This document shows positions 1-64,000 of a stretch of DNA of 64,000 bases, one piece after another. Below the pieces are notes generated by a model. That model did no database searches. It was not told the origin of the DNA and worked only from the letters and a program-made list of their open reading frames with translations. Source of the stretch: Pseudarthrobacter sp. NIBRBAC000502772 (lineage in GTDB: Bacteria > Actinomycetota > Actinomycetes > Actinomycetales > Micrococcaceae); assembly GCF_006517235.1 (NCBI RefSeq), contig NZ_CP041188.1, positions 1,612,001 through 1,676,000 on the forward strand, in the 5' to 3' direction. The position numbers and the translations under genes were made by a program. Each line of letters starts with the position of its first letter. Position 1 is the stretch's first letter.

Positions 1-400
1 AAGCCCTGCCGACTCTGGGATGGATCACCCGCCGGGAAAACCTCCTCTGCGGACCCTCCGGACCGGCAAGACGTTCGTCCTCGAAGCCGTCGGCCAGCAA
101 GCCGTCGGAGCCCGGATACAGGTCGGCTGGTTCAGACTCTAAAACCTTGGAGTCTTCATCAGCGCCCACCGCACCGACGACAGCGTCACCTGCGCCGGGA
201 TCGTCGTCATCGACGATATTGGCCTGTTGCCCGTGGCACGGACGCCGCCGAAGGCCTCCGCCGGGTCGTGGAGGCAGCCTACGAGAAACGCCCCTTGCGA
301 TCGGCTCTAACCTCCACCGCACCGGCTTCGACGAGCTCATGCCAAAACCCTCGCCATAGCCACCGTTGACCGGCTGCTGCACTACGCTCACGTCTGCTAA
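1..400 (+). pseudogene. istB: Decayed IS21-family helper ATPase (istB) remnant
   Basis: The stretch translates in pieces that match an IstB-like ATP-binding protein. There is a GTGKTF-type P-loop remnant near the left edge, then AHRTDDSVT, a Walker-B-like IDDIGLLPV, and the C-terminal FDELMPK and VDRLLHYAHVC. In-frame stops and frameshifts break it, for example a TAA right after WFRL. The 5' end lies outside the window and no istA or terminal repeat is visible, so this is a dead IS21 remnant and not an active element. Confidence 0.8.
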
Positions 401-412
401 ACCGGCCCTTCG

Positions 413-541
413 CAGTTAGGCGTGGTTGCCCTTGGGGCCCGCCCGGCCGACATCGGGCAGACAGGCAGCGAGCAGTGGCACGTCCTGGCTGACCCTGAAG
501 GCAACGAGTTCTGCCTCCTTCGCAGGCGGCTTGACCCCTGA
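413..541 (+). pseudogene. C-terminal fragment of a VOC/glyoxalase-like protein
   Basis: This open stretch of 42 codons ends at TGA and contains WHVLADPEGNEFCLL, the characteristic C-terminal strand of glyoxalase-like (VOC) domains. No start or N-terminal module is present. It begins directly after the istB remnant, which suggests truncation by that insertion. It lies tail to tail with the GAF regulator that ends at 556. Confidence 0.6.
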
Positions 542-555
542 CCGGCCCGCCGGGG

Positions 556-1857
556 CTAACCCAACAAGTTTCTCCCCGTTTCGCTCGTGCCAGCCCGGAA
601 CGCCAAATACCGCGCATCCCCGCGACCCACCAGCCGTCCCAATGCCTCCACCGCCTGCGAATCCGCAGCCCCCATATCCGTGGACAGCCACCGCACCAGG
701 AGCCCGGCATCGCCGCTGGACCGCACGGCCGATCCCAGGGCAAGGTCCAGCTGGTCCCGAAGCAGTTGAACGGCCATGGCTCCTGATCGGCTGAGCAGGG
801 GAGCCGGGTACGCCTCGAGCGCCTCTGCGACCTGTCCTTCGCGCAGCAGCCGCAGGACCCGCCCCGAATCCGAACGTCCGCTCAGGCCGGCAACGAACCG
901 GTAGGGGTTCGACTCCACGGCATCGCCCAGCATCGAGCGGACCCGGAACATCTCGGTGCGGATGGCCGCCGTGGTGCCCGCATCGCCGTAGAGCTCGTAG
1001 GCGAGTTCCTCGGCGGTCCAGCCCTGGGTCCGTGAATCTAGCAGCGCCAGGATTTCCGCGCGGCGCAGCGTCAGCGGCACGCGGCTGCCGTCCCGGAACA
1101 CCGCGGCAGGCTTGTCCCCGAGCAGCTCCAGTGATTCAACGGCCGCAACCGGCCGGTGGACGGCCTGCCGGGACGCACGGGCTGGAGCTGAAGCACCCAA
1201 GGAGGTCCCGCCGTCGGGCGTTCCCAACAGCGCCTCCGCCACCCGGACGGCGCACCGCACCATGCGCAGCGTGTCGGCGCTGAGGGTGTCCAGCGGTCCG
1301 GAGACGTCGAGCACGCCCAGCAGCCTGCCCGTGGCCGGGTCCGTGATGGGCGCCGCCGTGCAGGCCCACTCATGGTGCGTGCGGACCAGGTGCTCGGCGG
1401 AGAACAGCTGCACCGGCCGGCCGGTGACCAGTGCTTCGCTGATGGCGTTGGTGCCGATCCCGGCCTCGGACCAGTCGGCCCCTTCGGAGAACTCCAGTCG
1501 GTCCGCCCGCCGCAGCACCTCCTGGCTGCCCACCCGCCACAGGATCTCGCCGCGGGCGTCGGTGAGCACCAGCAGGTGCCGGCCGGAAGTTGAATCGTCG
1601 GCCAGCAGGTCATGGAGCGCCGGCATGACCTGCTGCAGCCGGTGCTCCCGCCGCAGCTCCAGGACGTCGGCGGCGTCGTGCAGGTGCCGCGGGCTGTGCT
1701 GGTCCGGGCTGATGCCCAGGGCCATGGAGCGGCGCCATGAATCCGCCAGGTCGTTGGGGATCTCCGGGCGCGGGACGCCGGAGATGACCAGTTCGTGGGC
1801 GCGGCGCAGGGCGCGCGAATACTTCGCCGGGTCCGAAAACCTCAGGCCGTAGTCCAA
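556..1857 (-). CDS. GAF-domain transcriptional regulator (AcoR-like sensor half, winged-helix C-terminus)
   Basis: Predicted 433-residue regulator. The middle carries the typical AcoR/DhaR-type GAF sequence (GIGTNAISEAL, then EHLVRTHHEW, then CTAAPITDPATGRLLGVLDV). The AAA+ sigma-54 module of AcoR is absent. Instead the C-terminal half has a winged-helix-like segment (RRAEILALLDS, TAEELAYELYGD). I chose the TTG start at 1857 because GAGGAGG stands 8 bases upstream; longer in-frame starts up to 2055 would run through the divergent promoter. The gene diverges from the flavin monooxygenase and butanediol-dehydrogenase-like genes, so local control of them is likely but inferred. A deletion-compressed copy of part of this gene lies at 13790-13875. 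Confidence 0.8.
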   Translation of the reverse strand: MDYGLRFSDPAKYSRALRRAHELVISGVPRPEIPNDLADSWRRSMALGISPDQHSPRHLHDAADVLELRREHRLQQVMPALHDLLADDSTSGRHLLVLTDARGEILWRVGSQEVLRRADRLEFSEGADWSEAGIGTNAISEALVTGRPVQLFSAEHLVRTHHEWACTAAPITDPATGRLLGVLDVSGPLDTLSADTLRMVRCAVRVAEALLGTPDGGTSLGASAPARASRQAVHRPVAAVESLELLGDKPAAVFRDGSRVPLTLRRAEILALLDSRTQGWTAEELAYELYGDAGTTAAIRTEMFRVRSMLGDAVESNPYRFVAGLSGRSDSGRVLRLLREGQVAEALEAYPAPLLSRSGAMAVQLLRDQLDLALGSAVRSSGDAGLLVRWLSTDMGAADSQAVEALGRLVGRGDARYLAFRAGTSETGRNLLG

Positions 1858-1901
1858 AACAGTGTCCTCCTCACCGGCGGCGTCCTTGCCGGCAGTGCCC
1901 G

Positions 1902-1933
1902 TGTAACGCGGTTGAAACCCCCACTGCGTTGCA
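1902..1933. promoter_or_regulatory. Inverted repeat in the GAF regulator/monooxygenase divergent promoter
   Basis: TGTAACGC (1902-1909) and GCGTTGCA (1926-1933) form an inverted repeat matching at 7 of 8 positions, with half-site centres 24 bp apart. It sits between the divergent starts at 1857 and 2039. It is a candidate operator for the GAF regulator; binding is inferred. Confidence 0.45.
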
Positions 1934-2038
1934 ATGGTGATGCAGCTCACGCCCGTCCCAGCATATCGCAGGGGATTCCTGCGGGACGGGCCGCCGGGAC
2001 CAACAGACACACGGACCATCTGACACAAGGGAGTGGAC

Positions 2039-3829
2039 ATGACCGAAACACCCACCGCAGCCGCGCAGGCCTGGCTGACGGAACTGGATACCGCCCTGCA
2101 GAGGCGCGACGTGGATGCCGCGCTGGAGCTTTTCGAGGACGACTGCTACTGGCGCGACTTCGTGGCGTTCACCTGGAACCTGAAGACGCTCGAAGGCAAG
2201 GCGGACATCCGCCAGATGCTCGAGGCCACGCTGGACCACGTGCAGCCTTCTGGTTGGGCGCTCTCGGAGGACGCCACGGGCGACGCCGGCGCTACGGAAG
2301 CCTGGATCACGTTCGAAACCGCCGCCGCCCGCGGCTACGGCCACCTCCGGCTGCGGAAGGGCAAATGCTGGACGCTGCTCACCACCATGCAGGAGCTGAA
2401 GGGCTTCGAGGAGAAGAAGGGGACCCGCCGCGAGAAGAGCGTGGCGCACGAAATTATCAAGGGCCGGCGCTCCTGGCTGGAACAGAAGGAGGAGCGCGAG
2501 GCGCGGCTCGGCTACGACGAGCAGCCCTACACGGTCATCATCGGCGGCGGGCAGGGCGGCATCGGCCTCGCGGCCCGGCTGCGGCGCCTGGGCGTCCCCA
2601 CCCTCGTCATCGAGAAGAACCAGAAGCCGGGCGACTCCTGGCGGAACCGCTACAAGTCCCTGCACCTGCACGACCCCGTCTGGTACGACCACATGCCCTA
2701 CCTGAAGTTCCCGGACGACTGGCCCGTTTTCGCCGCCAAGGACAAGATTGGCGACTGGCTGGAGCACTACACCCGCATCATGGAGCTGAACTACTGGGGC
2801 GGCACCGAGTGCGTGGGCGCCGAGTACGACGACGGCACCCAGGAATGGGTAGTCAGCGTGGTTCGTGATGGGTCGCCGGTGACCTTGAGGCCAAAGCAGC
2901 TGGTGTTCGCCCTGGGCGTCTCGGGTTACCCGAACATTCCCGCGTTCGACGGCGCGGGGTCCTTCCTGGGGGAGCAGCGCCATTCCTCGCAGCACCCGGG
3001 CGGCGGGGACTGGGCCGGGAAGAAGGCCGTGGTGATCGGCTCCAACAACTCCGCGCACGATATCTGCGCGGACCTGTGGGAGCACGGCGCCGACGTCACC
3101 ATGGTGCAGCGGTCCTCCACTCACATCGCCCGGAGCGAGTCGCTGATGGACCTGGCGCTGGGGGACCTGTATTCGGAGAAGGCTTTGGCGGCCGGGGTGA
3201 CCACCGAGAAGGCCGACCTGCTGTTCGCGTCGCTCCCGCTGCGGATCCTGCCCGAGGCGCAGGTGCCCGTGTACCAGGAGATGGCTGCCCGGGATGCCGA
3301 CTTCTACTCCCAGCTGGAGGCCGCCGGGTTCGATCTGGACTTCGGTGTGGACGGGTCCGGGCTGTTCGTGAAGTACCTGCGGCGCGGCTCCGGCTACTAC
3401 ATCGACGTCGGCGCCTCCCAGCTGATCATCGACGGCCGGGTGCAGCTTCGCTCGGGGGAGGTTTCCAAGATCACCGGCAACGCCGTGGTCCTTGATGATG
3501 GCACTGAGCTGGAGGCCGACCTGATCGTCTATGCCACCGGCTACGGCTCCATGAACGGCTGGCTGGCGGACCTGGTTTCTCCCGAAATCGCGGACAGAGT
3601 AGGAAAATGTTGGGGGTACGGCTCGGACACCCCGAAGGACCCGGGCCCCTGGGAAGGGGAGCTGCGCAACATGTGGAAGCCCACCAACGTGCCCAACCTC
3701 TGGATCCACGGCGGCAACCTGCACCAGAGCCGGCACTACTCCTCGTACCTGGCCCTGCAGCTCAAAGCCCGGATGGAAGGGCTGGAAACACCGGTGTACG
3801 AACTGCAGGCGACGCACCACACGCGCTGA
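2039..3829 (+). CDS. Flavin-dependent monooxygenase with N-terminal SnoaL/NTF2-like domain
   Basis: 596 residues. Residues 1-130 look like a SnoaL/NTF2-like fold (DAALELFEDDCYWRD, then FVAFTWNLKTLEGK). A class B flavoprotein monooxygenase follows: FAD-binding GGGQGG at 169-174, an FxGxxxHxxxH fingerprint (FLGEQRHSSQH) at 309-319, and a second dinucleotide-binding motif GSNNSAHD at 334. ATG 2039 is preferred over GTG 2033 because AAGGGAG lies 5 bases before it. It is followed 52 bp later by a zinc alcohol dehydrogenase, probably co-transcribed. The family oxygenates ketones, amines or sulfur compounds with NADPH; the substrate cannot be read from sequence. A shredded copy of its 3' part lies at 14921-15020. 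Confidence 0.88.
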   Translation: MTETPTAAAQAWLTELDTALQRRDVDAALELFEDDCYWRDFVAFTWNLKTLEGKADIRQMLEATLDHVQPSGWALSEDATGDAGATEAWITFETAAARGYGHLRLRKGKCWTLLTTMQELKGFEEKKGTRREKSVAHEIIKGRRSWLEQKEEREARLGYDEQPYTVIIGGGQGGIGLAARLRRLGVPTLVIEKNQKPGDSWRNRYKSLHLHDPVWYDHMPYLKFPDDWPVFAAKDKIGDWLEHYTRIMELNYWGGTECVGAEYDDGTQEWVVSVVRDGSPVTLRPKQLVFALGVSGYPNIPAFDGAGSFLGEQRHSSQHPGGGDWAGKKAVVIGSNNSAHDICADLWEHGADVTMVQRSSTHIARSESLMDLALGDLYSEKALAAGVTTEKADLLFASLPLRILPEAQVPVYQEMAARDADFYSQLEAAGFDLDFGVDGSGLFVKYLRRGSGYYIDVGASQLIIDGRVQLRSGEVSKITGNAVVLDDGTELEADLIVYATGYGSMNGWLADLVSPEIADRVGKCWGYGSDTPKDPGPWEGELRNMWKPTNVPNLWIHGGNLHQSRHYSSYLALQLKARMEGLETPVYELQATHHTR

Positions 3830-3881
3830 CACCGGCCCCGGTGGTTGCGCCTGTCGAAACCCGTTCAATTCAGGAGGAATC

Positions 3882-4937
3882 ATGAAAGCAGCACGTTTTC
3901 ACGGCAGGAAAGACATCCGGATCGAGGATGTGCCGGAGCCGGAGCTCCGCGCCGGGGCCGTCAAGATCGACGTCGCCTGGTGCGGCATCTGCGGAACCGA
4001 CCTGCACGAGTACCTCGAAGGACCCATCTTCGTCCCCGCCCCGGGGCATGCCCACCCGCTCTCGGGGGAGGAGGCTCCGGTGACTTTGGGGCACGAGTTC
4101 TCCGGTACTGTGTCTGAAGTCGGCGAAGGGGTGACGGGCCTCGCGAAGGGGGACAACGTCGTCGTCGAACCCTATTTTGTCTGCGACGAATGCGATTCCT
4201 GCCAGGCGGGCAATTACCACCTGTGCCGCAAGATGGGGTTCATCGGGCTCTCCGGCGGCGGGGGAGGCCTGAGCGAGAAGATCGTGGTGGACGCCCGATG
4301 GGTGCATCCCATCGGGGACATCCCGCTGGACGAGGCGGCCCTGATCGAGCCGCTGTCCGTGGCGCACCATGCGGTGGCGCGCAGCGGTGTGAAGGCGGGC
4401 GACGTGGCCCTGGTGGGCGGGTCGGGGCCGATCGGGCTGCTCACCGCGGCCGTCCTCAAGGGCATGGGCGTGACTACGATCGTCAGCGAGCTGACGCTGG
4501 CCCGCAAGGAGAAGGCGGTTTCCAGCGGCGTGGCGGACCATGTGCTGGACCCCAGCAAGGAGGACGTCCCGGCGCGGGTGCTGGAACTCACCGGCGGTAC
4601 CGGTGCGGACGTCGCCTTCGAATGCGCCGGCGTGAACGCTGTGCTGGACACCATGCTCGACGCCGTCCGGCCGGCGGGTGTGGTGGTCAACGTGTCCATC
4701 TGGGGTGCGCCTGCCACGGTGGACATGCAGAAGCTGGTCCTGAAGGAGATCGACCTGCGCGGGACCATCGCCTACGTCCGGGACCACGCTGCCGCCATCA
4801 AACTGGTGCAGGAAGGCAAGGTGGATCTGAAGCCGTTCATCACCGGCAGGATCGCGCTGGAGGACCTGGTGGAGCAGGGCTTCGACACGCTCATCAATCA
4901 CAAGGAGACGGCGGTGAAAGTGCTGGTGCACCCGTAG
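3882..4937 (+). CDS. Zinc-dependent alcohol dehydrogenase, 2,3-butanediol dehydrogenase-like
   Basis: 351 residues, full length for the medium-chain dehydrogenase family. Catalytic zinc ligands are visible: Cys37 in GICGTDLHEY and His71-Glu72 in GHEF. A structural zinc lobe has Cys101, 104, 107 and 115. The NAD-binding glycine motif is VGGSGPIGLL around 178. The EPLSVAHHAV segment and overall sequence resemble (R,R)-butanediol dehydrogenases. AGGAGG precedes the ATG. It follows the monooxygenase, and with the AcoR-like GAF regulator the trio suggests inducible oxidation of small alcohols or ketones; butanediol/acetoin is one possibility. A strong terminator follows. Confidence 0.88.
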   Translation: MKAARFHGRKDIRIEDVPEPELRAGAVKIDVAWCGICGTDLHEYLEGPIFVPAPGHAHPLSGEEAPVTLGHEFSGTVSEVGEGVTGLAKGDNVVVEPYFVCDECDSCQAGNYHLCRKMGFIGLSGGGGGLSEKIVVDARWVHPIGDIPLDEAALIEPLSVAHHAVARSGVKAGDVALVGGSGPIGLLTAAVLKGMGVTTIVSELTLARKEKAVSSGVADHVLDPSKEDVPARVLELTGGTGADVAFECAGVNAVLDTMLDAVRPAGVVVNVSIWGAPATVDMQKLVLKEIDLRGTIAYVRDHAAAIKLVQEGKVDLKPFITGRIALEDLVEQGFDTLINHKETAVKVLVHP

Positions 4938-4995
4938 GAGTGCTTGAGGCTACGCGGAGGAACTGCACCGAAACAGTTGCGGAGCGCGGCAAAGC

Positions 4996-5022
4996 AAAGC
5001 CCCCGCCTCTGGCGGGGGCTTT
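4996..5022. terminator. Bidirectional intrinsic terminator
   Basis: AAAGCCCCCGCC and GGCGGGGGCTTT form a perfect 12-bp stem around a 3-base loop, with A- and T-rich edges on both strands. It separates the dehydrogenase (ends 4937) from the convergent gene ending at 5041 and can serve both. Confidence 0.9.
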
Positions 5023-5040
5023 GCGAACTTCCTATGAGTG

Positions 5041-5931
5041 TTATTTGGCTGCGACGAATACCTTGTCACCGAACATGCCCGCCCTGACGGCGAGAACGCC
5101 TTGAGCCGCGGTGGCCGACGGCACTTCAAAAGCCTGATTGCCTGTTGCAGAGCCGCCGTTATAAAGCGCGTTCGAGCTGATAGGATCCGGTTCTACGACG
5201 GACTTGTCGTAGCTGTTCACGGTCCTGCCGTCTGCTGTCACGTATTCGACTGACACGAACGAAGGCGTCTGCCCGTTAGCGTCATCGCCGATGTAGGTGG
5301 CGGAGTAGTTCACGAGGATGTACTCCGAACCCGCGGCAGGCGGGTCGTTGAATTGGTTGGCAGCGACAACAGCGTCTGTGGCGGCAAGGGTGACTGAGTT
5401 GACCACAACGCGCCAGTCCTTGGACTCAATGACCGAGCCGATCGGATGGGGGGTCTCGCGGGTTCCAGTTTTGGCAGCGGGAGCTTCCGCTGCCCCGCCG
5501 TTAGTGGCACCTGCATCCCCGGACGGTGCTACGACTTTGGTGTCGCCGCTGCCGAGGGCGTTGTCGATCGACGACCCGACGGCGCCAAAGAACACGACGA
5601 CCCCGACAATTGTTCCAACGATTGACAGGATCAAGGCAGTGATACCCATCCCCTTGGGCTTGTCCCTTTGGAACAGGGAGACGAGAGCCAGAACGAATGC
5701 GATAGGCAGCAGTATCCAGCCAACGATGAGCGCGCCGGGCATACAAGCGAAGATGAAGCCGAGCACTGCTGTGATGAGGGCGATGAGCCCGACGACGTTT
5801 AATGGCTTCTTTGCCTTCGTCGGCCGGGGCGGGAGGGTCGGCGTTGACGCCTCGTAAGCCGACTGCGCGACAGGTGGGTGGTTGGGCGAAGTCTGCTGTG
5901 AGCCCGCCCCAGGGAACTCTGGTGTAGTCAT
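5041..5931 (-). CDS. Membrane protein with DUF4190-like N-terminus and DUF4352-like exterior domain
   Basis: 296 residues. A Pro/Ser/Thr-rich cytoplasmic N-terminus (1-45) precedes about three transmembrane segments (NVVGLIALITAVLGFIFAC, then ALIVGWILLPIAFVLAL, then GITALILSIVGTIVGVVVFF). A 170-residue exterior domain follows, with strand-rich sequence and a C-terminal half resembling DUF4352 lipoproteins (EYILVNYSATYIGDDANG). Such proteins are common in actinobacteria and have no assigned reaction. It stands alone, transcribed toward the shared terminator. No convincing ribosome site precedes ATG 5931. Confidence 0.8.
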   Translation of the reverse strand: MTTPEFPGAGSQQTSPNHPPVAQSAYEASTPTLPPRPTKAKKPLNVVGLIALITAVLGFIFACMPGALIVGWILLPIAFVLALVSLFQRDKPKGMGITALILSIVGTIVGVVVFFGAVGSSIDNALGSGDTKVVAPSGDAGATNGGAAEAPAAKTGTRETPHPIGSVIESKDWRVVVNSVTLAATDAVVAANQFNDPPAAGSEYILVNYSATYIGDDANGQTPSFVSVEYVTADGRTVNSYDKSVVEPDPISSNALYNGGSATGNQAFEVPSATAAQGVLAVRAGMFGDKVFVAAK

Positions 5932-6061
5932 GGCTCAAATATGACAGACGAAAAAGCATTCAATGTGTTACGACAAGACGCAACTTCAATATGACAAGCA
6001 TGATTGGTACCTCGTGTGGAGGGACCAATAGCCATATAAAGTTGAACCTTTAACTTTGGAG

Positions 6062-6250
6062 TCAGTTGGCCTTCAAACTCGCCCGCACAACCTCAAAGCC
6101 CAGCCCCCCGAATCTTCCGGGCAGCGGTCTCGTCGAGGCGGGCGTCGCTGATGATGACGTCAAGCTCTTCCAGGGAGAGGACGCGGTATTTCGCGTGGTG
6201 CTCGAACGTGCTGCTGTCCGCCAGCAGCAGGGACTTCTCGGTTGGATGGC
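6062..6250 (-). pseudogene. C-terminal remnant of a DeoR-family regulator
   Basis: The minus strand reads SLLLADSSTFEHHAKYRVL, then LEELDVIISDARLDE, and ends EVVRASLKAN after a frameshift near 6095. ADSSTF followed by LDVIISD is the hallmark of the DeoR C-terminal sensor domain. No HTH part is present. It is not a copy of the intact DeoR gene at 31807-32586, whose corresponding segment differs. Confidence 0.65.
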
Positions 6251-6420
6251 TCCACCACGTCGGCGCTGCTCTGCATGGTCTGCAGGTAGTGCATGCATCT
6301 GCCGTTCTGGAGCGTGGCCAGGGTGGCTGGCCTGTCCACGGTCCAGCTGATGTCCGGCATCTTCGCTTCCAGTGCTGCAATGAGTTCTGCATGGAGGGCA
6401 TCGTATTTGGGGAGGCTGCC
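6251..6420 (-). pseudogene. Unassigned coding remnant next to the DeoR fragment
   Basis: About 55 codons look protein-like on the minus strand (YDALHAELIAALEAKMPDIS, then TLQNGRCMHYLQTMQSSADV). They run into the DeoR remnant in a different frame. I do not recognise the family. No start or ribosome site is evident, so it appears to be gene debris. Confidence 0.35.
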
Positions 6421-6571
6421 AGCTACCGGCGCGGGGGCCTCGGCGACCGGAGGGGCACGACGGCGGCGCGCACCTGGGTGCGTACCGACGTCCTGCGCGG
6501 GAAACCATTGCCCGGTTTCCTCGGGTAGCGGTACGCTCTTCGTCCCGGCCGTGCCCCAGGAAGGATCAATC

Positions 6572-6973
6572 ATGAAAGTCCTGGCTGCAGTCTCGCTGAT
6601 AGAGCTGATCCTCCAGCTCATCGGAGCGCGGAAAGCCATCCGGGACGGGATCCCTTACGACGCGCCCATTGGCCGGGGCAAGCCCGAAGACGTGGCGCGC
6701 GACATGTGGGCCATGGGCAGCGGGCTGTCAGCGCCGTGGCACACGCTAGCCGCCCACGCGGCAGGGACCGCTTTACTGATTGCCAGGCCGCGGCCGTGGG
6801 TCAGGCGGGCGGTCGGCTTGCTGGGCGCCCTCTACATTCTGGGCATCTCGTGGGAGCGGATCACGCGGGAGTCGTTCCGGCACCCGGACCGGGAGACCAC
6901 CCCGCTGATAGCTTCAGGGCTTGCGCTGTCCGTTGCCATGGCACTGCTTGGGTTCGGACGGAAGCGTCTGTAG
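6572..6973 (+). CDS. Small four-helix membrane protein of unknown function
   Basis: 133 residues. AGGAAGG precedes the ATG at good spacing, which settles the start. There are hydrophobic segments at about 1-18, 50-66, 74-92 and 108-126 (LIASGLALSVAMALLGFG). It is probably a single-domain inner-membrane protein of the DoxX/DUF-like small type. No catalytic residues are recognisable. It lies downstream of gene debris and convergent with the next gene. Confidence 0.7.
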   Translation: MKVLAAVSLIELILQLIGARKAIRDGIPYDAPIGRGKPEDVARDMWAMGSGLSAPWHTLAAHAAGTALLIARPRPWVRRAVGLLGALYILGISWERITRESFRHPDRETTPLIASGLALSVAMALLGFGRKRL

Positions 6974-7012
6974 CCGGTCTCACCCTTCGGCCTTCGCGCC
7001 AGCCTGTCGTTT

Positions 7013-7723
7013 TCAGAGGTCGTGGGGACAAATTTCAGTGCCCGCCAGCCCAGGAATTCCCTGTCCGTATGCGGGGTGGTCGTCACTTCCGGCCCAGACG
7101 GCACCGCCGCCAGGGCAGGGCATCACCTGGAACGCCAGGCCGTCACGCTGGGCCCGCAGGTGGCGCCCGTCATCCTCGACCACTTCCCAGCCCGCCGCTG
7201 GCAGCGCTGCACGATAGTGCTGCAACACATCGACGTCTCCCGAGAGCACAAACCAGCGGGTACAGCCGCCCACACCACTCACGCCGCCACCGCTGTAAAG
7301 GCCGATGTGTTCGATGGAATCGAACGCCCGCTGGGACTCGCGGTCTGCACTGGCCATGGGCTCATCCGTACCCTCGGTCACGCACTGCGGAGAGGAGTCG
7401 TACTTCCCGGTCTTCTGCCCCAGGGCCAAGGGGGTGACAGCGAGCATCACGAGCAGCATGAGGACCGGGATGGCCACGGCCGTCAGTCGCATCCACAGTC
7501 GTGGCGAGAGGACCAAACCGACCACGGCAACCACCGCGACCAGACCGAGCGCCATTCCGGAAGGACCTGCCGTCAAGGCCCAGGTGAGTCCTTCGAACGC
7601 GGTATCGGCAACACGGCCGTACACCGCCATGAAACCGTGGTGGACCAGCACGGCCAGCAGTGCCAGTCCTGCCTCGACGGCGAGCAGCACCGTAACGGAG
7701 ACAGCTCGGCCGGTCATGGGCAT
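7013..7723 (-). CDS. Membrane protein with extracytoplasmic C-terminal domain
   Basis: 236 residues. Three predicted membrane segments occupy the N-terminal 105 residues (VTVLLAVEAGLALLAVLV, then GMALGLVAVVAVVGLVL, then AIPVLMLLVMLAVTPLAL). A roughly 130-residue outer domain follows, containing VDVLQHYRAALPAAGWEVVE. That segment is typical of small actinobacterial proteins comparing paired strands. Several cysteines (C114, C155, C203, C233) may form disulfides outside the cell. Function is unknown. Confidence 0.72.
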   Translation of the reverse strand: MPMTGRAVSVTVLLAVEAGLALLAVLVHHGFMAVYGRVADTAFEGLTWALTAGPSGMALGLVAVVAVVGLVLSPRLWMRLTAVAIPVLMLLVMLAVTPLALGQKTGKYDSSPQCVTEGTDEPMASADRESQRAFDSIEHIGLYSGGGVSGVGGCTRWFVLSGDVDVLQHYRAALPAAGWEVVEDDGRHLRAQRDGLAFQVMPCPGGGAVWAGSDDHPAYGQGIPGLAGTEICPHDL

Positions 7724-7756
7724 GGCTCATTGTAGGTTCGGCCTGACCTGCTGTAC

Positions 7757-7900
7757 ATGGGTCGACGCTCGCAGCGCCCTCGGCCGATGTACACCACCCC
7801 CAAGGGCAATTCCTGGCACTACATCTGGGATTGGGACGGTCAGCGCTACTCCATGACCCCCGAGGTCGCTCGGCGCTTGCGCACGGCCGCCGGTAACTGA
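7757..7900 (+). CDS. Possible 47-residue small protein
   Basis: An open reading frame of 47 codons has protein-like composition (MYTTPKGNSWHYIWDWDGQR, then YSMTPEVARRLRTAAGN). It lies in an otherwise empty 416-bp gap and diverges from the membrane gene ending at 7723. There is no clear ribosome site before ATG 7757, so the start may be the internal ATG at 7787. Aromatic-rich sequence and an Arg-rich end suggest a small nucleic-acid- or protein-binding peptide. This is weakly supported. Confidence 0.4.
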   Translation: MGRRSQRPRPMYTTPKGNSWHYIWDWDGQRYSMTPEVARRLRTAAGN

Positions 7901-8138
7901 CAGCAACGAACCTTCCCACCGAGGGCAGCGAGCGGACCTACCTGCACGGCGTTCCGCACCACCGGACCATACCCGGCGGCCCTCCAGTCCAGGTGGGCGG
8001 CCAGCCGCTGACTGGTTCCCCTCCAACCACTGGCGGCTGAGGCCTTGCCCCTCGGTCGTTGCCATTCTGGACCGCCGCCGACTTCAGCACCGCAACCACC
8101 GAGTTGCGGCTGCCGGTGGAAAGCGCCTGACAGAATTA

Positions 8139-8735
8139 TCAGCCCGTCTGTCTGTGCCGCACGTTACTGACCTCGCCCTCTGCAGGGAGCGCCGTGTCAA
8201 CGACACTCCCTGACGAGATCTGCCGCTTGACCTGCTCAAGCTCTTCTTTGAGCCGGTCAACGGTGGCGCGGTACCTTTCAAAGTCCGCCGCTCGGCGTCG
8301 AGCCACGGCGTAACTGACGACGGCGGCGACAATGGCGAGCGGGAACGACAGGAGCAGGGCCCAGCCGGACACGGCAAGGAAGTCCAGCGCTATGGGAAGT
8401 GCCTGCTTGAATGCCAGGAACTCGTTCACGCCACCGACCACCCCGTTCAGCGCGGAGTCCAGGGGGCCCAGATACTGGCCCACGATTGGCGTCCCGGAGA
8501 ACGACGGGACGGTCAGCGGCGGTTCCCCTCCTGCGGACCATCGGGAATCACGGAATTGGCTCAGGACATAGATCCCGGCACCCGCGTTGAGGGCCGCAAA
8601 GAGCAGGACGGAACCAAGCGCTGTCCAATGAAACCTGCGCGGACGCCAGAGGCCGGCCACCAGCGCGAAGACGGCGGCAGCAATCCAGGGAAAGAAGCGG
8701 AGTTCGTCGCGGCTCAAGCCACCCAGTAGATCCAA
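8139..8735 (-). CDS. Membrane protein with C-terminal coiled coil
   Basis: 198 residues from TTG 8735, preceded by GAGGA 5 bases upstream. Three membrane segments are predicted (FPWIAAAVFALVAGLW, then WTALGSVLLFAALNAGAGIY, then LSFPLAIVAAVVSYAVA). A cytoplasmic coiled coil follows (ADFERYRATVDRLKEELEQV, around 155-180). The segment between helices 2 and 3 (PIVGQYLGPLDSALNGVVG) may lie outside. No family is recognised. Confidence 0.65.
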   Translation of the reverse strand: MDLLGGLSRDELRFFPWIAAAVFALVAGLWRPRRFHWTALGSVLLFAALNAGAGIYVLSQFRDSRWSAGGEPPLTVPSFSGTPIVGQYLGPLDSALNGVVGGVNEFLAFKQALPIALDFLAVSGWALLLSFPLAIVAAVVSYAVARRRAADFERYRATVDRLKEELEQVKRQISSGSVVDTALPAEGEVSNVRHRQTG

Positions 8736-8851
8736 TGAATTCCTCGCTCCTTGCCGCCGGAGCCATGCATGCCCCGGTCCCAGGCGAGCCTATCCCAGTC
8801 GCACCGGGCATTCCGCGGCAGATGTATAACTGTCGTGCACGGCGGAGCGGG

Positions 8852-9427
8852 TCAGCGAAGCGGCTGCCGTTCGCCGACGCTAACCGAACCTTCGGGCATG
8901 AAGTAGTCACGCCGTCGTCGTTCTATCCGTTCCTGTTGGCCTGGCGAAGGAATCCTGGCGCCCTTCGCCCGATTGCACCTGGCGCAGGCGGCGACGAAGT
9001 TCTGCAGGCTGGTGGATCCGCCTTTGGACCAGGGGTAGAAGTGGTCGCCGTGTTCGGCGGGCCGGGAGCAACGGCGCCGGAATCCGGCCTCCATTTCACA
9101 CAGGCCGGCAGCTCGGGCCATGCCTTCGCGGCGCTGCTGGCGGGTGAAACCTCGTACCCGGTCCCGGCGTCGGAGGTCGTGGCGGTGGACCACGGCAGCA
9201 ATGATGACCAGGACCACAAGAAATGCGCCGGGCAGGGCAGCCGCAGCCAGAACACTTTCTAGCATTCCGCGCAGGACCTCGGTCACCGAGGAAATACCAG
9301 TCCCGGAAACGACTTTCGGCTTTGGCATGAGGGCCAGGAAAACTGAGATGCTTAGCCACATCATTACGGCCGTATATGCCAAGCGCAAAGCCTTACGGCT
9401 CCAGTAGACGCGCTTCAGTTCCATCAT
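8852..9427 (-). CDS. HNH endonuclease with N-terminal membrane segments
   Basis: 191 residues. Two hydrophobic helices come first (LAYTAVMMWLSISVFLALM, then AAALPGAFLVVLVIIAAVV). An HNH nuclease domain follows: CEMEAGFRRRCSRPAEHGDH, then FYPWSKGGSTSLQNFVAACA, ending CNRAKGA. The DH, N and C-N residues of the betabetaalpha-metal fold are all present. The start at 9427 is set by a GGGG-containing site in the 22-bp gap after the upstream lipoprotein gene, so the two are probably co-transcribed. A nuclease tethered to the membrane is unusual and could act on incoming DNA; that role is inference. A deletion derivative lies at 19434-19690. Confidence 0.82.
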   Translation of the reverse strand: MMELKRVYWSRKALRLAYTAVMMWLSISVFLALMPKPKVVSGTGISSVTEVLRGMLESVLAAAALPGAFLVVLVIIAAVVHRHDLRRRDRVRGFTRQQRREGMARAAGLCEMEAGFRRRCSRPAEHGDHFYPWSKGGSTSLQNFVAACARCNRAKGARIPSPGQQERIERRRRDYFMPEGSVSVGERQPLR

Positions 9428-9449
9428 CGGGTGGTCCCCACCTCGCTGG

Positions 9450-10211
9450 TTACCCTTCGCAACCCACACCGTCCCCGTCGCGGTCCAGACCATAGATGTC
9501 AGATCCAACGACCGTGACGGGTCCTCGCACATACGCGGGACCGTTTCCGCTCCCTCCGGCGCAATCGACGTCAGATGCAATGGGCACACACGCTCCCGCG
9601 TAGTTCGAGTCGCATCCGGACGGCGCTGCGGGGGCGGCAGGCCGCACGGGCGCCGGGACTTGTGCAGCTGCCGCGGCGGCTGCTGCAGCAGCGGCCTGCT
9701 GCTGGCGGGCCGCTTCAGCGGCAGCAGCTTCCTGACGGGCCGCCTCCGCAGCGGCCTGCTCTGCGGCAGCCTTTGCAGCAGCGTCTTGCGCTGCTTTGTC
9801 TGCGGCCGCCTTCTCTGCCGCGACCTTCGCTGCCGCTCGCGCGTCCGTTACCCGTTTCGATTCCGACTGCTCCATCCACTGCAGTTTTCCGGCGTCGGTC
9901 TTGGTGCAGATGAAGATCTTCGGCAGGTACTTTTCAGTCGCATTCTCGGTGAGGCAGGCGGAAGAAGCGGGCGCTGTTGGAGTGGGTGTCGGCGTTGCCG
10001 TCGCGGATGCGGACTCACTGGGAAGGGAAGCACCGATAGAGGCCGCCGATTGACCTCCGCAGGCCGTCGCTGAAATGACTATGGCGACCGCGAGAGCCCC
10101 ACCAGCCACTCGCCGTCGGGAAATCCCTGATCCCGGTGAAGTCCGGATCACATGGCCAACTTCATTGTTGACCGGTTCTCGTGCTTCATGGCGTCGAAAA
10201 AGTGTATTCAT
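9450..10211 (-). CDS. Excalibur-domain lipoprotein with Ala-rich coiled coil
   Basis: 253 residues. A Tat/Sec-like leader (SRRRVAGGALAVAIVISATA) ends in a lipobox at the cysteine of SATACGG. A Thr/Pro-rich spacer follows, then a conserved segment (CLTENATEKYLPKIFICTKT). A long Ala/Glu/Gln/Lys-rich helix covers about 105-185. The C-terminal excalibur motif has the calcium loop DRDGDGVGCE and paired cysteines. Excalibur domains are extracellular and often linked to nucleases. Here the downstream gene is an HNH nuclease 22 bp away, a suggestive partnership. The long helix could span the cell wall. The GC-rich repeat coding of the helix is prone to slippage. Confidence 0.85.
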   Translation of the reverse strand: MNTLFRRHEAREPVNNEVGHVIRTSPGSGISRRRVAGGALAVAIVISATACGGQSAASIGASLPSESASATATPTPTPTAPASSACLTENATEKYLPKIFICTKTDAGKLQWMEQSESKRVTDARAAAKVAAEKAAADKAAQDAAAKAAAEQAAAEAARQEAAAAEAARQQQAAAAAAAAAAAQVPAPVRPAAPAAPSGCDSNYAGACVPIASDVDCAGGSGNGPAYVRGPVTVVGSDIYGLDRDGDGVGCEG

Positions 10212-10276
10212 TTATTGCCCCCACAAAATAAAGCATTGATGATGCGAAAGTGCTCGCCGAGCGTAACCCAGTAGCC

Positions 10277-10324
10277 TGATGCAAAAGGCAGGGCGACGGA
10301 GGCAATTCTGACCGCCCTGCATCA
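10277..10324. promoter_or_regulatory. Long imperfect hairpin upstream of the excalibur gene
   Basis: TGATGC (10277) and GCAGGGCG (10288-10295) pair with CGCCCTGC (10313-10320) and ATCA. They form an extended interrupted stem about 70-110 bp upstream of the start at 10211. It could be a terminator for leftward transcription from the debris region or a leader structure; sequence alone does not decide. Confidence 0.35.
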
Positions 10325-10584
10325 AGGCCTCCGCAAGTTCTTCCCAGCTTTGGCGCAGGAACACTCACCACTGAAGACTTCGCGTTCTTCCCTTCAGCCG
10401 GCACATAGTTTGCGGGGTGACTTTCGAGGAAGGCGCTGCCCGACGGGCATGCGCATGTATAGCCCGCCGGGGTTGGCGTCGTCGACGCTCGCGGTGGCTG
10501 TCTCGGAGTCACTTGCTAACGCGGCTAAGGGAACGTGCCACAGATTGTCCTCCCAGGCCCAATATCTCGTTCGGGAGCGTCGTA

Positions 10585-10645
10585 CCGGGGTTTCGACAGG
10601 CTCCACCACCGCGGGTTTCGACGGTTTCGACAGGCTCAACCACCG
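10585..10645. repeat. Dispersed intergenic repeat, two tandem copies
   Basis: Two copies of the TTTCGACAGGCTCAACCACC unit (first copy with CTCC) stand in tandem, directly next to a phoD 3'-end remnant. The same unit occurs at nine other places in the window, and its left flank CGTACCGGGG recurs at 52190. Confidence 0.85.
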
Positions 10646-10654
10646 ATAAGACCC

Positions 10655-10772
10655 GGTAGCCGTCCTGGATCGCGAAGGAGGCCTTAGTGCTGATGGGGGA
10701 TCCCGGCGTCGTGACGTAGTCCAGCGTCCGGAAGTCGGCGGTGAGGGCGTCCTGGGCGGTGAGGGCGTCCTG
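10655..10772 (-). pseudogene. phoD 3'-end remnant
   Basis: The last roughly 30 codons of phoD are recognisable by near-identity to 28665-28760 (ALTADFRTLDYVTTPGSPIS, then FAIQD). The upstream edge carries an 18-bp tandem duplication (10737-10754 and 10755-10772). There is no N-terminal coding sequence. It abuts the dispersed repeat just as the intact phoD does. Confidence 0.85.
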
Positions 10773-10899
10773 TCAGCCGGTTGGCTGGGCAGCTTGGTTG
10801 TCCTTGCTACCGGCTACGCTGCCATTGTCTTCTTTGCCCACCGTCCGCTCCAAAGCCCGCGCCGACCGGTTCCCTAGGGTCCGTGCGCACCGGCATTGG

Positions 10900-12084
10900 C
10901 TACGGAGCCACGGTCGGGCCGCCCTCGGATGGCTTGTCTGCCGGCGCTGGCGCGGGCTGCGTAAACGTGCGGGCGGCCAGTGAGCCCGCGATTGTGCTCG
11001 CCCCGATGCTGATGAGGGCCCCGAGGATAATGGCCGCGGCTTCTCCCGGTTCCAGCAAGTGCAATTGGGAGCCGATTGTGGCGGCGGCAACCGGCACTCC
11101 CAGCTGGGATGCTGCAAGAACTGCGAGCGGCAGAGGCTGGCCGAGTAGCCGCAGGCTTCCATGGACCAGCAGCGTTCCAAACCCTAGGCAAATCCCGAGG
11201 AGAATCATAGTGGGGCTTCCCGCAAGGGTGCGTAAGTCAAGCGATGCGCCCAGCCATACGAAGAACACCGGCCCTAGAAAGCCATCGCTGACGGCGAAGA
11301 GTTGATGGGCCAGTCGCCGGGGTTCTCCTACCGCTGCGACCACCAGGCCGAAGGAGAACCCGGCCAGCATGATGGACACGTGGCCCGCGACGGCAAGCCC
11401 GGAGAGCGCGAAGAGCAAGGCAAGCTGGATCCTGAGCTCCAGGGCGAACTTCCGGTCCTCGGACACGTCATGCATCCGTCCGCGCGTGCCGTTGCGCTCC
11501 AGCCAGCGAAGGACAAAGAACAGGACCGCAGCGCACGCCGCGACGACGGCTGCCCCGACGGCTGCCCGCGGTGCATTGGGTGGGTCGACAGCAAGCGGAA
11601 GTGCCACAATGCAGGCGATGTCTGCCACCGCCACCTGCGCCGTCGTCGTCAGGACCTTTGGTCCCGTCAGCCGCAGCGAATCGACGATCGGCAGCACCAA
11701 GGCTGCGGAAGAGGAAGCGAGCAGAACGATGTAAAGGGGAGCATGTCCGGTGCCAAAGGCAAAGGCAATGACGATTCCGACGGCGGCCGCGAGCACTGCG
11801 GCGATGCCGGCACGCAGGGCGCCACCACCCAGTGCGGGGCGGATGGCTTGGTCCCGCACGGGGACATGCGTCCCGGCGACGAACATGATGAGGGCGAACC
11901 CGACGTCGGCCACAAAGGTGAACGTGGGATCCGAGGAGTCCACTAGTCCCAGACCCGTGCGCCCGATGGCGATACCAGCCAGCAACTGCCCCAGCGCCAC
12001 GGGAAGGTGCCATTTCTGGGATAGCGCCAGCAGCGGACCTAGGAGCGCGACCGCGCCGATCAGCGAAAGCTGAAAGAACGACAC
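10900..12084 (-). CDS. CPA2-type cation:proton antiporter (Na_H_Exchanger fold)
   Basis: 394 residues with 12-13 predicted membrane helices, the usual size of a membrane domain without the RCK/TrkA tail. Diagnostic segments are LPVALGQLLAGIAIGRTGLG near 27-46, FVADVGFALIMFVAGTHV (helix 3-4 region), SSSAALVLPIVDSL in the unwound ion site, and FFVWLGASLDLRTL near 278. The start is GTG 12084 with AAGGAGGGAC before it. The family exchanges Na+ or K+ for H+ across the inner membrane. The Pro-rich C-terminal tail is short. The partner small gene at 12124-12327 lies 39 bp upstream on the same strand. Confidence 0.85.
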   Translation of the reverse strand: MSFFQLSLIGAVALLGPLLALSQKWHLPVALGQLLAGIAIGRTGLGLVDSSDPTFTFVADVGFALIMFVAGTHVPVRDQAIRPALGGGALRAGIAAVLAAAVGIVIAFAFGTGHAPLYIVLLASSSAALVLPIVDSLRLTGPKVLTTTAQVAVADIACIVALPLAVDPPNAPRAAVGAAVVAACAAVLFFVLRWLERNGTRGRMHDVSEDRKFALELRIQLALLFALSGLAVAGHVSIMLAGFSFGLVVAAVGEPRRLAHQLFAVSDGFLGPVFFVWLGASLDLRTLAGSPTMILLGICLGFGTLLVHGSLRLLGQPLPLAVLAASQLGVPVAAATIGSQLHLLEPGEAAAIILGALISIGASTIAGSLAARTFTQPAPAPADKPSEGGPTVAP

Positions 12085-12123
12085 GTCCCTCCTTCTACCG
12101 GCGTTGCGGTTCGTTTGCGGCGG

Positions 12124-12327
12124 TTAGCGGGGCGCGTCGGCCAGTTTGAGTGGAATGTCGGTGTTTTCGTCCGTGCAATAGCTTGCGCACACCCGGTGGT
12201 AGCCATCGGCCACCTGCGCGGGAATCCCCCTGGCCAAGTCACCCCTGACCATCAGGATGGTCAAGAGCTTCATGCCTTCCCTGATCTTCTTCAGGTTCGA
12301 TGCCACGTGGGCGCAATTGCCGCCCAT
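12124..12327 (-). CDS. Small conserved protein, 67 residues
   Basis: The ATG at 12327 has GGAAAGG five bases upstream. The sequence (NLKKIREGMKLLTILMVRGD, then GIPAQVADGYHRVCASYCTD, then ENTDIPLKLA) reads as a compact alpha/beta protein with two conserved-looking cysteines. I recall similar small actinobacterial proteins but no assigned function. It precedes the antiporter on the same strand and may be co-transcribed with it. Confidence 0.6.
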   Translation of the reverse strand: MGGNCAHVASNLKKIREGMKLLTILMVRGDLARGIPAQVADGYHRVCASYCTDENTDIPLKLADAPR

Positions 12328-12716
12328 TGCTGCCTTTCCACGGCGCGTATGGATAGTGGACTCATGCTGTCACACCCGCGCCGCGCCTGGCCATGGCCAC
12401 AGCAACCCGTAGTGGGCGCATGACGTTGAGCGATACGCGGTTCCTGTGGCGGCCACTGGAAGTGGATGGTGGCTAAGGACGAGGACTACATCAAGGGCGA
12501 GGCTGTTGTTCGGAGCCTCTACGCCTCACCGACGACGGCTTCGTCAGCAGGACGGGGCGGGCCCGAGCAACCCTGAACTGGCACCTGCCGCCCCGGACTG
12601 ACAGTTAGAGCTAGGACCTCCCAACTGCCTGTCCCATCAATTCCATCCCGGTGACTGCGTAGATGGCATTGCGGGCGTAGCCGATCCCTTACCGTGCTTC
12701 GGAACATTGATTGCTG
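12328..12716. other. Gap without recognisable gene
   Basis: Short open frames exist on both strands but none has a ribosome site or a recognisable family. A weakly protein-like plus-strand stretch near 12430-12600 is broken by stops. Probably old debris plus the promoter of the small gene at 12327. Confidence 0.5.
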
Positions 12717-13624
12717 TCACGCAGACTTAAACCGCGAGGCTATCAACTCACGCATCGCCGCCACATCAACGTCGCCGGCTGTCTGGTCCGTAAGCACTTT
12801 GGCTAGCCGTTTCGGCCAGAGCACGTGAACGTCGCGAGTGGCGAATGCGCCCCCGATCAGAGGCCAGTCTGCTTCGACGAAGCACAGCGCCCCGGTGACC
12901 GGAACATCCCAACGAGGTCGCGCACGATGTCGACCTGTTTGAGCGCCCCTTCGACCAGTTTCGTGCAATCACGCCGGCCAACGAGGAGCCTCTCAACGCG
13001 TGGGCGAAGGATGCCACCCTCAATCTTCAGTTCAGGCCGTCCCTTGTACCGCTTGGCATCGATCACCCAGATTCCACCGGGGGTGATGGCGATATGGTCA
13101 ATGTTTGCCTTCGAGCCGGGGATTCGCCGGTCGTGGAGGACAGCCAGGCCATTGGCGCCCAGAGCATTCAGACGAGCGCCGAGGCGTTCCTCTCCTACCG
13201 CGCCTCGATCCCAGGCCTTGGTGGGCTGGCGCTCGTCAGATAGGGCGACTGCGAGGCCGCCGAAGCGGCCCCACTTCTCGCGGATCTTTTCCTCGTCCTT
13301 CGCCTTGCGGCGCTCATATTCGCGTCGTGCGGACGACCCGGCTACTCCGGGCTCAGTGGACAACGACTCCTCACAAGGTGTTTCCAGTCCGGGGGACATG
13401 GTTTCCATGGCCTCGATGGGGCACTGCAAACAGCGGACGGTCTTGGTCTCGCTCTCATAGATTGCCTCAGTCCCGGCCGGAAGAGACGCACCGCAGAGCC
13501 GACACGCTCCGGAATACCGGAGCTTCATCTGCTTCAAGAGGCTGGAACTTGGATCGCCGGAACGGACGGAGGCTGCTTGTAGATCGCGGCGGTTAGGCCT
13601 CGGATGCGCTTTCCCATGGCTCAA
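12717..13624 (-). pseudogene. NERD-domain (nuclease-related) protein, frameshifted near its C-terminus
   Basis: The N-terminal part has a zinc-finger-like pair (CRLCGASLP and CLQC) and a basic linker (SSARREYERRKAKDEEKIRE). A NERD domain follows: GAVGEERLGARLNAL, then HDRRIPGSKANIDHIAI, then GIWVIDAKRYKGRPELK, with the D..IDAK residues of the nuclease fold intact. The frame is lost near 12914: after VDIVRDLVG it continues one frame over as DVPVTGALCFVEADWPLIGG to the stop at 12717. Inserting one base in the GGG at 12914-12916 would restore a protein of about 302 residues. It may be a sequencing error or a recent mutation. NERD proteins are thought to act on DNA. Confidence 0.75.
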
Positions 13625-13789
13625 TCCTCACTCACCGCAAGAATTTTCAGGGTGTGCCGCGCTCCGGACCTGCGAACGGCGAGCAAAGCCGCCCAAGACT
13701 GACTTCGCACCCGGAACGTCCCGCGCGACTCAACAGCCGCCGTCGGCCGTTCCACCGCTCCGTTCCGGGCGCCGAACCGGCCCCGAGAC

Positions 13790-13875
13790 ACCCCGGCCTC
13801 GCGCCTTCGGGCGTCGCCAGCAGCGCCTCCGCCATGTCCGTCAGGATCAGCAGGTGCTGTCCGTCGCCGGCTTCA
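13790..13875 (-). pseudogene. GAF-regulator ghost (two fused pieces)
   Basis: On the minus strand QHLLILTD joins directly to MAEALLATPEGARPG. Both match the GAF regulator at 556-1857 (RHLLVLTD and VAEALLGTPDGG), where they lie about 100 residues apart. The joint falls at a short shared sequence. The monooxygenase ghost at 14921 keeps the same divergent arrangement as the intact pair. Confidence 0.7.
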
Positions 13876-13901
13876 TCGGCCGACGTGGTGGCAGGCGGAA
13901 G

Positions 13902-14627
13902 CTACAGGGTCTCGGGAACTTCGCGTCCCGGGAACAGCATGGAGTACTGCTTCCGATACATCCTGCGCCCCACAAGCTTGTAGGCGAGGCGGACCGGCGC
14001 GGGGATCTCCTTGAACAGTTCCTTCCGGTCTGCGGGCGGATTCGTGGCCAGCACCATCCCCAGGTAGGCGACCATGAACTTCTTGTCGAACTTCTTGATT
14101 CCGTGCTGCCCTACCGCGTTCATTTCCTCCTCGGTCATCACCCTGTCCACGGCGGGCATGATCTCGGTGACCTCGCGGCGCAGGTGCACATTGAGGATGG
14201 CGGACAGCTCCTCGTAGCGTTCCGCGAGTTCCCGGCCGGTTTCTGCGTCTGCGGTCCGCAGCCAACGAAGACGTACAGGTTCGATGACCTCCAGCTTTTC
14301 TGTGACCTGCCTGTGTTGGGCGATCATCTGCCCGATGTGCAATGCGCACGCCGGTGCCCTCTCTCCCAGCGGCGGGTACATCAGCAGGTCCTCGCCCTCG
14401 TGGTGCGTGTGGAGTACTTTGTCGAAGTTCCCCAGGACTTCGCCCACGTAAGCGGCACGGGCGGTATCTCCGGGCGCGACCGAACGCACCAGCCCGGGCG
14501 CCTCGTCATACGCCCACAGGAAGAAACGGTGGATGCGCCGCATGGCCGCCGTCCCGGTGCACAGAACGGGCCCTGGGGGCAGGGGAGCAGCGGTCTCACC
14601 GGGCTGCATGGTGAAGAAGTCGGTCAT
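13902..14627 (-). CDS. Hemerythrin-like (HHE cation-binding) protein
   Basis: 241 residues from ATG 14627 (AGGGG upstream). The HHE-type bundle shows its metal-ligand candidates in order: RIHRFFLWAYDEAPGL, then HTHHEGEDLLMYPPL, then HIGQMIAQHRQVTEKL, then ILNVHLRREVTEIMPAV with HLRREVTE as ligand pair. A C-terminal extension (AVGQHGIKKFDKKFMVAYLG, then LVGRRMYRKQYSMLFPGR) is typical of actinobacterial relatives. The family binds a di-iron centre for O2 or NO sensing or storage. It sits between the GAF-regulator and monooxygenase ghosts. Two decayed copies lie at 31435 and 50025. Confidence 0.85.
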   Translation of the reverse strand: MTDFFTMQPGETAAPLPPGPVLCTGTAAMRRIHRFFLWAYDEAPGLVRSVAPGDTARAAYVGEVLGNFDKVLHTHHEGEDLLMYPPLGERAPACALHIGQMIAQHRQVTEKLEVIEPVRLRWLRTADAETGRELAERYEELSAILNVHLRREVTEIMPAVDRVMTEEEMNAVGQHGIKKFDKKFMVAYLGMVLATNPPADRKELFKEIPAPVRLAYKLVGRRMYRKQYSMLFPGREVPETL

Positions 14628-14750
14628 TGCTGGGCCCCTAACACTCGTTGCGGCAGACGAGGACCTCTCCCCGGCAGCATCGTATCGGCTGCCCCCATGG
14701 GGCACAATGGGATCCGGATTCCGACGGCGGGCGTACAGGCAGGGGAACGC

Positions 14751-14920
14751 ATGGCGACGTTCGAGGCCCTGTCCCGGGAGCTCCTATCCTCCGTCCGCAC
14801 TATCCACCGGGTGGACCCCGAAGCTCTGGAGCTTGCCCGGACCGCGTACGCGCAGATTGTGCTCGGCGAGGACCCCCTTGCCGGCGTGAAGGACCAGCGC
14901 CGCCACCGTCCGCGGGGTGC
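14751..14920 (+). pseudogene. Truncated orphan reading frame
   Basis: A good ribosome site (AGGGG) and ATG 14751 open a protein-like frame (MATFEALSRELLSSVRTIHR, then DPEALELARTAYAQIVLGED, then PLAGVKD). It is abruptly replaced at about 14921 by the monooxygenase ghost. The family is not recognised; it looks like the first 50 residues of a gene cut by a rearrangement. Confidence 0.5.
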
Positions 14921-15020
14921 GTTTCGAAGGTCACCGACAACGGCGGTCCTTGCCGACGGCACCGAGCTGGAAGCGGACCTGATTTGTATACGCTACCGGC
15001 TACGGCTCCATGAACGCTGA
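14921..15020 (+). pseudogene. Flavin monooxygenase ghost
   Basis: About 95 bp match the intact monooxygenase at 3462-3560: VSKVTDN, then VLADGTELEADLI, then YRLRLHE-type frameshifted sequence where the intact gene reads YATGYGSMNG. At least two indels destroy the frame. It is a fragment of a second copy. Confidence 0.75.
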
Positions 15021-15083
15021 TTGGAGGATCCGGGCTCCACTTTTGCCCTTACAGATTGTCGGTGCCAGGTGGGATCATGCAGC

Positions 15084-16457
15084 ATGGCACGTAAACGTCG
15101 TCGCTCAGCTAGCGCTGGTGCCGGTGGGCTTGGCCCCTTCGGCATCTTCCTCGTTCTCGTCGCGATCGGGGTCCTCATCAAGTACTGGTGGGTTCTCCTG
15201 ATCGTTCTCGGTGTGGTTGGGCTGACCGTGGCAATCGTCCACTTCGCCAGGACTCCGGCCCCTCCGGTCATGGCGCGCTCGCCGAAGCCGGCCCGTCCAG
15301 TCGAGCCCCCACCGGTCATGGCCCCGCGCAGCCCGGCCCTCGCCAGTGAAGATCTCGCGGACCAGCTGCGTGCCAGCAAACAAGTCCGCCACATACGGGA
15401 CATGCAGGAATGGGACTACGAGTGGATCCGGCTGACCCACCCGGAAAAGAGCAGCCGGGATCTCAGTGACATCGCCAACGCCCACTTCGCGCGGGGGCGG
15501 TCGATCGGCGTCAACTACGAGTGGGCCCTTCTTGATTCCGGATCAGACCAGCCAGCTGAGGGCGTTGGCGTGAGTCCGGAGGCCCCCAAGCGCATCCCCC
15601 CGGACACGGACCATACGGCGAAGGCCGAGCCCGGGGAGCTTCTCGCACGCGACCCACGCACCATGTGGGCGTGGGCCGACTATCTGGAGGGGCGGCTCTC
15701 CCTGCCTGTCAGCGACGAGGACGCGCGGCAGGTCCTGGCAGCGATCCCGCCCGGCGACCACGTCGAGATCTTCGGTGCGGTCGCCATCGGGGCAGGCCTT
15801 CTCGGGGCCACGGACACGCTCCCGCACGAGGCCAGATTCGCCGCGAGGACATTCGACCGCTGGATCCTGCCGTGTCCGGGGCGTCTGGCCGTGATTATCC
15901 CCGCCTCCAGTACCAGGCACTACGCGACGGCCAGGCCGGTCGATGTGGCCCGCTGGATGGAACAGAGCAACTTCGCCGTGGCCGATGGCCGGCACCTGCG
16001 GGCCTACTCCGACCGGATACGCGTCGATCGGTTCGACGAGGGCGCCGGGCTGTGCATCCTCAGGCTTCCCGACAACCCCTTCGCGCCAGTTCCGCCAGGG
16101 CTCGGCACAGGAGGCGAGGACGCCCTGGTGGCGGAGTACATCAAATCCGTCACCGACCGCGTCCGCCAGGCGCAGGCCAACTACGGCGCCAACGACGCGA
16201 GGCGGGCCCTCCATGAAACATACGGGGAGAACAAAGACAGGCTCTCACGGGCCGAAAACTACTTGAAGGGCGCGGTGGTCGACATAAAGGGACGCCCCCG
16301 AATCGGAGCCGAGACTCACAAGGCTCTCGTCAGCCACTTCCGCAACGCCGACCTGAAGGCTGCCTTCTTTTGCCTTGCCCTCGGCCTGCCCTATCCCGGA
16401 GACAAACCACTAAGCAGGGCCCAAATACGCCGCCCTACACCAGCCGACTTCTACTGA
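15084..16457 (+). CDS. Membrane-anchored protein of unknown function
   Basis: 457 residues from ATG 15084 (GGTGGGA upstream). A basic N-terminus (MARKRRR) leads into two close membrane segments (GPFGIFLVLVAIGVLIKYWW, then VLLIVLGVVGLTVAIVHFA). A large cytoplasmic region follows with a Pro-rich linker. Its C-terminal part (about 180-457) appears globular: ARFAARTFDRWILPCPGRLA, then YIKSVTDRVRQAQANYGAND. No catalytic motif or family is recognised. It reads like a single-domain enzyme or binding protein held at the membrane. Confidence 0.65.
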   Translation: MARKRRRSASAGAGGLGPFGIFLVLVAIGVLIKYWWVLLIVLGVVGLTVAIVHFARTPAPPVMARSPKPARPVEPPPVMAPRSPALASEDLADQLRASKQVRHIRDMQEWDYEWIRLTHPEKSSRDLSDIANAHFARGRSIGVNYEWALLDSGSDQPAEGVGVSPEAPKRIPPDTDHTAKAEPGELLARDPRTMWAWADYLEGRLSLPVSDEDARQVLAAIPPGDHVEIFGAVAIGAGLLGATDTLPHEARFAARTFDRWILPCPGRLAVIIPASSTRHYATARPVDVARWMEQSNFAVADGRHLRAYSDRIRVDRFDEGAGLCILRLPDNPFAPVPPGLGTGGEDALVAEYIKSVTDRVRQAQANYGANDARRALHETYGENKDRLSRAENYLKGAVVDIKGRPRIGAETHKALVSHFRNADLKAAFFCLALGLPYPGDKPLSRAQIRRPTPADFY

Positions 16458-16518
16458 CGCGTGGGGTGCGAAGTCCACCAGGTGTCAGGAACTTCCGCAC
16501 GTCCTCGCTGCGTGTCAT
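16435..16518 (-). pseudogene. N-terminal stub of a divergent HTH regulator (MmyB-like)
   Basis: MTRSEDVRKFLT, starting at the complement of 16518, resembles the beginning of actinobacterial XRE/MmyB-type regulators, which are often divergent from an MFS pump and an aldo/keto reductase. Here the similarity ends after about 13 residues and no HTH follows. Truncation is probable; the assignment rests on a short stretch and on context. Confidence 0.35.
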
Positions 16519-16611
16519 GGCGTCCACGCTACGCGGCCGCCCCAGGACGAGGGAGGGACTGGCGGTACCCGGAACGACAGTGACTCCCGGCCATGCGTAG
16601 AACACGGTTGC

Positions 16612-18069
16612 ATGGAAAGCATGAAACCTGAACCCGCAACCGCTCCCCATCCGGCAGCGATTCTGGCGATCATCCTCGCCAGCTACTTCATGATCCTGCT
16701 GGACAACTCGGTCATCTTCACTGCCCTGCCCAGCCTGCAGGAAGACCTCCAGTTGAGCACCGGCGAGCTTTCCTGGGTTCAGAATGCATACACGCTGGTC
16801 TTCGGCGGCCTGCTGCTCCTGGGGGCCCGGGCAGGTGACCTGCTCGGACGCCGGCGGGTTTTTGTGTTCGGGCTGGCGGTGTTCTCCATCGCGTCGCTGC
16901 TGATCGGACTGGCGCCGGAGGGCTGGTGGGCGATCGCCGGCCGCGCCGTGCAGGGTATCGGGGCGGCGATCGTCGCGCCCGCCTCGCTGTCCCTGCTCAC
17001 GGCGAGCTTCCCGGAGGGCCGTGAGCGCACCCGGGCCGTCGTTTTGTACGGTGCTACGGCAGGGATTGGTGCCAGCCTGGGCCTGGTCATCGGCGGGGCG
17101 CTGGCCCACTGGATCTCCTGGCGGGCCGGGTTCTTCGTGAACGTGCCCATCGGCGCCGCGATGATCGTCCTCGCTCCACGGTTTCTCCCGGAAACCGGCC
17201 GGTCCCGGGGCCGCTTCGACGTCTTCGGCGCGCTCAGCGCCACGCTGGGTGTCGGCGCTCTCGTGTTCGGCATCATCAACACCGCCGACGCCGGATGGGC
17301 CTCGCCTGTCACGCTCACGGCCGTCAGCGCCGGCGTCGTGCTCCTGGCCGTGTTCGTGCTGATCGAGCGCAGGGCGGCCCAGCCGATCATGCCGCTGCGG
17401 CTGTTCGCGAGCCGCCGCCGCACCGGCGCCTACATCGCCCGCCTCCTGTACCTGGGCGCGATGATCGCCTTCTTCTTCACCACCCAGTTCATGCAGGAAG
17501 TACTGGGCTTTGACCCGCTGCAGGCTGGCATCGGGTTCCTCCCCATGACGGCGGTCAACTTCGCCATCGCGATGAGCATCCCGCGGCTCGTGGGCCGGAT
17601 GCCGGGCTCGGTCCCGCTGCTGGCCGGTATCCCGCTCACCCTCGCCGGGATGTTTTGGCTCAGCCGCGTGGGCATCGACTCCTCCTACCTGACGGGGGTG
17701 GCCCTGCCAATGATCCTCATAGGCGCCGGCCAAGGCCTGGCCTTCGCGCCACTGACCTCGTTCGGCATCGTCGGTGCCCCGCCCGCAGACGCCGGGGCGG
17801 CATCGGGCCTGGTGAACACCTTCCACCAGATCGGCACCTGCCTCGGGCTTGGTATCGCAGTCGCTGCCGCAGCAACCGTCCCGACCACGGGTTCCGCCGT
17901 AGCGCACCTGGCCGCCGCGGTCAGCGCCGCCCTCACGGCAGGCAGTGTCCTCCTGCTTCTTGCCCTGACGGTCGCCGCGGCCCTCATTTTGCCCGCAGAT
18001 TTGGCTGCCCGCCGAACCAGGGCACCCCGGATGGCCGTGCCCGTACCGGAGGCGCAGCCCGCCCGCTGA
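16612..18069 (+). CDS. MFS multidrug transporter, DHA2 (14-helix) family
   Basis: 485 residues with 14 predicted membrane helices. Motifs include MILLDNSVIFTALPSLQEDL (DHA2 motif D1-like), LLLLGARAGDLLGRRRVFVF (motif A) and RAVQGIGAAIVAPASLSLL. Motif C is in ATAGIGASLGLVIGGALAHW. The C-terminal segment GLVNTFHQIGTCLGLGIA is also typical. It probably exports cationic or hydrophobic compounds using the proton gradient. The start may be ATG 16612 or ATG 16621; neither has a convincing ribosome site, so short-leader or leaderless translation is possible. An aldo/keto reductase follows 69 bp later. The usual divergent regulator is reduced to a stub. Confidence 0.88.
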   Translation: MESMKPEPATAPHPAAILAIILASYFMILLDNSVIFTALPSLQEDLQLSTGELSWVQNAYTLVFGGLLLLGARAGDLLGRRRVFVFGLAVFSIASLLIGLAPEGWWAIAGRAVQGIGAAIVAPASLSLLTASFPEGRERTRAVVLYGATAGIGASLGLVIGGALAHWISWRAGFFVNVPIGAAMIVLAPRFLPETGRSRGRFDVFGALSATLGVGALVFGIINTADAGWASPVTLTAVSAGVVLLAVFVLIERRAAQPIMPLRLFASRRRTGAYIARLLYLGAMIAFFFTTQFMQEVLGFDPLQAGIGFLPMTAVNFAIAMSIPRLVGRMPGSVPLLAGIPLTLAGMFWLSRVGIDSSYLTGVALPMILIGAGQGLAFAPLTSFGIVGAPPADAGAASGLVNTFHQIGTCLGLGIAVAAAATVPTTGSAVAHLAAAVSAALTAGSVLLLLALTVAAALILPADLAARRTRAPRMAVPVPEAQPAR

Positions 18070-18138
18070 ACCGCACGACCACTGAGCCCCAGCCCCTCCC
18101 ACATCCCCGCACATCCGAATACCGTGAAAGGCATGATC

Positions 18139-19023
18139 ATGGAACTTACACTCAACAACGGCGTCACGATGCCAGCCCTCGGCCTGGGCGTCTTCCAGAG
18201 CCCACCCGAGCAGACGACGGCGGCCGTCGAGGCTGCGCTCGCAGCCGGCTACCGGCACATCGACACCGCCGCCGCATACGGCAATGAGCGGGAGGTGGGC
18301 CAAGGCATCCGCGGCTCGCGTCTGGACCGTTCTGACGTGTTCATCCAGACCAAGGTCTGGGTGAGTGACTACGGCTACGACCAGACGCTGCACGCCTGGG
18401 AGAAGGCTGCTGGCAAGCTCGGCGTCGACTACCTTGACCTGCTCATCCTGCATCAGCCGGCCCCCGACCGGTTCGACAAAACCATCGCCGCGTACAAGGC
18501 GCTGGAAACGTTGCTTGCCGACGGGCGGGTACGGGCGATCGGCGTCAGCAACTTCATGCCACACCACCTGAAGCAGCTACTGGCAGAGACCCACGTCATC
18601 CCGGCGGTCAACCAGATCGAGCTGCACCCGTACTTCAGCCAGCCGGACGTCCAGGCAGCCGACGCCGAGCACGGGATCCTCACCCAGGCCTGGTCACCGA
18701 TCGGCGGCATCACTTTCTACCCCGGGTGGGGCGGCAAGGACCGTCGGAACGTGATGGAAGACCCGACGATCGCCGCCATCGCGCGGGTGCACGGGAAGAG
18801 CCCGGCGCAGGTCATGCTGCGCTGGCATTTGCAGCAGGGCCGCTCAGCCATCCCGAAATCAACAAACCCTGGCCGCATTGCCGAGAACTTCGACGTGTTC
18901 GACTTCGAACTCAGCGTCGACGAACTGGCCGCCATCGACGCGCTCGACTCCGGTGTGCGCAACGGACCCGACCCCGACGAGGCGCGGCTGGAGCGCTTCT
19001 CGATGGTCATCCCCGAAGCCTAA
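18139..19023 (+). CDS. Aldo/keto reductase (2,5-diketogluconate reductase-type)
   Basis: 294 residues. The catalytic tetrad is visible: Asp and Tyr in HIDTAAAYGNE, Lys in IQTKVW, His in LLILHQPAP. NADPH-site residues lie in AIPKSTNPGRIAEN near the C-terminus. ATG 18139 is favoured over the upstream GTG and ATG codons because GAAAGG stands at proper distance. It follows the DHA2 transporter, probably as one unit, so it may detoxify carbonyl compounds related to the pumped substrate (inference). Confidence 0.88.
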   Translation: MELTLNNGVTMPALGLGVFQSPPEQTTAAVEAALAAGYRHIDTAAAYGNEREVGQGIRGSRLDRSDVFIQTKVWVSDYGYDQTLHAWEKAAGKLGVDYLDLLILHQPAPDRFDKTIAAYKALETLLADGRVRAIGVSNFMPHHLKQLLAETHVIPAVNQIELHPYFSQPDVQAADAEHGILTQAWSPIGGITFYPGWGGKDRRNVMEDPTIAAIARVHGKSPAQVMLRWHLQQGRSAIPKSTNPGRIAENFDVFDFELSVDELAAIDALDSGVRNGPDPDEARLERFSMVIPEA

Positions 19024-19106
19024 GACAGAAAGAAGATCAGCTTGGAATACTGCACCAGCCACGGTGCACAGGAACTCACAGCACAGGCACGACGACGGAT
19101 GAAACC

Positions 19107-19357
19107 GTGACCGCCACGGACCTGGAGGGGCTCCACAACGCGTTGTGCGAGGCGATGGTTGCCGGGGACCTGGCAGAACTCGGCGTCATCCTTGCCGACG
19201 ACTTCACCCTTACGCACATGACCGGATCCGTGCAGGCCAAGGCGGAATGGCCACAATCTGGGGATCCACGGCAACATGGCGCCTGACGTTGCGCTCCTGG
19301 TTCGAGCCGCGCGGAGACGGCTGGGCCATCACCCGCACCGTCGCATCAACCTGGTGA
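19107..19357 (+). pseudogene. NTF2-like/DUF4440 protein with internal deletion
   Basis: DLEGLHNALCEAMVAGDLAE then LADDFTLTHMTGSVQAKAEW is the start of a DUF4440/SnoaL-like protein. The family's C-terminal strand WRLTLRSWFEPRGDGWAI, ending in TRTVASTW, appears only about 20 bp later in another frame. About 40 residues are missing. The gene follows the aldo/keto reductase and was probably part of its operon. Confidence 0.7.
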
Positions 19358-19375
19358 CAACCCCATATGCCTCGA

Positions 19376-19420
19376 GTGGTTGAGCTTGTCGAAACCCGAG
19401 GTCTCGACAAGCTCAACCAC
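19376..19420. repeat. Dispersed repeat in head-to-head form: 17-bp perfect hairpin
   Basis: GTGGTTGAGCTTGTCGA (19376-19392) and its exact reverse complement (19404-19420) flank an 11-base loop. It is the clearest palindromic version of the dispersed element. It may terminate transcription of the preceding operon; it lacks a T tract. Confidence 0.88.
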
Positions 19421-19433
19421 CAGGAGCGGCTAG

Positions 19434-19690
19434 GGGAGCGGCTGCCGCTCGCCGACACTGACTAAACCGTCGGGCGTAACGTAGTCCCGTCGTCGTCGTT
19501 CAATCCGTTCCTGCTGACCCGGGGAAGGAATCCTGGCGCCCTTCGCCCGGTTGCACCTGGCGCAGGCGGCGACGAAGTTCTGACCAGGCCCACAACGAAC
19601 ATTCCGGGCAGGGCAGCCGCAGCCAGAACGCTGTCCACCATTCCGCGCAGGACCTCGGTTGCGGCGGAGATACCAGCCCCTGACGCTTCC
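19434..19690 (-). pseudogene. HNH endonuclease ghost with internal deletion
   Basis: The C-terminal coding part FVAACARCNRAKGARIPSPG, then QQERIERRRRDY, is almost the same as in the HNH gene at 8852-9427. It is joined to that gene's membrane-segment region (TEVLRGMVDSVLAAAALPG) with about 60 codons missing, including the metal-binding core. It is therefore non-functional. Confidence 0.82.
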
Positions 19691-19787
19691 CCCATCCTTC
19701 TCCAGCTTCAAGGAGCGTACCGCTCAAACAACGGGGAAACCCCAAGCCGAGCGAACTCGGATGGGGGTTTCGAGGGTTCGGGAAGGT

Positions 19788-19932
19788 TCTAGATGGCGAC
19801 CAGCCCCGGAACTCCGTCCTGGATCGCGAAGGAGGCTTCGTGCTGACGGGATCGGGAACTCGTGACGTAGTCCAGGGCCCGGAACTCCGCGGTCATCGCC
19901 TCGCGGGTGATGGTGCGGTCCGCGGCGAGGTG
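19788..19932 (-). pseudogene. phoD ghost: two pieces fused
   Basis: EHLAADRTIT (phoD ERLAEDRTIT region) is fused to the terminal ALDYVTSSR and FAIQDGVPGLV sequence. About 180 codons are missing. Sequence divergence from the intact copy is higher than in the other remnants, so this may be an older or foreign copy. Confidence 0.78.
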
Positions 19933-19967
19933 CTCTTAGGCAAGATGTTCGTGCCGGACCATAATGT

Positions 19968-19996
19968 TCGACAATCAGTCCGCTGAGGTCTAATAT
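19968..19996 (+). promoter_or_regulatory. Candidate sigma-70-type promoter of the subtilase
   Basis: TCGACA (19968-19973), a 17-bp spacer and TAATAT (19991-19996) match -35/-10 consensus well, in a locally AT-richer stretch about 120 bp before the subtilase start. Confidence 0.45.
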
Positions 19997-20117
19997 CTGG
20001 AACCTCGCCGTTATCATTTGTATGGCACACGGAAAGTGCAGCTTCTATTAATGCTCGGTAATCACTTATGGCTGCTCCCGCGGTAAGAGGCATCCTTCGT
20101 ACGAAAGAACAGTGCAG

Positions 20118-21371
20118 ATGTCCACACCGCCGTATTTCCTTAAAGCCGCGGCATCCGTATTCCTTGCCTCAATGGTTCCATTTCTGGCCCCTGCTGTTGC
20201 TCATGCTGATCTTGCAACTGATCCGCCATCTGCCACTGTTCCTTCTCCTTCGCCCTCTGCTCCACCCGCAGGAGAGCAAAGGTACATCGTGAAATATGGC
20301 AATGATGTGAATGCAGAAGCGGAGTCTACGTCCCTGCGGCAACAGGGGATTGAAGTTAAGGCGACTCTTTCCCATGCAATGAAAGCTTCGGTAGTTGTAG
20401 CGACACCGAAGGAAATGGAGTCCCTGAAAAGATCAGAAGACGTGGCCTCAGTTGAACTTGACACTCCCGTTTCAATCTCTGGTGCCACATCTATTTGGGG
20501 GCTTGACCGGGTAGATCAGCGATCAGGGCGAGATGGGCAGTACAGCATCGGCAATGAAGGTGCGGGCGTGAACATCTATGTTGTTGATACCGGGCTGCAT
20601 GTTTCCCATACGGAATTTTCCGGGAGGATTCCTGCAATCTGGTGGGGAGTTCATGATGGCAATGGAATCAATGACTGTAATGGTCATGGGACGCACGTCG
20701 CGGGAACCGCCGCCGGAACAACATACGGCGTTGCCAAGAAAGCCAGCATCATCCCCATCCGGGCGCTTGAGTGTGATGGAAGCGGCTGGGCGTCAACAAT
20801 CATGGCAGGGATTGACTGGTCAGTTCAGCACCACGTGGCCGGTCAGCCAGCAGTACTGAACCTCAGTATTGGCGGTTTCACTAATTCTTCATTTGACGAA
20901 GCCGTTCAAAGTGCTGTTAACGACGGGATGACGGTAGTCGCATCAGCAGGCAACGCCGGCGCTGATGCCTGTGCTGCCTCTCCTGCTCGAGTTCGGTCTG
21001 CCATTACCGTTGCAGCTACGGATATTAACGACGCTCAGGCGTCATGGTCCAACTACGGCTCTTGCGTTGATATTCAAGCACCGGGAATATCCATCAGGTC
21101 TGCTTGGAACAACGCTGCTACCGGCTACAACACTCTGGACGGTACTTCAATGGCCGCTCCACACGTTTCCGGTGCGGCTGCAGTCCTGCTTTCCCGTGAC
21201 CCTTCGTTATCCCCGGCACAGGTTCACCAGTCGATGACCAACAACGCGGTGACGGGTGTCATCAGTGCCAATAAGGGCGCAACCCCTAACAGGTTGCTAT
21301 TTATCCCCGCGCCTAATCCACCTGTTCCCTCCTGCTCCAATCTCCAGGCTGGTGATGCATGGGCGGGGTAG
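20118..21371 (+). CDS. Secreted subtilisin-like serine protease (S8), C-terminal anchor out of frame
   Basis: Predicted 417 residues. A signal peptide of about 30 residues ends AVAHA. An I9-type propeptide (QRYIVKYGNDVNAEAESTSL) follows, then the S8 domain with Asp157 (VVDTGLHVSH), His190 (NGHGTHVAG), Asn279 (SAGNAGA) and Ser344 (DGTSMAAPH). The frame ends at TAG 21371 just after the catalytic domain. The next frame encodes a Pro/Ala-rich stalk and membrane anchor, so the ancestral protein was probably cell-surface tethered. Base composition looks less GC-rich than neighbouring genes, hinting at transfer. ATG 20118 is chosen with a weak GAAAGAA site; GTG 20112 is an alternative. Confidence 0.88.
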   Translation: MSTPPYFLKAAASVFLASMVPFLAPAVAHADLATDPPSATVPSPSPSAPPAGEQRYIVKYGNDVNAEAESTSLRQQGIEVKATLSHAMKASVVVATPKEMESLKRSEDVASVELDTPVSISGATSIWGLDRVDQRSGRDGQYSIGNEGAGVNIYVVDTGLHVSHTEFSGRIPAIWWGVHDGNGINDCNGHGTHVAGTAAGTTYGVAKKASIIPIRALECDGSGWASTIMAGIDWSVQHHVAGQPAVLNLSIGGFTNSSFDEAVQSAVNDGMTVVASAGNAGADACAASPARVRSAITVAATDINDAQASWSNYGSCVDIQAPGISIRSAWNNAATGYNTLDGTSMAAPHVSGAAAVLLSRDPSLSPAQVHQSMTNNAVTGVISANKGATPNRLLFIPAPNPPVPSCSNLQAGDAWAG

Positions 21372-21934
21372 GTACGCATTGCGGGTTGCAGGGATCAGCA
21401 GCTTCTACCCCGTCTACCGCTGAAGCTCCCCCCGTAACCGCTGATGAAGCTCCCGCTCCCCTTGCTACGACCAATGCCGCCCCGGCACCTGCTGCAACTG
21501 CCCCAGCTCCAGGGCCCGCACAACCCGATCCCGCGCAACCGGCTCCCGAACCTGCTGATGCTCCCTCCTGGCAGGCTGCAGCCGCTTCGCCCCTAAATAA
21601 ACCTGCCGCTGCGAATGCGGCGCAGGCAGCGGCAATTGCTGAACCTGGCGTGATCTCACCTCAGCCGGTGGCGGACGAAGCCACTCAACGACCCGAAACC
21701 ACATCTTCGGAAACACCGGCAACAGTGGCAGCGAACTCCAACCCTGCCCCATTACCAAGTGGCGGTGCCACCATTGCCTCTGCAGCGGATACATTCGACG
21801 ACGCTGCGGCGGATACCGTGACCGCTGCAGCGAACAACTCGCTCTGGGTAATCACGATCGGACTGGTCCTTGGTGGCATGGCTGCTGCATATGCAATCAG
21901 GAGGCTGAATCACCGACGGCGGCTGACAGTATGA
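21359..21934 (+). CDS. Out-of-frame stalk and membrane anchor of the subtilase
   Basis: This overlaps the protease 3' end by 13 bp in the -1 frame. About 150 residues are Ala/Pro/Thr-rich low-complexity stalk. One membrane helix (LWVITIGLVLGGMAAAYAI) and a basic cytoplasmic tail (RRLNHRRR) follow, the layout of a C-terminal anchor. It has no signal peptide or ribosome site of its own, so it is best read as the displaced C-terminus of the protease gene. A -1 shift in GCGGGGT at 21363-21369 would join both. Confidence 0.7.
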   Translation: MGGVGTHCGLQGSAASTPSTAEAPPVTADEAPAPLATTNAAPAPAATAPAPGPAQPDPAQPAPEPADAPSWQAAAASPLNKPAAANAAQAAAIAEPGVISPQPVADEATQRPETTSSETPATVAANSNPAPLPSGGATIASAADTFDDAAADTVTAAANNSLWVITIGLVLGGMAAAYAIRRLNHRRRLTV

Positions 21935-22021
21935 CCTCAACTTCTGTTTGATTTGTGACGGTCAGACACGGAACGGCTGAGGTCTCGTTTCTGCAGGAAG
22001 GTATGCCGCGCGATTCGAGGA

Positions 22022-25000
22022 TCAGAAGCCCGACGCCGTCCCGGAGCCGGAGGGTTTGGTTCCGAGCGGGACTCCGTTCATGTCGGTTGCGATGCCGGGT
22101 TGGCCGTTCGCGGTCCCCTCGTACGTGGGGGTGCCGGCGATGACGCCCGTGGCCCGGGTGCCGCTCTTGAGGGCTCCGAGGGTGATCGTGAGGGTCTTGC
22201 CGTCCGCGCTCAGCGAGACGGAGGACCGTTGGACGGTGCTGCTGCCCTTGAAGGTGAGGTTTCCGCCGGTGCTGGTGGTGTAGCGGGCGCCGAGGTTGAC
22301 GGTGCCGAAGTTGCTGGTCGTGCAACCCGTCGTGAGGGTCAGGGTGTCGTTGGGTGCGGAGGTGTTGCGGCTGATGAGTACGCTGACGCTGCTGCTCAGA
22401 TGCGTCCACGGCCCTGTGGGGCTGGTCCAGGTGCTGCAGAACGAGCTCGGGCTCATCGGCTCGTTGAACACGACCACGACCTTGTCGTTGGTGTCCGCTT
22501 TGCCGGCGATTCCGCCGTTCTGGAGCGTGACGGACACGACCCCCGGGCCGATGCGGCTCGTCGCCGTCATCACCGTGCTGATGTTGCCGTAGGTGTCCGT
22601 GGCCTGGGCCGAGAACGTGACCAGGCCCGAGTTGAGGGTGCTGAGGTTCATCGTCGCGGACCAGTTTCCCGAGCCGTTCGCGGTTGCCGTGGCCGATAGG
22701 CTGTGATTCCCCGAATCGGTGGCCGTGAGCGCCACGGCTGCCCCCGGATCGGAGGTCCCCTCGAATGGCACGGCGGTCACCGTGTCGCCCGTGATCTGGG
22801 ACGGCACGCTCGTGAACTGCGGTGCCGTTGAGGTCGTCTTCTTCGTTCCGGTCTGCGCTGCGGACGCACCGGTGTTACCGGACGTATCGGTCGCGGTTGC
22901 GGTGTATGTGAGCTGGCCGTCGCTCAGGCTCGTCAGGTTCAGTGGCGTTATGGACCAGTTCCCGGTTCCGTCCGCGGTAGCGGTCGCGGTGACTGTGTGA
23001 ACGGTGTCGGCGTCAGTGATGTTGAGCGTGACGGTGGCGTCTGCCTCGGCGCTGCCGCTGATGGTCACGGTCGTGGCGGTCGCGGCGGTGACGGTGGCCG
23101 GGGCCGTCAGTGTCGGGGCGGCGGGGGGTGCGGTGTCCTTGGGGGCCGTTGCTGTCGTCGCCGGGCTGACGTTGCCCGCCGTATCGGTCGCGGTGGCGGT
23201 GTATGTGAGCTGGCCGTCGCTCAGGCTCGTCAGGTTCAGTGGCGTTATGGACCAATACCCGGTTCCGTCCGCGGTCGCGGTCGCGGTGACGGTGTGAACG
23301 GCATTGGCGTCCGTGACGTTGAGTGTGACGGTCGTGCCGGCCTCGGCGCTGCCGCTGACCGTCACGGACGTGACGGTCGCGGCGGTGACTGTGGCGGGGG
23401 CCGTCAGCGTGGGCGCGGCGGGGGGCGCGGTGTCCTTGGGGACCGTTGCCGTCGTCGCCTGGCTGACGTTGCCCGCCGTATCGGTTGCGGTTGGGGTTGC
23501 GGTCAGTGTCACGGTGCCGTCGTTGAGGCTCGAGAGGTTGAGTGTCGGAAGGGACCAGGCTCCGGTCGAGCTGGCCGTGGCCGTTCCGCTCACGGCATTG
23601 CCCGCGTCGTCGGACGCTGTGACACTCACGGTGCCCGTGTCCCCGGCGATGCCGGAGACGGGCACGGCATCGACGTTGGCCACGTTGACGACGGAGGGTG
23701 CGTCCAACGTGGACGCGGCGGGGGGCACAGTGTCCTTGGGGACCGTTGCCGTCGTCGCCGGGCTGACGTTGCCCGCCGTATCGGTCGCGGTTGCGGTCAG
23801 GGTCACGGTGCCGTCGTTGAGGCTCGTCAGGTTGAGTGTCGGAAGGGACCAGGCTCCGGTCGAGCTGGCCGTGGCCGTTCCGCTCACGGCATTGCCCGCG
23901 CCGTCGGACGCTGTGACACTCACGGTGTCCGCGACTCTGGCCCTAGCGGTGCCGGAGACGGGCACGGCATCAACGTTGGCAACGTTGACGACGGAGGGTG
24001 CGTCCAACGTGGGCGCAACGGGGGGCGGTGCCGGGATGACCGTGATGGTCGAGGTGGTTGAACTTGAGCCGGTGTCGTTGGTGACGGTCAGGGTCGCGGT
24101 GTAGGTTCCGGCGGCGGTGTAGGTGTGGGCCGGGTTCTGTTCGGTGGACGTGTCGCCGTCGCCGAAGGCCCAGGACCACGACGTCGGCGAGTCGGTGGAG
24201 GTATCGGTGAAGGCCACGTCCAGGGGCGCGGTGCCGGAAGTGGGGGTGGCCGTGAAGGAGGCAACGGGCGGTGGTGCCGGGCTGACCGTGATGGTCGAGG
24301 TGGTTGAACTTGAGCCGGTGTCGTTGGTGGCGGTCAGGGTCGCGGTGTAGGTTCCGGCGGCGGTGTAGGTGTGGGCCGGGTTCTGTTCGGTGGACGTGTC
24401 GCCGTCGCCGAAGGCCCAGGACCACGACGTCGGCGAGTCGGTGGAGGTATCGGTGAAGGCCACGTCCAGGGGCGCGGTGCCGGAAGTGGGGGTGGCCGTG
24501 AAGGAGGCAACGGGCGGTGGTGCCGGGCTGACCGTGATGGTCGAGGTGGTTGAACTTGAGCCGGTGTCGTTGGTGGCGGTCAGGGTCGCGGTGTAGGTTC
24601 CGGCGGCGGTGTAGGTGTGGGCCGGGTTCTGTTCGGTGGACGTGTCGCCGTCGCCGAAGGCCCAGGACCACGACGTCGGCGAGTCGGTGGAGGTATCGGT
24701 GAAGGCCACGTCCAGGGGCGCGGTGCCGGAAGTGGGGGTGGCCGTGAAGGAGGCAACGGGCGGTGGTGCCGGGCTGACCGTGATGGTCGAGGTGGTTGAA
24801 CTTGAGCCGGTGTCGTTGGTGGCGGTCAGGGTGGCGGTGTAGGTTCCGGCGGCGGTGTAGGTGTGGGCCGGGTTCTGTTCGGTGGACGTGTCGCCGTCGC
24901 CGAAGGCCCAGGACCACGACGTCGGCGAGTCGGTGGAGGTATCGGTGAAGGCCACGTCCAGGGGTGCGGTGCCGGAAGTGGGGGTGGCCGTGAAGGAGGC

Positions 25001-26278
25001 AACGGGCGCCCGGTCGTAAAAGTGCCAGTACTGGCTGGTGGCGTTCACATCGGCGAGCACCAGCAGACCGCTGTTGGCCGTGCCCCGCGCCGCACTGTTG
25101 AGGTTCTGCTTCGTTGACGTCACGTTGTGGACATACTGGTCGGCGTCCACGATACGAGCCGTCTTCGCGGTGGTGAAGCTGATGTTGTCCAGCGGCGAGG
25201 ACTTCTCGTAGATGGCGCCCCCGGAGTTACTGCAGACACCAGCGTTCGTCGTGCCATTCGGCTTCGGATAGGAAGCGAAGGTACGCAGTCTCTGCGTGCT
25301 CTCATCAATCAGGACGAGCACCCGGTTTGGGCACTCCGACACAGTCGCGATCGGGTGCGACGACCAGGTCGTGCCATTCAATGCCAACAGCTGGATCAGC
25401 GGTTGGGGCGCGGACGTGAACGACGTCTTGACAGCGGCGAAAACCCGATCACCCGAGGAGTCCAGCCACTTCAAGTTCATATGGTCATCGCTGCTGCCCT
25501 GCCCCGACACCGCCGCCACAGGTTCGCTCCAGTCTGTGTCCGACGCTCCATCGACGTGGTAGCTCCAGTACATGCCGTCCGTGGCGTCACCGACCTCCCG
25601 GCTCCACATCAGACCCATCTTGCCGGGTCCGAACGCGATCACAGCCGACGTGTCGTCCACAGACACGTTGCTCAACGACGCAGGATGCGGGAACGGCGTG
25701 CCCCATGTTGTGCCGTCCGTGCCAGTGACGTTCAGATAGATCTTGTTCCCCTGCTGCCACGTGGCCCACACCCGACCCGTCGAGTCCTTATCGATGGTCA
25801 GGGTCTCAACCTTGTAGTTGTTGATGTTTGTAGAGGACAGCAGCGAGTACGTCTTGGTACTCGAGTTGTAGCTGTAACTTCGCATCGTCGTCGGGAAGTT
25901 CGGCACAGCCGGCAGGTTGTCGGCGACGAACCGGTAGCTCGCCACATACAGCGTCGTCCCGTCCCACAACACGTCATGATGGGTGCCCGCCCGATTGTCC
26001 GTCGCCACGCCCGTATTGACCCACGAGCTCGTCGCGGCATTGAACCGGAAGATATGAAAATCCGAGCTGGCAGTGTCCCACAGGTTCCCCCACCAGAGCC
26101 CGTCGTTGAACCACAACGAACTCGTCGCCCGCTTCGTACCCGTCGGGGTCCCCGTCCCCGAATGCGACGGACCCTCAACCCCAACATCACCCTCAGCAGC
26201 CGACGCCGCAACCGGCACCACCACAACACTACCCAGCGCAAGCAGCAGCGTGATGAACGCGAGCAGGGTCTTTCTCAT
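22022..26278 (-). CDS. Large secreted protein: propeller-like N-terminus, four PKD and several Ig-like domains
   Basis: About 1,418 residues. A signal peptide (MRKTLLAFITLLLALGS, cleavage near ASAAEG) is followed by about 420 residues of strand-rich repeats with W/D motifs resembling a beta-propeller (SSLWFNDGLWWGNLW, then GRVWATWQQGNKIYLN). Four 82-residue PKD domains (FGDGDTSTEQNPAHTY) and about six bacterial Ig-like domains (VTVSGSAEAGTTVTLNVTDA type) follow. The C-terminal region has FNEPMSPSSFCSTW and TLTTGC. GGGAAGAG precedes ATG 26278, while upstream ATG 26326 lacks a leader-like N-terminus. It is likely an extracellular glycan-binding, adhesin or degradative protein. No sortase motif or membrane anchor is seen at the C-terminus. 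Four near-identical repeats make this gene prone to copy-number change. Confidence 0.85.
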   Translation of the reverse strand: MRKTLLAFITLLLALGSVVVVPVAASAAEGDVGVEGPSHSGTGTPTGTKRATSSLWFNDGLWWGNLWDTASSDFHIFRFNAATSSWVNTGVATDNRAGTHHDVLWDGTTLYVASYRFVADNLPAVPNFPTTMRSYSYNSSTKTYSLLSSTNINNYKVETLTIDKDSTGRVWATWQQGNKIYLNVTGTDGTTWGTPFPHPASLSNVSVDDTSAVIAFGPGKMGLMWSREVGDATDGMYWSYHVDGASDTDWSEPVAAVSGQGSSDDHMNLKWLDSSGDRVFAAVKTSFTSAPQPLIQLLALNGTTWSSHPIATVSECPNRVLVLIDESTQRLRTFASYPKPNGTTNAGVCSNSGGAIYEKSSPLDNISFTTAKTARIVDADQYVHNVTSTKQNLNSAARGTANSGLLVLADVNATSQYWHFYDRAPVASFTATPTSGTAPLDVAFTDTSTDSPTSWSWAFGDGDTSTEQNPAHTYTAAGTYTATLTATNDTGSSSTTSTITVSPAPPPVASFTATPTSGTAPLDVAFTDTSTDSPTSWSWAFGDGDTSTEQNPAHTYTAAGTYTATLTATNDTGSSSTTSTITVSPAPPPVASFTATPTSGTAPLDVAFTDTSTDSPTSWSWAFGDGDTSTEQNPAHTYTAAGTYTATLTATNDTGSSSTTSTITVSPAPPPVASFTATPTSGTAPLDVAFTDTSTDSPTSWSWAFGDGDTSTEQNPAHTYTAAGTYTATLTVTNDTGSSSTTSTITVIPAPPPVAPTLDAPSVVNVANVDAVPVSGTARARVADTVSVTASDGAGNAVSGTATASSTGAWSLPTLNLTSLNDGTVTLTATATDTAGNVSPATTATVPKDTVPPAASTLDAPSVVNVANVDAVPVSGIAGDTGTVSVTASDDAGNAVSGTATASSTGAWSLPTLNLSSLNDGTVTLTATPTATDTAGNVSQATTATVPKDTAPPAAPTLTAPATVTAATVTSVTVSGSAEAGTTVTLNVTDANAVHTVTATATADGTGYWSITPLNLTSLSDGQLTYTATATDTAGNVSPATTATAPKDTAPPAAPTLTAPATVTAATATTVTISGSAEADATVTLNITDADTVHTVTATATADGTGNWSITPLNLTSLSDGQLTYTATATDTSGNTGASAAQTGTKKTTSTAPQFTSVPSQITGDTVTAVPFEGTSDPGAAVALTATDSGNHSLSATATANGSGNWSATMNLSTLNSGLVTFSAQATDTYGNISTVMTATSRIGPGVVSVTLQNGGIAGKADTNDKVVVVFNEPMSPSSFCSTWTSPTGPWTHLSSSVSVLISRNTSAPNDTLTLTTGCTTSNFGTVNLGARYTTSTGGNLTFKGSSTVQRSSVSLSADGKTLTITLGALKSGTRATGVIAGTPTYEGTANGQPGIATDMNGVPLGTKPSGSGTASGF
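24030..25013. repeat. Four tandem 246-bp repeats encoding PKD domains
   Basis: Four units of 246 bp (82 codons) run head to tail with very few base differences. The last unit toward 24030 differs mainly at its edge (VTNDTG, VIPA). Period and frame are preserved exactly, so unequal crossing-over would change domain number without a frameshift. Confidence 0.95.
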
Positions 26279-26505
26279 GATCTCTTCCCGGCGGATAGTG
26301 GATTCTTCGGTTGCCGCCGCTGTCACCGGCGACGGGCATCAGGTTCCATGAAATTCTTCTCCCTTCGGTTTTTGTCAGGCGTCGCGGCAGGCGTCTGGTC
26401 AGTGTATTCCCGGGTCAGGAGGCCAACCAGCGTAGTGAGGGGCTGCCGTGTACTCGTATTTCTCGCAGGCGCTACCCGTCTTTCAGCCCGGACTACCCGG
26501 CTTTA

Positions 26506-27486
26506 CTACGGTGCGGAACGCGTACCGGCGTCTGTGTCCGACCCCGACGTTGGAACGAAGTTCCAGTCGAAGGACCCGTCGTCTCGGAGTGTCATCTGAA
26601 GGAACCCGTGGGTGTCGCTGAACCGCTTCACGATGTACGGCGGACGGCTGGTGAAGGGACGGAGACCGATACCTCCCGTGGAAACCTGGAACGCCGTCAT
26701 CCCGTCATTGACGCACTGATCAGCGTTGTTCACCGGACATGACCGTTCGTAGTTGTGTTGTGACCCTGACAGGGTCAGACGGACCCGGTGCTTCCACATC
26801 ACGTCAATCCATGGCTTGTGGTCAGCGGCCCGCTCATGTTCGTTCGTGTTCGACGTGAAGTACGGTTCGTGATGAACTACCGCCAGGTGCTTACCCGCCG
26901 CCTTGGCAGTAGCGAGGTCGTTGTCCAGCCACGCCGTCAACGCCCGAGCCTGCGTGGGGTTGTACCGCCAGAGCGCGGACGACAGGAACGCGAAGTGCCA
27001 GTTCCCGAAGTCCTTCGAGTACGGTTCCCCGTTCCCGATGAACCCACGCTCCTGGTTGATCGCAGCCTTTTCCCGAGACCCCGGGCATTGGCCATTCATG
27101 AAGTTGTCGAGGTCTTCGTTGTGGCCGGGTTCCCAGTCGTGGCTGGGGGCGGACACCCAGTACAACTTGGGCATCGTGCCACCCCACAACGGCGTCCAGT
27201 AGTTCACGTAGTCATCGCAGTACGCCGTGTCGTACTGGAAGTCCCCGAGCCCTAGGAACGCGTCAATGTCGTTGTTCTGCACGAGCCGCGTGATCGCCGC
27301 ACCGTTCCGACCGGACGGGCTATCAGGCGCATAGTTCTTGACGCCGTTCATGTCACCGACAGCAGCGATCCGAACACCAGGCGGCTCCGGAGCGCTGGCG
27401 CAACCCGCGGCAGATACCGCCAGGAGGGCTGCGGCGGTTGCGGCCACGCTCCGGAAGGATCTGAAACGAGTGAGCGCTGACTGCAT
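26506..27486 (-). CDS. Secreted metallophosphoesterase (calcineurin-like lipoprotein)
   Basis: 326 residues. A lipoprotein leader ends in the lipobox SAAGC. The metal-ligand blocks of the fold follow: AAVGDMNG, then FLGLGDFQYD, then APSHDWEPGHNED, then VVHHEPYF, then SGSQHNYER. It resembles purple-acid-phosphatase-type exported esterases. GAGGG stands 8 bases upstream of ATG 27486. A 68-codon gene ends 10 bp upstream on the same strand. Together with PhoD at 28639 and the PHO-box-like site it suggests a phosphorus-scavenging role, although no PHO box was seen for this gene. Confidence 0.85.
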   Translation of the reverse strand: MQSALTRFRSFRSVAATAAALLAVSAAGCASAPEPPGVRIAAVGDMNGVKNYAPDSPSGRNGAAITRLVQNNDIDAFLGLGDFQYDTAYCDDYVNYWTPLWGGTMPKLYWVSAPSHDWEPGHNEDLDNFMNGQCPGSREKAAINQERGFIGNGEPYSKDFGNWHFAFLSSALWRYNPTQARALTAWLDNDLATAKAAGKHLAVVHHEPYFTSNTNEHERAADHKPWIDVMWKHRVRLTLSGSQHNYERSCPVNNADQCVNDGMTAFQVSTGGIGLRPFTSRPPYIVKRFSDTHGFLQMTLRDDGSFDWNFVPTSGSDTDAGTRSAP

Positions 27487-27496
27487 CCGATAACCC

Positions 27497-27703
27497 TCAG
27501 ATGTGTCGGTACCCGAGGTACTCGGTGACCTCGAGGACGGTGGTCTGCTCGGCGGACCGGTCGTGCGCGGGACTGGAAGACAACTCACCTTCGAACACCC
27601 CGGGGGCGGAAGCGAACATGCCCGGCGACTTGCCTGACCGCTGCCACCTCGTGTGGAAATCGGCCACGAAGGCCTCGATCCTGCCGCGTACCTCGTCCTG
27701 GGC
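27497..27703 (-). CDS. Small protein upstream of the metallophosphoesterase
   Basis: 68 residues from ATG 27703 (MAQDEVRGRIEAFVADFHTR, then SPGMFASAPGVFEGELSSSP). The composition is protein-like, with an amphipathic N-terminal helix. The stop is 10 bp before the esterase start, and the esterase ribosome site lies between them, which suggests an operon. No family is recognised. Confidence 0.5.
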   Translation of the reverse strand, partial: AQDEVRGRIEAFVADFHTRWQRSGKSPGMFASAPGVFEGELSSSPAHDRSAEQTTVLEVTEYLGYRHI

Positions 27704-27894
27704 CATGCGGCACATCCTACCGCCCCACGGTGGCCCCCCTTCCTAAGCCCGACGAGCGTGCCGTGGGTCCGCCGCCGTCGTACAGGGGGTTCAGGTTCAC
27801 GACGGACTGCACTACCTTTCTCCTATGGCCATGGGCAAGCAATGGTGCTCTGACCCCCTACAGGAATTTCTACTCAGAAGGAGTGGGATAGGTC

Positions 27895-28632
27895 ATGAAT
27901 CAACGATCCAAAATATTCTTTGCTCTCGTCGTCCTGTTGCTTGTTGTTGGCGGGGCGACACTTTTTGTCTTCGACAACACAAAAAGAAGCAGGGCCGCGG
28001 AGTACGATCCGCAGATCAACCCGGCCGATTTCACCACCAAAATTACCAATCAATATTTCGCCCTCCCCGTCGGCAAGAAAATGACTTACGAAACGACCGA
28101 GCAAGGACGCGTCACCGAGAGGATTGAAATCGAAATCCTGCAGGAAACCAAGACCATAGAGGGCGTTGAGACGGCCATCTACCTGGACAAGGAATACAAG
28201 AACGGGCAGCTCGTAGAGGAAACCCGGGATTACCTGGCACAGCACAAGAACGGTGACGTGTGGTACTTCGGCGAGGACGTGAACAACTATTGGAACGGGA
28301 TGTTGCTGGACCACTCCGGCAGCTTTCTCCACGGAAAAGATGGCGCAAAAGCCGGCATCTGGATGAAGGCCGAGCAGCGCACCGGCGATTCCTATAGGCA
28401 GGAATTTTACGTTGGTCATGCAGAGGACATGCGGGACACCGTCGCCACCGGCGAGACCGTCTCCACGAAAACCCGCACCTACACCGGCTGCGTCAAGGTT
28501 TATGACTGGACGCCGCTAGAAAAGAATTCCCGGGAGCATAAGTATCACTGCCCCGAGGTCGGTGCGCTCGTCCTGACCGAGGACCTGCAGACCGGAAAAC
28601 GGTCAGAACTCGTGAATGTGGTTCAGCCCTAG
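27895..28632 (+). CDS. Exported protein of unknown function with N-terminal anchor
   Basis: 245 residues. A single N-terminal membrane segment (IFFALVVLLLVVGGATLFVF) is followed by a strand-rich domain: NPADFTTKITNQYFALPVGK, then WYFGEDVNNYWNGM, then YTGCVKVYDWTPLE. Similar exported proteins are found beside metal-oxidation and laccase genes in other bacteria; function is unknown. AAGGAG lies upstream of the ATG. The Lys/Asn content and base composition are lower-GC than neighbours, a possible transfer sign. It is convergent with phoD across only 6 bp. Confidence 0.75.
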   Translation: MNQRSKIFFALVVLLLVVGGATLFVFDNTKRSRAAEYDPQINPADFTTKITNQYFALPVGKKMTYETTEQGRVTERIEIEILQETKTIEGVETAIYLDKEYKNGQLVEETRDYLAQHKNGDVWYFGEDVNNYWNGMLLDHSGSFLHGKDGAKAGIWMKAEQRTGDSYRQEFYVGHAEDMRDTVATGETVSTKTRTYTGCVKVYDWTPLEKNSREHKYHCPEVGALVLTEDLQTGKRSELVNVVQP

Positions 28633-28650
28633 ACAGGCTCAACCACCGAC
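28633..28650. repeat. Dispersed repeat, single copy, overlapping the phoD 3' end
   Basis: ACAGGCTCAACCACCGA stands between the convergent genes and supplies the last Gly codons and TGA stop of phoD. Confidence 0.8.
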
Positions 28651-30225
28651 CAGTCCCGGGACTCCGTCTTGGATCGCGAAGGTGGCCTTCGTGCTGACGG
28701 GGGATCCCGGCGTCGTGACGTAGTCCAGGACCCGGAAGTCGGCGGTGAGCGCGTCCTTGGTGATCTTGGTGTTCACGTAGCCGCGGTTGTCGTTGTAGAA
28801 CTTCAGGTGCGGGTTCCAGGCCATGACGGGATCCACCGTTGAGCCGGTGCCGTTGCCGGTGGAGCTGATGGACGTGCACACCAGTTCGGAGCCGACGACG
28901 GGGGAGGCCGGGTCCCTGTAGTCGACCTTGATGTCGTTGGCCCAGTTGCGGTGCACGTCGCCGGTGAGTACGACGGCGTTGCGGACGTTCGCGTCCACCC
29001 AGCCCTGGGAGATGCGGCGGCGGGAGGCGGCGTAGCCGTCCCACCCGTCCATGGAGACGTCGTCGATCTCGGGGGCCTTGTTGCGGTCCTTTTCGGCGAA
29101 GAAGACCTGCTGGCCCAGGATGTCCCAGCGCTGGGTGGAGTTCTTGAAGCCGTCCAGCAGCCACTTCTCCTGCTCGGCGCCGGTGATGGTGCGGTCCTCG
29201 GCCAGGCGCTCGGTGACGTTCTTCTTCCAGCCGTCCCCGGCCAGCTGGTCGTCCCGGTACTGCCGGGTGTCCATCATGTGGAAGTTGGCCAGCTGGCCCC
29301 ACTGGATGGTGCGGTAGATCTTCATGTCGACCCCGGCCGGCACGGACGAGGCCCGGAGGGGCATGTTCTCGTAGTACGCCTGGAACGCGGCGGTGCGGCG
29401 CTGCCGGAACCGCTCGGTGGTGTCGTTCAGCTGCCCGGCGTCCTTGTTCTCCGGGATCTCGTCCGCCCAGTTGTTGTCCACCTCGTGGTCATCCCACACC
29501 ACCAGCCACGGCGCGACCGCGTGCGCGGCCTGCAGGTCAGCGTCGGACTTGTACTGCGCGTGCCGCTGCCGGTACCCGGCGAGGCTGGAAGTCTCGGGGC
29601 CCTGGTGGTCGCGCGGGTTGCCGCCGCCGATCACGTAGCTGTCCTTCTTGTACTCGTAGATGTAGTCGCCCAGGTGCAGCACCAGGTCCGGGTGGTCCTG
29701 GGCCAGCCGCGAGTAGGCGGTGAAGTAGCCGTGCTCGTACTGCGAGCAGCTGGCGAACGCCATGGCCAGCGCCGCCGGCGTCTCGTGCGGCGCCGGGCTG
29801 GTGAGGGTGCGGCCCACCACGCTGATGTGCTTACCCGTGCGGAACCGGTAGAAGTACTCGCGCCCCGGGCGGAGGCCTTTGATTTCCACGTGCACCGAGT
29901 GGGCGGTTTCGATCCGGGCATTCTCGACGCCGCGGGCTACTACGGTGCGCATGCCGGCGTCTTCAGCCACTTCCCACGCCACCGCGATGTTGCGGGAGGG
30001 CATGCCACCCAGGCCGTCCTCGGCGATCGGGTCCAGTGCCAGCCGGGTCCAGATCACAAAGCCGTCCGGCCAGGGCTCGCCGGAGGCGATTCCCAGCAGG
30101 AACGGATCGGTGCGGAGACCGGCGTCGTCCGCTGTTGAAACGGCGACGGCGGCACCCGGCCAGGCGGCGACGAGCCCGGCCCCGAGGCCGGCGGAAAGGA
30201 GGGATCTGCGTGAAATGTTGTCCAT
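28639..30225 (-). CDS. phoD: Alkaline phosphatase D, Tat-exported
   Basis: 528 residues, the usual PhoD size. A twin-arginine leader (SRRSLLSAGLGAGLVAA) precedes the PhoD N-terminal domain (FLLGIASGEPWPDGFVIWTR). The metallo-esterase core follows: FASCSQYEHGYFTAY, then LVLHLGDYIYEY, then WDDHEVDNNW, then NAVVLTGDVHRNWAND. These hold the Fe/Ca ligands of the family. It hydrolyses phosphate mono- and diesters outside the cell. Three PHO-box-like units lie 30-62 bp upstream of the start, implying phosphate-starvation control. The dispersed repeat supplies the stop. Five partial copies of this gene exist in the window. Confidence 0.95.
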   Translation of the reverse strand: MDNISRRSLLSAGLGAGLVAAWPGAAVAVSTADDAGLRTDPFLLGIASGEPWPDGFVIWTRLALDPIAEDGLGGMPSRNIAVAWEVAEDAGMRTVVARGVENARIETAHSVHVEIKGLRPGREYFYRFRTGKHISVVGRTLTSPAPHETPAALAMAFASCSQYEHGYFTAYSRLAQDHPDLVLHLGDYIYEYKKDSYVIGGGNPRDHQGPETSSLAGYRQRHAQYKSDADLQAAHAVAPWLVVWDDHEVDNNWADEIPENKDAGQLNDTTERFRQRRTAAFQAYYENMPLRASSVPAGVDMKIYRTIQWGQLANFHMMDTRQYRDDQLAGDGWKKNVTERLAEDRTITGAEQEKWLLDGFKNSTQRWDILGQQVFFAEKDRNKAPEIDDVSMDGWDGYAASRRRISQGWVDANVRNAVVLTGDVHRNWANDIKVDYRDPASPVVGSELVCTSISSTGNGTGSTVDPVMAWNPHLKFYNDNRGYVNTKITKDALTADFRVLDYVTTPGSPVSTKATFAIQDGVPGLVGG

Positions 30226-30254
30226 GGGTTCGACCGTAGTGAGGCCGGTTGGAC

Positions 30255-30287
30255 ATGTTGTGAGGGCGGCGTGAATGCGTGGTTAAC
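30255..30287 (-). promoter_or_regulatory. PHO-box-like triple 11-nt direct repeat before phoD
   Basis: Read on the minus strand, three consecutive 11-base units begin GTTAACC, ATTCACG and CCTCACA. The actinobacterial PhoP box consists of 11-nt units starting GTTCACC. The position, just upstream of a phosphatase, fits activation by PhoP under low phosphate. Match quality falls from unit 1 to unit 3. Confidence 0.55.
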
Positions 30288-30320
30288 TGCGTGACAAGAC
30301 CTGTCGATTTGGAGCAGTTT

Positions 30321-30665
30321 CTACTTCCTGGAGTTCAACGCGTCGAACTGCTCCTGCCAAAGGGATAACTCCTCATCGACGTAGCGCCTGTGGGCAGGAG
30401 TCCATTTGGGCCAGATGTCGGGCGAGGCCGGGACTGGTGCGGGCCGCGGTGCCCGGTCTCGGGCGGGGGGAACTTTGCGCTTGGGGCTAACGGGGGTCTT
30501 CCGCGGTGCTTTCGGCCGGCTCTTCCTCCTGGTGGCCAGGGCCGTAACGTGCGTCAGCCCGATTATTAGACCGTAAATGCCCCAGAAGATGCCGAGCAGG
30601 ACCAGGGCAACGAGAAACAATGCAAGGTAAAACAGGATCCCTGCTGCAGGGATTAGTAGCACCAT
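30321..30665 (-). CDS. Small membrane protein with basic Pro-rich tail
   Basis: 114 residues. Two close hydrophobic segments (LLIPAAGILFYLALFLVALV, then LLGIFWGIYGLIIGL) are followed by a Lys/Arg/Pro-rich linker and an acidic-aromatic end (YVDEELSLWQEQFDAL). It is probably a cytoplasmic-tailed membrane peptide of unknown role. It lies 45 bp downstream of the next membrane gene and may be co-transcribed with it. Confidence 0.6.
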   Translation of the reverse strand: MVLLIPAAGILFYLALFLVALVLLGIFWGIYGLIIGLTHVTALATRRKSRPKAPRKTPVSPKRKVPPARDRAPRPAPVPASPDIWPKWTPAHRRYVDEELSLWQEQFDALNSRK

Positions 30666-30710
30666 GGTCTATTCCACCGGTCCACCGTCGTTTGGATGAG
30701 GTTTGTTCGG

Positions 30711-31346
30711 CTATCCAGCAGCTTCTGGCAGGGGCGGCTGCATAACTGCCGCCCCTACCCACATGTAGTAGCCGGCAGCCACCATGGCGAGCCCAAAAGG
30801 TATGGCGAGCAGGACAGCAGGTGTTTGTTCATTGGCTGCCAGCAACGCGACAGTGCTGACCACGAAGACGATCCCGAGCCATCGTGGAAGAACACCTGAA
30901 CGGAGAATGAAGACCCCGATCATCAGGAGGCCTGCGATGATAGCCAGCAGCCCGGGGATGACAAAATAGGGCATCCCTGGGAAGTCGCCGGCGAAGAATA
31001 CCGTCTGGATGAGCGCTCCCGTAAACAGCAGGATGAGACCAACGGCGGCCGTAATCAGGCCAGCGTTCGCAAGCTTGAGGTACTGGCCGGATCGCCGTGC
31101 AAGGAGTGCCATACCGGCTACGCCAACCAGTATGAGAAGGGACGCGACAGAGGCTGCCAAAGGGGCAAACCCGGTCGATGTACGCATGGCTCTTGTTTCG
31201 CATTCCAAGCCGATGCAGCCGATCGGTTCCAGATTGTGTAGGAATGCGGTCAAGACGCACAGCACGCCACCGAGCATCGCTGCGGCGCCAGCCCATCTGT
31301 GGAATTGCCCCGTCCAGAATCGGTCGTCGAAACTTCCCCGGGCCAT
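30711..31346 (-). CDS. Six-helix membrane protein of unknown function
   Basis: 211 residues (ATG 31346; TTG 31352 also possible). About six membrane segments are predicted: WAGAAAMLGGVLCVLTAF, LAASVASLLILVGVAGMALL, AGLITAAVGLILLFTGALIQ, YFVIPGLLAIIAGLLMIGVF, IVFVVSTVALLAA, and LLAIPFGLAMVAAGYYMWVG. A loop with two Cys (GCIGLECE) follows helix 1. It resembles generic DUF membrane proteins. The hemerythrin ghost lies just upstream. Confidence 0.65.
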   Translation of the reverse strand: MARGSFDDRFWTGQFHRWAGAAAMLGGVLCVLTAFLHNLEPIGCIGLECETRAMRTSTGFAPLAASVASLLILVGVAGMALLARRSGQYLKLANAGLITAAVGLILLFTGALIQTVFFAGDFPGMPYFVIPGLLAIIAGLLMIGVFILRSGVLPRWLGIVFVVSTVALLAANEQTPAVLLAIPFGLAMVAAGYYMWVGAAVMQPPLPEAAG

Positions 31347-31434
31347 CGTCAACCGCCATCTCTCTGGAGACCGCCAGTGTGTCTTCCAATGCTGGACCCG
31401 GCCGGAGTGGCGGTCAAGAGCCGGTTGCCAGGCA

Positions 31435-31775
31435 CAGAAGGATCCGCATGAATTCCTTGAGGCGGGTCGCCGCCGAGGTGCACGTTGAGGACAGCTGACA
31501 GGTCGTTGTACCGCTCAGCAAGGTCGTCGCGGACCTCTGCCTCCGCCGTCTCCATCCAGCGCGTTCGGAGCGGCTCGATGATCTCAAGTCGTCGTGCAAC
31601 CTGCCTATGCTGCTCGAGTATCTGCTCAACGTGCAACGCACATACGGGTGCCCGTTCCGCGAACTGCGGGTTCATCGCAGGTCCTCGCCCTCGTGGTGGA
31701 CATGGAGGATCTTGTCGAAGTTCCCCAGCACTTCCCCCACGTATGCGGCGTTTGCCCCCAGGCCGCACAATGGCC
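31435..31775 (-). pseudogene. Hemerythrin-like protein ghost
   Basis: The minus strand matches the hemerythrin gene at 13902: GEVLGNFDKILHVHHEGEDL, then ERAPVCALHVEQILEQHRQV, then ERYNDLSAVLNVHLG. Frameshifts occur near 31680 and the C-terminal third is replaced by unrelated sequence. The metal-ligand C-terminal helix is missing, so it is non-functional. Confidence 0.8.
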
Positions 31776-31778
31776 GTT

Positions 31779-31818
31779 AGGTTTCGACGGGTTGGCTTCG
31801 ACGAGCTCAACCGCCGGG
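31779..31818. repeat. Dispersed repeat at the deoR 3' end
   Basis: GGTTTCGACGGG followed by TTCGACGAGCTCAACCGCC is a diverged copy. It overlaps the last codons and stop of the DeoR regulator gene (PGG-stop). Confidence 0.7.
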
Positions 31819-32586
31819 CAGTACCTCAGCCACCTCTACCGTGACCCTCGCGTCACGGAACTTCTGCACCTGACCCGGGTCGGCGCCGTCGTCCGTGACC
31901 AGCGTCCAGGGCAGCGCGAGCCTCGCCCACGCGTGGAAGGGGCGCAGGCCAAGTTTGGAGGAGTCGGCCAGGACGTAGACGCTGTTGCCACGGCGGGCCA
32001 TGAGCTCCTTGAGCCGGGTCTGAGCGTGGTCGGCCTCGCAGATGCCGTCCTCGGCGGTGACGGCGTCGGCGCCAAGGAACACCCGGTCAAAGCTCATCCG
32101 TTCCAGGGCGGCCTCGGCGAGCGGGCCCACGAAGCTCTGGCTCAGGCTCCGCAGCCGGCCACCCAGGCAGTCCACTTCGATGCCGTCGGACTCGGCCAGT
32201 TCCTGCATGGTGTTGATGCCCGGCGTCGTCACGGACAACCGATCAAACCCCCGCAGTTCGTGGGCCAGGGCACCCACGGTGGAGCCGGCGTCGAGCAGGA
32301 TGTTCTCCCCGGGCCGGATCACGGATGCCGCCCAGCGGGCAATGGCGTGCTTCTGCTCAAACGCCTCGCCGGTGCGCTGCCGGAGCGATGCTTCGGGGTG
32401 GGCGCCCAGGGCCATGGCGCCGCCGTACGTGCGGGCCAGCCGGCCCTGCCCGTTCAGGAGCGCCAGGTCGCGGCGGATGGTGGAGGCCGTGACCTCGAAC
32501 CGGGCGGACAGTTCCTCCACGGAGGCCAGGCCGGTGGTGAGCGCCAGATGGTAAATTTCTTCGCGCCTGGCATTTGCCGACAGCAT
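31807..32586 (-). CDS. DeoR-family transcriptional regulator of the sugar-acid locus
   Basis: 259 residues, normal for the family. The N-terminal HTH reads NARREEIYHLALTTGLASVE, then LSARFEVTASTIRRDLALLN. The C-terminal sugar-phosphate-sensing domain shows ILLDAGSTVGALAHEL, TTPGINTMQEL, DRVFLGADAV and YVLADSSKLG. GGAAGGAG stands 7 bases upstream of ATG 32586. It follows the fused kinase/dehydrogenase gene by 79 bp on the same strand. DeoR regulators of this type usually repress until a phosphorylated intermediate appears. The palindrome at 35184 is the best operator candidate. Confidence 0.9.
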   Translation of the reverse strand: MLSANARREEIYHLALTTGLASVEELSARFEVTASTIRRDLALLNGQGRLARTYGGAMALGAHPEASLRQRTGEAFEQKHAIARWAASVIRPGENILLDAGSTVGALAHELRGFDRLSVTTPGINTMQELAESDGIEVDCLGGRLRSLSQSFVGPLAEAALERMSFDRVFLGADAVTAEDGICEADHAQTRLKELMARRGNSVYVLADSSKLGLRPFHAWARLALPWTLVTDDGADPGQVQKFRDARVTVEVAEVLPGG

Positions 32587-32665
32587 TCCCGGTCTCCTTC
32601 CCGTGGGCGTGGTTACCATGCTAGTTCCGGCCCCGGCCAACTGCCCGCAGCATTGCCGTGTGCTC

Positions 32666-35104
32666 CTACACGGCCACGGCGGGCCGGGTGGCCATCTCCG
32701 CCGCCTGGTGCAGGGCCTCCACCATGCTACGCGAATCGGCGATCGCCTTGCCGGCAATGTCAAAGGCGGTGCCGTGGTCCACGGAGGTGCGGATGACGGG
32801 CAGGCCCACGGTGATGTTCACGCCGGCCTCGATGCCCAGCACCTTCACCGGGCCGTGCCCCTGGTCGTGGTACATGGCCACCACCAGGTCGTAATCGCCC
32901 CGGCCGGCCAGGAAAAACAAGGTGTCGGCGGGCAGCGGTCCCGTAACGTCGATGCCTGCCGCCTGGGCGGCCTTCACGCCCGGCTCGATCTTCTCCGCTT
33001 CCTCGCCCTGGCCGAACAGCCCGCCCTCGCCGGCGTGAGGGTTGATGGCGCAGACGCCGATCTTCGGGTTGGGGATGCCGGCACGGATCAGGGCGTCATG
33101 GCCGCGGCGGATGGTGCGCTCCACCAGTGCCGGGTTGATCTTCCGCACGGCGTCCATCAGCCCGATGTGCGTGGTCACGTGGATGACCTTGATCTTGGGC
33201 GTGGAGAGCATCATGGACACTTCCTCGGTCCCGGTCAGCTGCGCCAGCAGTTCGGTGTGCCCGGGGAAGACGTGCCCGGCCGCGTGCAGGGCCTCCTTGT
33301 TCAGCGGGGCGGTGCAGATAGCCTGCACCTTCCCGGCCATGGCCAGCTCGCTCGCCACTCGGATGTATTCATAGGCGGCGTGCCCGGCCACGGGGGAGAG
33401 CTGCCCCCAGGGCAGGTCCTCCGGCAGCAGCGCCAGGTCGATCACGTTCACCCGGCCCGGCGTGAACACTGCGTCCTCCACCGAGGCGATGGTCCAGATG
33501 TCCGCGTCGACGCCCAGGATGTCCGCGGCCTGGCGGAGGCGCAGCGCGTCGCCGATCACCACGGGCCGGCACTCGGCGTTGCTCTGCGGGTCCAGCACGG
33601 CGGCCACCACCACCTCGGGTCCGACACCGGCGCCGTCGCCCATGGTTACGGCTACAAAGGGGAGTTCAGTGGGATCAACAGAGTTCATGGAGGGTCCTTT
33701 TCCGGGCAGGGACGGCTTGGGCGCCGTCGGCAGAGGGGAGTGCGTTGTGGGGGGATTCCCTGTCAGGGAGGGTGAAGAAGGTGAGTAGCCGGCCAATACG
33801 GCCAGGATGGTGCGGAGGCTGTTCGTTTCGCCGAAACTGCCCGGGCGGGTGACCACAGGGTTTCCGTCCGGAGCCAGCGACAGGACGGCGCCGTGCTCAA
33901 CCTCGCCCTGAACGCTCAGCCGCTGCACACCCAGGGCATCCAGCACGGAGCGGGCCGTTTCCCCGCCGGTGAGCATCAGCGGCCGGTCCTTGGCGAGCGG
34001 CGCCACTGTCCGGGCCAGGGCGCCGGCAATCCTGGCCGACATCGCGGGATTCACCGTGGATGCATCCACGGCCACCGCCGCCGGGCCTGCGGCCAGGGCC
34101 TTCTCCAGCGAAACCAGATCCGCGGTTCCCGCCAGCATGTCCGCCGGGGACAGGGTGATGACGGCAACGCCGTTACTGGCCAGGGCCTGCAACTGTTCCC
34201 GTGCTGGACCGGACGCGGAGCCCACTACCAGCAGGGGAAAGATGCCGGTTGTGCGCTCGCCAATGGAAGAACGTACGACGGCGGCGCTTCTGTTGTGTGC
34301 CTTACCGGCAGTCCGCGCCAGCGCGGCTCCGAGAGCTGAACCGAGGGCGGAGGCACCCGCGAACCGGACGCCGGGAATGCTGAGGGCGGCGCTGACGATG
34401 GCATCCAGGTCGGCCTGTGTCTCGGCGTCGCAGACCACCACGGGGAAAGGCCGGCCGGCACTGGCGGCCTTCAGCGCTGCGGCCAAGGTCTCGCCGCCGC
34501 CGCGGACAGTGGCCAGCTCCACCAGGGTGGTTGCCACAGGCTGCAAGGCAGCGCCGATGGTTGCTGGCGGAACCGACGTCTCGGCATGCCACAACGTGGT
34601 TTCATGCAGGGGCATCCCCTGGTGGTGCACCGTTCCGTTGACCGTGCTGCGGCCCAGCGGCGGCAGTGCCAGCGCCAGGACGACGGGACCGTCGGCGCTG
34701 AGGACCTCCAGTTGCGAGGCCACGGGCCCGCGGAGCAGGGAGTCGATCTTCAGGAAAACTGTGGGGGAGTGGTCCCCGACGGGAAGCGAGTGCAGGACTT
34801 GGCGCAACCGCCCGGCGGCGGCATCTGCTGGGAGCCTCCGGTTGTCCGTATCCAGCACCAAAAGCCCGACGTCCTGCCCGTGGTTCCCGTCCTGCAGGAG
34901 GTTCCGCAGGGCGGTGGCAAGCTCCTCCGGAAGGTGCGGGAGCAGACAGACGTGCGGGGCGCCGTCGTTGGACCTTGTCTTGCCGGGCACAGTTTGCGCG
35001 CTCCGCGCATCATCCTTACGGGTCTCGGCGTGTTCCGTCAGGAAGGCCGCTGCGGTCTCTGCGGCGCCGGAAAGATCGTCAGCAATGGCAATAATGCGTT
35101 TCAT
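32666..35104 (-). CDS. Fused four-carbon acid sugar kinase and PdxA2-type dehydrogenase
   Basis: One uninterrupted frame of 812 codons. Residues 1-435 are a DUF1537/OtnK-DtnK kinase (IIAIADDLSGAAETAAAF at the start, FLKIDSLLRGPVASQLEVL, then MLTGGETARSVLDALGV). A Pro/Ser-rich linker (about 438-472) follows. Residues 473-812 are a full PdxA-family dehydrogenase (VTMGDGAGVGPEVV, TTHIGLMDAV, INPHAGEGG, YHDQGHGPVK with metal-binding His). In known pathways for D-threonate, L-threonate or D-erythronate the kinase phosphorylates the 2-oxo acid and PdxA2 oxidises and decarboxylates it to dihydroxyacetone phosphate. AAAGGAGG precedes ATG 35104. An internal ATG 33688 with AAAAGGA could also give PdxA2 alone. 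Confidence 0.9.
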   Translation of the reverse strand: MKRIIAIADDLSGAAETAAAFLTEHAETRKDDARSAQTVPGKTRSNDGAPHVCLLPHLPEELATALRNLLQDGNHGQDVGLLVLDTDNRRLPADAAAGRLRQVLHSLPVGDHSPTVFLKIDSLLRGPVASQLEVLSADGPVVLALALPPLGRSTVNGTVHHQGMPLHETTLWHAETSVPPATIGAALQPVATTLVELATVRGGGETLAAALKAASAGRPFPVVVCDAETQADLDAIVSAALSIPGVRFAGASALGSALGAALARTAGKAHNRSAAVVRSSIGERTTGIFPLLVVGSASGPAREQLQALASNGVAVITLSPADMLAGTADLVSLEKALAAGPAAVAVDASTVNPAMSARIAGALARTVAPLAKDRPLMLTGGETARSVLDALGVQRLSVQGEVEHGAVLSLAPDGNPVVTRPGSFGETNSLRTILAVLAGYSPSSPSLTGNPPTTHSPLPTAPKPSLPGKGPSMNSVDPTELPFVAVTMGDGAGVGPEVVVAAVLDPQSNAECRPVVIGDALRLRQAADILGVDADIWTIASVEDAVFTPGRVNVIDLALLPEDLPWGQLSPVAGHAAYEYIRVASELAMAGKVQAICTAPLNKEALHAAGHVFPGHTELLAQLTGTEEVSMMLSTPKIKVIHVTTHIGLMDAVRKINPALVERTIRRGHDALIRAGIPNPKIGVCAINPHAGEGGLFGQGEEAEKIEPGVKAAQAAGIDVTGPLPADTLFFLAGRGDYDLVVAMYHDQGHGPVKVLGIEAGVNITVGLPVIRTSVDHGTAFDIAGKAIADSRSMVEALHQAAEMATRPAVAV

Positions 35105-35183
35105 CGCTGCCTCCTTTGGCTTCCGCGGAACTGGGTACGGTGAAGCCGTTTTGGACCGGCCTGCACAAAACACGCTAACCTAC

Positions 35184-35200
35184 TTGCGCACTTTGCGCAA
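35184..35200. promoter_or_regulatory. Perfect palindrome in the divergent kinase/transporter promoter
   Basis: TTGCGCA-CTT-TGCGCAA is a perfect 7+7 inverted repeat, 80 bp upstream of the kinase start and 100 bp upstream of the binding-protein start. It is a likely DeoR operator controlling both arms. Confidence 0.65.
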
Positions 35201-35299
35201 TCATGACATTGTGAGCGGAGTAACAACCCTGGTGCCTCGTATCAGCACGAAGATGCAGCACCTGGCCGGCACGAGCCGGCCCTTACCTGGAGGTCAAAG

Positions 35300-36925
35300 A
35301 TGACTCGATCCGACAGTGTCGCCGGCGGCAGTGCATTCCTCGGCGAAGTAGCGCAACGTTCACTCTCCCGGCGTTCGCTGCTCCGGTGGGTTGCCCTGAC
35401 CGGAGCAGGTGCCGTGCTGGCACCCGCCGTCACCGCCTGCGTGGGCCCGTCCGCCCCCGGCCCCGGCGTCACCGGCACCAGTACCCTCACTCTGGGGCTG
35501 AACCGCTCACTGGTCAGCCTCGACAACAAACTCAACCAGTTTGACGCCGCCGTCACCGTCCAACGCGCCGTCCGCCAGGCCCTCACCGAGATCGGCGACG
35601 ACCTCAAGCCCCGCAACGTCCTGGCCGAAAGCTTCGAACTGACCAGCCCCACCCAGTGGACCGTCAAGCTCCGCAACGACATCAAGTACTCCGATGGCAC
35701 CAAGGTTGCCGTGGAGGACGTTTCCAAAGCGCTGGAGATGTACAGCCAGGTCAACGGCTCCTTCCTGGCACCCCAGTTCCCCGAATGGCCCGTCGTGACC
35801 AAGAAGGACGAACTGACCTTCACCCTGGACACCAAGGCCCCGCTGCCCGTGCTGAACACACTGATGTCCAACATTCTCATCACCCCGGCCGCCGCCAACA
35901 AGCCCGAGGAACTCCAGGAGGGCGTCGGCACCGGCCCCTACAGGGTGGCCTCAGCCGACCGCGGAACGGGCACCTACAAGCTGGTGGTCAACGAGAACTA
36001 CTGGGGCGAGAAGCCCAACATCTCCGAGGTCAACGTCCGGTTCATGTCCGAGGAATCCAGCCGTGTGGTGGCCCTGCGCTCCGGCGAGGTGGACGTCATC
36101 GACTCCATCACCCCGGATTCGGTAGCCCAGCTGAAATCCGTTGAAGGCATCAAAATCGAATCGGTCACCGGCACCCGTTACAACCAGCTTTTCTACAACT
36201 TCCGCAAGCCGGCGGACAGCCCTATGTCAGATCCCAAGGTCCGCGAGGCGCTCTCCTACGGCTTCGACAGCAAGAGTATCGTTGACGGCATCCTGGGCGG
36301 CACGGTCACTTCCGCCAAGGGCGTGGTCCCGCAGACCCTGGCGGGCGCCGTGGAAACCGGCGACTACAAGTACGATCCCGCGAAGGCCAAGTCCATGCTC
36401 GCGGACCTGGGCGTCTCCAACCTGTCCCTTAAGGTCATCTGGGAGACCGGAGAATTCGCCGGCGACGTGTCCATCATGGAAGCCCTCGTGGAGATGATGA
36501 AGGCGATCGGCGTCACCGCCGAGCTGAAGCAGTTCGAACCCGGTGGGGACATCTCCAGCTGGCGGCAGGGCAAAGCCGGTGACTGGGACATCCTGGGCAA
36601 CGGCTACGGGAACCAGACGGGCCTCGCTCTGACCAACCTGCAGGGCATGTACGCCGGCACCGCCGCGAAGGAAGCCACCCGCGACACATACCACGGATTC
36701 GTCTTCCCGGAGATCAGCAGCAGGATCATCACGGCAACCTCCGAAACGGATACCGCCAAGAGCACCCAGCTGCTTACCGACGTCCAGAAGGACATCTGGG
36801 CCAAATGGCCCTGCATGTGGGCATTCATCCCCAACGCCGTGCTGGCCCGCCGCACCCGCGTGGAGGGCATCAAGCTGCGCCCCATCAACTCCTACCAGCT
36901 CTCCACAGTCAAGGTGAACGGCTAG
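35300..36925 (+). CDS. ABC transporter substrate-binding lipoprotein (SBP family 5)
   Basis: 541 residues. A twin-arginine-like leader (SRRSLLRWVALTGAGAVLAP) ends with a lipobox cysteine (VTACVG). The family 5 fold shows LTSPTQWTVKLRNDIKYSDG, then GTGPYRVASADRG, then DPKVREALSYGFDSKSIVDG. It delivers a peptide-like or other solute to the permeases encoded next. GGAGG precedes ATG 35300. The cluster's enzymes suggest a sugar-acid-derived or opine-like substrate; the binding pocket cannot be read from sequence. Confidence 0.92.
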   Translation: MTRSDSVAGGSAFLGEVAQRSLSRRSLLRWVALTGAGAVLAPAVTACVGPSAPGPGVTGTSTLTLGLNRSLVSLDNKLNQFDAAVTVQRAVRQALTEIGDDLKPRNVLAESFELTSPTQWTVKLRNDIKYSDGTKVAVEDVSKALEMYSQVNGSFLAPQFPEWPVVTKKDELTFTLDTKAPLPVLNTLMSNILITPAAANKPEELQEGVGTGPYRVASADRGTGTYKLVVNENYWGEKPNISEVNVRFMSEESSRVVALRSGEVDVIDSITPDSVAQLKSVEGIKIESVTGTRYNQLFYNFRKPADSPMSDPKVREALSYGFDSKSIVDGILGGTVTSAKGVVPQTLAGAVETGDYKYDPAKAKSMLADLGVSNLSLKVIWETGEFAGDVSIMEALVEMMKAIGVTAELKQFEPGGDISSWRQGKAGDWDILGNGYGNQTGLALTNLQGMYAGTAAKEATRDTYHGFVFPEISSRIITATSETDTAKSTQLLTDVQKDIWAKWPCMWAFIPNAVLARRTRVEGIKLRPINSYQLSTVKVNG

Positions 36926-36929
36926 TCCC

Positions 36930-37865
36930 ATGGTCACATACGTCTCCAAGCGGTTGGGGCAGAGCCTCCTCACGATCTTCCTGACCGTGTCCACAGTCTT
37001 TGTCTTGATCCGGATGGCTCCCGGCGACCCGGCCTACGCCTTGGCCGGGCCGCTGGCCTCCACCGGGGACCTCGAAAAAATCCGGATCTCCATGGGGCTC
37101 AACGAACCCCTGCTGACCCAGTACGGCATCTTCCTCAAGGAACTGGGCGCCGGGAACATCGGCAAGTCCTACTCGTTCCAGGCACCCGCCCTGGAAGTGG
37201 TGATGTCCCGGCTGCCCAACACCATCTTCCTGGCGGTACTCGCCATCCTGCTCGCCATCGTGGTGGCCATCCCGCTGGGGGTCTGGATGGCCAAGCGTGC
37301 CGACACCAAGCGTGAACTCGGCGTCAACGTGCTCACCATCGCCGGGCAGTCCATGCCGGACTTCTGGATCGGCATCATGCTGCTGACCCTGTTCGCGGTG
37401 GTGTTCCCCATCTTCCCGTCCTCCGGCTTCACCAGCTGGTCCGGGGTGGTCCTGCCCGTCACCACGGTGGCCATCCTGCAGATCGCGCTGGTTTCCCGGA
37501 TGGTCCGTCGCGAGGTGGGCACAAACATGGCCGCCCCGTACCTCACGGTGGCCAGGGCCCGCGGCACCGGCGAGCAGAAGCTCACCTGGGCCTATGCCAT
37601 GCGCAACTCCTCCATCCCCATCCTCACCACCCTTGGCACCCGGTTCGCCGGCATGCTCAACGGCGTGGTTGTGGTTGAAGTGGTGTTCAACTGGCCAGGA
37701 CTGGGTTCCCTGGTGGTGCGGGCGCTCGAAACCCGCGATTACCCGCTGATCCAGGCCACGGTCCTGGTGACGTCCGTGCTCGCCGTCGGCGTCCAGCTGC
37801 TGATCGATCTGTGTTACCCGCTGCTTGACCCCCGGGTCCGGCTCGGAAAGGTGTCCGTCGCATGA
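36930..37865 (+). CDS. Dpp-type ABC transporter permease, DppB-like
   Basis: 311 residues with six predicted helices. It starts 4 bp after the binding-protein stop. Family marks are SLLTIFLTVSTVFVLIRMAP at the N-terminus, GIFLKELGAGNIGKSY in the periplasmic loop, and the EAA loop in YLTVARARGTGEQKLTWAYA. It pairs with the next gene, whose start overlaps its stop by 4 bp (ATGA), so the two are translationally coupled. Confidence 0.92.
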   Translation: MVTYVSKRLGQSLLTIFLTVSTVFVLIRMAPGDPAYALAGPLASTGDLEKIRISMGLNEPLLTQYGIFLKELGAGNIGKSYSFQAPALEVVMSRLPNTIFLAVLAILLAIVVAIPLGVWMAKRADTKRELGVNVLTIAGQSMPDFWIGIMLLTLFAVVFPIFPSSGFTSWSGVVLPVTTVAILQIALVSRMVRREVGTNMAAPYLTVARARGTGEQKLTWAYAMRNSSIPILTTLGTRFAGMLNGVVVVEVVFNWPGLGSLVVRALETRDYPLIQATVLVTSVLAVGVQLLIDLCYPLLDPRVRLGKVSVA

Positions 37866-38782
37866 GTACCGTCAACGAAATCCCGCTCGCCGCGCAGGCC
37901 ATGAAACGGCCGACGGCGGTGACTAAGCGGCTCCTCCGCCGCTCCTCGGCTGCCCGGCGGGAACGTTCCGCCAAGGTGAAGATCGTGCTGGGCGCTTTCC
38001 TCACGGCCGTGGTGGTCCTGCCGATCATCCTGGCCCAGGTCCTTCCGCTGCCTGACGTGGACGCCCAAGCCATCACCTCCCGCTTCCTGCCCCCGTTCAG
38101 CCCGGACCACCTGTTCGGCACCGACCAACTGGGCCGGGACATCCTCTCCCGGGTGCTGCACGGCGGCCAGGTGTCGCTCACCATCGGTGTGCTCGCCGTC
38201 GTGATTTCCGGCCTCGTGGGTGTGGTCCTCGGCGCGCTCGCAGGATTCTTCGGCGGTTGGGTGGACGCCGTGGTCTCCCGCCTCATCGAGGCCCAGCTCT
38301 CGCTGCCCCTGCTCATGATGCTCCTGCTGGTGGTTGCCCTGTTCGGCCCCTCCATCCCGGTGATCACCTTCGTGATCGCCATCGCCCAGTGGCCGGAACC
38401 CGCCCGCCTCACCCGCTCGCTGGTGCTGGTGGAACGCGAAAAGCCCTACGTCCAGGCTGCCAAGGTCCTGGGCCTGCCGCAGATCACCACCCTGGTCAAG
38501 CACGTCATCCCCAACGTCATCAACCAGGTGATTGTGGTGGTCCTGCTGCTCCTGGCCACTGCCGTGCTGATGGAAAGCGCGCTGAGCTTCCTCGGCGCCG
38601 GCCCGCAGCGGCCCTTCGCCACCTGGGGCCGGATCATCTCCGACGGCCAGGACTTCATCACCACCTCCTGGTGGATCGTGACGCTCCCGGGTGCCGTGAT
38701 CGCCATCCTGGTGGTGGGTGTGAACCTGCTGGCCGACGGCCTGCGGGACCGTGTACGGCGCCGGAAGGGAGCCACCTCATGA
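37862..38782 (+). CDS. Dpp-type ABC transporter permease, DppC-like
   Basis: 306 residues. The DppC-type pre-permease loop (FLPPFSPDHLFGTDQLGRDI) is followed by six helices and the EAA loop (EKPYVQAAKVLGLPQITTLV). The C-terminal segment has AVLMESALSFLGAGPQRPF. Its stop overlaps the next start (ATGA at 38779). A short piece of this gene recurs fused to an aldolase fragment at 54631. Confidence 0.92.
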   Translation: MSTVNEIPLAAQAMKRPTAVTKRLLRRSSAARRERSAKVKIVLGAFLTAVVVLPIILAQVLPLPDVDAQAITSRFLPPFSPDHLFGTDQLGRDILSRVLHGGQVSLTIGVLAVVISGLVGVVLGALAGFFGGWVDAVVSRLIEAQLSLPLLMMLLLVVALFGPSIPVITFVIAIAQWPEPARLTRSLVLVEREKPYVQAAKVLGLPQITTLVKHVIPNVINQVIVVVLLLLATAVLMESALSFLGAGPQRPFATWGRIISDGQDFITTSWWIVTLPGAVIAILVVGVNLLADGLRDRVRRRKGATS

Positions 38783-39702
38783 GCGTGCTGGAGGTCAGGG
38801 ACCTTGCCGTTGAACTGATGACCACCGCCGGCGTGATCCGCGCCGTGGACGGCATCAGCTTCTCCATCGATGCCGGACAGACCGTCACCATTATCGGTGA
38901 GTCCGGTTCCGGCAAAAGTACGACGGCGATGGGCCTCCTGAGGCTCCTGCCGGACGACCTTGCCGTTATCTCCGGCCATGCAGAGCTGGACGGCGTGGAT
39001 GTGGTGACTGAGCCGAAGCAGTTCGCGAAGCTCCGCGGCCGGTCCGTCGCGCTGATCCCGCAGGACGCCATGACCGCGCTGTCACCGGTGCACACCATCG
39101 GTCGGCAACTGGGCGAGGCGATCCTCCGGAAAGGAGGCGCCTCCAAAGCCGACCTGAACAGGCGCTCCGTGGAGCTCCTGGAGCAGGTCCGCATCCCCGA
39201 ACCGGCTGTGCAGCTGAAGAAGTACCCGCACCAGCTGTCCGGCGGCATGCTGCAGCGTGTCCTGATCGCCATGGCGCTCGCCGTTGACCCGGTTCTGCTG
39301 GTGGCCGACGAGCCCACCAGTGCACTGGATGTCACCGTGCAGGCCGGCATCCTGGACCTGCTCATGGAGCTGCAGGAACGGACCCACGTGGCCATCCTCA
39401 TGATCACGCACGATCTGGGCGTGGCGCGGTTGGTCTCGGACCGGATCCACGTGATGAAGGACGGAAAGTTCGTGGAAAGCGGCGAAGTGGAACAGATCGT
39501 TGAGCACCCGCGGACGGAGTACACCAAGAAACTCCTCGCCGCCGTGCCTAAGCTGGGGCACTGGGATGGGGAACCGCACCATGACCCGCTCGAAGCAGGC
39601 CCGCCGTCGCCGGACGCAACCGACCAGCAGGCAACCGTCCGCCAGGCAACGTCCAGCCAGGCAACCACCAGCCCGGTAACACTGAACGGAGCACACCCGT
39701 GA
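38779..39702 (+). CDS. Dpp-type ABC transporter ATPase, DppD-like
   Basis: 307 residues. It has Walker A (GESGSGKSTTAMGL), a Q-loop (IPQDAMTALSPVHTIG, typical of the oligopeptide group), the signature LSGGMLQR and Walker B (LLVADEPTSALD). The C-terminus ends in a Gln/Thr-rich tail (about 285-307) in place of the iron-sulfur or oligopeptide C-domain. It overlaps the neighbours on both sides by 4 bp. Confidence 0.92.
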   Translation: MSVLEVRDLAVELMTTAGVIRAVDGISFSIDAGQTVTIIGESGSGKSTTAMGLLRLLPDDLAVISGHAELDGVDVVTEPKQFAKLRGRSVALIPQDAMTALSPVHTIGRQLGEAILRKGGASKADLNRRSVELLEQVRIPEPAVQLKKYPHQLSGGMLQRVLIAMALAVDPVLLVADEPTSALDVTVQAGILDLLMELQERTHVAILMITHDLGVARLVSDRIHVMKDGKFVESGEVEQIVEHPRTEYTKKLLAAVPKLGHWDGEPHHDPLEAGPPSPDATDQQATVRQATSSQATTSPVTLNGAHP

Positions 39703-40598
39703 GTTCACCCTTGAACACCCCGCCAGCAAAGGCCGCCGGGCAGGACCTGGTGCTGTCCGTCAAGAACCTCACCGTGGACTACGCCGTGCACCGCACCAGC
39801 TTCCGCGCGGTGGACGATGTCAGTTTCGACGTCCCGCGCGGCAGCACCGTGGCCATCGTGGGGGAGTCGGGCTGCGGCAAGTCCACCATTGCGAAGGCCA
39901 TTGTGCGTCTGCTGACGCCCGCCTCCGGAGAGATCCTGCTGAACGGCCAGGACATCGCCCGCATGCCTGCCCGGCAGCTGCGGCCGCTCCGGTCCAAGGT
40001 GCAGATGGTTTTCCAGGACCCCTACGGTTCGCTGGATCCGCACCTGACCGCCGAGGACATCGTGGCCGAACCACTGATCCTGCGCGGCATCCGGTCCGGC
40101 AAGGAACGCCGGGCGGAGGCGGCCAAACTGATTGACAAGGTGGGTCTGCCGGCCTCTGCCCTGGGACGCCGTCCGGCCGAGTTCTCCGGCGGGCAGCGCC
40201 AGCGCATCGGGATCGCCCGGGCGCTGGCCTCCAAGCCGGAACTGCTGGTCTGTGATGAAGCCACCAGCGCGCTGGACGTCTCGGTCCAGGCCCAGGTGCT
40301 GGAGCTCCTTGCGGACATCCAGCGGGACCGCGGGCTCACCTACCTGATGATCAGCCACAACCTCGGGGTGGTGCGGGAAAGCAGCAGCCACGTGGTGGTC
40401 ATGTCCAAGGGCAAAATCGTGGAGCAGGGACCCACCGAACAGGTCCTCACCAGGCCCCGGGACCCATACACCCGGGCGCTGCGGGCCGCGGCGCTGGATC
40501 CGCTGACCATGACCGGCCGCAAACCACGCGAGCTGGTCTCAAGACTGAACAAGGTGGCGCCGCAGGGCGAGCCCGTACTGATGGAGGAAGCAAGCTGA
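39699..40598 (+). CDS. Dpp-type ABC transporter ATPase, DppF-like
   Basis: 299 residues from GTG 39699, overlapping the previous stop (GTGA). It has Walker A (GESGCGKSTIAKAIV), a Q-loop (MVFQDPYGSLDPH), the signature FSGGQRQRIGIARALA and Walker B (LLVCDEATSALDVSVQAQ). With the preceding ATPase it forms the heterodimer of the uptake system. Its stop overlaps the aldo/keto reductase start (TGATG). Confidence 0.92.
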   Translation: MSSPLNTPPAKAAGQDLVLSVKNLTVDYAVHRTSFRAVDDVSFDVPRGSTVAIVGESGCGKSTIAKAIVRLLTPASGEILLNGQDIARMPARQLRPLRSKVQMVFQDPYGSLDPHLTAEDIVAEPLILRGIRSGKERRAEAAKLIDKVGLPASALGRRPAEFSGGQRQRIGIARALASKPELLVCDEATSALDVSVQAQVLELLADIQRDRGLTYLMISHNLGVVRESSSHVVVMSKGKIVEQGPTEQVLTRPRDPYTRALRAAALDPLTMTGRKPRELVSRLNKVAPQGEPVLMEEAS

Positions 40599-41575
40599 TG
40601 CAGGGAACCAACGTGGCAGGCCTGGAGCTTCCCATTTCGCAACTCGCCCTGGGCACCATGACCTTCGGGGACACCGCATCGGAAGAGGTGGCCGCCGGCA
40701 TGCTGGCGGCGGCGCTGGAGGCGGGCATCACGGTGGTGGATACCGCGAATGGTTACGCCGGCGGCGCCAGCGAGGAAATCCTGGCGAAGCTCCTGCCCGC
40801 GCACCGCGACGCCGTCGTCCTTGCCTCCAAGGCCGGGATGCCGCACGCGGACGCCGGTGACAACTCGCCCCTCTCCGCGGAGGGCCTACGGCGCTCCGTG
40901 GAGGGCAGCCTCCGGCGACTGGCCACGGACCGGCTGGATCTTTTCTACCTGCACCAGCCGGACCGCAAGGCGCCGATGGAAGAGACGCTCGCCGTCGTCG
41001 GACAACTGATTCGCGACGGCAAGATCCGCGCCTGGGGCGTGTCCAACTTCGCCGCTTGGCAAGTCAGCGAGCTGAACGCGGCAGCCGACAGCTCCGGGGT
41101 GCCGCGGCCGGTGGTGGCGCAGCAGCTGTACAACCTGCTGGCCACGCGGATCGAGGACGAATACCTGGAATTCGCCCAGCACACCGGGCTGCTGACCATG
41201 GTCTACAACCCGCTCGGCGGCGGGCTCCTCACCGGCAAACACACCTTTGCGCAATCACCCACCGAAGGCCGGTTCGGCAGCTCCCGGCTGGCCGAGATGT
41301 ACAAGCAGCGATACTGGGACCCCCGGCTCTTCGAGGCGGTCCGCCAGCTCGGTGTCATTGCCGACGGCACGGGCCTGCCGTTGCCGGAGCTGTCCTTCCG
41401 CTGGCTGCTCAGCAAGCCCGGCGTGGGCTCCATCCTGCTGGGCGGCTCCAAGCTGGAGCAGCTGCAGACCAACATCGCCGCGGCCGCGAAGGGCCCGCTG
41501 CCGGAAGATGTGGTGGCCGCCTGTGATGCCGTGGCCGCGGAAATCCGCGGGCCCATGCCCAACTACAACCGCTAG
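40598..41575 (+). CDS. Aldo/keto reductase in the transporter operon
   Basis: 325 residues. Catalytic residues lie in VVDTANGYAGGASEE (Asp, Tyr), VLASKAGMP (Lys) and FYLHQPDRK (His). The NADP-binding end has SILLGGSKLEQLQTNI. It resembles the aryl-alcohol/sugar type of aldo/keto reductases. It is translationally coupled to the upstream ATPase gene, so it very likely acts on the imported solute or a breakdown product. It could provide the oxidation step that feeds the kinase; this is inference. Confidence 0.9.
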   Translation: MQGTNVAGLELPISQLALGTMTFGDTASEEVAAGMLAAALEAGITVVDTANGYAGGASEEILAKLLPAHRDAVVLASKAGMPHADAGDNSPLSAEGLRRSVEGSLRRLATDRLDLFYLHQPDRKAPMEETLAVVGQLIRDGKIRAWGVSNFAAWQVSELNAAADSSGVPRPVVAQQLYNLLATRIEDEYLEFAQHTGLLTMVYNPLGGGLLTGKHTFAQSPTEGRFGSSRLAEMYKQRYWDPRLFEAVRQLGVIADGTGLPLPELSFRWLLSKPGVGSILLGGSKLEQLQTNIAAAAKGPLPEDVVAACDAVAAEIRGPMPNYNR

Positions 41576-41614
41576 CCCAGTTGCACGTCTTTACTAACTG
41601 AAGAGGAATCTGCC

Positions 41615-42376
41615 ATGACTGCCGCATCGTTTGCCGCAAAAGCCCGAGCCAATGAGCCCGTCGTCGGATACTGGGTGGTCCTGGACTCACCGGTCTCCAC
41701 CGAGCGCGTGGCACGGCTGGGCTATGACTACGTGGCCCTCGACGCCCAGCACGGGTTGATGGGCTATTCCGGCTGGCTGCACGGCCTGATGGCGATTGAT
41801 GCAGCCGGGGCTGCCGGAATCGTCCGGGTCCCGTCCAACAACGCGGCCTTCATCGGGCAGGCGCTGGACGCCGGAGCTGCCGGAGTGATCGTGCCGCTGG
41901 TCAATAACGCCGAGGAAGCCGCCGCCGCAGTCCGGGCCGTGCGCTACCCGCCCCACGGCATGCGCTCCTATGGGCCCATGCGGTCCGCGCTCCGGATCGG
42001 GCCGGTGCCCGCCGAGGCCGACGCCACCGTGCTGTGCCTTGCCATGATCGAGACGCCTGAGGGCCTGGAGAACGTGAAGGAAATCTGCGCCGTGCCCGGA
42101 ATCGACGGCGTCTACATCGGCCCGTCCGATCTCTGCCTGGCCGTGGGCGGCAAGTTCCCCAACGACCCCGACGTGGCCGAGGAGTTCAACGCCGCGCTGG
42201 TGACCATCCGCGAGGCAGCACAGGCCGCCGGCGTAATCGCTGCCATTCACACAGCGAGCGGTGAGATCGCGCGCCAGCGGATCGCGGAGGGCTTCACATT
42301 CGTCACCGTGGCGTCCGACCTGACACACCTGGAAATCGCGGCCGCGAACCACCTTTCCAGGGCCCGCGGGGAGTAG
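41615..42376 (+). CDS. HpcH/HpaI-type class II aldolase
   Basis: 253 residues, normal for the family. Characteristic blocks are YVALDAQHG, RVPSNNAAFIGQALDAGAAG, MRSYGPMRSAL, AMIETPEGLENVKEI (Glu metal ligand) and GVYIGPSDLCLAVGG (Asp ligand). These enzymes cleave 2-keto-3-deoxy acids to pyruvate plus an aldehyde. GAGGA stands before the ATG. As last gene of the transporter operon it probably degrades a sugar-acid intermediate. A short copy of its 3' part sits at 54713-54763. Confidence 0.9.
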   Translation: MTAASFAAKARANEPVVGYWVVLDSPVSTERVARLGYDYVALDAQHGLMGYSGWLHGLMAIDAAGAAGIVRVPSNNAAFIGQALDAGAAGVIVPLVNNAEEAAAAVRAVRYPPHGMRSYGPMRSALRIGPVPAEADATVLCLAMIETPEGLENVKEICAVPGIDGVYIGPSDLCLAVGGKFPNDPDVAEEFNAALVTIREAAQAAGVIAAIHTASGEIARQRIAEGFTFVTVASDLTHLEIAAANHLSRARGE

Positions 42377-42398
42377 CCGGGGTGTTGGAGACTGCGGC

Positions 42399-42435
42399 GA
42401 TCGGGCCTGTCCGGTGATCGAGCCTGTCCGGATCC
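42399..42435. repeat. Dispersed repeat, diverged copy
   Basis: TCGGGCCTGTCC and TGATCGAGCCTGTCCGGATC form a diverged tandem pair between the aldolase and the acetyltransferase gene; the same TGATCGAGCCTGTC form recurs at 63092. Confidence 0.6.
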
Positions 42436-42530
42436 CAGTTGCCCAAAAACGTGCGGGAAGTGAGAGAGGGTCCTGGGGTTCCTGACCGGTCGGACGGCGG
42501 GGCCGGGGGGAATTGCCCTGATCGGCAGGC

Positions 42531-43046
42531 TCAAGCGGCGGGCAACCATCGTTGCAGCTCCAGGCGGAACACCCAGAGAAGGACGTCCTCGCCGGGCACG
42601 TACCAGTCGCGCTTCGGAACCCTCTGGAAACCCAGGGATTCGTAAAGAGCATGTGCCCGTCCCATAAACGTCGCGCTCGTAATGCTGATCGCCCTGATTG
42701 CGGGCAGCGACTGCGCGTGTTCAATGACCCTTCGGACTACAACGCGACCAATCCCGCCGCCCTGAACCGCAGGATCAACGGCCAGCATCCGGAACTCCAG
42801 CTCATTGTCCACCGCGATCTCGCTGTACGGCTGGCCTGCGAAGGTCAGCGTCACGGCCGCGACCACCGCGCCGGAGGCTTCGGCCACCCACACTTCGGCA
42901 TGCTCCGCCCGGTGTTCCACGTCCTCAAGCACGCTCATGTACGGGTGATCGGCGGTGAAATGCCCGGCATGGAGGTACGCCTCCCGAGTGATTCTCCGGA
43001 CCTCTGCGTGATCGGCGGGCGTTGCCTGCCTGAAGACCAGATTCAC
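42531..43046 (-). CDS. GNAT-family N-acetyltransferase
   Basis: 171 residues. The GNAT fold is clear: FRQATPADHAEVRRITREAY, EVWVAEASGAVVAAVTLTF, FRMLAVDPAVQGGGIGRVVV (motif A, acetyl-CoA pyrophosphate loop) and FMGRAHALYESLGFQRVPKR. Its ATG overlaps the ribokinase stop (ATGA at 43043-43046), so it is coupled to it. Substrate unknown. Confidence 0.88.
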   Translation of the reverse strand: MNLVFRQATPADHAEVRRITREAYLHAGHFTADHPYMSVLEDVEHRAEHAEVWVAEASGAVVAAVTLTFAGQPYSEIAVDNELEFRMLAVDPAVQGGGIGRVVVRRVIEHAQSLPAIRAISITSATFMGRAHALYESLGFQRVPKRDWYVPGEDVLLWVFRLELQRWLPAA

Positions 43047-43912
43047 CGTCCAACAACCCCGGCCCCAGCGACCCGGGCAACGTACTCCTCGAGCAGGGCC
43101 AGAGCCGGCTGCGAAGATGGATCGCCCACAGCGTCCGCCCCCACGGCGTTGGCCGCCGCCAGCGCCGTGGAGTAGTCAAGTCCCGCGCCGAGTGCCAGGA
43201 CCAGGGCCGCGCAGAACGCGTCGCCCGCGCCGATGGTGTTCGCCACCGTCACTGCGGATGCGGGGGCTTCTGCCACCTTCCGCCCGTGTTCGAACATCGC
43301 GGAGCCGTCCTTGCCGTACGTCACGGCTACCAGCTTGGCCGCGGCGAGGGCGGGGATTAGGGCGTACTCGCTCTCGTTGACGATCACCAAGTCGCAGCGT
43401 TCCAGCAGCTCGGCCGGCAAGTCCATCGCTGGTGCGGCGTTCAGCACAAAGTACCCGGCGGGCCGCCTGGCGGCCTCCAGTACCACGGGCAGGCCCACCT
43501 CCAGCTGGCACAACACCGTCTCCTCGGGGCCGAACTCCACGCCCTCCAGGGAGAGGCTGGAGTTGGCGCCCGGGCAGACGACAATCTGGTTCTCGCCGTC
43601 GCGGTCCACCACAATCAGCGCCGTCCCGGTCGCCTCCGGATGGACCGCGACGTCAGAGGTGTCGACGCCGGCGCTCGCCAGCGCGTCAAGCATCCGGTGC
43701 CCCTGGGCGTCGCTGCCCACGGCGCCGACCATCCGGGTATTCCCGCCCAGCCGTGCAGCCGCCGCGGCCTGGTTGGCGCCCTTGCCGCCCGGCTGTTCGG
43801 AGAGCACCGCCCCGCCGATGGTTTCGCCGGCAGTGGGGAGTCTCTCGGCGGTGGCGATCAGGTCCAGGTTGATGCTGCCGACGACGGTGACGGCAGGAAG
43901 TCGATTGCTCAT
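43043..43912 (-). CDS. rbsK: Ribokinase (PfkB family)
   Basis: 289 residues. It has the PfkB signature near the N-terminus (GGKGANQAAAAARLGG), substrate-side GSINLDL, and the ATP/anion-hole motif NTIGAGDAFCAALVLALG with catalytic Asp. It phosphorylates ribose (or a related pentose released from nucleosides) to ribose 5-phosphate. It is divergent from an MFS transporter and close to a nucleoside hydrolase, which fits nucleoside salvage. Downstream acetyltransferase overlaps. Confidence 0.9.
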   Translation of the reverse strand: MSNRLPAVTVVGSINLDLIATAERLPTAGETIGGAVLSEQPGGKGANQAAAAARLGGNTRMVGAVGSDAQGHRMLDALASAGVDTSDVAVHPEATGTALIVVDRDGENQIVVCPGANSSLSLEGVEFGPEETVLCQLEVGLPVVLEAARRPAGYFVLNAAPAMDLPAELLERCDLVIVNESEYALIPALAAAKLVAVTYGKDGSAMFEHGRKVAEAPASAVTVANTIGAGDAFCAALVLALGAGLDYSTALAAANAVGADAVGDPSSQPALALLEEYVARVAGAGVVGR

Positions 43913-43968
43913 GGGAAGTCTCTCTCGAGGCGAAGCCGGAAGTGGCCGGATTGGGAAATAGTCTACGG

Positions 43969-44008
43969 CATGGTTGTACTTGTGCGTCATACATGGTTGT
44001 ATAACAAC
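43969..44008. promoter_or_regulatory. Repeated operator-like motif between ribokinase and MFS genes
   Basis: CATGGTTGTA occurs twice (43969-43978 and 43992-44001), 23 bp apart. The second copy extends into GTTGT-ATA-ACAAC (43996-44008), a palindrome like those bound by GntR-family regulators. The nearby GntR gene at 47842 is the obvious candidate. Confidence 0.55.
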
Positions 44009-44054
44009 TCGGATCGCCATTCCGGATGATTCAGCTCGAACAAAGGAGTTTGAT

Positions 44055-45473
44055 GTGAACACCCCAACGTCGGTTGCCGCCTCCCCGCCGGTCAGCGCGG
44101 AACAGCCCGCCTTCGCCGGCCGCCGCGCCGCCCTGCTGATCTCCACCCTGCTGCTGGGCGTGCTGTCCTTCCAGCTCAACGCCAGCATGGTGACCCCTGC
44201 ACTGCCGCAGATCGCCGCCGCATTCGGCCAGAGTGCGGACAGCGCCGCGCCCGTCCAGTCCATGTTCTTCCTGGCCGGCGCCATCGCCGGGCCCGTGATC
44301 GGCCGCTGGAGCGACTTCATCGGCCGCCGCGCCGCCCTGCTCCTGGTCCTCGGCATCATGGGCGCCGGCACCATCCTCTGCATCGCCGCCCCCACGCTGC
44401 CCCTGCTCGTCACCGGCCGGTTCCTGCAGGGCGTCTCCAGCGCCGTGTTCGCGCTCGCCTACATCGTGCTCAGCGAGAATCTGCAGGCGAAGGTCTTCGG
44501 CACCTCCGTGGGCATCATCGCCGCCATCAACGGCGGAGTGGGGGGCGTGGACGGCTACGTGGGCGGGCTGATGGCCGAGACCCTCGGCTTCCGCTCCATC
44601 TTCGTGGTGGTGCTGGTCCTCACCGCCATCGCCGCCGCCTGCATCATCAAGATTGTTCCGGCCGGACGGCCGCGGGGCGTGCGCGGCGCCATGGACTGGT
44701 GGGGCGCCGGATCCCTCTCCGTGTTCCTTGTGTTCATCACCTACTTCGTCTCCGGCGGATCCGCCGCCGGCTGGACAGCGCCCAGCACCCTGGCACTGCT
44801 CGCCGCCACCATCGCGTCCTTCGCCGCCTTCTGGAGCATCGAGAAACGGCGCACCAACCCTCTCATCGCAGTCCACCACCTGCGCTCGCGCCAGGTCTGG
44901 CCCGTCATCGCCACCACCGTCCTGACCCTCGCCGGCATCTTCGCCATCATCAACTTCACCGTGGTGCTCCTCAGCCAGGACGCCGGTGCCGGCTTCGGGC
45001 TGACCGCATCAGTTTCCGCGCTGCTGTTCCTCACCCCGGCCGCCCTGATCGGCGTCTTCGCCGCACCTCTCGCTGGCTGGCTCGCCGACCGGCGCGGCTG
45101 GATCAAAACCCTCCGCGCCGGCACCGGACTGAGCCTGGCGTGCGCTATCGCAGCCGCCATGTTCTCGGACAACCAGATCGCGGTGCTGATCGCCGTTGCG
45201 GCCCTGGGCATCTTCTACAACGGCTTCTTCCTCACCGCCATCAACGGGCTCTCGGTGCTGCTCTCACCCAAGGAAGCCCCGGCTGCCCTGCCCGGCATCA
45301 ACGGTGCCTCCTTCGGCATCGGGGCGAGCCTCGGCGTCGTCCTCGTGGCACCCTTCGCCGCCCAGGCCACCGCCGCCGGGTACACCACCGCCCTCTGGAT
45401 CTCGGTGGCCATCACGGCCGCCGCGTTCATCGTCAGCCTCTTCGTCGCCGCCCCCAAGGGCGAGACGGTCTAA
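44055..45473 (+). CDS. MFS transporter, probably nucleoside or sugar related
   Basis: 472 residues from GTG 44055 with AAAGGAG six bases upstream. It has 12-14 predicted helices, motif A (GRWSDFIGRRAALLLV), a central FRSIFVVVLVLTAIAAACII, and a second-half motif A (GWLADRRGWIKTLRAGTG). The gene diverges from ribokinase and is followed 28 bp later by a nucleoside hydrolase, suggesting import of nucleosides, or export linked to their breakdown. A drug-efflux role cannot be excluded. Confidence 0.88.
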   Translation: MNTPTSVAASPPVSAEQPAFAGRRAALLISTLLLGVLSFQLNASMVTPALPQIAAAFGQSADSAAPVQSMFFLAGAIAGPVIGRWSDFIGRRAALLLVLGIMGAGTILCIAAPTLPLLVTGRFLQGVSSAVFALAYIVLSENLQAKVFGTSVGIIAAINGGVGGVDGYVGGLMAETLGFRSIFVVVLVLTAIAAACIIKIVPAGRPRGVRGAMDWWGAGSLSVFLVFITYFVSGGSAAGWTAPSTLALLAATIASFAAFWSIEKRRTNPLIAVHHLRSRQVWPVIATTVLTLAGIFAIINFTVVLLSQDAGAGFGLTASVSALLFLTPAALIGVFAAPLAGWLADRRGWIKTLRAGTGLSLACAIAAAMFSDNQIAVLIAVAALGIFYNGFFLTAINGLSVLLSPKEAPAALPGINGASFGIGASLGVVLVAPFAAQATAAGYTTALWISVAITAAAFIVSLFVAAPKGETV

Positions 45474-45501
45474 CCCCCTCTACCGAAAGAGAACCACCGC
45501 C

Positions 45502-46502
45502 ATGACCGACACCTTTCCGTTCTACCTGGACTGCGACACCGGAATCGACGACGCCCTCGCCCTGGCCTACCTGCTGGCCGCCCCCACCGCTGACGTGGTG
45601 GGCATCGGGACCGTCAGCGGCAACGTCAGTGCCGCCGTCGGCGCCCGCAACACCCTGGACCTGCTCCAGCTCGCCGGCCACGCGCACATTCCCGTGGCGC
45701 TCGGCGCCCACGATCCGCTGGCCGGGCAGTTTGGCGGCGGGGCGCCGTGGGTGCACGGAGAGAACGGGGTCGGCGGGGTTTCCCTTACGACGGCGTCCGC
45801 CACGTTGGAGTCCGAGAGTGCGGCCGAGATGCTGGTTCGGCTCGCCCATGAGTATCCGGGAACGCTGCGGGTGCTCGCCATCGGCCCGCTGACCAACATC
45901 GCCGAGGCGCTGCGCCTGGACCCCGCGCTGCCCTCGCTTGTGGACGAAATCACCATCATGGGCGGGGCGGCCCTGGCCCCGGGAACATTAGCCCGGTGGC
46001 GGAAGCCAACATCTTCAACGACCCCGAGGCCGCCGCCCTGGTGCTGGCCGCCGACTGGGACGTGACCCTGGTGCCGCTGGACGTCACAATGGCCAACGTC
46101 CTGGAGGAAAGCCACCGGCAGGAACTGCTCGCCGCGGACCACCCGGTCCCGCAGGCCCTCGGCGACATGCTGGGCTACTACTTCCGGTTCTATGAGGGCA
46201 TCTTCGGCCGGCCCTGCTCCGCCATGCACGATCCGCTGGCGGCGGCGCTCGCGGTGGGCGGCATTAAGGCGACGGTGGCCCCGGTGGTGCATGCCGCCGT
46301 CGACACCTCTGCCGGGCCGGGCCGCGGGCAGACCGTCTGCGACATGCGCGGCTCCTACTTGGGCTACCCGGAGCAGCCCGGCGCGCGGTGCCGGGTGGTC
46401 CTCTCGCTGGAAGGGGACTTCGCGCCGCACCTGGTGGAGACGCTGCTGTCCTTTACTGAAAGTACGACGGCGGCACTTGCCGCGGGTGCGGCGGCCGCCT
46501 GA
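45502..46502 (+). pseudogene. Inosine-uridine-preferring nucleoside hydrolase, frameshifted
   Basis: The N-terminal part has the calcium-site motif DCDTGIDDALAL and IGTVSGNVSA, GENGVGG and IGPLTNIAEAL. After TIMGGAALAPG the frame is lost; it resumes one frame over as SPVAEANIFNDPEAAALVLA, VPLDVT and SAMHDPLAAALAVG (Asp ligand) to TGA 46502. One missing G in the run at 45976-45980 explains it. With that base the protein has 334 residues, normal for the family. This is either a sequencing error in a G run or a recent inactivation. It follows the MFS gene and would hydrolyse nucleosides to base and ribose, feeding ribokinase. Confidence 0.85.
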
Positions 46503-46564
46503 AATATCCGCAGACTTTTCCGCAACCACTATCCAGCCGGTCCGGGTTAGCGCAAGATAACCCC

Positions 46565-47824
46565 ATGAAAAAAACAGTTATCGCCGGTTTCGCGGCCCTC
46601 ATGATGGGGCTCGGCGCCATCACCTTCGCCGGCCCAGGCAATGCAGCGCCCGAGCCGCCGCACATCGCGGGGCAGATTATGGTCAAGTTCCGCGTTGATG
46701 CGGCGGCAGTTGGGGTACTGCGCCGCCATGGCCTCAGCGACGGCCCGTGGATTGGCAGCACAGGGGCCCGCCTCATCAAGGTTCCGGCCGGCAAGGAACT
46801 GCAGCTCATTGACGCCCTCAGCCTGAACCCAAACGTTGAATACGCCGAGCCGGACCATGTGGTGACGGCAGCTACCGATCAGCCCAACGTCGACTATTTC
46901 CCCCGCCAGTACGCTTTGCACAACACTGGCCAGGAATTTACCAGCACGATGGGAGTAAAAGTGGCCGGGGGTACGCCAGACGCCGACGTGGACGCCGTCG
47001 AAGCGTGGGCTAAAACGACCGGTGCCGGCATCAGGGTGGCTGTGCTCGATACAGGAGTCACGAACAGCCACGACGACATCTCATCACAGGTTGTTGAACG
47101 CGTTAACTACAGTGATGCGGCAACTGGTGAAGACATATACGGCCACGGCACACACGTCGCCGGCATCATTGCCGCCATCAAAAATACGGTTGGCGTCTCC
47201 GGTGTGTGCCCGGACTGCGACATCCTGGACGGCAAAGTCCTGAACGACCAGGGGTCCGGCTCCACCTCGAGCATCGCCAAAGGCATCGGCTGGGCTGTGG
47301 AGAAGGAGGCCAAGGTCATCAATATGAGCCTGGGGCAGCGTGTTTCCTCACGGACCTTGGAGATCGCGGTTAATAACGCCTGGAAGGCAGGGGCGGTGAT
47401 CGTCGCCGCGGCCGGCAACGCCGGTACCCAGGCCAAGATCTACCCGGGCGCCTACGCAAATGTTATTGCCGTTGCAGCAACCGACAACAAGAACGTGAAA
47501 GCCTCCTTCTCGACCTATGGCAAGTGGGTGGACGTCGCAGCGCCCGGTGTCAGCGTGTACTCGACCTTCCCGAACGGATCCTTTGTCCTGGGGACGCAAA
47601 ACAACCGCTCCCATGGTTACGACATCGCCAGTGGCACCTCGATGGCCTCACCCATCGTCGCCGGCGTTGCCGCGCTTGTCTGGAGCACTTCTGCCGGGAC
47701 CGGAAACGCATCAGTCCGCGACAAGGTCGAATCATCCGCCGACGAGAATATTTACGGCACCGGCATGTACTGGGCCAATGGCCTCGTGAACGCCTGCGAT
47801 GCGGTCGGTTGCGTACGGCCCTAG
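46565..47824 (+). CDS. Secreted subtilisin/thermitase-like serine protease (S8)
   Basis: 419 residues. A signal peptide (KKTVIAGFAALMMGLGAITF, ending GNAA) is followed by a fervidolysin-type propeptide (IMVKFRVDAAAVGVLRRHGL). The S8 domain has Asp162 (VLDTGVTNSH), His194 (YGHGTHVAGI), Asn284 (AAAGNAG) and Ser359 (SGTSMASP). A Cys pair CPDC lies in the insert at about 215-218. It is secreted, with no anchor. It sits between the salvage genes and GntR but is probably an independent unit. A 111-bp ghost of this type is at 50371. Confidence 0.92.
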   Translation: MKKTVIAGFAALMMGLGAITFAGPGNAAPEPPHIAGQIMVKFRVDAAAVGVLRRHGLSDGPWIGSTGARLIKVPAGKELQLIDALSLNPNVEYAEPDHVVTAATDQPNVDYFPRQYALHNTGQEFTSTMGVKVAGGTPDADVDAVEAWAKTTGAGIRVAVLDTGVTNSHDDISSQVVERVNYSDAATGEDIYGHGTHVAGIIAAIKNTVGVSGVCPDCDILDGKVLNDQGSGSTSSIAKGIGWAVEKEAKVINMSLGQRVSSRTLEIAVNNAWKAGAVIVAAAGNAGTQAKIYPGAYANVIAVAATDNKNVKASFSTYGKWVDVAAPGVSVYSTFPNGSFVLGTQNNRSHGYDIASGTSMASPIVAGVAALVWSTSAGTGNASVRDKVESSADENIYGTGMYWANGLVNACDAVGCVRP

Positions 47825-47841
47825 TCAGACCGCGGTTGCCG

Positions 47842-48624
47842 TCAGGACTGCAGGGACTGCATTACTGACAGGTGGCCGGCGCGGGCCGCGATGAGGCACT
47901 TGGCCAGGTAAAAGGGCCGGTTCGCGTGCCTGACGTACTGGGTGAGGACCAGCACAGGGTCCGACGGCCGGAGGTCCAGCAGCTTCGCTCGGCTGGGCCC
48001 CACCTGGCTCAGGCTGATCTGGCACTCGCCCGGACCGGGCTGCCGGCCGAGCTGTTTGGTGAGCGTGGCAAGCAGGGTGGCGCCGGCGTCGTCCTCAATG
48101 TCCAAAGGTGCGGCGGGGCGGCTGCCGAGGCTGACAGGCTGGGCGGAGACGTTTTCCTGCAGGTGGGCGATGGCCTCGCCGTCGCGGATCAGGACGGATT
48201 CCCACAGCCAGCAGTCGCTGCCGGGCTCCACGCCGACGCCGGGGGCGACGAACTCGGAGGCGGGCTGCCGCTCCCGGAGGACGCGTTTGATTTCCAGGTG
48301 CTGGCCGGGGCCGCCGAGGACTTCCTCGAACGGGCGGATCCGTTCGATGCCGATGCGGGGGAGGGTGTCCGAGACGAAGCGTCCGACGCCGCGCCTCGCC
48401 CGGATGAGCCCGTCTTCCTCGAGCAGCATGAGGGCTTCGCGGACCACGGTGCGGCTGACTTTCATATCGGCGCCGAGCTCGGTTTCCGTGGGGATCATGG
48501 AGCCGGGCTTGAGGAGGTCGTTGCGGATGGCTTCGGCGATCCGGGAGTACACCGCCACGCGGAGGGGTGAGCCGGGCTGGGCCTGCACCGGCTGGGACAG
48601 GAACCGGACGGCGTCCTCGTGCAC
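47842..48624 (-). CDS. GntR-family regulator (HutC/UTRA subfamily)
   Basis: 260 residues from GTG 48624, chosen because GAGG stands 7 bases before it; a TTG at 48687 would add 21 unconvincing residues. The winged helix is at 30-95 (VYSRIAEAIRNDLLKPGSMI, then LGADMKVSRTVVREALMLLE). A UTRA-type effector domain follows (WLWESVLIRDGEAIAHLQEN, then QISLSQVGPSRAKLLDL, and VLTQYVRHANRPFYLAKCLI). It probably senses a sugar phosphate or nucleoside breakdown product and controls the ribokinase/MFS region. Confidence 0.87.
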   Translation of the reverse strand: MHEDAVRFLSQPVQAQPGSPLRVAVYSRIAEAIRNDLLKPGSMIPTETELGADMKVSRTVVREALMLLEEDGLIRARRGVGRFVSDTLPRIGIERIRPFEEVLGGPGQHLEIKRVLRERQPASEFVAPGVGVEPGSDCWLWESVLIRDGEAIAHLQENVSAQPVSLGSRPAAPLDIEDDAGATLLATLTKQLGRQPGPGECQISLSQVGPSRAKLLDLRPSDPVLVLTQYVRHANRPFYLAKCLIAARAGHLSVMQSLQS

Positions 48625-48702
48625 GTTATGCCTCGCTTCGTGGTCTGGGGATTCCCAGCCTACCGGTGTGACGCGTTTGTTGGACAAGGCGCGGGTGGCT
48701 TT

Positions 48703-48762
48703 GCACCTGCTTGCTCAGGATGTCCCAGCGCTGGGTGGGGTTCTTGAGGCCGTCCGGGAGCG
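48703..48762 (-). pseudogene. Short phoD internal fragment
   Basis: About 60 bp match phoD at 29104-29163 (TCAGGATGTCCCAGCGCTGG and the adjoining codons) with few mismatches. The corresponding peptide in PhoD is STQRWDILGQQV. No other part of phoD is nearby. Confidence 0.75.
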
Positions 48763-49116
48763 AATTCTTAGGCTGGAGTTCCGCGCCCGGGCGGGCCGAC
48801 GCCGTCGTCCGTCACCGCAGTTCCCCGGCTTGCGCTATTTTCCGCACCCAGTGCACATTTGTGCAGCAGCTCTGACGGGTTTTCTCAGTCCCGGCGCCGA
48901 CGCATACGCTACCCACCAGTAACAACGCTGGGTTTGAGGGTTTTGGCCTCGGGGGAGAGCGCACCGCTTTATAGGGCTTTTTTGGCGCACGTCTGTGCAA
49001 CCCGGCTCCGCAACGACGGGTGTGCTGCGTAGCATGGAAAACCCTGCCGGTACTTGATCACCCCTAGAACCATCACTACCGGCCGCCCCTGTTGGCACAT
49101 GAACAAAGAGGTTTCC
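48763..49116. other. Intergenic stretch before the lipase
   Basis: No gene is supported here. A TAGCAT at 49030 could be a -10 box for the lipase, without a convincing -35 partner. A run of T within GGGCTTTTTTGGC near 48978 has no hairpin of note before it. Confidence 0.4.
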
Positions 49117-49959
49117 ATGTCATTCGTTACCCGGGCCCTGTCCGTCGCGGCTGCCGCCGTCCTCGCCACTTCCTTGGCTGCGGCTCCCGCCCAGGCGATC
49201 GAGATTTCCCCGCCAGGGGCCAACGACTGGTCCTGCAAACCAACCGCCGAGCATCCCTATCCGGTCATCCTGGTACCGGGAACGTTCGAGAGCATGGAGA
49301 AGAACTGGTCCACCCTCTCGCCGTACCTCAAGAGCGCCGGGTACTGCGTTTTCGCCCTCAACTACGGCGAGACGAATGGCGTGTATGCCACCGCACCGGT
49401 GGCCGAGTCGGCGCAGGAACTCGCCCCGTTTGTGGACGCGGTACGTGCTGCCACCGGAGCGAAGAAAGTGGACCTGGTGGGCCACAGCCAGGGCGGCATG
49501 ATGCCCCGCTACTACTTGGGCTTCCTCGGCGGGGCCAAGTACGTCCGTCAGCTCATCGGCATCGCACCCTCCAGCCACGGGACTGAAGGTGTGATTGTCC
49601 CGCCGCCGGGCTTCGTCCAGGACCCGGACTTCACCGGCTTGGGCTGTGCTGCCTGCGCCGATCAGCAGGCAGGCTCGGCGTTCATGCAGGAGCTCAATTC
49701 CATCGGCGACACCGTAGCGGGACCCTCCTACACCGTCATCTCCACGGTTTACGACGAAGTGGTCATTCCTTATAACAGCCAGTTCCTGAACGGTCCGGCC
49801 CGGCAGGTCAGCAACATCACCATCCAGGACAAGTGCCCGGCCGATGTCTTCGAACACGACCAGACGCCGAACGACGCCGTGGTGCACCAGATCGTGGCGC
49901 ATGCGCTAGGCAACCCGTCCGGCCCCGCAGACCCGGCCTACCAGCCCGCCTGCTTCTAG
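49117..49959 (+). CDS. Secreted triacylglycerol lipase/esterase (Lipase_2 type)
   Basis: 280 residues from ATG 49117 (AAAGAGG upstream). A Sec signal peptide ends APAQA. The alpha/beta-hydrolase fold shows the oxyanion segment ILVPGTFESMEKNWSTLSPY, nucleophile Ser in VDLVGHSQGGMMPRYYL, acid Asp probably in STVYDEVVIPY and His in NDAVVHQIVAHAL. Paired cysteines (C29 and C78; C177 and C180) suggest disulfides. It is a typical actinobacterial extracellular lipase acting on ester lipids. Confidence 0.92.
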   Translation: MSFVTRALSVAAAAVLATSLAAAPAQAIEISPPGANDWSCKPTAEHPYPVILVPGTFESMEKNWSTLSPYLKSAGYCVFALNYGETNGVYATAPVAESAQELAPFVDAVRAATGAKKVDLVGHSQGGMMPRYYLGFLGGAKYVRQLIGIAPSSHGTEGVIVPPPGFVQDPDFTGLGCAACADQQAGSAFMQELNSIGDTVAGPSYTVISTVYDEVVIPYNSQFLNGPARQVSNITIQDKCPADVFEHDQTPNDAVVHQIVAHALGNPSGPADPAYQPACF

Positions 49960-50024
49960 CCGTTGTGCCGGTGTGAGTCCAGGGCTCGAACGGCGAGTCT
50001 GACAGCAACCAGACGGTGCCGCAG

Positions 50025-50115
50025 GCCTACAGCGTCTCGGGAACCTCGCGCCCCGGACGGGCGGATTCGTGGCCAGCACCATTCCGAGGTTGCCCGCCAG
50101 GAACTTGTTGGAGAC
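50025..50115 (-). pseudogene. Hemerythrin-like ghost, C-terminal pieces fused
   Basis: SNKFLAGNLGMVLATNPP joins directly to GARE-VPETL-type coding. In the intact gene at 13902-14627 these pieces lie about 30 codons apart. The joint falls in a short CGG-rich stretch shared by both edges. Confidence 0.72.
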
Positions 50116-50340
50116 ATGACCGGGATGCCCATGGTGATGCCGATTTATTGGGGCACGGTTGTCAGCCCGGAGGCGAGGCCCTGTACGGTGTCGGGGAGGC
50201 CGGCAGTGGCCGTGACCATAAACCCTACGATGGCGGCCAGGTTGGCGATGCCTCCGATGAACGTGGCGGCCGGCACGATGACCAGTGAAACCAGCTGGTG
50301 GACGCGGGGTAGAGCCAACATCACCAATGGGGAACCCTGA
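50116..50340 (-). pseudogene. MFS transporter C-terminal remnant
   Basis: Minus-strand pieces VSLVIVPAATFIGGIANLAA, then GLASGLTTVPQ, a stop, then IGITMGIPVM match the last helices of a DHA2-type transporter. It differs from the intact pump at 16612, so it derives from another paralog. Stops interrupt it. Confidence 0.6.
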
Positions 50341-50370
50341 CGGAAAAGTGTTGAAAGACAGCGGGAACGG

Positions 50371-50481
50371 ATCCCGAACCACACGTTCGTCCTCGGAACA
50401 CAGAACAAACACTCCTTCAGTTACGACGTCGGCAACGGCACGTCAATGTCCTCGCCGATCGTCGCTGCCACGGCTGACTGA
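50371..50481 (+). pseudogene. Subtilase active-site fragment
   Basis: 36 codons read PNHTFVLGTQNKHSFSYDVG, then NGTSMSSPIVAATAD. They match residues 337-370 of the protease at 46565, including the catalytic Ser block, and then stop. No other protease part is nearby. Confidence 0.8.
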
Positions 50482-50546
50482 GCAACAGCGGCGGGAAGTC
50501 CAGCAGATGCTGGCTGTCCGTCGTATGCGGCAGCCTCGGCGAGGAG

Positions 50547-51018
50547 TTACCCCCGCGCCTGCAGCCCCGGCACTCCGTCCTGGATCGCGAAGGAGGCCTT
50601 GGTTGAAACGGGGGCGCCCGGCGTCGTGACGTAGTCCAGAACCCGGAAGTCGGCGGTGAGCGCGTCCTTGGTGATGCGTGTGTTTACGTAGCCGCGGTTG
50701 TCGTTGTAGAACTTCAGGTGCGGGTTCCAGGCCATCACCGGATCCGTGGCGGAGCCGTCGCCGTCGCCGTCGCCGTCACCGTTGGAAGTGATGGAAGTGC
50801 AGACCAGTTCGGAGCCGACCACGGGGGCGGCGGGGTCCTTGTAGTCGATCTTGAGGTCGCGGGCCCAGTTGCCGTGCACGTCGCCGGTGAGGACCACGGC
50901 GTTGCGCACGTTCGCGTCTACCCAGCCGTGGGTGATGCGGCGGCGGGAGGCGGCGTAGCCCGTCCAGCAGCCACTTTCTCCTGCTCGGCGCCGGTGATGG
51001 TGCGGTAGACCTTCAAAT
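50547..51018 (-). pseudogene. phoD ghost with two internal deletions
   Basis: The last 120 codons are nearly intact (NAVVLTGDVHGNWARDLKID through FAIQDGVPGL). Upstream pieces of phoD are fused: KVYRTI joins ITGAEQEK, which joins the YAASRRRITHGWVDAN region, out of frame in part. A GDGDGDG run (GACGGC-type repeats near 50760) is an expansion absent from the intact copy. The signal peptide and half the active site are missing. Confidence 0.85.
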
Positions 51019-51029
51019 GGCCTGGTCCG

Positions 51030-51572
51030 TCAGATCCCGGATGTGCTTCGGATCCAGGAAAGAGCGCGGTCGCGGCGGACGTCGTCATTGGCCACTGTTA
51101 GCAACCGCTCGGCGACGAGGCCTGGATCCACTAAGCCGTGCTCGAGGAGCGCCCTCACAAACAGATGGTCCTTGATCCTGCCTGCGATGAGTTTCGCGGC
51201 ACAAAGGTCGTGGGGCTCCAGACACAGCCCGCTACGTCCATTAGTGTTAGCGTTTCTGACTTTGACCAGGCGGTCCGTCCAACCGGTCGGGAGAACCGCG
51301 GTGTTCTGGCCGACTCCCTGAACATAGAAGCCGTGGGTCTCGTGGAAGTGGGACATTTCACCGATGGCGGCGTCCAGCTCCGTGGCGAGAGACTGGGCGT
51401 CATCGTCCTTCAATGGAGCAACATCGACCTCTTCTGAATGCGTCGCTTCGTCGGGCAGTTCGTCTTCTGTGAAGGACCCGAGGATCGATTGGCTGCCAAT
51501 GATGAAGACGGCATCCTGCCGGATGATTTCGGTGGCCGCACGGATAGCGTGCTCAAGGTCCCTACGCCGCAC
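51030..51572 (-). CDS. DUF6036-like nucleotidyltransferase, candidate toxin
   Basis: 180 residues. The nucleotidyltransferase motif is visible: VFIIGSQSILGSF (hGS block, about 22-34) and HSEEVDVAPL (paired acidic residues, about 46-55). Family-typical blocks HETHGFYVQGVGQNTAVLP, LVKVRNANTNGRSGLCLEPH and DLCAAKLIAGRIKDHLFVRA follow. Full length for the family. Its start overlaps the stop of the upstream HTH gene by 11 bp, so translation is coupled. Paired HTH/nucleotidyltransferase genes occur in many bacteria and resemble toxin-antitoxin or AbiE-like modules, with the transferase as likely toxin. Activity is inferred. Confidence 0.8.
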   Translation of the reverse strand: MRRRDLEHAIRAATEIIRQDAVFIIGSQSILGSFTEDELPDEATHSEEVDVAPLKDDDAQSLATELDAAIGEMSHFHETHGFYVQGVGQNTAVLPTGWTDRLVKVRNANTNGRSGLCLEPHDLCAAKLIAGRIKDHLFVRALLEHGLVDPGLVAERLLTVANDDVRRDRALSWIRSTSGI

Positions 51573-52107
51573 GAGCTGCCTTGTGAATTGCGACGAGCCG
51601 CTCTTCCTGGGAGAGCACGCCGGCGAACGGCGTCATCTGGCGAAGGTCGATACCTCGCTCGTCAGTGCCCAACATGCTCTCCACGAGCCGGTTGATGTCG
51701 CCGCCATTAACGAGAGTGTTCCACTCTGCCACCCAACCGTGTGCGTGGGCACCGCGTGTGCGTGACGCCATCCTCTGGAGGTTTGTCCGTGCCTTGCTGA
51801 GTACCGGCTGGGGATCCTCGCGGACCTTTTGAGCCACGGCCAGATGCAGCTCGTACGAGACTCGTTCTTCACGGCGTGGCAGCCGTGGCCGGCTTTCCCT
51901 GGCTTTTTCGAGCAGGCGTTGGCTCACGGAGGGACTCACTCCGATAACTTCGGCGATCTTGCGAACAGGCATGCCTTCAGCCCAGAGCGCGAAAACTGCT
52001 TCGGCGCGCCGATCGGAAGCCGCGAGCATCTCACGACGGAAATTTTCGGCTGCCGCCCCAGCATCTTTTGCTTTCCGGATGAGCTCATCCGTCATCGTAG
52101 TGAACAC
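51562..52107 (-). CDS. HTH protein paired with nucleotidyltransferase, candidate antitoxin
   Basis: 181 residues from GTG 52107. An N-terminal helix and HTH (RAEAVFALWAEGMPVRKIAE, then VIGVSPSVSQRLLEKARE) bind DNA. The C-terminal half (ELHLAVAQKVREDPQPVLSK, then WVAEWNTLVNGG, then DLRQMTPFAGVLSQEER) is the part conserved in proteins encoded beside DUF6036 transferases. The start codon lies next to a perfect palindrome containing a TAGGAT -10-like box only 7 bp upstream of GTG, so the transcript may be leaderless and self-repressed. An ATG at 52095 is an alternative start. Confidence 0.8.
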   Translation of the reverse strand: MFTTMTDELIRKAKDAGAAAENFRREMLAASDRRAEAVFALWAEGMPVRKIAEVIGVSPSVSQRLLEKARESRPRLPRREERVSYELHLAVAQKVREDPQPVLSKARTNLQRMASRTRGAHAHGWVAEWNTLVNGGDINRLVESMLGTDERGIDLRQMTPFAGVLSQEERLVAIHKAARAA

Positions 52108-52108
52108 G

Positions 52109-52131
52109 CTTGTATCCTACCCCCATACAAG
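52109..52131 (-). promoter_or_regulatory. Perfect palindrome overlapping the promoter of the HTH/transferase pair
   Basis: CTTGTAT-N9-ATACAAG begins one base beyond the GTG start (complement of 52107). On the coding strand TAGGAT falls within the spacer and right arm, placing transcription start at or near the GTG. Binding here would block the promoter, as expected for antitoxin autorepression. Confidence 0.65.
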
Positions 52132-52193
52132 GGGCCGGAAAAGGGCAGCGGCGGGTGGTCGGCAGAAAAGCCAGCCGCCCGCCGTCGTCGTAC

Positions 52194-52244
52194 CGGGGTT
52201 TCGACAGGCTCAACCACCGGAGGTTTCGGCAGGCTCAGCCACCG
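52194..52244. repeat. Dispersed repeat, tandem pair next to a phoD end
   Basis: TTTCGACAGGCTCAACCACC and a second diverged copy (TTTCGGCAGGCTCAGCCACC) precede a phoD 3'-end remnant, the same arrangement as at 10585-10772. The left flank CGTACCGGGG is shared. Confidence 0.85.
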
Positions 52245-52254
52245 ATGAGGCCGG

Positions 52255-52385
52255 GTACCCGTCCTGGATGGCGAAGGAGGCTTTGGTGCTGACGGGGGAT
52301 CCCGGCGTCGTGACGTAGTCCAGGACCCGGAAGTCGGCCGTGAGGGCGTCCTTGGTGATCTTGGTGTTCACGTAGCCGCAGGGGT
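52255..52385 (-). pseudogene. phoD 3'-end remnant
   Basis: CGYVNTKITKDALTADFRVL, then DYVTTPGSPVSTKASFAIQD match the last 44 codons of phoD almost exactly, ending in the dispersed repeat (AEPAETSGG-stop). No upstream phoD sequence follows. Confidence 0.85.
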
Positions 52386-52628
52386 TGTTGATTGTGTCGC
52401 TGTTTGCTCCGCCTACGTATCTCGCTCCGGCTACACCGCGTTGGCGCTCGCGTTCAGGATGGACAACGCCATCCATTTCCCGGTGTTGGCAATCACAGAA
52501 TGCAGCCACCAAAAAACCTCTTGCGGCGCCCATCCTGTAAGCGGAGAATGGCGTCACTGGCGGGGTTCTGTATCCTCTCCGCCGTGGATATCGGGGCTTC
52601 GCCGAAGCCCTATTTTCAGGAGATATCC

Positions 52629-52940
52629 ATGAACATCAAACGTTCCTCCGCTGCCGTCGCCGCCGCAGTACTGGCGGTGCTTTTTGCCGGCGTTGCCCCG
52701 GCTTCAGCCGAGATTGCCGACGAACATGCTGCCTGCACCGGACTCGGCATCTCGGACCATGCAGTCGCCGACGGCCCGGGCGCCGTTGCCGGCATCATCA
52801 CCGAGATCAAGGGTGCCGCCACTGTCTACGGTTTCGACAACATGGGCCAGGTTGTGAGCAAGTTCTCGAAGGTCCATGCCGGCACGCACGTACCAGGCTG
52901 CGAGGAAGCCATTGAGGACATTCTCGTCGCCGGGCCATGA
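52629..52940 (+). CDS. Small secreted protein of unknown function
   Basis: 103 residues. AGGAGATATCC precedes the ATG. The signal peptide (SSAAVAAAVLAVLFAGVAPA) ends at ASAEI. The mature part (ACTGLGISDHAVADGPGAVA, then FSKVHAGTHVPGCEEAIEDI) has two Cys that may form a disulfide, and His residues. Similar small actinobacterial exported proteins have no known role. It is convergent with the hydrolase gene across a hairpin. Confidence 0.75.
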   Translation: MNIKRSSAAVAAAVLAVLFAGVAPASAEIADEHAACTGLGISDHAVADGPGAVAGIITEIKGAATVYGFDNMGQVVSKFSKVHAGTHVPGCEEAIEDILVAGP

Positions 52941-53073
52941 CCTGACGAGTGCAGGCGCTCCGTTCCGGGAAACTGCCCCAATCCGCACTCCCTGAGGCGG
53001 ACGGCTAGCTGGACGGTGCCGGTAGCCCGGCCGCGATCAGCAGGCTGAGCAGGATCAGAATGATCCCCACCGA

Positions 53074-53103
53074 GGGAAGATCCACACACGGCTGGATCTT
53101 CCC
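53074..53103. terminator. Hairpin between convergent genes
   Basis: GGGAAGATCC (53074-53083) and GGATCTTCCC (53094-53103) form a perfect 10-bp stem with a 10-base loop between the secreted-protein and hydrolase genes. There is no strong T tract, so it is a probable but not certain terminator. Confidence 0.65.
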
Positions 53104-53136
53104 TTCGGGGCTCTATTTACCGCGCGGCTCCACCCA

Positions 53137-53904
53137 TCAGTCCGGCGGTCCCTCGGCCCGTTTCCAGTGCTCCCGCAGCAGTCCGGCCAGCCGGTCAGGT
53201 TCGATCCGGTGCGGGGGATCGAAGTGGTGGCGGTCTGCGAACACCTCGAGGCGGAAATCGGAGACGACGGCGGCAAGGCGGTCGGCAACCTCGCCGTAGT
53301 CGTTCGGGTTGCTCAGACCGCCGAGAACGAACAGCACCGGCTTGGTGAACGCGGCAAGCCGGGCGCGGTCCAGGTCATACGTCTTGAACTCCTCCACGAA
53401 GGCTTTGATCCCGGCCGGCCGCTTGGCCATCCACGGCGGCGGGGGACCCTGCGGGGGTGGCGGCAGGACGACGTCGGACTTCACGCCCAGCCTCATGAAG
53501 GCGGGCATGAACTGCTCAGGCGGCAGCGATTCGAGCTGTGCGTACTGCTTCCAGAGCTCGGCGTGGGCAGGGCTCCAGTCCCAGTTCCCGGCCCAGGCGG
53601 CTTCCAAAAGGGTCAGGCTCAGCAGGTGCTCAGGGTGTTTGGCGGCAAAGGCCAGCGCCGCGGCGCCGCCGCCCGAGTAGCCCACCAGATGGAACGCCTT
53701 CCAGCCGCGGACCCCCGCCTCGCGGAGGACGCCGACGGACTCGGTGTCCAGGGTCCAGCCCGGCGGGGGAGCATCGCCCGCGTAGAGTTCCAGGTCCTTG
53801 GCCACGGCGTCGACGCCAGGTCCCAGCGCCTCAATCAGCGCACCGTAGGCAGGTTGGGCGGGGAGCACGCTCCCGGGAAGAAGGATGGCCCGAATTGGTT
53901 CCAT
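53137..53904 (-). CDS. Alpha/beta-fold hydrolase
   Basis: 255 residues. The nucleophile elbow is LVGYSGGGAAALAFAAKHPE (Ser in GYSGG). The N-terminal strand IRAILLPGSVLPAQPAYGAL supplies the oxyanion region. The acid and His candidates are VLFVLGGLSNPNDYGEVADR and VFADRHHFDPPHRIEPDRLA. Substrate unknown. A second, related gene enters the window at 63890, so the two flank the defence-rich segment. A terminator lies on each side. Confidence 0.85.
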   Translation of the reverse strand: MEPIRAILLPGSVLPAQPAYGALIEALGPGVDAVAKDLELYAGDAPPPGWTLDTESVGVLREAGVRGWKAFHLVGYSGGGAAALAFAAKHPEHLLSLTLLEAAWAGNWDWSPAHAELWKQYAQLESLPPEQFMPAFMRLGVKSDVVLPPPPQGPPPPWMAKRPAGIKAFVEEFKTYDLDRARLAAFTKPVLFVLGGLSNPNDYGEVADRLAAVVSDFRLEVFADRHHFDPPHRIEPDRLAGLLREHWKRAEGPPD

Positions 53905-53944
53905 GGTTGGATGCTACGCCCGGGCGGCCGCGATCGGGAACGGC

Positions 53945-53985
53945 AATGGCCCCGGCAGCAGCGTGAAGCTGCGGCCGGGGCCATT
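53945..53985 (-). terminator. Terminator after the DUF4383 gene
   Basis: AATGGCCCCGGC (53945-53956) and GCCGGGGCCATT (53974-53985) form a perfect 12-bp stem around a 17-base loop, just downstream of the gene ending at 54022. Confidence 0.8.
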
Positions 53986-54021
53986 TCGAGTGATGTAGCG
54001 GGGTTTCCCGCCCGGGTGTTC

Positions 54022-54474
54022 CTATGCGCGATCCTTGACGTGGCCCTTGGTGAGGATCACGGCCAGGGCAACCATGCCGACGCCGAGCAGCAGGTGCAGG
54101 ACGTTGTCGAAACCGTTCAGCGGGACAAAGTTGCCGGCCGAATCCTGGGGGACCACCAAGCCGTAGACGAACAGGACCAGGTAGATGATGCCGCCGTAGA
54201 GGAGGAAGGAGCGGGCGCCCGTGGCGGTCTTGGCCATGAGGAGGCCTGCAGCGCCGAAGAGCAGGTGGACGATGTTGTGCAGGGCCGAGACCTGGAAGAG
54301 GCCCAGCAGCATTGCCTCGGAGTGGTGGCCTGCGAAGTGCAGTTCATCAAAGTTGGCCGTAATGCCCGGAACGAAGCCCAGGATGCCGACCAGTAGGAAC
54401 ACTGCACCGACAACTATCGATGCCTTCTGGACGTTGGTGCGGGCTGCCGTTCGGGTGCCGGTGTGCGTTGCCAT
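54022..54474 (-). CDS. DUF4383 membrane protein
   Basis: 150 residues with four predicted helices: ASIVVGAVFLLVGILGFVPG, LGLFQVSALHNIVHLLFGAA, FLLYGGIIYLVLFVYGLVV and VLHLLLGVGMVALAVIL. The HNIVHLLFG and NVLHLLLG histidine-containing motifs are typical of DUF4383 proteins. AGGAG precedes the ATG. It is a common actinobacterial inner-membrane protein with no assigned function. Confidence 0.88.
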   Translation of the reverse strand: MATHTGTRTAARTNVQKASIVVGAVFLLVGILGFVPGITANFDELHFAGHHSEAMLLGLFQVSALHNIVHLLFGAAGLLMAKTATGARSFLLYGGIIYLVLFVYGLVVPQDSAGNFVPLNGFDNVLHLLLGVGMVALAVILTKGHVKDRA

Positions 54475-54630
54475 GGTGATCTCCTGATTGCGATATGTGT
54501 TTATGGATCAGCGGGCTTTCTTTCCTGCCGACCCGTGGGGTTATGTCAGCTATTCGGGCGTGACCGCATGTCGGATGGGTATTCAGAAAATATTCTCGAG
54601 CGCACTCCCAGGTTTCGCAGCGATAATCAT

Positions 54631-54763
54631 GGCGCTACTGGCGACCACCGTCCTGATGGAAAGCGCGCTGAGCTTCCTCGGCGCCGGCCCGCAGCGGCCG
54701 TTCGCCACCCGGGTGCCGTGATCGCAGCTATTCACACCGCCAGCGGTGAGATCGCGCGCCAGC
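54631..54763 (+). pseudogene. Compressed ghost of the transporter operon: dppC piece fused to aldolase piece
   Basis: 54631-54713 matches dppC (VLMESALSFLGAGPQRPFAT at 38562-38627) almost base for base. It joins directly to 54713-54763, which matches the aldolase (VIAAIHTASGEIARQ at 42234-42280). In the intact operon these lie 3.6 kb apart in the same order. The joint uses GGTGCCGTGATCGC-like sequence present in dppC. Confidence 0.85.
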
Positions 54764-54766
54764 TTG

Positions 54767-54824
54767 CCGGTGGTCGAGCCCGCCGGGCTCAGCCGCCGAC
54801 GGTATCGGCAGGCTCGACCACCGG
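54767..54824. repeat. Dispersed repeat, inverted pair at the GGDEF gene 3' end
   Basis: CCGGTGGTCGAGCC (54767-54780) and GGCTCGACCACCGG (54811-54824) form a 14-bp perfect stem. The right arm and loop encode the last residues of the GGDEF protein (VVEPADTVGG) and its stop. Confidence 0.85.
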
Positions 54825-56132
54825 GGTTGATCCGCCGTGGATTTCGTATCGGGCCTTGCCGCCTTGCTTGGCCCGGTACATGGCTGAATCTGCCTGCCGC
54901 AGCAGCTCCGTCACGTCCGCCGTGTCCGTGGTGCGCTGCGCGACGCCCATGCTCAGCGACACCCGCAGCGACCGGTCACCGATGACGAACGGCTCGCTGA
55001 GCGCCTCATAGATCCGCTCGGCGACGGGCCCCGTGGCCGGAGTGCCGTCGTCGTTATCCACAACGACGACGGCGAACTCGTCGCCGCCCAGCCGGGCCAC
55101 CAGGTCGTGGCCGCGGACGCTGGCCCGCAGCCGCTCTGCCAGCTGCGCCAGCAGCGCGTCACCGCCCTCATGGCCCAGGGAATCGTTGACGTCCTTGAAA
55201 TCGTCGATGTCGATGAACAGCAGGCCCTCGTGCCGGGTCCGGCGGTCGCTGTCGGGTTCGAAGGATGCCAGCAGTCGCTCGGCCAGGGCTGCACGGTTGG
55301 CGAGCCCGGTGAGGTCATCGTGTGTGGCCCGGTACGTCAGGGCGTTGTGGCTGTCCTGGAGCGCGGCGGCCATCCCGTTGAAGGCCACGGTCACCTCGCC
55401 GAGTTCGTCGCGCCGGGCCACGTTCAGGCGGTGGCCGTAGTCGCCGGACTGCAGCTTCAGGACGCCCCGGCGGAGGCTGTTGACGGGCCGCATCAGGTCC
55501 TTGACCATCCGGCGCCGGAAATACAGGGTGGCGCCGATGGCCACAACGAACAGCCCGAACCGGCCAATCACCAGAAGCCCTTCAAGTTCGCGTGTGTCCA
55601 CGAGCCCCCTGTTCAGCGCCAGGAGCGAGGACTGCTGGACGGCGGCCAGTTGCGACCGCACGGTGGAGCTTGCGGCCGCGAAGGCAGCGGCATCAGCTAC
55701 ATTGCTCCCCGTGAGGTTCAGTGCCCGGTCACCCCAGAGGCCGGCCTGCTCCAGTCCCGCCTGCCAGTCCTGCTGGGCCATGGAAAGGGCTTCGGTCCGG
55801 CCTTCGTCCGCAACCGGGACGGCGGCGGCCACACGGAAGAGAGCTTCAATGTCCTGCTGCTCCAGGACAAACGCCTCCCTGTTCACGGGCGCCGCCGCCA
55901 GCAACTGGTGTCCCAGTTGCTCATGAGCCTCAAGGGCTGCGGCCAGGTCCGCGACGGTGCCGTACTCGGCCTGCAGCCGGCCGTTCGCAGCTTCCATCTC
56001 GTTCACCACGAACCGGACTCCGACGACCGTGACTGCCGCGCCGACGAACAGGGCCAGGAGCATCAGCGTGAACGCCCCGGACCATTCACGCTGCAGGCTA
56101 AAGGAGCGCAGCGTAGTGGGGGCTCTATTCAT
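54789..56132 (-). CDS. Membrane diguanylate cyclase (HAMP-GGDEF)
   Basis: 447 residues. The first helix is TLMLLALFVGAAVTVVGVRF. A helical extracytoplasmic sensor (about 45-190) follows, then a second helix (VIGRFGLFVVAIGATLYF), a HAMP domain (RRMVKDLMRPVNSLRRGVLK) and a GGDEF domain with ATHDDLTGLANRAAL, LFIDIDDFKDVNDSLGH and active-site RLGGDEFAVVVVD. The intact motif predicts c-di-GMP synthesis. No EAL domain is present. An inhibitory RxxD site is not evident (REL/RASVRGHD upstream). The dispersed repeat supplies its C-terminal ten residues. Confidence 0.92.
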   Translation of the reverse strand: MNRAPTTLRSFSLQREWSGAFTLMLLALFVGAAVTVVGVRFVVNEMEAANGRLQAEYGTVADLAAALEAHEQLGHQLLAAAPVNREAFVLEQQDIEALFRVAAAVPVADEGRTEALSMAQQDWQAGLEQAGLWGDRALNLTGSNVADAAAFAAASSTVRSQLAAVQQSSLLALNRGLVDTRELEGLLVIGRFGLFVVAIGATLYFRRRMVKDLMRPVNSLRRGVLKLQSGDYGHRLNVARRDELGEVTVAFNGMAAALQDSHNALTYRATHDDLTGLANRAALAERLLASFEPDSDRRTRHEGLLFIDIDDFKDVNDSLGHEGGDALLAQLAERLRASVRGHDLVARLGGDEFAVVVVDNDDGTPATGPVAERIYEALSEPFVIGDRSLRVSLSMGVAQRTTDTADVTELLRQADSAMYRAKQGGKARYEIHGGSTPVVEPADTVGG

Positions 56133-56189
56133 GGGCGTCCTCGGACCGGGGTGATGTTATGCCTAAATTACACGGCACTTCCTACAATC

Positions 56190-56233
56190 GGGCTTCGACA
56201 GGCTCAAACACCGGGCGTCACCGGTTTCGGCAG
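56190..56233. repeat. Dispersed repeat downstream of jetD
   Basis: GGCTTCGACAGGCTCAAACA and GGTTTCGGCAGG form a diverged tandem pair. The inner copy touches the jetD stop codon. Confidence 0.75.
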
Positions 56234-57543
56234 GACCAGTCGCCGAGTCGGCCCAGCGCCCAGTCCCAGCGGATCAGCTCTTGCTCCAGCCTGACAGCCG
56301 TCCCGAAGGCGTCATTGCGGAGGCCTTCGTACAGTGCGGACTCATCAGGTGTCAGCCTGCCAAGCGAAGCCTTCGACGGCGACGGCTCGGTCACCCATGC
56401 ATCTCGGTGTGCCAGCAGCGTGGCCTCGTCCATCATCACGCTCATCACATGCGGGTGGATCGCCCGCAGCTGGTCCAGGATCCGGAACCCGTGGGTGTCC
56501 AGATCGCCCCAGTACAGGACCTCGCGGTCGCGCAGCCACCCTGCATCCCGCAGCGACGAGAAACCATAGCCGCCGCCATAAATAGCCAGCGTGTCCTGCC
56601 TGTCGGGGAGGGCCAGAAAGTTGACGAGGTTTTCCGTGATCAGAACTTTGGTGACCGGCAGGCTCAGCGTACTGAAGGCTTCAGCGGTCACGGTCAGGTC
56701 CCGCGCCGTGCCCAGCAGTGGCACGGCAGGATCCAGCACGCGGAACCTGACCAGCTCCGGCGGATGCAGGAAGCCGTGGCCCGCGGCAAAGCGCGCCGCC
56801 GGCGTCCGGGCCGGCGTTAGCCCCAGCAGCGAACCGGGCTCAGCGGGAAAGTCCGGAAGAGAGTCCTCGTCCGGCTCAATCTCGGCGCGCACGGAATCAG
56901 CCCGCAGCGCCATGGCCAGCTCGCTGATCACCGCCCTGTGGTTCTCGATGAACTTGGTGTGCACACCGGGAAGGCTCAGCTGACGCACATAGATGCCGGG
57001 CACGGGATTGTCCTCCAGCCACAGGGCCACCCGGGCCGCTGTCAGCGCGTCAGCCCCGAGTTCCAGCAGCTTGAGCGGCCGCTTCAGCGCCCAGCCGCGG
57101 AACAAGGAGTGCAGCGAGGCCAGACTCCCGGCAAGCTCCACGAACCGGGCTGCATCCTTCGCCTTACCCACAAAGCCGATCTCGGCCTCGGCGTTTGCAA
57201 AGACCGCCGCCGCCGGAAGCTGGTTGGCCCCCACCGTGGTGCGCCCCACCTCTGCGGTTTCCAGGCTGAACGGACCCACCGCGGCGAACAACTCAGCCGC
57301 CCACGCACTCGCCGCCGCGTAGTCAGTCCGGAGCGTCGCCGCCGTCGGACGTTTCAACGGACGACGGCGGGGGTGCAGTCCGCTGGGTTCCAGTACCTCG
57401 CGGAGCAACGCGCCGCTGCCCCAGGCCTTCAGCGACTGCGCCCGCAGGTCAGCCAGTGTGGTCCAGCCCTGAGCCCGGCCCGCCTGCGCCTGGCCCGCCT
57501 GTGCCCGGCCCGGGGCGGAAGCCGAAAGCCGGTCACCCGGCAC
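56218..57543 (-). CDS. jetD: Wadjet JetD nuclease subunit (DUF3322/DUF2220)
   Basis: 441 residues. The N-terminal half matches DUF3322 (ADLRAQSLKAWGSGALLREV, then FVELAGSLASLHSLFRGWAL, then RQLSLPGVHTKFIENHRAVI). The C-terminal half is the DUF2220/Toprim-like part with the catalytic acids in VLITENLVNFLALP and YWGDLDTHGFRILDQL. In known Wadjet systems JetD is the topoisomerase VI-like nuclease that cuts plasmid DNA extruded by JetABC. The 5' end overlaps jetC by 11 bp. The N-terminal QAGQAQAGRAQ segment is low complexity, so a later start is possible. Confidence 0.93.
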   Translation of the reverse strand: MPGDRLSASAPGRAQAGQAQAGRAQGWTTLADLRAQSLKAWGSGALLREVLEPSGLHPRRRPLKRPTAATLRTDYAAASAWAAELFAAVGPFSLETAEVGRTTVGANQLPAAAVFANAEAEIGFVGKAKDAARFVELAGSLASLHSLFRGWALKRPLKLLELGADALTAARVALWLEDNPVPGIYVRQLSLPGVHTKFIENHRAVISELAMALRADSVRAEIEPDEDSLPDFPAEPGSLLGLTPARTPAARFAAGHGFLHPPELVRFRVLDPAVPLLGTARDLTVTAEAFSTLSLPVTKVLITENLVNFLALPDRQDTLAIYGGGYGFSSLRDAGWLRDREVLYWGDLDTHGFRILDQLRAIHPHVMSVMMDEATLLAHRDAWVTEPSPSKASLGRLTPDESALYEGLRNDAFGTAVRLEQELIRWDWALGRLGDWSCRNR

Positions 57544-60500
57544 GCCGGGCCCGCTCGTCCCGGTACTCCTGGATGGTCATGTTCCGCAGCTGCGAATCGT
57601 CGCCGTTGGTGTTGGCCACGAACCCCACATGGGAGACAAAGGGCTCGATCACATGGATCTTCTGCAGGGGAGTGACGATCAGCAGCTGCAGCTTCATCCG
57701 CTGGAACAGCTCCAGCCCATACCGGGCTGACTCGTCGGAGCCGCGGCCGAACGCCTCATCAATGACCACGAACCGGAAACTGCGGCCACTGCCGGCGTTC
57801 TTACCGGCACCCTTGCCGGACGCCAGCCCGAACTGGAACGCCAGGGCGGCCGCGAGAATCGTGTAGGCGAGCTTCTCCTTCTGGCCACCGGACTTGCCGC
57901 CCGAATCCGTGAAGTGTTCAAATTCCTCGCCGGTTTCGGTCCATTTTTCCGAGGCGGAGAACGTGAACCAGTTCCGGACGTCCGTGACCTTGGCGGTCCA
58001 GCGCTCGTCGAGGGTGGTGTAGCCGTCCCGGCCCCGGAACCGCTCGATCAGGCGCGCCACCTGCAGGTACTTCTGCTCGGAGTACTGGTCATCGTCGCCG
58101 ATGGTCCCCTCCGAACAGGCCCGCAGGTCCAGGCCGAACTGCCGGACGTCCAGGTCGGTGCTGTTCTGGTGCTCCAGCTGGATGTGCCGGCCGGTGTTGT
58201 ACTCAATCCCGGCCAGGGACAGGTTGATTTCGCCGATGCGGTTCACGATGTCCTGCCGGCGGCTGTCCAGGAACGCGTTGAACGCCACCACCTCGTGAAT
58301 GGTGTTCTGGTTCAGGGACTCCTTGAAGTGGGCCTCAAAGCGCGGGAGATCGTTGCTGACCAGCTGCTCCAGCAGCTTGCCGAACTCGCCGGCGGACTCC
58401 AGGGCGGCGTCAATCTCCGTGGTCTCGTTCGGGTACTTGTTCCGGAACTCGGCCATGAGCCGGACGGTCTTCTCGGCGGCCCGGGTGATCTGTTTGGACA
58501 GTGCGTCGATGGTGTCTGTCAGCCCGGACCGGACGGAGCTTTCGACGGTGCCGGTGTTTTTGTAGGTGAGCGGTTTGCCGGCGAGTTCCGCGGCGGCCAG
58601 CCTTGCGACGGCGGCCAGCACGCCGCCGTCGTCCGTCAACGGGGTCTCCCGCAAGACGTCGCGGCAGTCCTCGATCGCCTCCACGATGTCCTTGGCCGAG
58701 CCCTCGTTGGAGCCGATCCGCCGCTGGACATCATCGGCCCGCACCTGCAGGCGATCCAGCTTTCCGGTGAGCTCGGCTTCCTTCGCCGTCAGCTGCCGCA
58801 GCACATCGCTGGTGGACTCCAGCTGGGCCTTCTCCGCCTTGAGCTCCTCGATGCGGCGTGCTGTGAGCTGCCAGCTGAGCTCGGCGAAGTCCGACACCGC
58901 CCCGATGATGCCCAGCTGCTGGTTCTGCCGGCCGATGGCGCCCAGGGAATCGTTGACCCTGGACAGCTGGCCGGCCACCACGCTCAGCTGGCCCTGGACC
59001 TCGTCCTGCTCGGTACGGAAACGGCTGATCTTGTCCAGGTTGTCCCAGCCCAGGACGTAGTTCCGGCGGTCCGAGAGCTCCTGCCGGTCATCCTTCTCGT
59101 GCCGGCCGCGGCCGCCCTTGAGCTGGCCGTTGGCGGTCAGCGCCTTGGAGCGGCGGCGGAAGTCCTCCAGGGTGTCGCAGCAGAAATAGTCGAAGCGGCT
59201 GCTGAGCTCATCGAGCAGGAAATTGCGGAACGGCGTCCCCTGCTTGATGTCGATCTTCGCCGCCAGCGTGCCCGCCTCGGCCGGCTTCGGCGTGGACGAT
59301 TCGCCGATCTTCAGGTACACCAGCCGGCCGCGCAGGTTGTTGCCGTCCACCCAGCCGCTCACAGCCGCATAGTGCTCCGACGGCACCAGCAGCGACAGGG
59401 CAAAGCCGCGCAGTGTGCGTTCGGCGGCGCCTTCCCACGCCGCTTCGCCGTCGCGGACGCGCAGCAGCTCACCGGCGTACGGCAACTCTGATTCCTGGAT
59501 GCCGGTACCGTCGCAGAGCCGACGGCGGAGCTCCACCTGGGGGCGCGGCAGCAGGTTGGGACGCGCCTGCAGGCTGGTCAGCTCCGCGGCGATGTCGCTG
59601 GCGCGACCGGTGAGTACCGTGCGTGTCATGGTCAGTTCGGTGCGGGTGTCCTGCACTTCGTTGGCGGTGGCGGCGAGGTCCTTTTCGACGTCGGCGAGCC
59701 GGGCCCGGTTGGCGTCGAACTGGACGCGGTCCGCCGGGGCCTGAAGACCGAGCTCTGCCGCGGCTTCGGCATACTTTTCGAAGCGAACCCGCTGCGCCCG
59801 GGACTCCTCGCCCAGCCGCGCGGCCTCCGCCTCGATGGCGGCCAGCCGGCCGCCGCCGTTGCCGCGGATATCTTCCTTCACGGCGGCCAGGTCCAGGCGG
59901 AGCTGAGTGATTTCGGTGGCCAGTTTGCCGCTGTCCTCCTGCAGCCGGAGGCCGGTGTTCTGCAGTTCCGTCTGGTGTTCGATGCTCAGCTGCAGTTTCC
60001 GGTCCGTGAACCAGGGATGCAGCTGGTCCCGCTGTTGGCGGGCGAATTCGTCGTCGCGGCTCAGGGCGGTGTGCTGGGCGGCGCCCTCGGTGATGGGGGT
60101 GAGCAGGGCGATCTGGTCCTTGGCCCGGAGGACGGCGTCGTGGGCCTTCTTCAGGTCGTCGAAATGGTGGATGAGGTTGCCGATCCGGGCCTCGACGTCG
60201 TCTTCCTCGAGCATGTTGGTGCGCACGAAGTTGGTGATGTTCTCCACCTGCTTCATGGACACCGTGCGGTGGAACAGCTCCATGGCCTGGTTTCCGCTGA
60301 TGCCGAACTGCCGCTTGAACGCCGCCGCATACGGCTCGAACGTTTCATGGAGGGACGCACCCGCGGCACGGAGCTGCTTCTTCAGCTTCGCGGGGTCCTG
60401 GCCGAAGTTGGCGAAGTCCCCGGCGATGGACTGCTCGCCCTCCACCAGCGAGTAGAAGCGGTTGGGCTGGCCGGCTTCCTGGGTGGCCCAGAGGGTGATG

Positions 60501-60958
60501 GCAAGGGTGATTGATTTGCCCAGGACGGCATTATGGAAGACGCCCAGGACCACTGTGAGCTTGCCGGTCCCGCGCAGCGCAACTGGCTTGGAGTACTCGC
60601 CGCCGGCGCTCCGGGTGCTCTTGTGGAAACCCCGCACATACGACATCAGCGTGCGTTCCTTCTTCTGCGCACCCGCGGCCTTGTTGTACTCGATCCTGTT
60701 GGCCGGCAGCAGCAGGGTGGTGATCGCATCCACCACTGTCGACTTCCCGGAGCCGATGTCGCCGGTCAGCAGGCTGTTCGAACCGTCCAACCGGAACGTC
60801 CGCACCTCCTGGTGAAAGGTGCCCCAGTTGAGCAGCTCCAGACGGTGCAGCCGGAAGCCCGGGGGAGTGCCGGCGTCGTCCGCTTTTTCATCCAGGCTGA
60901 ACAGCATCTCCTGCTCGTCTGTCCCGCCTTTAACTGGGGTGGCCGTCTCGGTGGTCAT
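57533..60958 (-). CDS. jetC: Wadjet JetC, SMC/MukB-like ATPase
   Basis: 1141 residues. Walker A is GDIGSGKST at 66-74 and the signature SGGQKEK at 1023-1029. Walker B is FVVIDEAFGRGSDE around 1063. Long heptad-rich coils fill about 300-480 and 640-900, interrupted by a hinge-like globular region (FDYFCCDTLEDFRRRSKALT near 580-600). This is the condensin-like motor of the anti-plasmid complex. Start ATG 60958 overlaps the jetB stop by 4 bp. Confidence 0.95.
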   Translation of the reverse strand: MTTETATPVKGGTDEQEMLFSLDEKADDAGTPPGFRLHRLELLNWGTFHQEVRTFRLDGSNSLLTGDIGSGKSTVVDAITTLLLPANRIEYNKAAGAQKKERTLMSYVRGFHKSTRSAGGEYSKPVALRGTGKLTVVLGVFHNAVLGKSITLAITLWATQEAGQPNRFYSLVEGEQSIAGDFANFGQDPAKLKKQLRAAGASLHETFEPYAAAFKRQFGISGNQAMELFHRTVSMKQVENITNFVRTNMLEEDDVEARIGNLIHHFDDLKKAHDAVLRAKDQIALLTPITEGAAQHTALSRDDEFARQQRDQLHPWFTDRKLQLSIEHQTELQNTGLRLQEDSGKLATEITQLRLDLAAVKEDIRGNGGGRLAAIEAEAARLGEESRAQRVRFEKYAEAAAELGLQAPADRVQFDANRARLADVEKDLAATANEVQDTRTELTMTRTVLTGRASDIAAELTSLQARPNLLPRPQVELRRRLCDGTGIQESELPYAGELLRVRDGEAAWEGAAERTLRGFALSLLVPSEHYAAVSGWVDGNNLRGRLVYLKIGESSTPKPAEAGTLAAKIDIKQGTPFRNFLLDELSSRFDYFCCDTLEDFRRRSKALTANGQLKGGRGRHEKDDRQELSDRRNYVLGWDNLDKISRFRTEQDEVQGQLSVVAGQLSRVNDSLGAIGRQNQQLGIIGAVSDFAELSWQLTARRIEELKAEKAQLESTSDVLRQLTAKEAELTGKLDRLQVRADDVQRRIGSNEGSAKDIVEAIEDCRDVLRETPLTDDGGVLAAVARLAAAELAGKPLTYKNTGTVESSVRSGLTDTIDALSKQITRAAEKTVRLMAEFRNKYPNETTEIDAALESAGEFGKLLEQLVSNDLPRFEAHFKESLNQNTIHEVVAFNAFLDSRRQDIVNRIGEINLSLAGIEYNTGRHIQLEHQNSTDLDVRQFGLDLRACSEGTIGDDDQYSEQKYLQVARLIERFRGRDGYTTLDERWTAKVTDVRNWFTFSASEKWTETGEEFEHFTDSGGKSGGQKEKLAYTILAAALAFQFGLASGKGAGKNAGSGRSFRFVVIDEAFGRGSDESARYGLELFQRMKLQLLIVTPLQKIHVIEPFVSHVGFVANTNGDDSQLRNMTIQEYRDERARRAG

Positions 60959-61578
60959 GTGCGGTCCTCTTCCTTACTGCCGGTGACGGCTCCGCTGAGC
61001 GAGGCGCGGTAGTCAGCGAGCCGCGCGTCGAATTCCTCCAGCCACTGGGCATCCACGTAGGCCTTCAGGATCCGTGCTACTTCGTAGGTGCCCGTCTGGC
61101 CGCGGAGTTTCCGCAGGAAGCCCAGCTCCACCACCTTCTTGATGTTGGTGCTGAGCTGGTCCAGGATCCGCGCCTCGTTGCTGGATTCGGGCAGGAAAAC
61201 GGCCACCATGTCTGCGATGTCCTGCTCGGTCATGATGAGGCGCAGTTCGCTGCTGTTGGTGTCGAATTCGAGCATCCGGCCGCGGAGCAGCGCCAGGAGG
61301 AGGCTGACGTTGAAGGTGAGCGGGCGGCGGGGGATCAGCCGCGGCAGTGTGCCGTCCGGATCCTCGCGGGATTTCAGGAACGCGTAGCCCTCGGACTCGT
61401 CCAGGATCAGGTCAAGGCCCAGGACGGCCACGTAGTCGCGGACATGGGAGGACAGGCCCAGCAGCGACTGCCAGATCTTCTCGTCCGTCTCGGCGTAGAC
61501 CACGCCCTTGAAGAGCTTGGTGACGACGCCGGGAAGTTCCTCCGGCGTGTGTGTTTCGGCTGCGTCTGTGGTGGTCAT
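60955..61578 (-). CDS. jetB: Wadjet JetB (DUF4194, MukE-like)
   Basis: 207 residues of the DUF4194 family: KLFKGVVYAETDEKIWQSLL, then YAFLKSREDPDGTLPRLIPR, then RRPLTFNVSLLLALLRGRML, then VELGFLRKLRGQTGTYEVAR. It is a winged-helix kleisin-binding subunit. It overlaps jetA (61575-61578) and jetC (60955-60958) by 4 bp each, so the subunits are translationally coupled. Confidence 0.93.
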   Translation of the reverse strand: MTTTDAAETHTPEELPGVVTKLFKGVVYAETDEKIWQSLLGLSSHVRDYVAVLGLDLILDESEGYAFLKSREDPDGTLPRLIPRRPLTFNVSLLLALLRGRMLEFDTNSSELRLIMTEQDIADMVAVFLPESSNEARILDQLSTNIKKVVELGFLRKLRGQTGTYEVARILKAYVDAQWLEEFDARLADYRASLSGAVTGSKEEDRT

Positions 61579-63017
61579 GCCGGCCTCACGAAGATGATCT
61601 GTTCGACGGTGGCTTCCCGGATGCTGCCGTCCGGGAGCTGCCAGGACAACTGCTGTGACTCGTCCGGGTTAATGGACGCCCAGTCCGATTCGGTGGCGAG
61701 CTGGTAGTAGGCCACGAGCTCGGCCAGCCCCTGGGAGAGCGGATGGGCGGCCGCTACTTCGCCGAGGGTGGCCTGCTCGGCGCCGGCCAGGACGTCGTCG
61801 ATATTGGACTTCAGCCGCTCCGTGTCCACATGGAACTGGCTGAAGAGGGCGCCGGCGTCCACTTCCGTGTCGTTGGCTGCCACCACGACGTCGTCCACCA
61901 TGATCCGCCGGCTCGGCTCATACAGCGGCCGTTCGAAGGGGAGCGCGACCTCGACAGATTGAGCGGCGATCTCCGTAAAGACGCCCGACGGCGGCACCTC
62001 CCGGGTGCCCAGCGCGCCGGATTCGATGCTCCGGACGAGCTGCATGATGCGCTTGTTTTCCAGGTACACCTTGTCGTCCAGGAGCCGGCGCATCTGCTGC
62101 GAGAGCTGCCGGACAGTGGCCTGGGTCTGCTCGACGGCGGGTAGCCAGTCCTGGTGCAGATTGGTCACGGTGTGCAGGTTGTCCAGTTTGGCGAGGGCGT
62201 CGATCTGCGTGGCCCGCTGCAGCAGGTCCCGCAGTTCCGTTCGGAGCTGCGGGGACATCAGGTAGTCCCAGAAGCCCTGGAACGTTCGGCCCTGGAGGGA
62301 ACCGCTGATGTCCTGCTGGTTGGCGAAGATCGAGGCAAGGAGCTCGCCCTGGGTGCCGTCCCAGGTGGCGATCTGTTCACGGACCTGCCGGTCAAGCTTC
62401 CGGAAGTTCTGCTCCACCTCACGGAAATCGGAGAGCAGGTCCTTGGCCAGGGTGGTCAGCTGCTGGAAGTGGTCCAGGGCTTCCGGCGCAGTCATCACGC
62501 GGATGTTGCCGTCCTTGATCCGCTGCATCTCGGCGTCGATCCCGTCCCGCTGGCGCTGGAGCTCGGCGAGCCTTACCTCCGGATCGGTCTCGGACTGCTG
62601 GACCAGGGCCTTCAGGACGGCGAAGATGCTGGTCAGCCTGGACTGGGTGGCCACGAAGTCCCGCCCGCTCAGGCTCTCCACCCAGCGGACCACGTCCTCG
62701 GCGGCGGCGGTGAGATCGTAGCGCGGCTCGTCCTGGCCCGGGACGTAGTATTTCCGCAGCCAGGCCCGTTCCGGGGCCGCCCACTCATCCAGGTACTCAC
62801 CGGCCGGCCTAGGATACTTGTCCTCGCCGAAGACTTCACGGAGGCCGAACAGGACATCATCAAGGTGGTCAATGAGCTCCTGCCGGCCGATGTCCCGCTG
62901 GTTGGGTCCGGTGAAGGCCTTGATGAAGAAGCTGACGGCCAACGGGGCGTTCTGTGCGCGGAGCAGGGACCACCCTGCGTGGTTCTCACGCAGTGCGTTG
63001 ATGGCGTAGAAATCCAT
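61575..63017 (-). CDS. jetA: Wadjet JetA (DUF3375, MukF-like kleisin)
   Basis: 480 residues of the DUF3375 family: FYAINALRENHAGWSLLRAQ at the N-terminus, FIKAFTGPNQRDIGRQELID, RWVESLSGRDFVATQSRLTS and a helical middle. The conserved FQGFWDYLMSPQLRTELRDL and YEPSRRIMVDDVVVAANDTE follow. GAGGA stands before ATG 63017. It is the first gene of the operon. The upstream 128 bp hold the dispersed repeat and probably the promoter. Confidence 0.93.
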   Translation of the reverse strand: MDFYAINALRENHAGWSLLRAQNAPLAVSFFIKAFTGPNQRDIGRQELIDHLDDVLFGLREVFGEDKYPRPAGEYLDEWAAPERAWLRKYYVPGQDEPRYDLTAAAEDVVRWVESLSGRDFVATQSRLTSIFAVLKALVQQSETDPEVRLAELQRQRDGIDAEMQRIKDGNIRVMTAPEALDHFQQLTTLAKDLLSDFREVEQNFRKLDRQVREQIATWDGTQGELLASIFANQQDISGSLQGRTFQGFWDYLMSPQLRTELRDLLQRATQIDALAKLDNLHTVTNLHQDWLPAVEQTQATVRQLSQQMRRLLDDKVYLENKRIMQLVRSIESGALGTREVPPSGVFTEIAAQSVEVALPFERPLYEPSRRIMVDDVVVAANDTEVDAGALFSQFHVDTERLKSNIDDVLAGAEQATLGEVAAAHPLSQGLAELVAYYQLATESDWASINPDESQQLSWQLPDGSIREATVEQIIFVRPA

Positions 63018-63070
63018 GGCGTCCTCATGCAGGGTGCTGTTATTCCTAAGCTACACGGGGCGGTGACAGT

Positions 63071-63160
63071 GATCGAACTTGTCGTCCCCGGTTGATCGAG
63101 CCTGTCGGGATCCAGGGTTTCGACAAGCTCAACCACCGGGCGCACTCAACCACCGGGGGA
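63071..63160. repeat. Dispersed repeat cluster between jetA and vapC
   Basis: Four diverged units in both orientations (GATCGAACTTGTCG, GATCGAGCCTGTCGGGATCC, TTTCGACAAGCTCAACCACC, CTCAACCACCGG). The last provides the stop codon of vapC (SPGG-stop). The jetA promoter must lie within or beside this cluster. Confidence 0.8.
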
Positions 63161-63538
63161 TAGGACGTTCAGGCCTGCCTCGACGGCGGCAGCCAGGAGC
63201 TCAGCGTCATACGCCACCATTACGTCGGACTGCAGCCGGATGGCTGCGGCCAGATGGATGGCGTCGGCGCTTCGGAGCTTGCCGGGCAGGGCCGCCGCGT
63301 ACATAAGGTCCGAACGGGCAAGATCGACCAGGTTGATGGCTCCCAGGACCGTATTGACGGACTCGCCGGGAAATCCGCGGCGATGGGCCGCGCAATGAAG
63401 TTCCGTATAGAGGAGCATCGAAGCCACCAGCTGGTGGCCCTGGGCTGCCGCGGTTGAGAGGTAGTGGGCGGCCGCGGATGACTCTGGCTCTTCGACCACC
63501 AGCTTGAGGACAGCCGACGTTTCCAGGTAGATGATCAC
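63146..63538 (-). CDS. vapC: VapC-like PIN-domain ribonuclease toxin
   Basis: 130 residues. PIN acidic residues are in IIYLETSAVLKLVVEEPES (Glu6 replaces the commoner Asp), LYTELHCAAHRR, RSADAIHLAAAIRL and VAYDAELLAAA. It is a metal-dependent RNase of toxin-antitoxin type. ATG 63538 overlaps the antitoxin stop by 4 bp. The last codons derive from the dispersed repeat. Confidence 0.9.
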   Translation of the reverse strand: MIIYLETSAVLKLVVEEPESSAAAHYLSTAAAQGHQLVASMLLYTELHCAAHRRGFPGESVNTVLGAINLVDLARSDLMYAAALPGKLRSADAIHLAAAIRLQSDVMVAYDAELLAAAVEAGLNVLSPGG

Positions 63539-63801
63539 CGGTCCCCGCGGAGGTCAGCCAGGATCTCAGCAGTGCCGGCTTCTGACGGGACGCGCGGCAG
63601 CGTCTGGAAATCGACCGGCCCCTTGGCGGCTGGGCGGACCTGGCCCGCCAGCAGCAGCCGCTCAAAGGGTGACGCCGACGGCGGGATCAATGTAGCGGCT
63701 ATTTCGCCGTTGTTCGTGACGTCGATGGTTTCGCCGTTCTTAACGCGCTCCAGGATTTTGCTGCTCTGGTTGCGCAGCTCCCGGTGTGGGATGGTCGCCA
63801 T
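63535..63801 (-). CDS. Phd/YefM-type antitoxin of the VapC pair
   Basis: 88 residues. The N-terminal DNA-binding part is typical of Phd/YefM (IPHRELRNQSSKILERVKNG, then ETIDVTNNGEIAATLIPP). The C-terminal tail (FQTLPRVPSEAGTAEILADL) would wrap the toxin. GGAGG precedes the ATG. A short direct repeat upstream could be its operator. Confidence 0.9.
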   Translation of the reverse strand: MATIPHRELRNQSSKILERVKNGETIDVTNNGEIAATLIPPSASPFERLLLAGQVRPAAKGPVDFQTLPRVPSEAGTAEILADLRGDR

Positions 63802-63810
63802 GGTTACCTC

Positions 63811-63827
63811 CGTAGCAAGCGTAGCAA
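63811..63827. promoter_or_regulatory. Direct repeat upstream of the antitoxin gene
   Basis: CGTAGCAA occurs at 63811-63818 and 63820-63827 (period 9), overlapping the region just upstream of the ribosome site. It is a candidate antitoxin operator. Confidence 0.4.
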
Positions 63828-63858
63828 CCTGCGTGTCCGAGGGTAAGGATCAGTCACC

Positions 63859-63925
63859 GCGGGTTTCGGGAGGCTCGGTTTCGACAGGCTCAACCACCGC
63901 GGGTTTGGACAGGCTCAACCACCGC
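63859..63925. repeat. Dispersed repeat, three units
   Basis: Units GGTTTCGGGAGGCT, TTTCGACAGGCTCAACCACC and TTTGGACAGGCTCAACCACC stand in tandem and encode the C-terminal tail and stop of the hydrolase entering at the right edge. Confidence 0.85.
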
Positions 63926-64000
63926 CCGCTCCCAGTGCCGCCGGAGCAATTCAGCCAGCCGCTCGGGCTCGATCCGGTGTGGCGGATCAAAATGGTGGCG
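63890..64000 (-). CDS. Alpha/beta hydrolase, C-terminal part (continues beyond window)
   Basis: 36 codons are visible (RHHFDPPHRIEPERLAELLR, then HWERAVVEPVQTRGG). They match the end of the hydrolase at 53137 (RHHFDPPHRIEPDRLAGLLR) and include the catalytic His region. The last residues VVEPVQTRGG come from the dispersed repeat. The rest lies outside. Confidence 0.85.
   Translation of the reverse strand, partial: RHHFDPPHRIEPERLAELLRRHWERAVVEPVQTRGG

Follow-up and report, generated by a model that had tools for sequence, protein, structure and literature searches.

Among the described relatives of the locus analyzed here, MksBEFG of C. glutamicum is presented as a type I Wadjet that acts on plasmids (PMC10123090), and the action of Wadjet is explained by a DNA extrusion model (PMC10586767). 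Deletion of jetABCD in C. cellulovorans is reported to have increased conjugation into this host by about five orders of magnitude (PMC12287153). How such plasmid-destroying machines are related to the chromosome-organizing ones is treated as an open question in a review, which already proposes that MksBEF originated by loss of JetD (PMC10586767).

The window, i.e. the whole 64,000-nucleotide stretch that was analyzed (NZ_CP041188.1, Pseudarthrobacter sp. NIBRBAC000502772), contains a complete type I Wadjet operon at positions 56218–63017. Its four genes are adjacent, lie on the minus strand and follow the order jetA-jetB-jetC-jetD, which is the gene content of a type I system:

61575–63017, minus strand: jetA (DUF3375, kleisin-like), 480 aa; Pfam DUF3375 447.8 bits, PADLOC JetA1 652.6 bits
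60955–61578, minus strand: jetB (DUF4194/MukE-like), 207 aa; Pfam DUF4194 142.9 bits, PADLOC JetB1 307.7 bits
57533–60958, minus strand: jetC (SMC/MukB-like ATPase), 1141 aa; PADLOC JetC1 1407.9 bits, Pfam AAA_29 79.9 bits and SbcC_Walker_B 74.2 bits; also identified by its motifs and by the PDB JetC chains 8dk2 and 8as8
56218–57543, minus strand: jetD (DUF3322 and JetD_C nuclease), 441 aa with a GTG start; Pfam DUF3322 138.9 bits and JetD_C 183.2 bits, PADLOC JetD1 435.3 bits; also identified by PDB MksG 8b7f and JetD 8q72 and 7til, and conserved in 59 aligned rows

All Pfam matches of the four proteins exceeded their cut-offs, and the best PADLOC models were of type I in every case, with almost full-length coverage. 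The JetD3 models of PADLOC reached just 16.9–17.8 bits, which assigns the operon to type I and not to type II or III, and a scan of the four proteins with NCBIfam matched nothing. Chance is excluded as the source of the operon match. The sequence-only reading had called the locus a complete Wadjet operon and had proposed a profile search as a check; the DUF3375, DUF4194, JetC and DUF3322/JetD_C models were all matched. The genes overlap by 4 bp (jetA/jetB), 4 bp (jetB/jetC) and, if jetD starts at the GTG, 11 bp (jetC/jetD), as had been noted before; the only alternative jetD start within the first 60 codons is a TTG at codon 46. The description of the chromosome as Arthrobacter-like also agrees with the closest named relatives of JetC, among them those of Arthrobacter sp. 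Soil762 and Pseudarthrobacter sp. MDT3-9, both with 98% identity.

When the motifs of the two catalytic subunits were inspected, JetC was found to carry the motifs of a functional ABC ATPase that are expected of a type I JetC:

from JetC residue 63: Walker A (GDIGSGKST)
from JetC residue 1022: signature (SGGQ)
from JetC residue 1062: Walker B (VVIDEAF)

The signature and Walker B were invariant across 49 aligned rows; the Walker A columns were not, with some of the relatives' ORFs being short at the N-terminus. In JetD, the residues E304, N305, D347, and D349 were identical in all 59 aligned rows (matches of >300 bits and 330–560 aa, at least five of them the same locus fetched twice). E304, D347, and D349 are acidic residues of the TOPRIM type, and E304 pairs with residue 248 of PDB 8q72, in which the molecule is named JetD(E248A). 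The subunits are full length and retain both the ATPase motifs and the active-site residues, as the earlier reading had held.

By analogy with published Wadjet biochemistry, the four-gene set very probably destroys small circular plasmids. JetABC would load on DNA and extrude loops by using ATP hydrolysis by JetC. When the circle is small, both motors would exhaust the DNA and hand a bent segment to JetD, the active site of which (E304, D347, D349) would cut it. The expected outcome is that small plasmids are lost, with the 4.8 Mb chromosome left uncut.

A second locus lies on the same chromosome:

G000 (the genome of the window) C1:274090–279886: core JetABC, with JetA, JetB, and JetC but no JetD

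The genome has a single JetD_C match, which is the jetD of the window. The core complex, which lacks its own JetD but has intact ATPase motifs, shows the gene content of a nuclease-free, MksBEF-type system, and the models that it matches (DUF3375; JetA1/B1/C1) are still those of type I. It was present in 24 of 24 same-genus relatives, and its dN/dS was low. Since it was found in all same-genus genomes searched and evolves with a low dN/dS, we infer that managing the chromosome is a likelier role for it than defence. The core JetABC may be an older relative of the window machine without the cutting part, a defence system turned chromosome organizer. In all 25 same-genus loci, the core genes were accompanied by a gene for an acyl-CoA dehydrogenase and by an ORF of 130 aa with no Pfam match; 20 of these loci also had a Peripla_BP_2 gene belonging to a siderophore-type uptake cluster, and TetR/MFS genes occurred in some only. 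A replacement nuclease adjoining the core locus was considered and rejected, as the conserved neighbours scanned included no nuclease-family match. In a protein search with core JetB, every visible name within the 120 best matches was Arthrobacter or Pseudarthrobacter.

The distribution of the window operon was different, as its surroundings in a relative, G013, illustrate:

56177–63155, no strand assigned: stretch with the jet operon, 6.98 kb, missing at the matching site of G013
54789–56132, minus strand: HAMP-GGDEF protein (Pfam), the left flank, outside the Wadjet genes; aligns to G013 L116:4429–5773, where no jet operon follows

Positions 54832–56176 and 63156–65223, in window numbering, aligned to G013 L116:4429–5773 and 9142–11181, whereas 56177–63155 gave no alignment of at least 100 bases to L116. 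JetC at 78% identity or more was found in 6 of the 24 same-genus relatives. Core JetC of G013 and G004 was 94.4% and 95.5% identical to that of the window's genome, whereas their accessory JetC reached just 77.7% and 77.9%; for G015, the values were 95.1% (core) and 93.7% (accessory). Because of the restricted presence, the empty site and the discordant history, the operon is, as judged from these comparisons, an accessory cassette with a history that differs from that of its genome.

As a set, the four genes stay together: JetA, B, C, and D were all matched by tblastn in each of the 49 Micrococcaceae loci found by JetC, with the best segment covering only part of at least one gene in some of them (L027, L045, L048, L055, L068), and a JetD ORF adjoined JetC in all 48 loci with a JetC ORF of at least 700 aa. 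Four of the 49 copies looked degraded, with JetC ORFs of 895 (L045), 1005 (L048), and 897 aa (L055) and none of 700 aa in L068; the short ORFs could equally come from sequencing errors. In a family sample, 45 of 46 JetA loci at 400 bits or more had JetD within 9 kb, a split that was set after the scores were seen and that fails outside the family. The JetA score was rejected as a marker of JetD beyond the family, as the JetD-less JetA of G034, a genome from outside it, scores 444.9 bits. The JetC matches also included 17 plasmid records and one phage record, the best plasmid match (73%) being on a 1.35 Mb replicon, and jetD lay beside the JetC relative on the plasmid records H2, H4, H6, and H12. 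Since JetC relatives with jetD occur on plasmids, the plasmid barrier is not absolute.

On the evidence of sequence, we put the probability at roughly 0.9 that the operon encodes an intact type I Wadjet (JetABCD) system and is carried by the chromosome as an exchangeable cassette. It could instead be mainly a chromosome-organizing, MksBEFG-type condensin of the host, with plasmid loss as a side effect, given that JetABC are homologues of MukFEB and that the MksBEF complex of P. aeruginosa is described as contributing to chromosome organization (PMC10123090, PMC10586767). However, a close relative is missing from most same-genus genomes, its history differs from that of core JetC, and the host already has Smc and ScpA as well as the separate core JetABC, so that a primary role as a condensin is highly improbable. 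The degraded look of four relatives' copies might also suggest that the window operon, though intact, is no longer expressed and represents a recent remnant, but the dN/dS of accessory JetC (0.07–0.26 in six pairs) and the invariant active-site residues indicate purifying selection, which makes a silent operon very unlikely. The sequence-only reading had further placed the operon in a defence island, beside two toxin-antitoxin (TA)-like pairs and dispersed repeats:

63146–63538, minus strand: PIN-domain toxin-like protein of 130 aa, encoded 128 bp upstream of jetA on the same strand; Pfam PIN 35.3 bits, above cut-off
63535–63801, minus strand: Phd/YefM-like antitoxin, 88 aa, overlapping the PIN gene by 4 bp; NCBIfam phd_fam 26.3 bits (cut-off 20.8), Pfam 29.5 bits (just under the cut-off of 29.8)
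51562–52107: HTH protein, below Pfam cut-offs, one half of the second TA-like pair
51030–51572: DUF6036 nucleotidyltransferase, above Pfam cut-off, the other half of that pair
63879–63924, plus strand: dispersed repeat TTTCGACAGGCTCAACCACCG, in two copies

The repeats are real, as TTTCGACAGGCTCAACCACCG occurred at 53 genome sites with up to two mismatches and at none for the reversed control; further copies with up to three mismatches lie at 10591, 10625, 52199, 52224, 54803, 56193, and 63118 and elsewhere. The Phd/PIN pair was borne out as TA-like by profiles and recurs beside the operon, and the HTH/DUF6036 pair is TA-like only. PIN and/or Phd lay less than 1 kb from the operon in 21 of the 49 related loci, always on the operon strand (upstream of jetA in 14, downstream of jetD in seven), and a Phd/PIN pair also lies about 4.5 kb from a different Wadjet, that of the relative G006 (L103), on the strand opposite to it, as might be expected if the operon and the TA pairs together formed a mobile defence island. 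However, the other 28 loci had no PIN or Phd relative inside 1 kb, and PIN relatives are present in G020, G022, G001, G010, G023, G003, and G012, all without a JetD_C match. PADLOC matched neither PIN and Phd nor nine neighbouring ORFs (five in the window, four just beyond), which are part of the neighbouring ORFs and include at least one, 49120–49902, that is probably no real gene; no other known defence gene was found among them, and the claim of an island is not supported. The neighbours are mostly metabolic or of unknown kind, the others with Pfam matches being HAMP-GGDEF, DUF4383, an alpha/beta hydrolase, GH3 and sugar ABC-transport genes, and cytochrome oxidase, and no integrase or transposase family appeared among the subset of ORFs given to Pfam. 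A mobile island is thus unlikely, and the exchangeable JetABCD cassette is the preferred reading.

JetABC without JetD is found beyond the core locus. By its named JetC relatives (Brachybacterium, Devriesea, Helcobacillus, Dermabacter), the family of G034 is Dermabacteraceae. Smc, ScpA, and ScpB are described as present in nearly all actinobacteria (PMC4255298); in the sample of this family, ScpA was absent from 39 of 40 genomes and JetA was present in 40 of 40. Of the 21 stretches surrounding JetA that were read, only that of the one ScpA-bearing genome contained JetD; the genome-wide absence of JetD refers to G034, and Smc was searched in four genomes, of which G034 alone belongs to this family. 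The AU test rejected a single origin of all JetD-less JetC (p = 2.8e-7) as well as one shared by just the Micrococcaceae core kind and the G034 family (p = 0.0015); the two groups had been chosen after an earlier tree was built, in which the label needed two changes, and branches were long. Searches of the literature found nothing on MksB in Arthrobacter, the MksBEF discovery paper lying outside the search, and the matches listed for Brachybacterium and condensin concern other subjects by their titles. On balance, we lean towards a joint explanation: in the order to which the window's genome belongs, type I Wadjet complexes would have lost JetD repeatedly and turned into condensins of the chromosome. 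The window's genome itself would hold both states (exchangeable JetABCD and core JetABC), and in the G034 family JetD-less JetABC would be apparently the sole SMC-kleisin complex, replacing Smc-ScpAB in an actinobacterial parallel to enterobacterial MukBEF.

The operon is one more intact actinobacterial Wadjet that could explain the plasmid resistance of such strains, and its removal is an obvious route to tractable ones. The wider pattern of loci with and without JetD matters more than the operon itself, as the two loci in one genome, together with an apparently JetABC-only family, make the idea that a defence system becomes a condensin directly testable. Annotation is also affected: Table 6 of a Paenarthrobacter paper (PMC11719660) enters a JetA-JetB-JetC locus as Wadjet defence.

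Compared with known systems, the window operon has the same four subunits as C. glutamicum MksBEFG, in an order (mksF-E-B-G) that corresponds to jetA-B-C-D (PMC10123090). Its JetD matches the solved MksG (8b7f) and shares the EN and GDLD motifs with it, but the sequences are distant (78.7 bits for JetD), and the window operon, an accessory cassette, shares its genome with a JetD-less JetABC. JetC can be aligned almost end to end, and JetD at its catalytic residues, with the JetABCD of PDB 8dk2/7til and 8as8/8q72, although the overall scores are low and the hosts are others, which we take to be P. aeruginosa PA14 and E. coli GF4-3, respectively. The core JetABC, and not the window operon, follows the same idea as P. 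aeruginosa MksBEF and enterobacterial MukBEF, that of a nuclease-free Muk/Mks complex, but unlike them it has kept the scores of type I.

The jet genes of the window operon were found as four open reading frames in the following order.

Window 61575-63017, minus strand: jetA
Window 60955-61578, minus strand: jetB
Window 57533-60958, minus strand: jetC
Window 56218-57543, minus strand: jetD

Successive genes overlap by 4, 4 and 11 bp from jetA through jetD, and all four products matched Wadjet families in Pfam and, over almost their whole length, the type I Wadjet models of PADLOC. Solved JetC chains aligned with the window JetC, and solved MksG and JetD chains with the window JetD. The JetD residues E304, N305, D347 and D349 were identical in all 59 aligned rows (at least five being loci fetched twice), and the signature and Walker B of JetC were invariant across 49 rows. 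The results thus support the sequence-only reading of a complete Wadjet operon with intact motifs; the operon is intact and, as a type I Wadjet, ordinary. That reading had also called the surroundings a defence island, which is too strong, since none of the neighbouring ORFs tested had a PADLOC match.

The host genome is a single contig of 4.80 Mb, the operon resembles its surroundings in G+C, and the nearest named relatives of its JetC are from Arthrobacter and Pseudarthrobacter strains. To the left lie genes for a GGDEF protein, a DUF4383 protein and an alpha/beta hydrolase; to the right a PIN gene, a Phd-like gene and, by similarity, a second alpha/beta hydrolase; past the window end follow GH3, sugar-transport and cytochrome oxidase genes. 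The two hydrolase genes (window 53137-53904 and 63890-64729, the second extending beyond the window end) are paralogous and on the same strand, and bracket the GGDEF-Wadjet-Phd/PIN stretch in the manner of long direct repeats; they may offer a route for exchange by recombination. Two 85% identical copies of a portion of a PhoD phosphatase gene's 3' end (50575-50706 and 52259-52390; full-length match at 28639-30225) bracket an HTH/DUF6036 pair (51030-52107), resembling insertion or duplication scars. A 9.5-kb stretch carrying genes for GH3, beta-galactosidase-like and sugar-transport proteins (L073:1225-10746, window coordinates 65224-74745) is cleanly missing in relatives G013 and G015, where the flanks join within about 12 and 31 bases. 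The genome also carries a dispersed repeat.

Repeat TTTCGACAGGCTCAACCACCG: window 10591, 10625, 52199, 52224, 54803, 56193, 63118, 63879 and 63904; chromosome C1:277631

When up to two mismatches are allowed, it occurs at 53 sites genome-wide and the reversed control at none. One copy terminates 4 bases past the jetD stop codon.

The same chromosome carries, besides this accessory JetABCD, a core JetABC without JetD.

C1:274090-279886 (L072:10091-15887): second JetABC; JetA 486, JetB 287 and JetC 1159 aa

The best models of its proteins were JetA1, JetB1 and JetC1. No JetD was found near it, and the window copy is the only JetD_C match in the genome. Core-type JetC was present in all 24 same-genus relatives; JetD_C was absent genome-wide from 16 of these, and G019 has a fragment only. 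None of the 25 loci, own included, had a JetD ORF adjoining core-type JetC, and Walker A, signature and Walker B were identical in all 25 (26 alignment rows, the own genome entered twice); dN/dS of core JetC was 0.06-0.11 in six pairs. A siderophore-type uptake gene lies near core JetABC in 20 of the 25 loci, and an exact copy of TTTCGACAGGCTCAACCACCG within core jetB codes for VVEPVE of the acidic tail. On a 754 kb plasmid of Arthrobacter sp. ERGS1:01 (L123), a JetD-less JetABC adjoins a RecB-nuclease/helicase gene; its JetC is 40% identical to core JetC.

JetC at least 78% identical to that of the window was found in 6 of the 24 relatives, and a seventh (G006) carries a different JetABCD. 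In G013 the operon flanks are present (window 54832-56176 aligned to L116:4429-5773 and 63156-65223 to L116:9142-11181) and the operon is absent; about 3.4 kb of other DNA, partly similar to window 49097-49957, lies between them, and this strain's own jet operon sits on another contig. Compared with G013, G004 and G015, core JetC was 94.4, 95.5 and 95.1% identical, whereas accessory JetC was 77.7, 77.9 and 93.7% identical, a contrast that would be expected of an exchanged cassette. In Micrococcaceae, the JetC search gave 49 loci (L022-L070), all of them matching JetA, B, C and D, some partly; the JetC ORF was short or missing in L045, L048, L055 and L068 (4/49). PIN and/or Phd genes lay within 1 kb in 21 of the 49, always on the operon's strand (14 of the 21 had them upstream of jetA, the remaining 7 downstream of jetD), and not in the other 28, the association being inflated by shared descent. 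PIN relatives also occurred in at least seven same-genus genomes without a JetD_C match; it is possible but unproven that Phd/PIN is a stabilising toxin-antitoxin partner.

In 197 genomes of the window's family, JetA loci were divided by Pfam score at 400 bits, a split chosen after the scores were seen and with two partial rows excluded. JetD was encoded on the same strand no more than 9 kb away in 45 of 46 loci scoring at least 400 bits, the remaining one being 2 kb from a contig end, and alongside none of the 94 lower-scoring loci; three genomes whose JetA was all of the low class had JetD_C fragments elsewhere. Low-class JetA occurred in 13/13 sampled same-genus genomes (own included) and high-class JetA in 5/13. 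As a general marker the split was ruled out by the JetD-less JetA of G034 (444.9 bits).

G034 is a complete genome whose JetC has named relatives in Brachybacterium, Devriesea, Helcobacillus and Dermabacter. It had no match to ScpA or JetD_C and nothing above 36 bits for Smc (about 900 bits with the same model in the window's genome and G031); its JetA, JetB and JetC are dispersed over 18 kb with siderophore-type genes intervening. Of the 40 genomes sampled from its family (G034 being one of them), a single one had ScpA; DUF3375 was found in all, with more than one match in four. Around JetA, about 20 kb was read in 21 of these (L096, L135-L154; G034 among them): JetB was present in 20, JetC in 11, truncated by the end of the stretch in one of them, and JetD only in G235, the sole ScpA-bearing genome; JetD beside JetC was assessable only in the 11, JetC being outside or absent in the other 10. 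The jetA, jetB and jetC genes are often kilobases apart, not one operon. ATPase motifs were intact in all nine full-length JetD-less JetC copies. JetD-less JetABC has apparently taken over in this sister family, where Smc-ScpA appears to have been lost.

In a tree of 26 JetC proteins, the JetD-less ones formed three separate groups, and a single clade was rejected (AU test, p = 2.8e-7). An earlier tree without most of the G034 family required two changes. The number of JetD losses is provisional because the branches are long, and gain of JetD instead of loss is formally possible.

Searching one open-access library, we found no paper on JetD-less JetABC as a core Arthrobacter feature or on Smc-ScpAB loss in Brachybacterium. 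The contrast between the JetD-less core complex and the window operon is worth following, together with the apparent sister-family takeover. Wadjet itself is frequent among Actinobacteria, one survey giving 42% of genomes (PMC10482375), a JetABC plus JetABCD two-locus pattern is tabulated for Paenarthrobacter lasiusi (PMC11719660), and an origin of MksBEF via JetD loss has already been proposed (PMC10586767).
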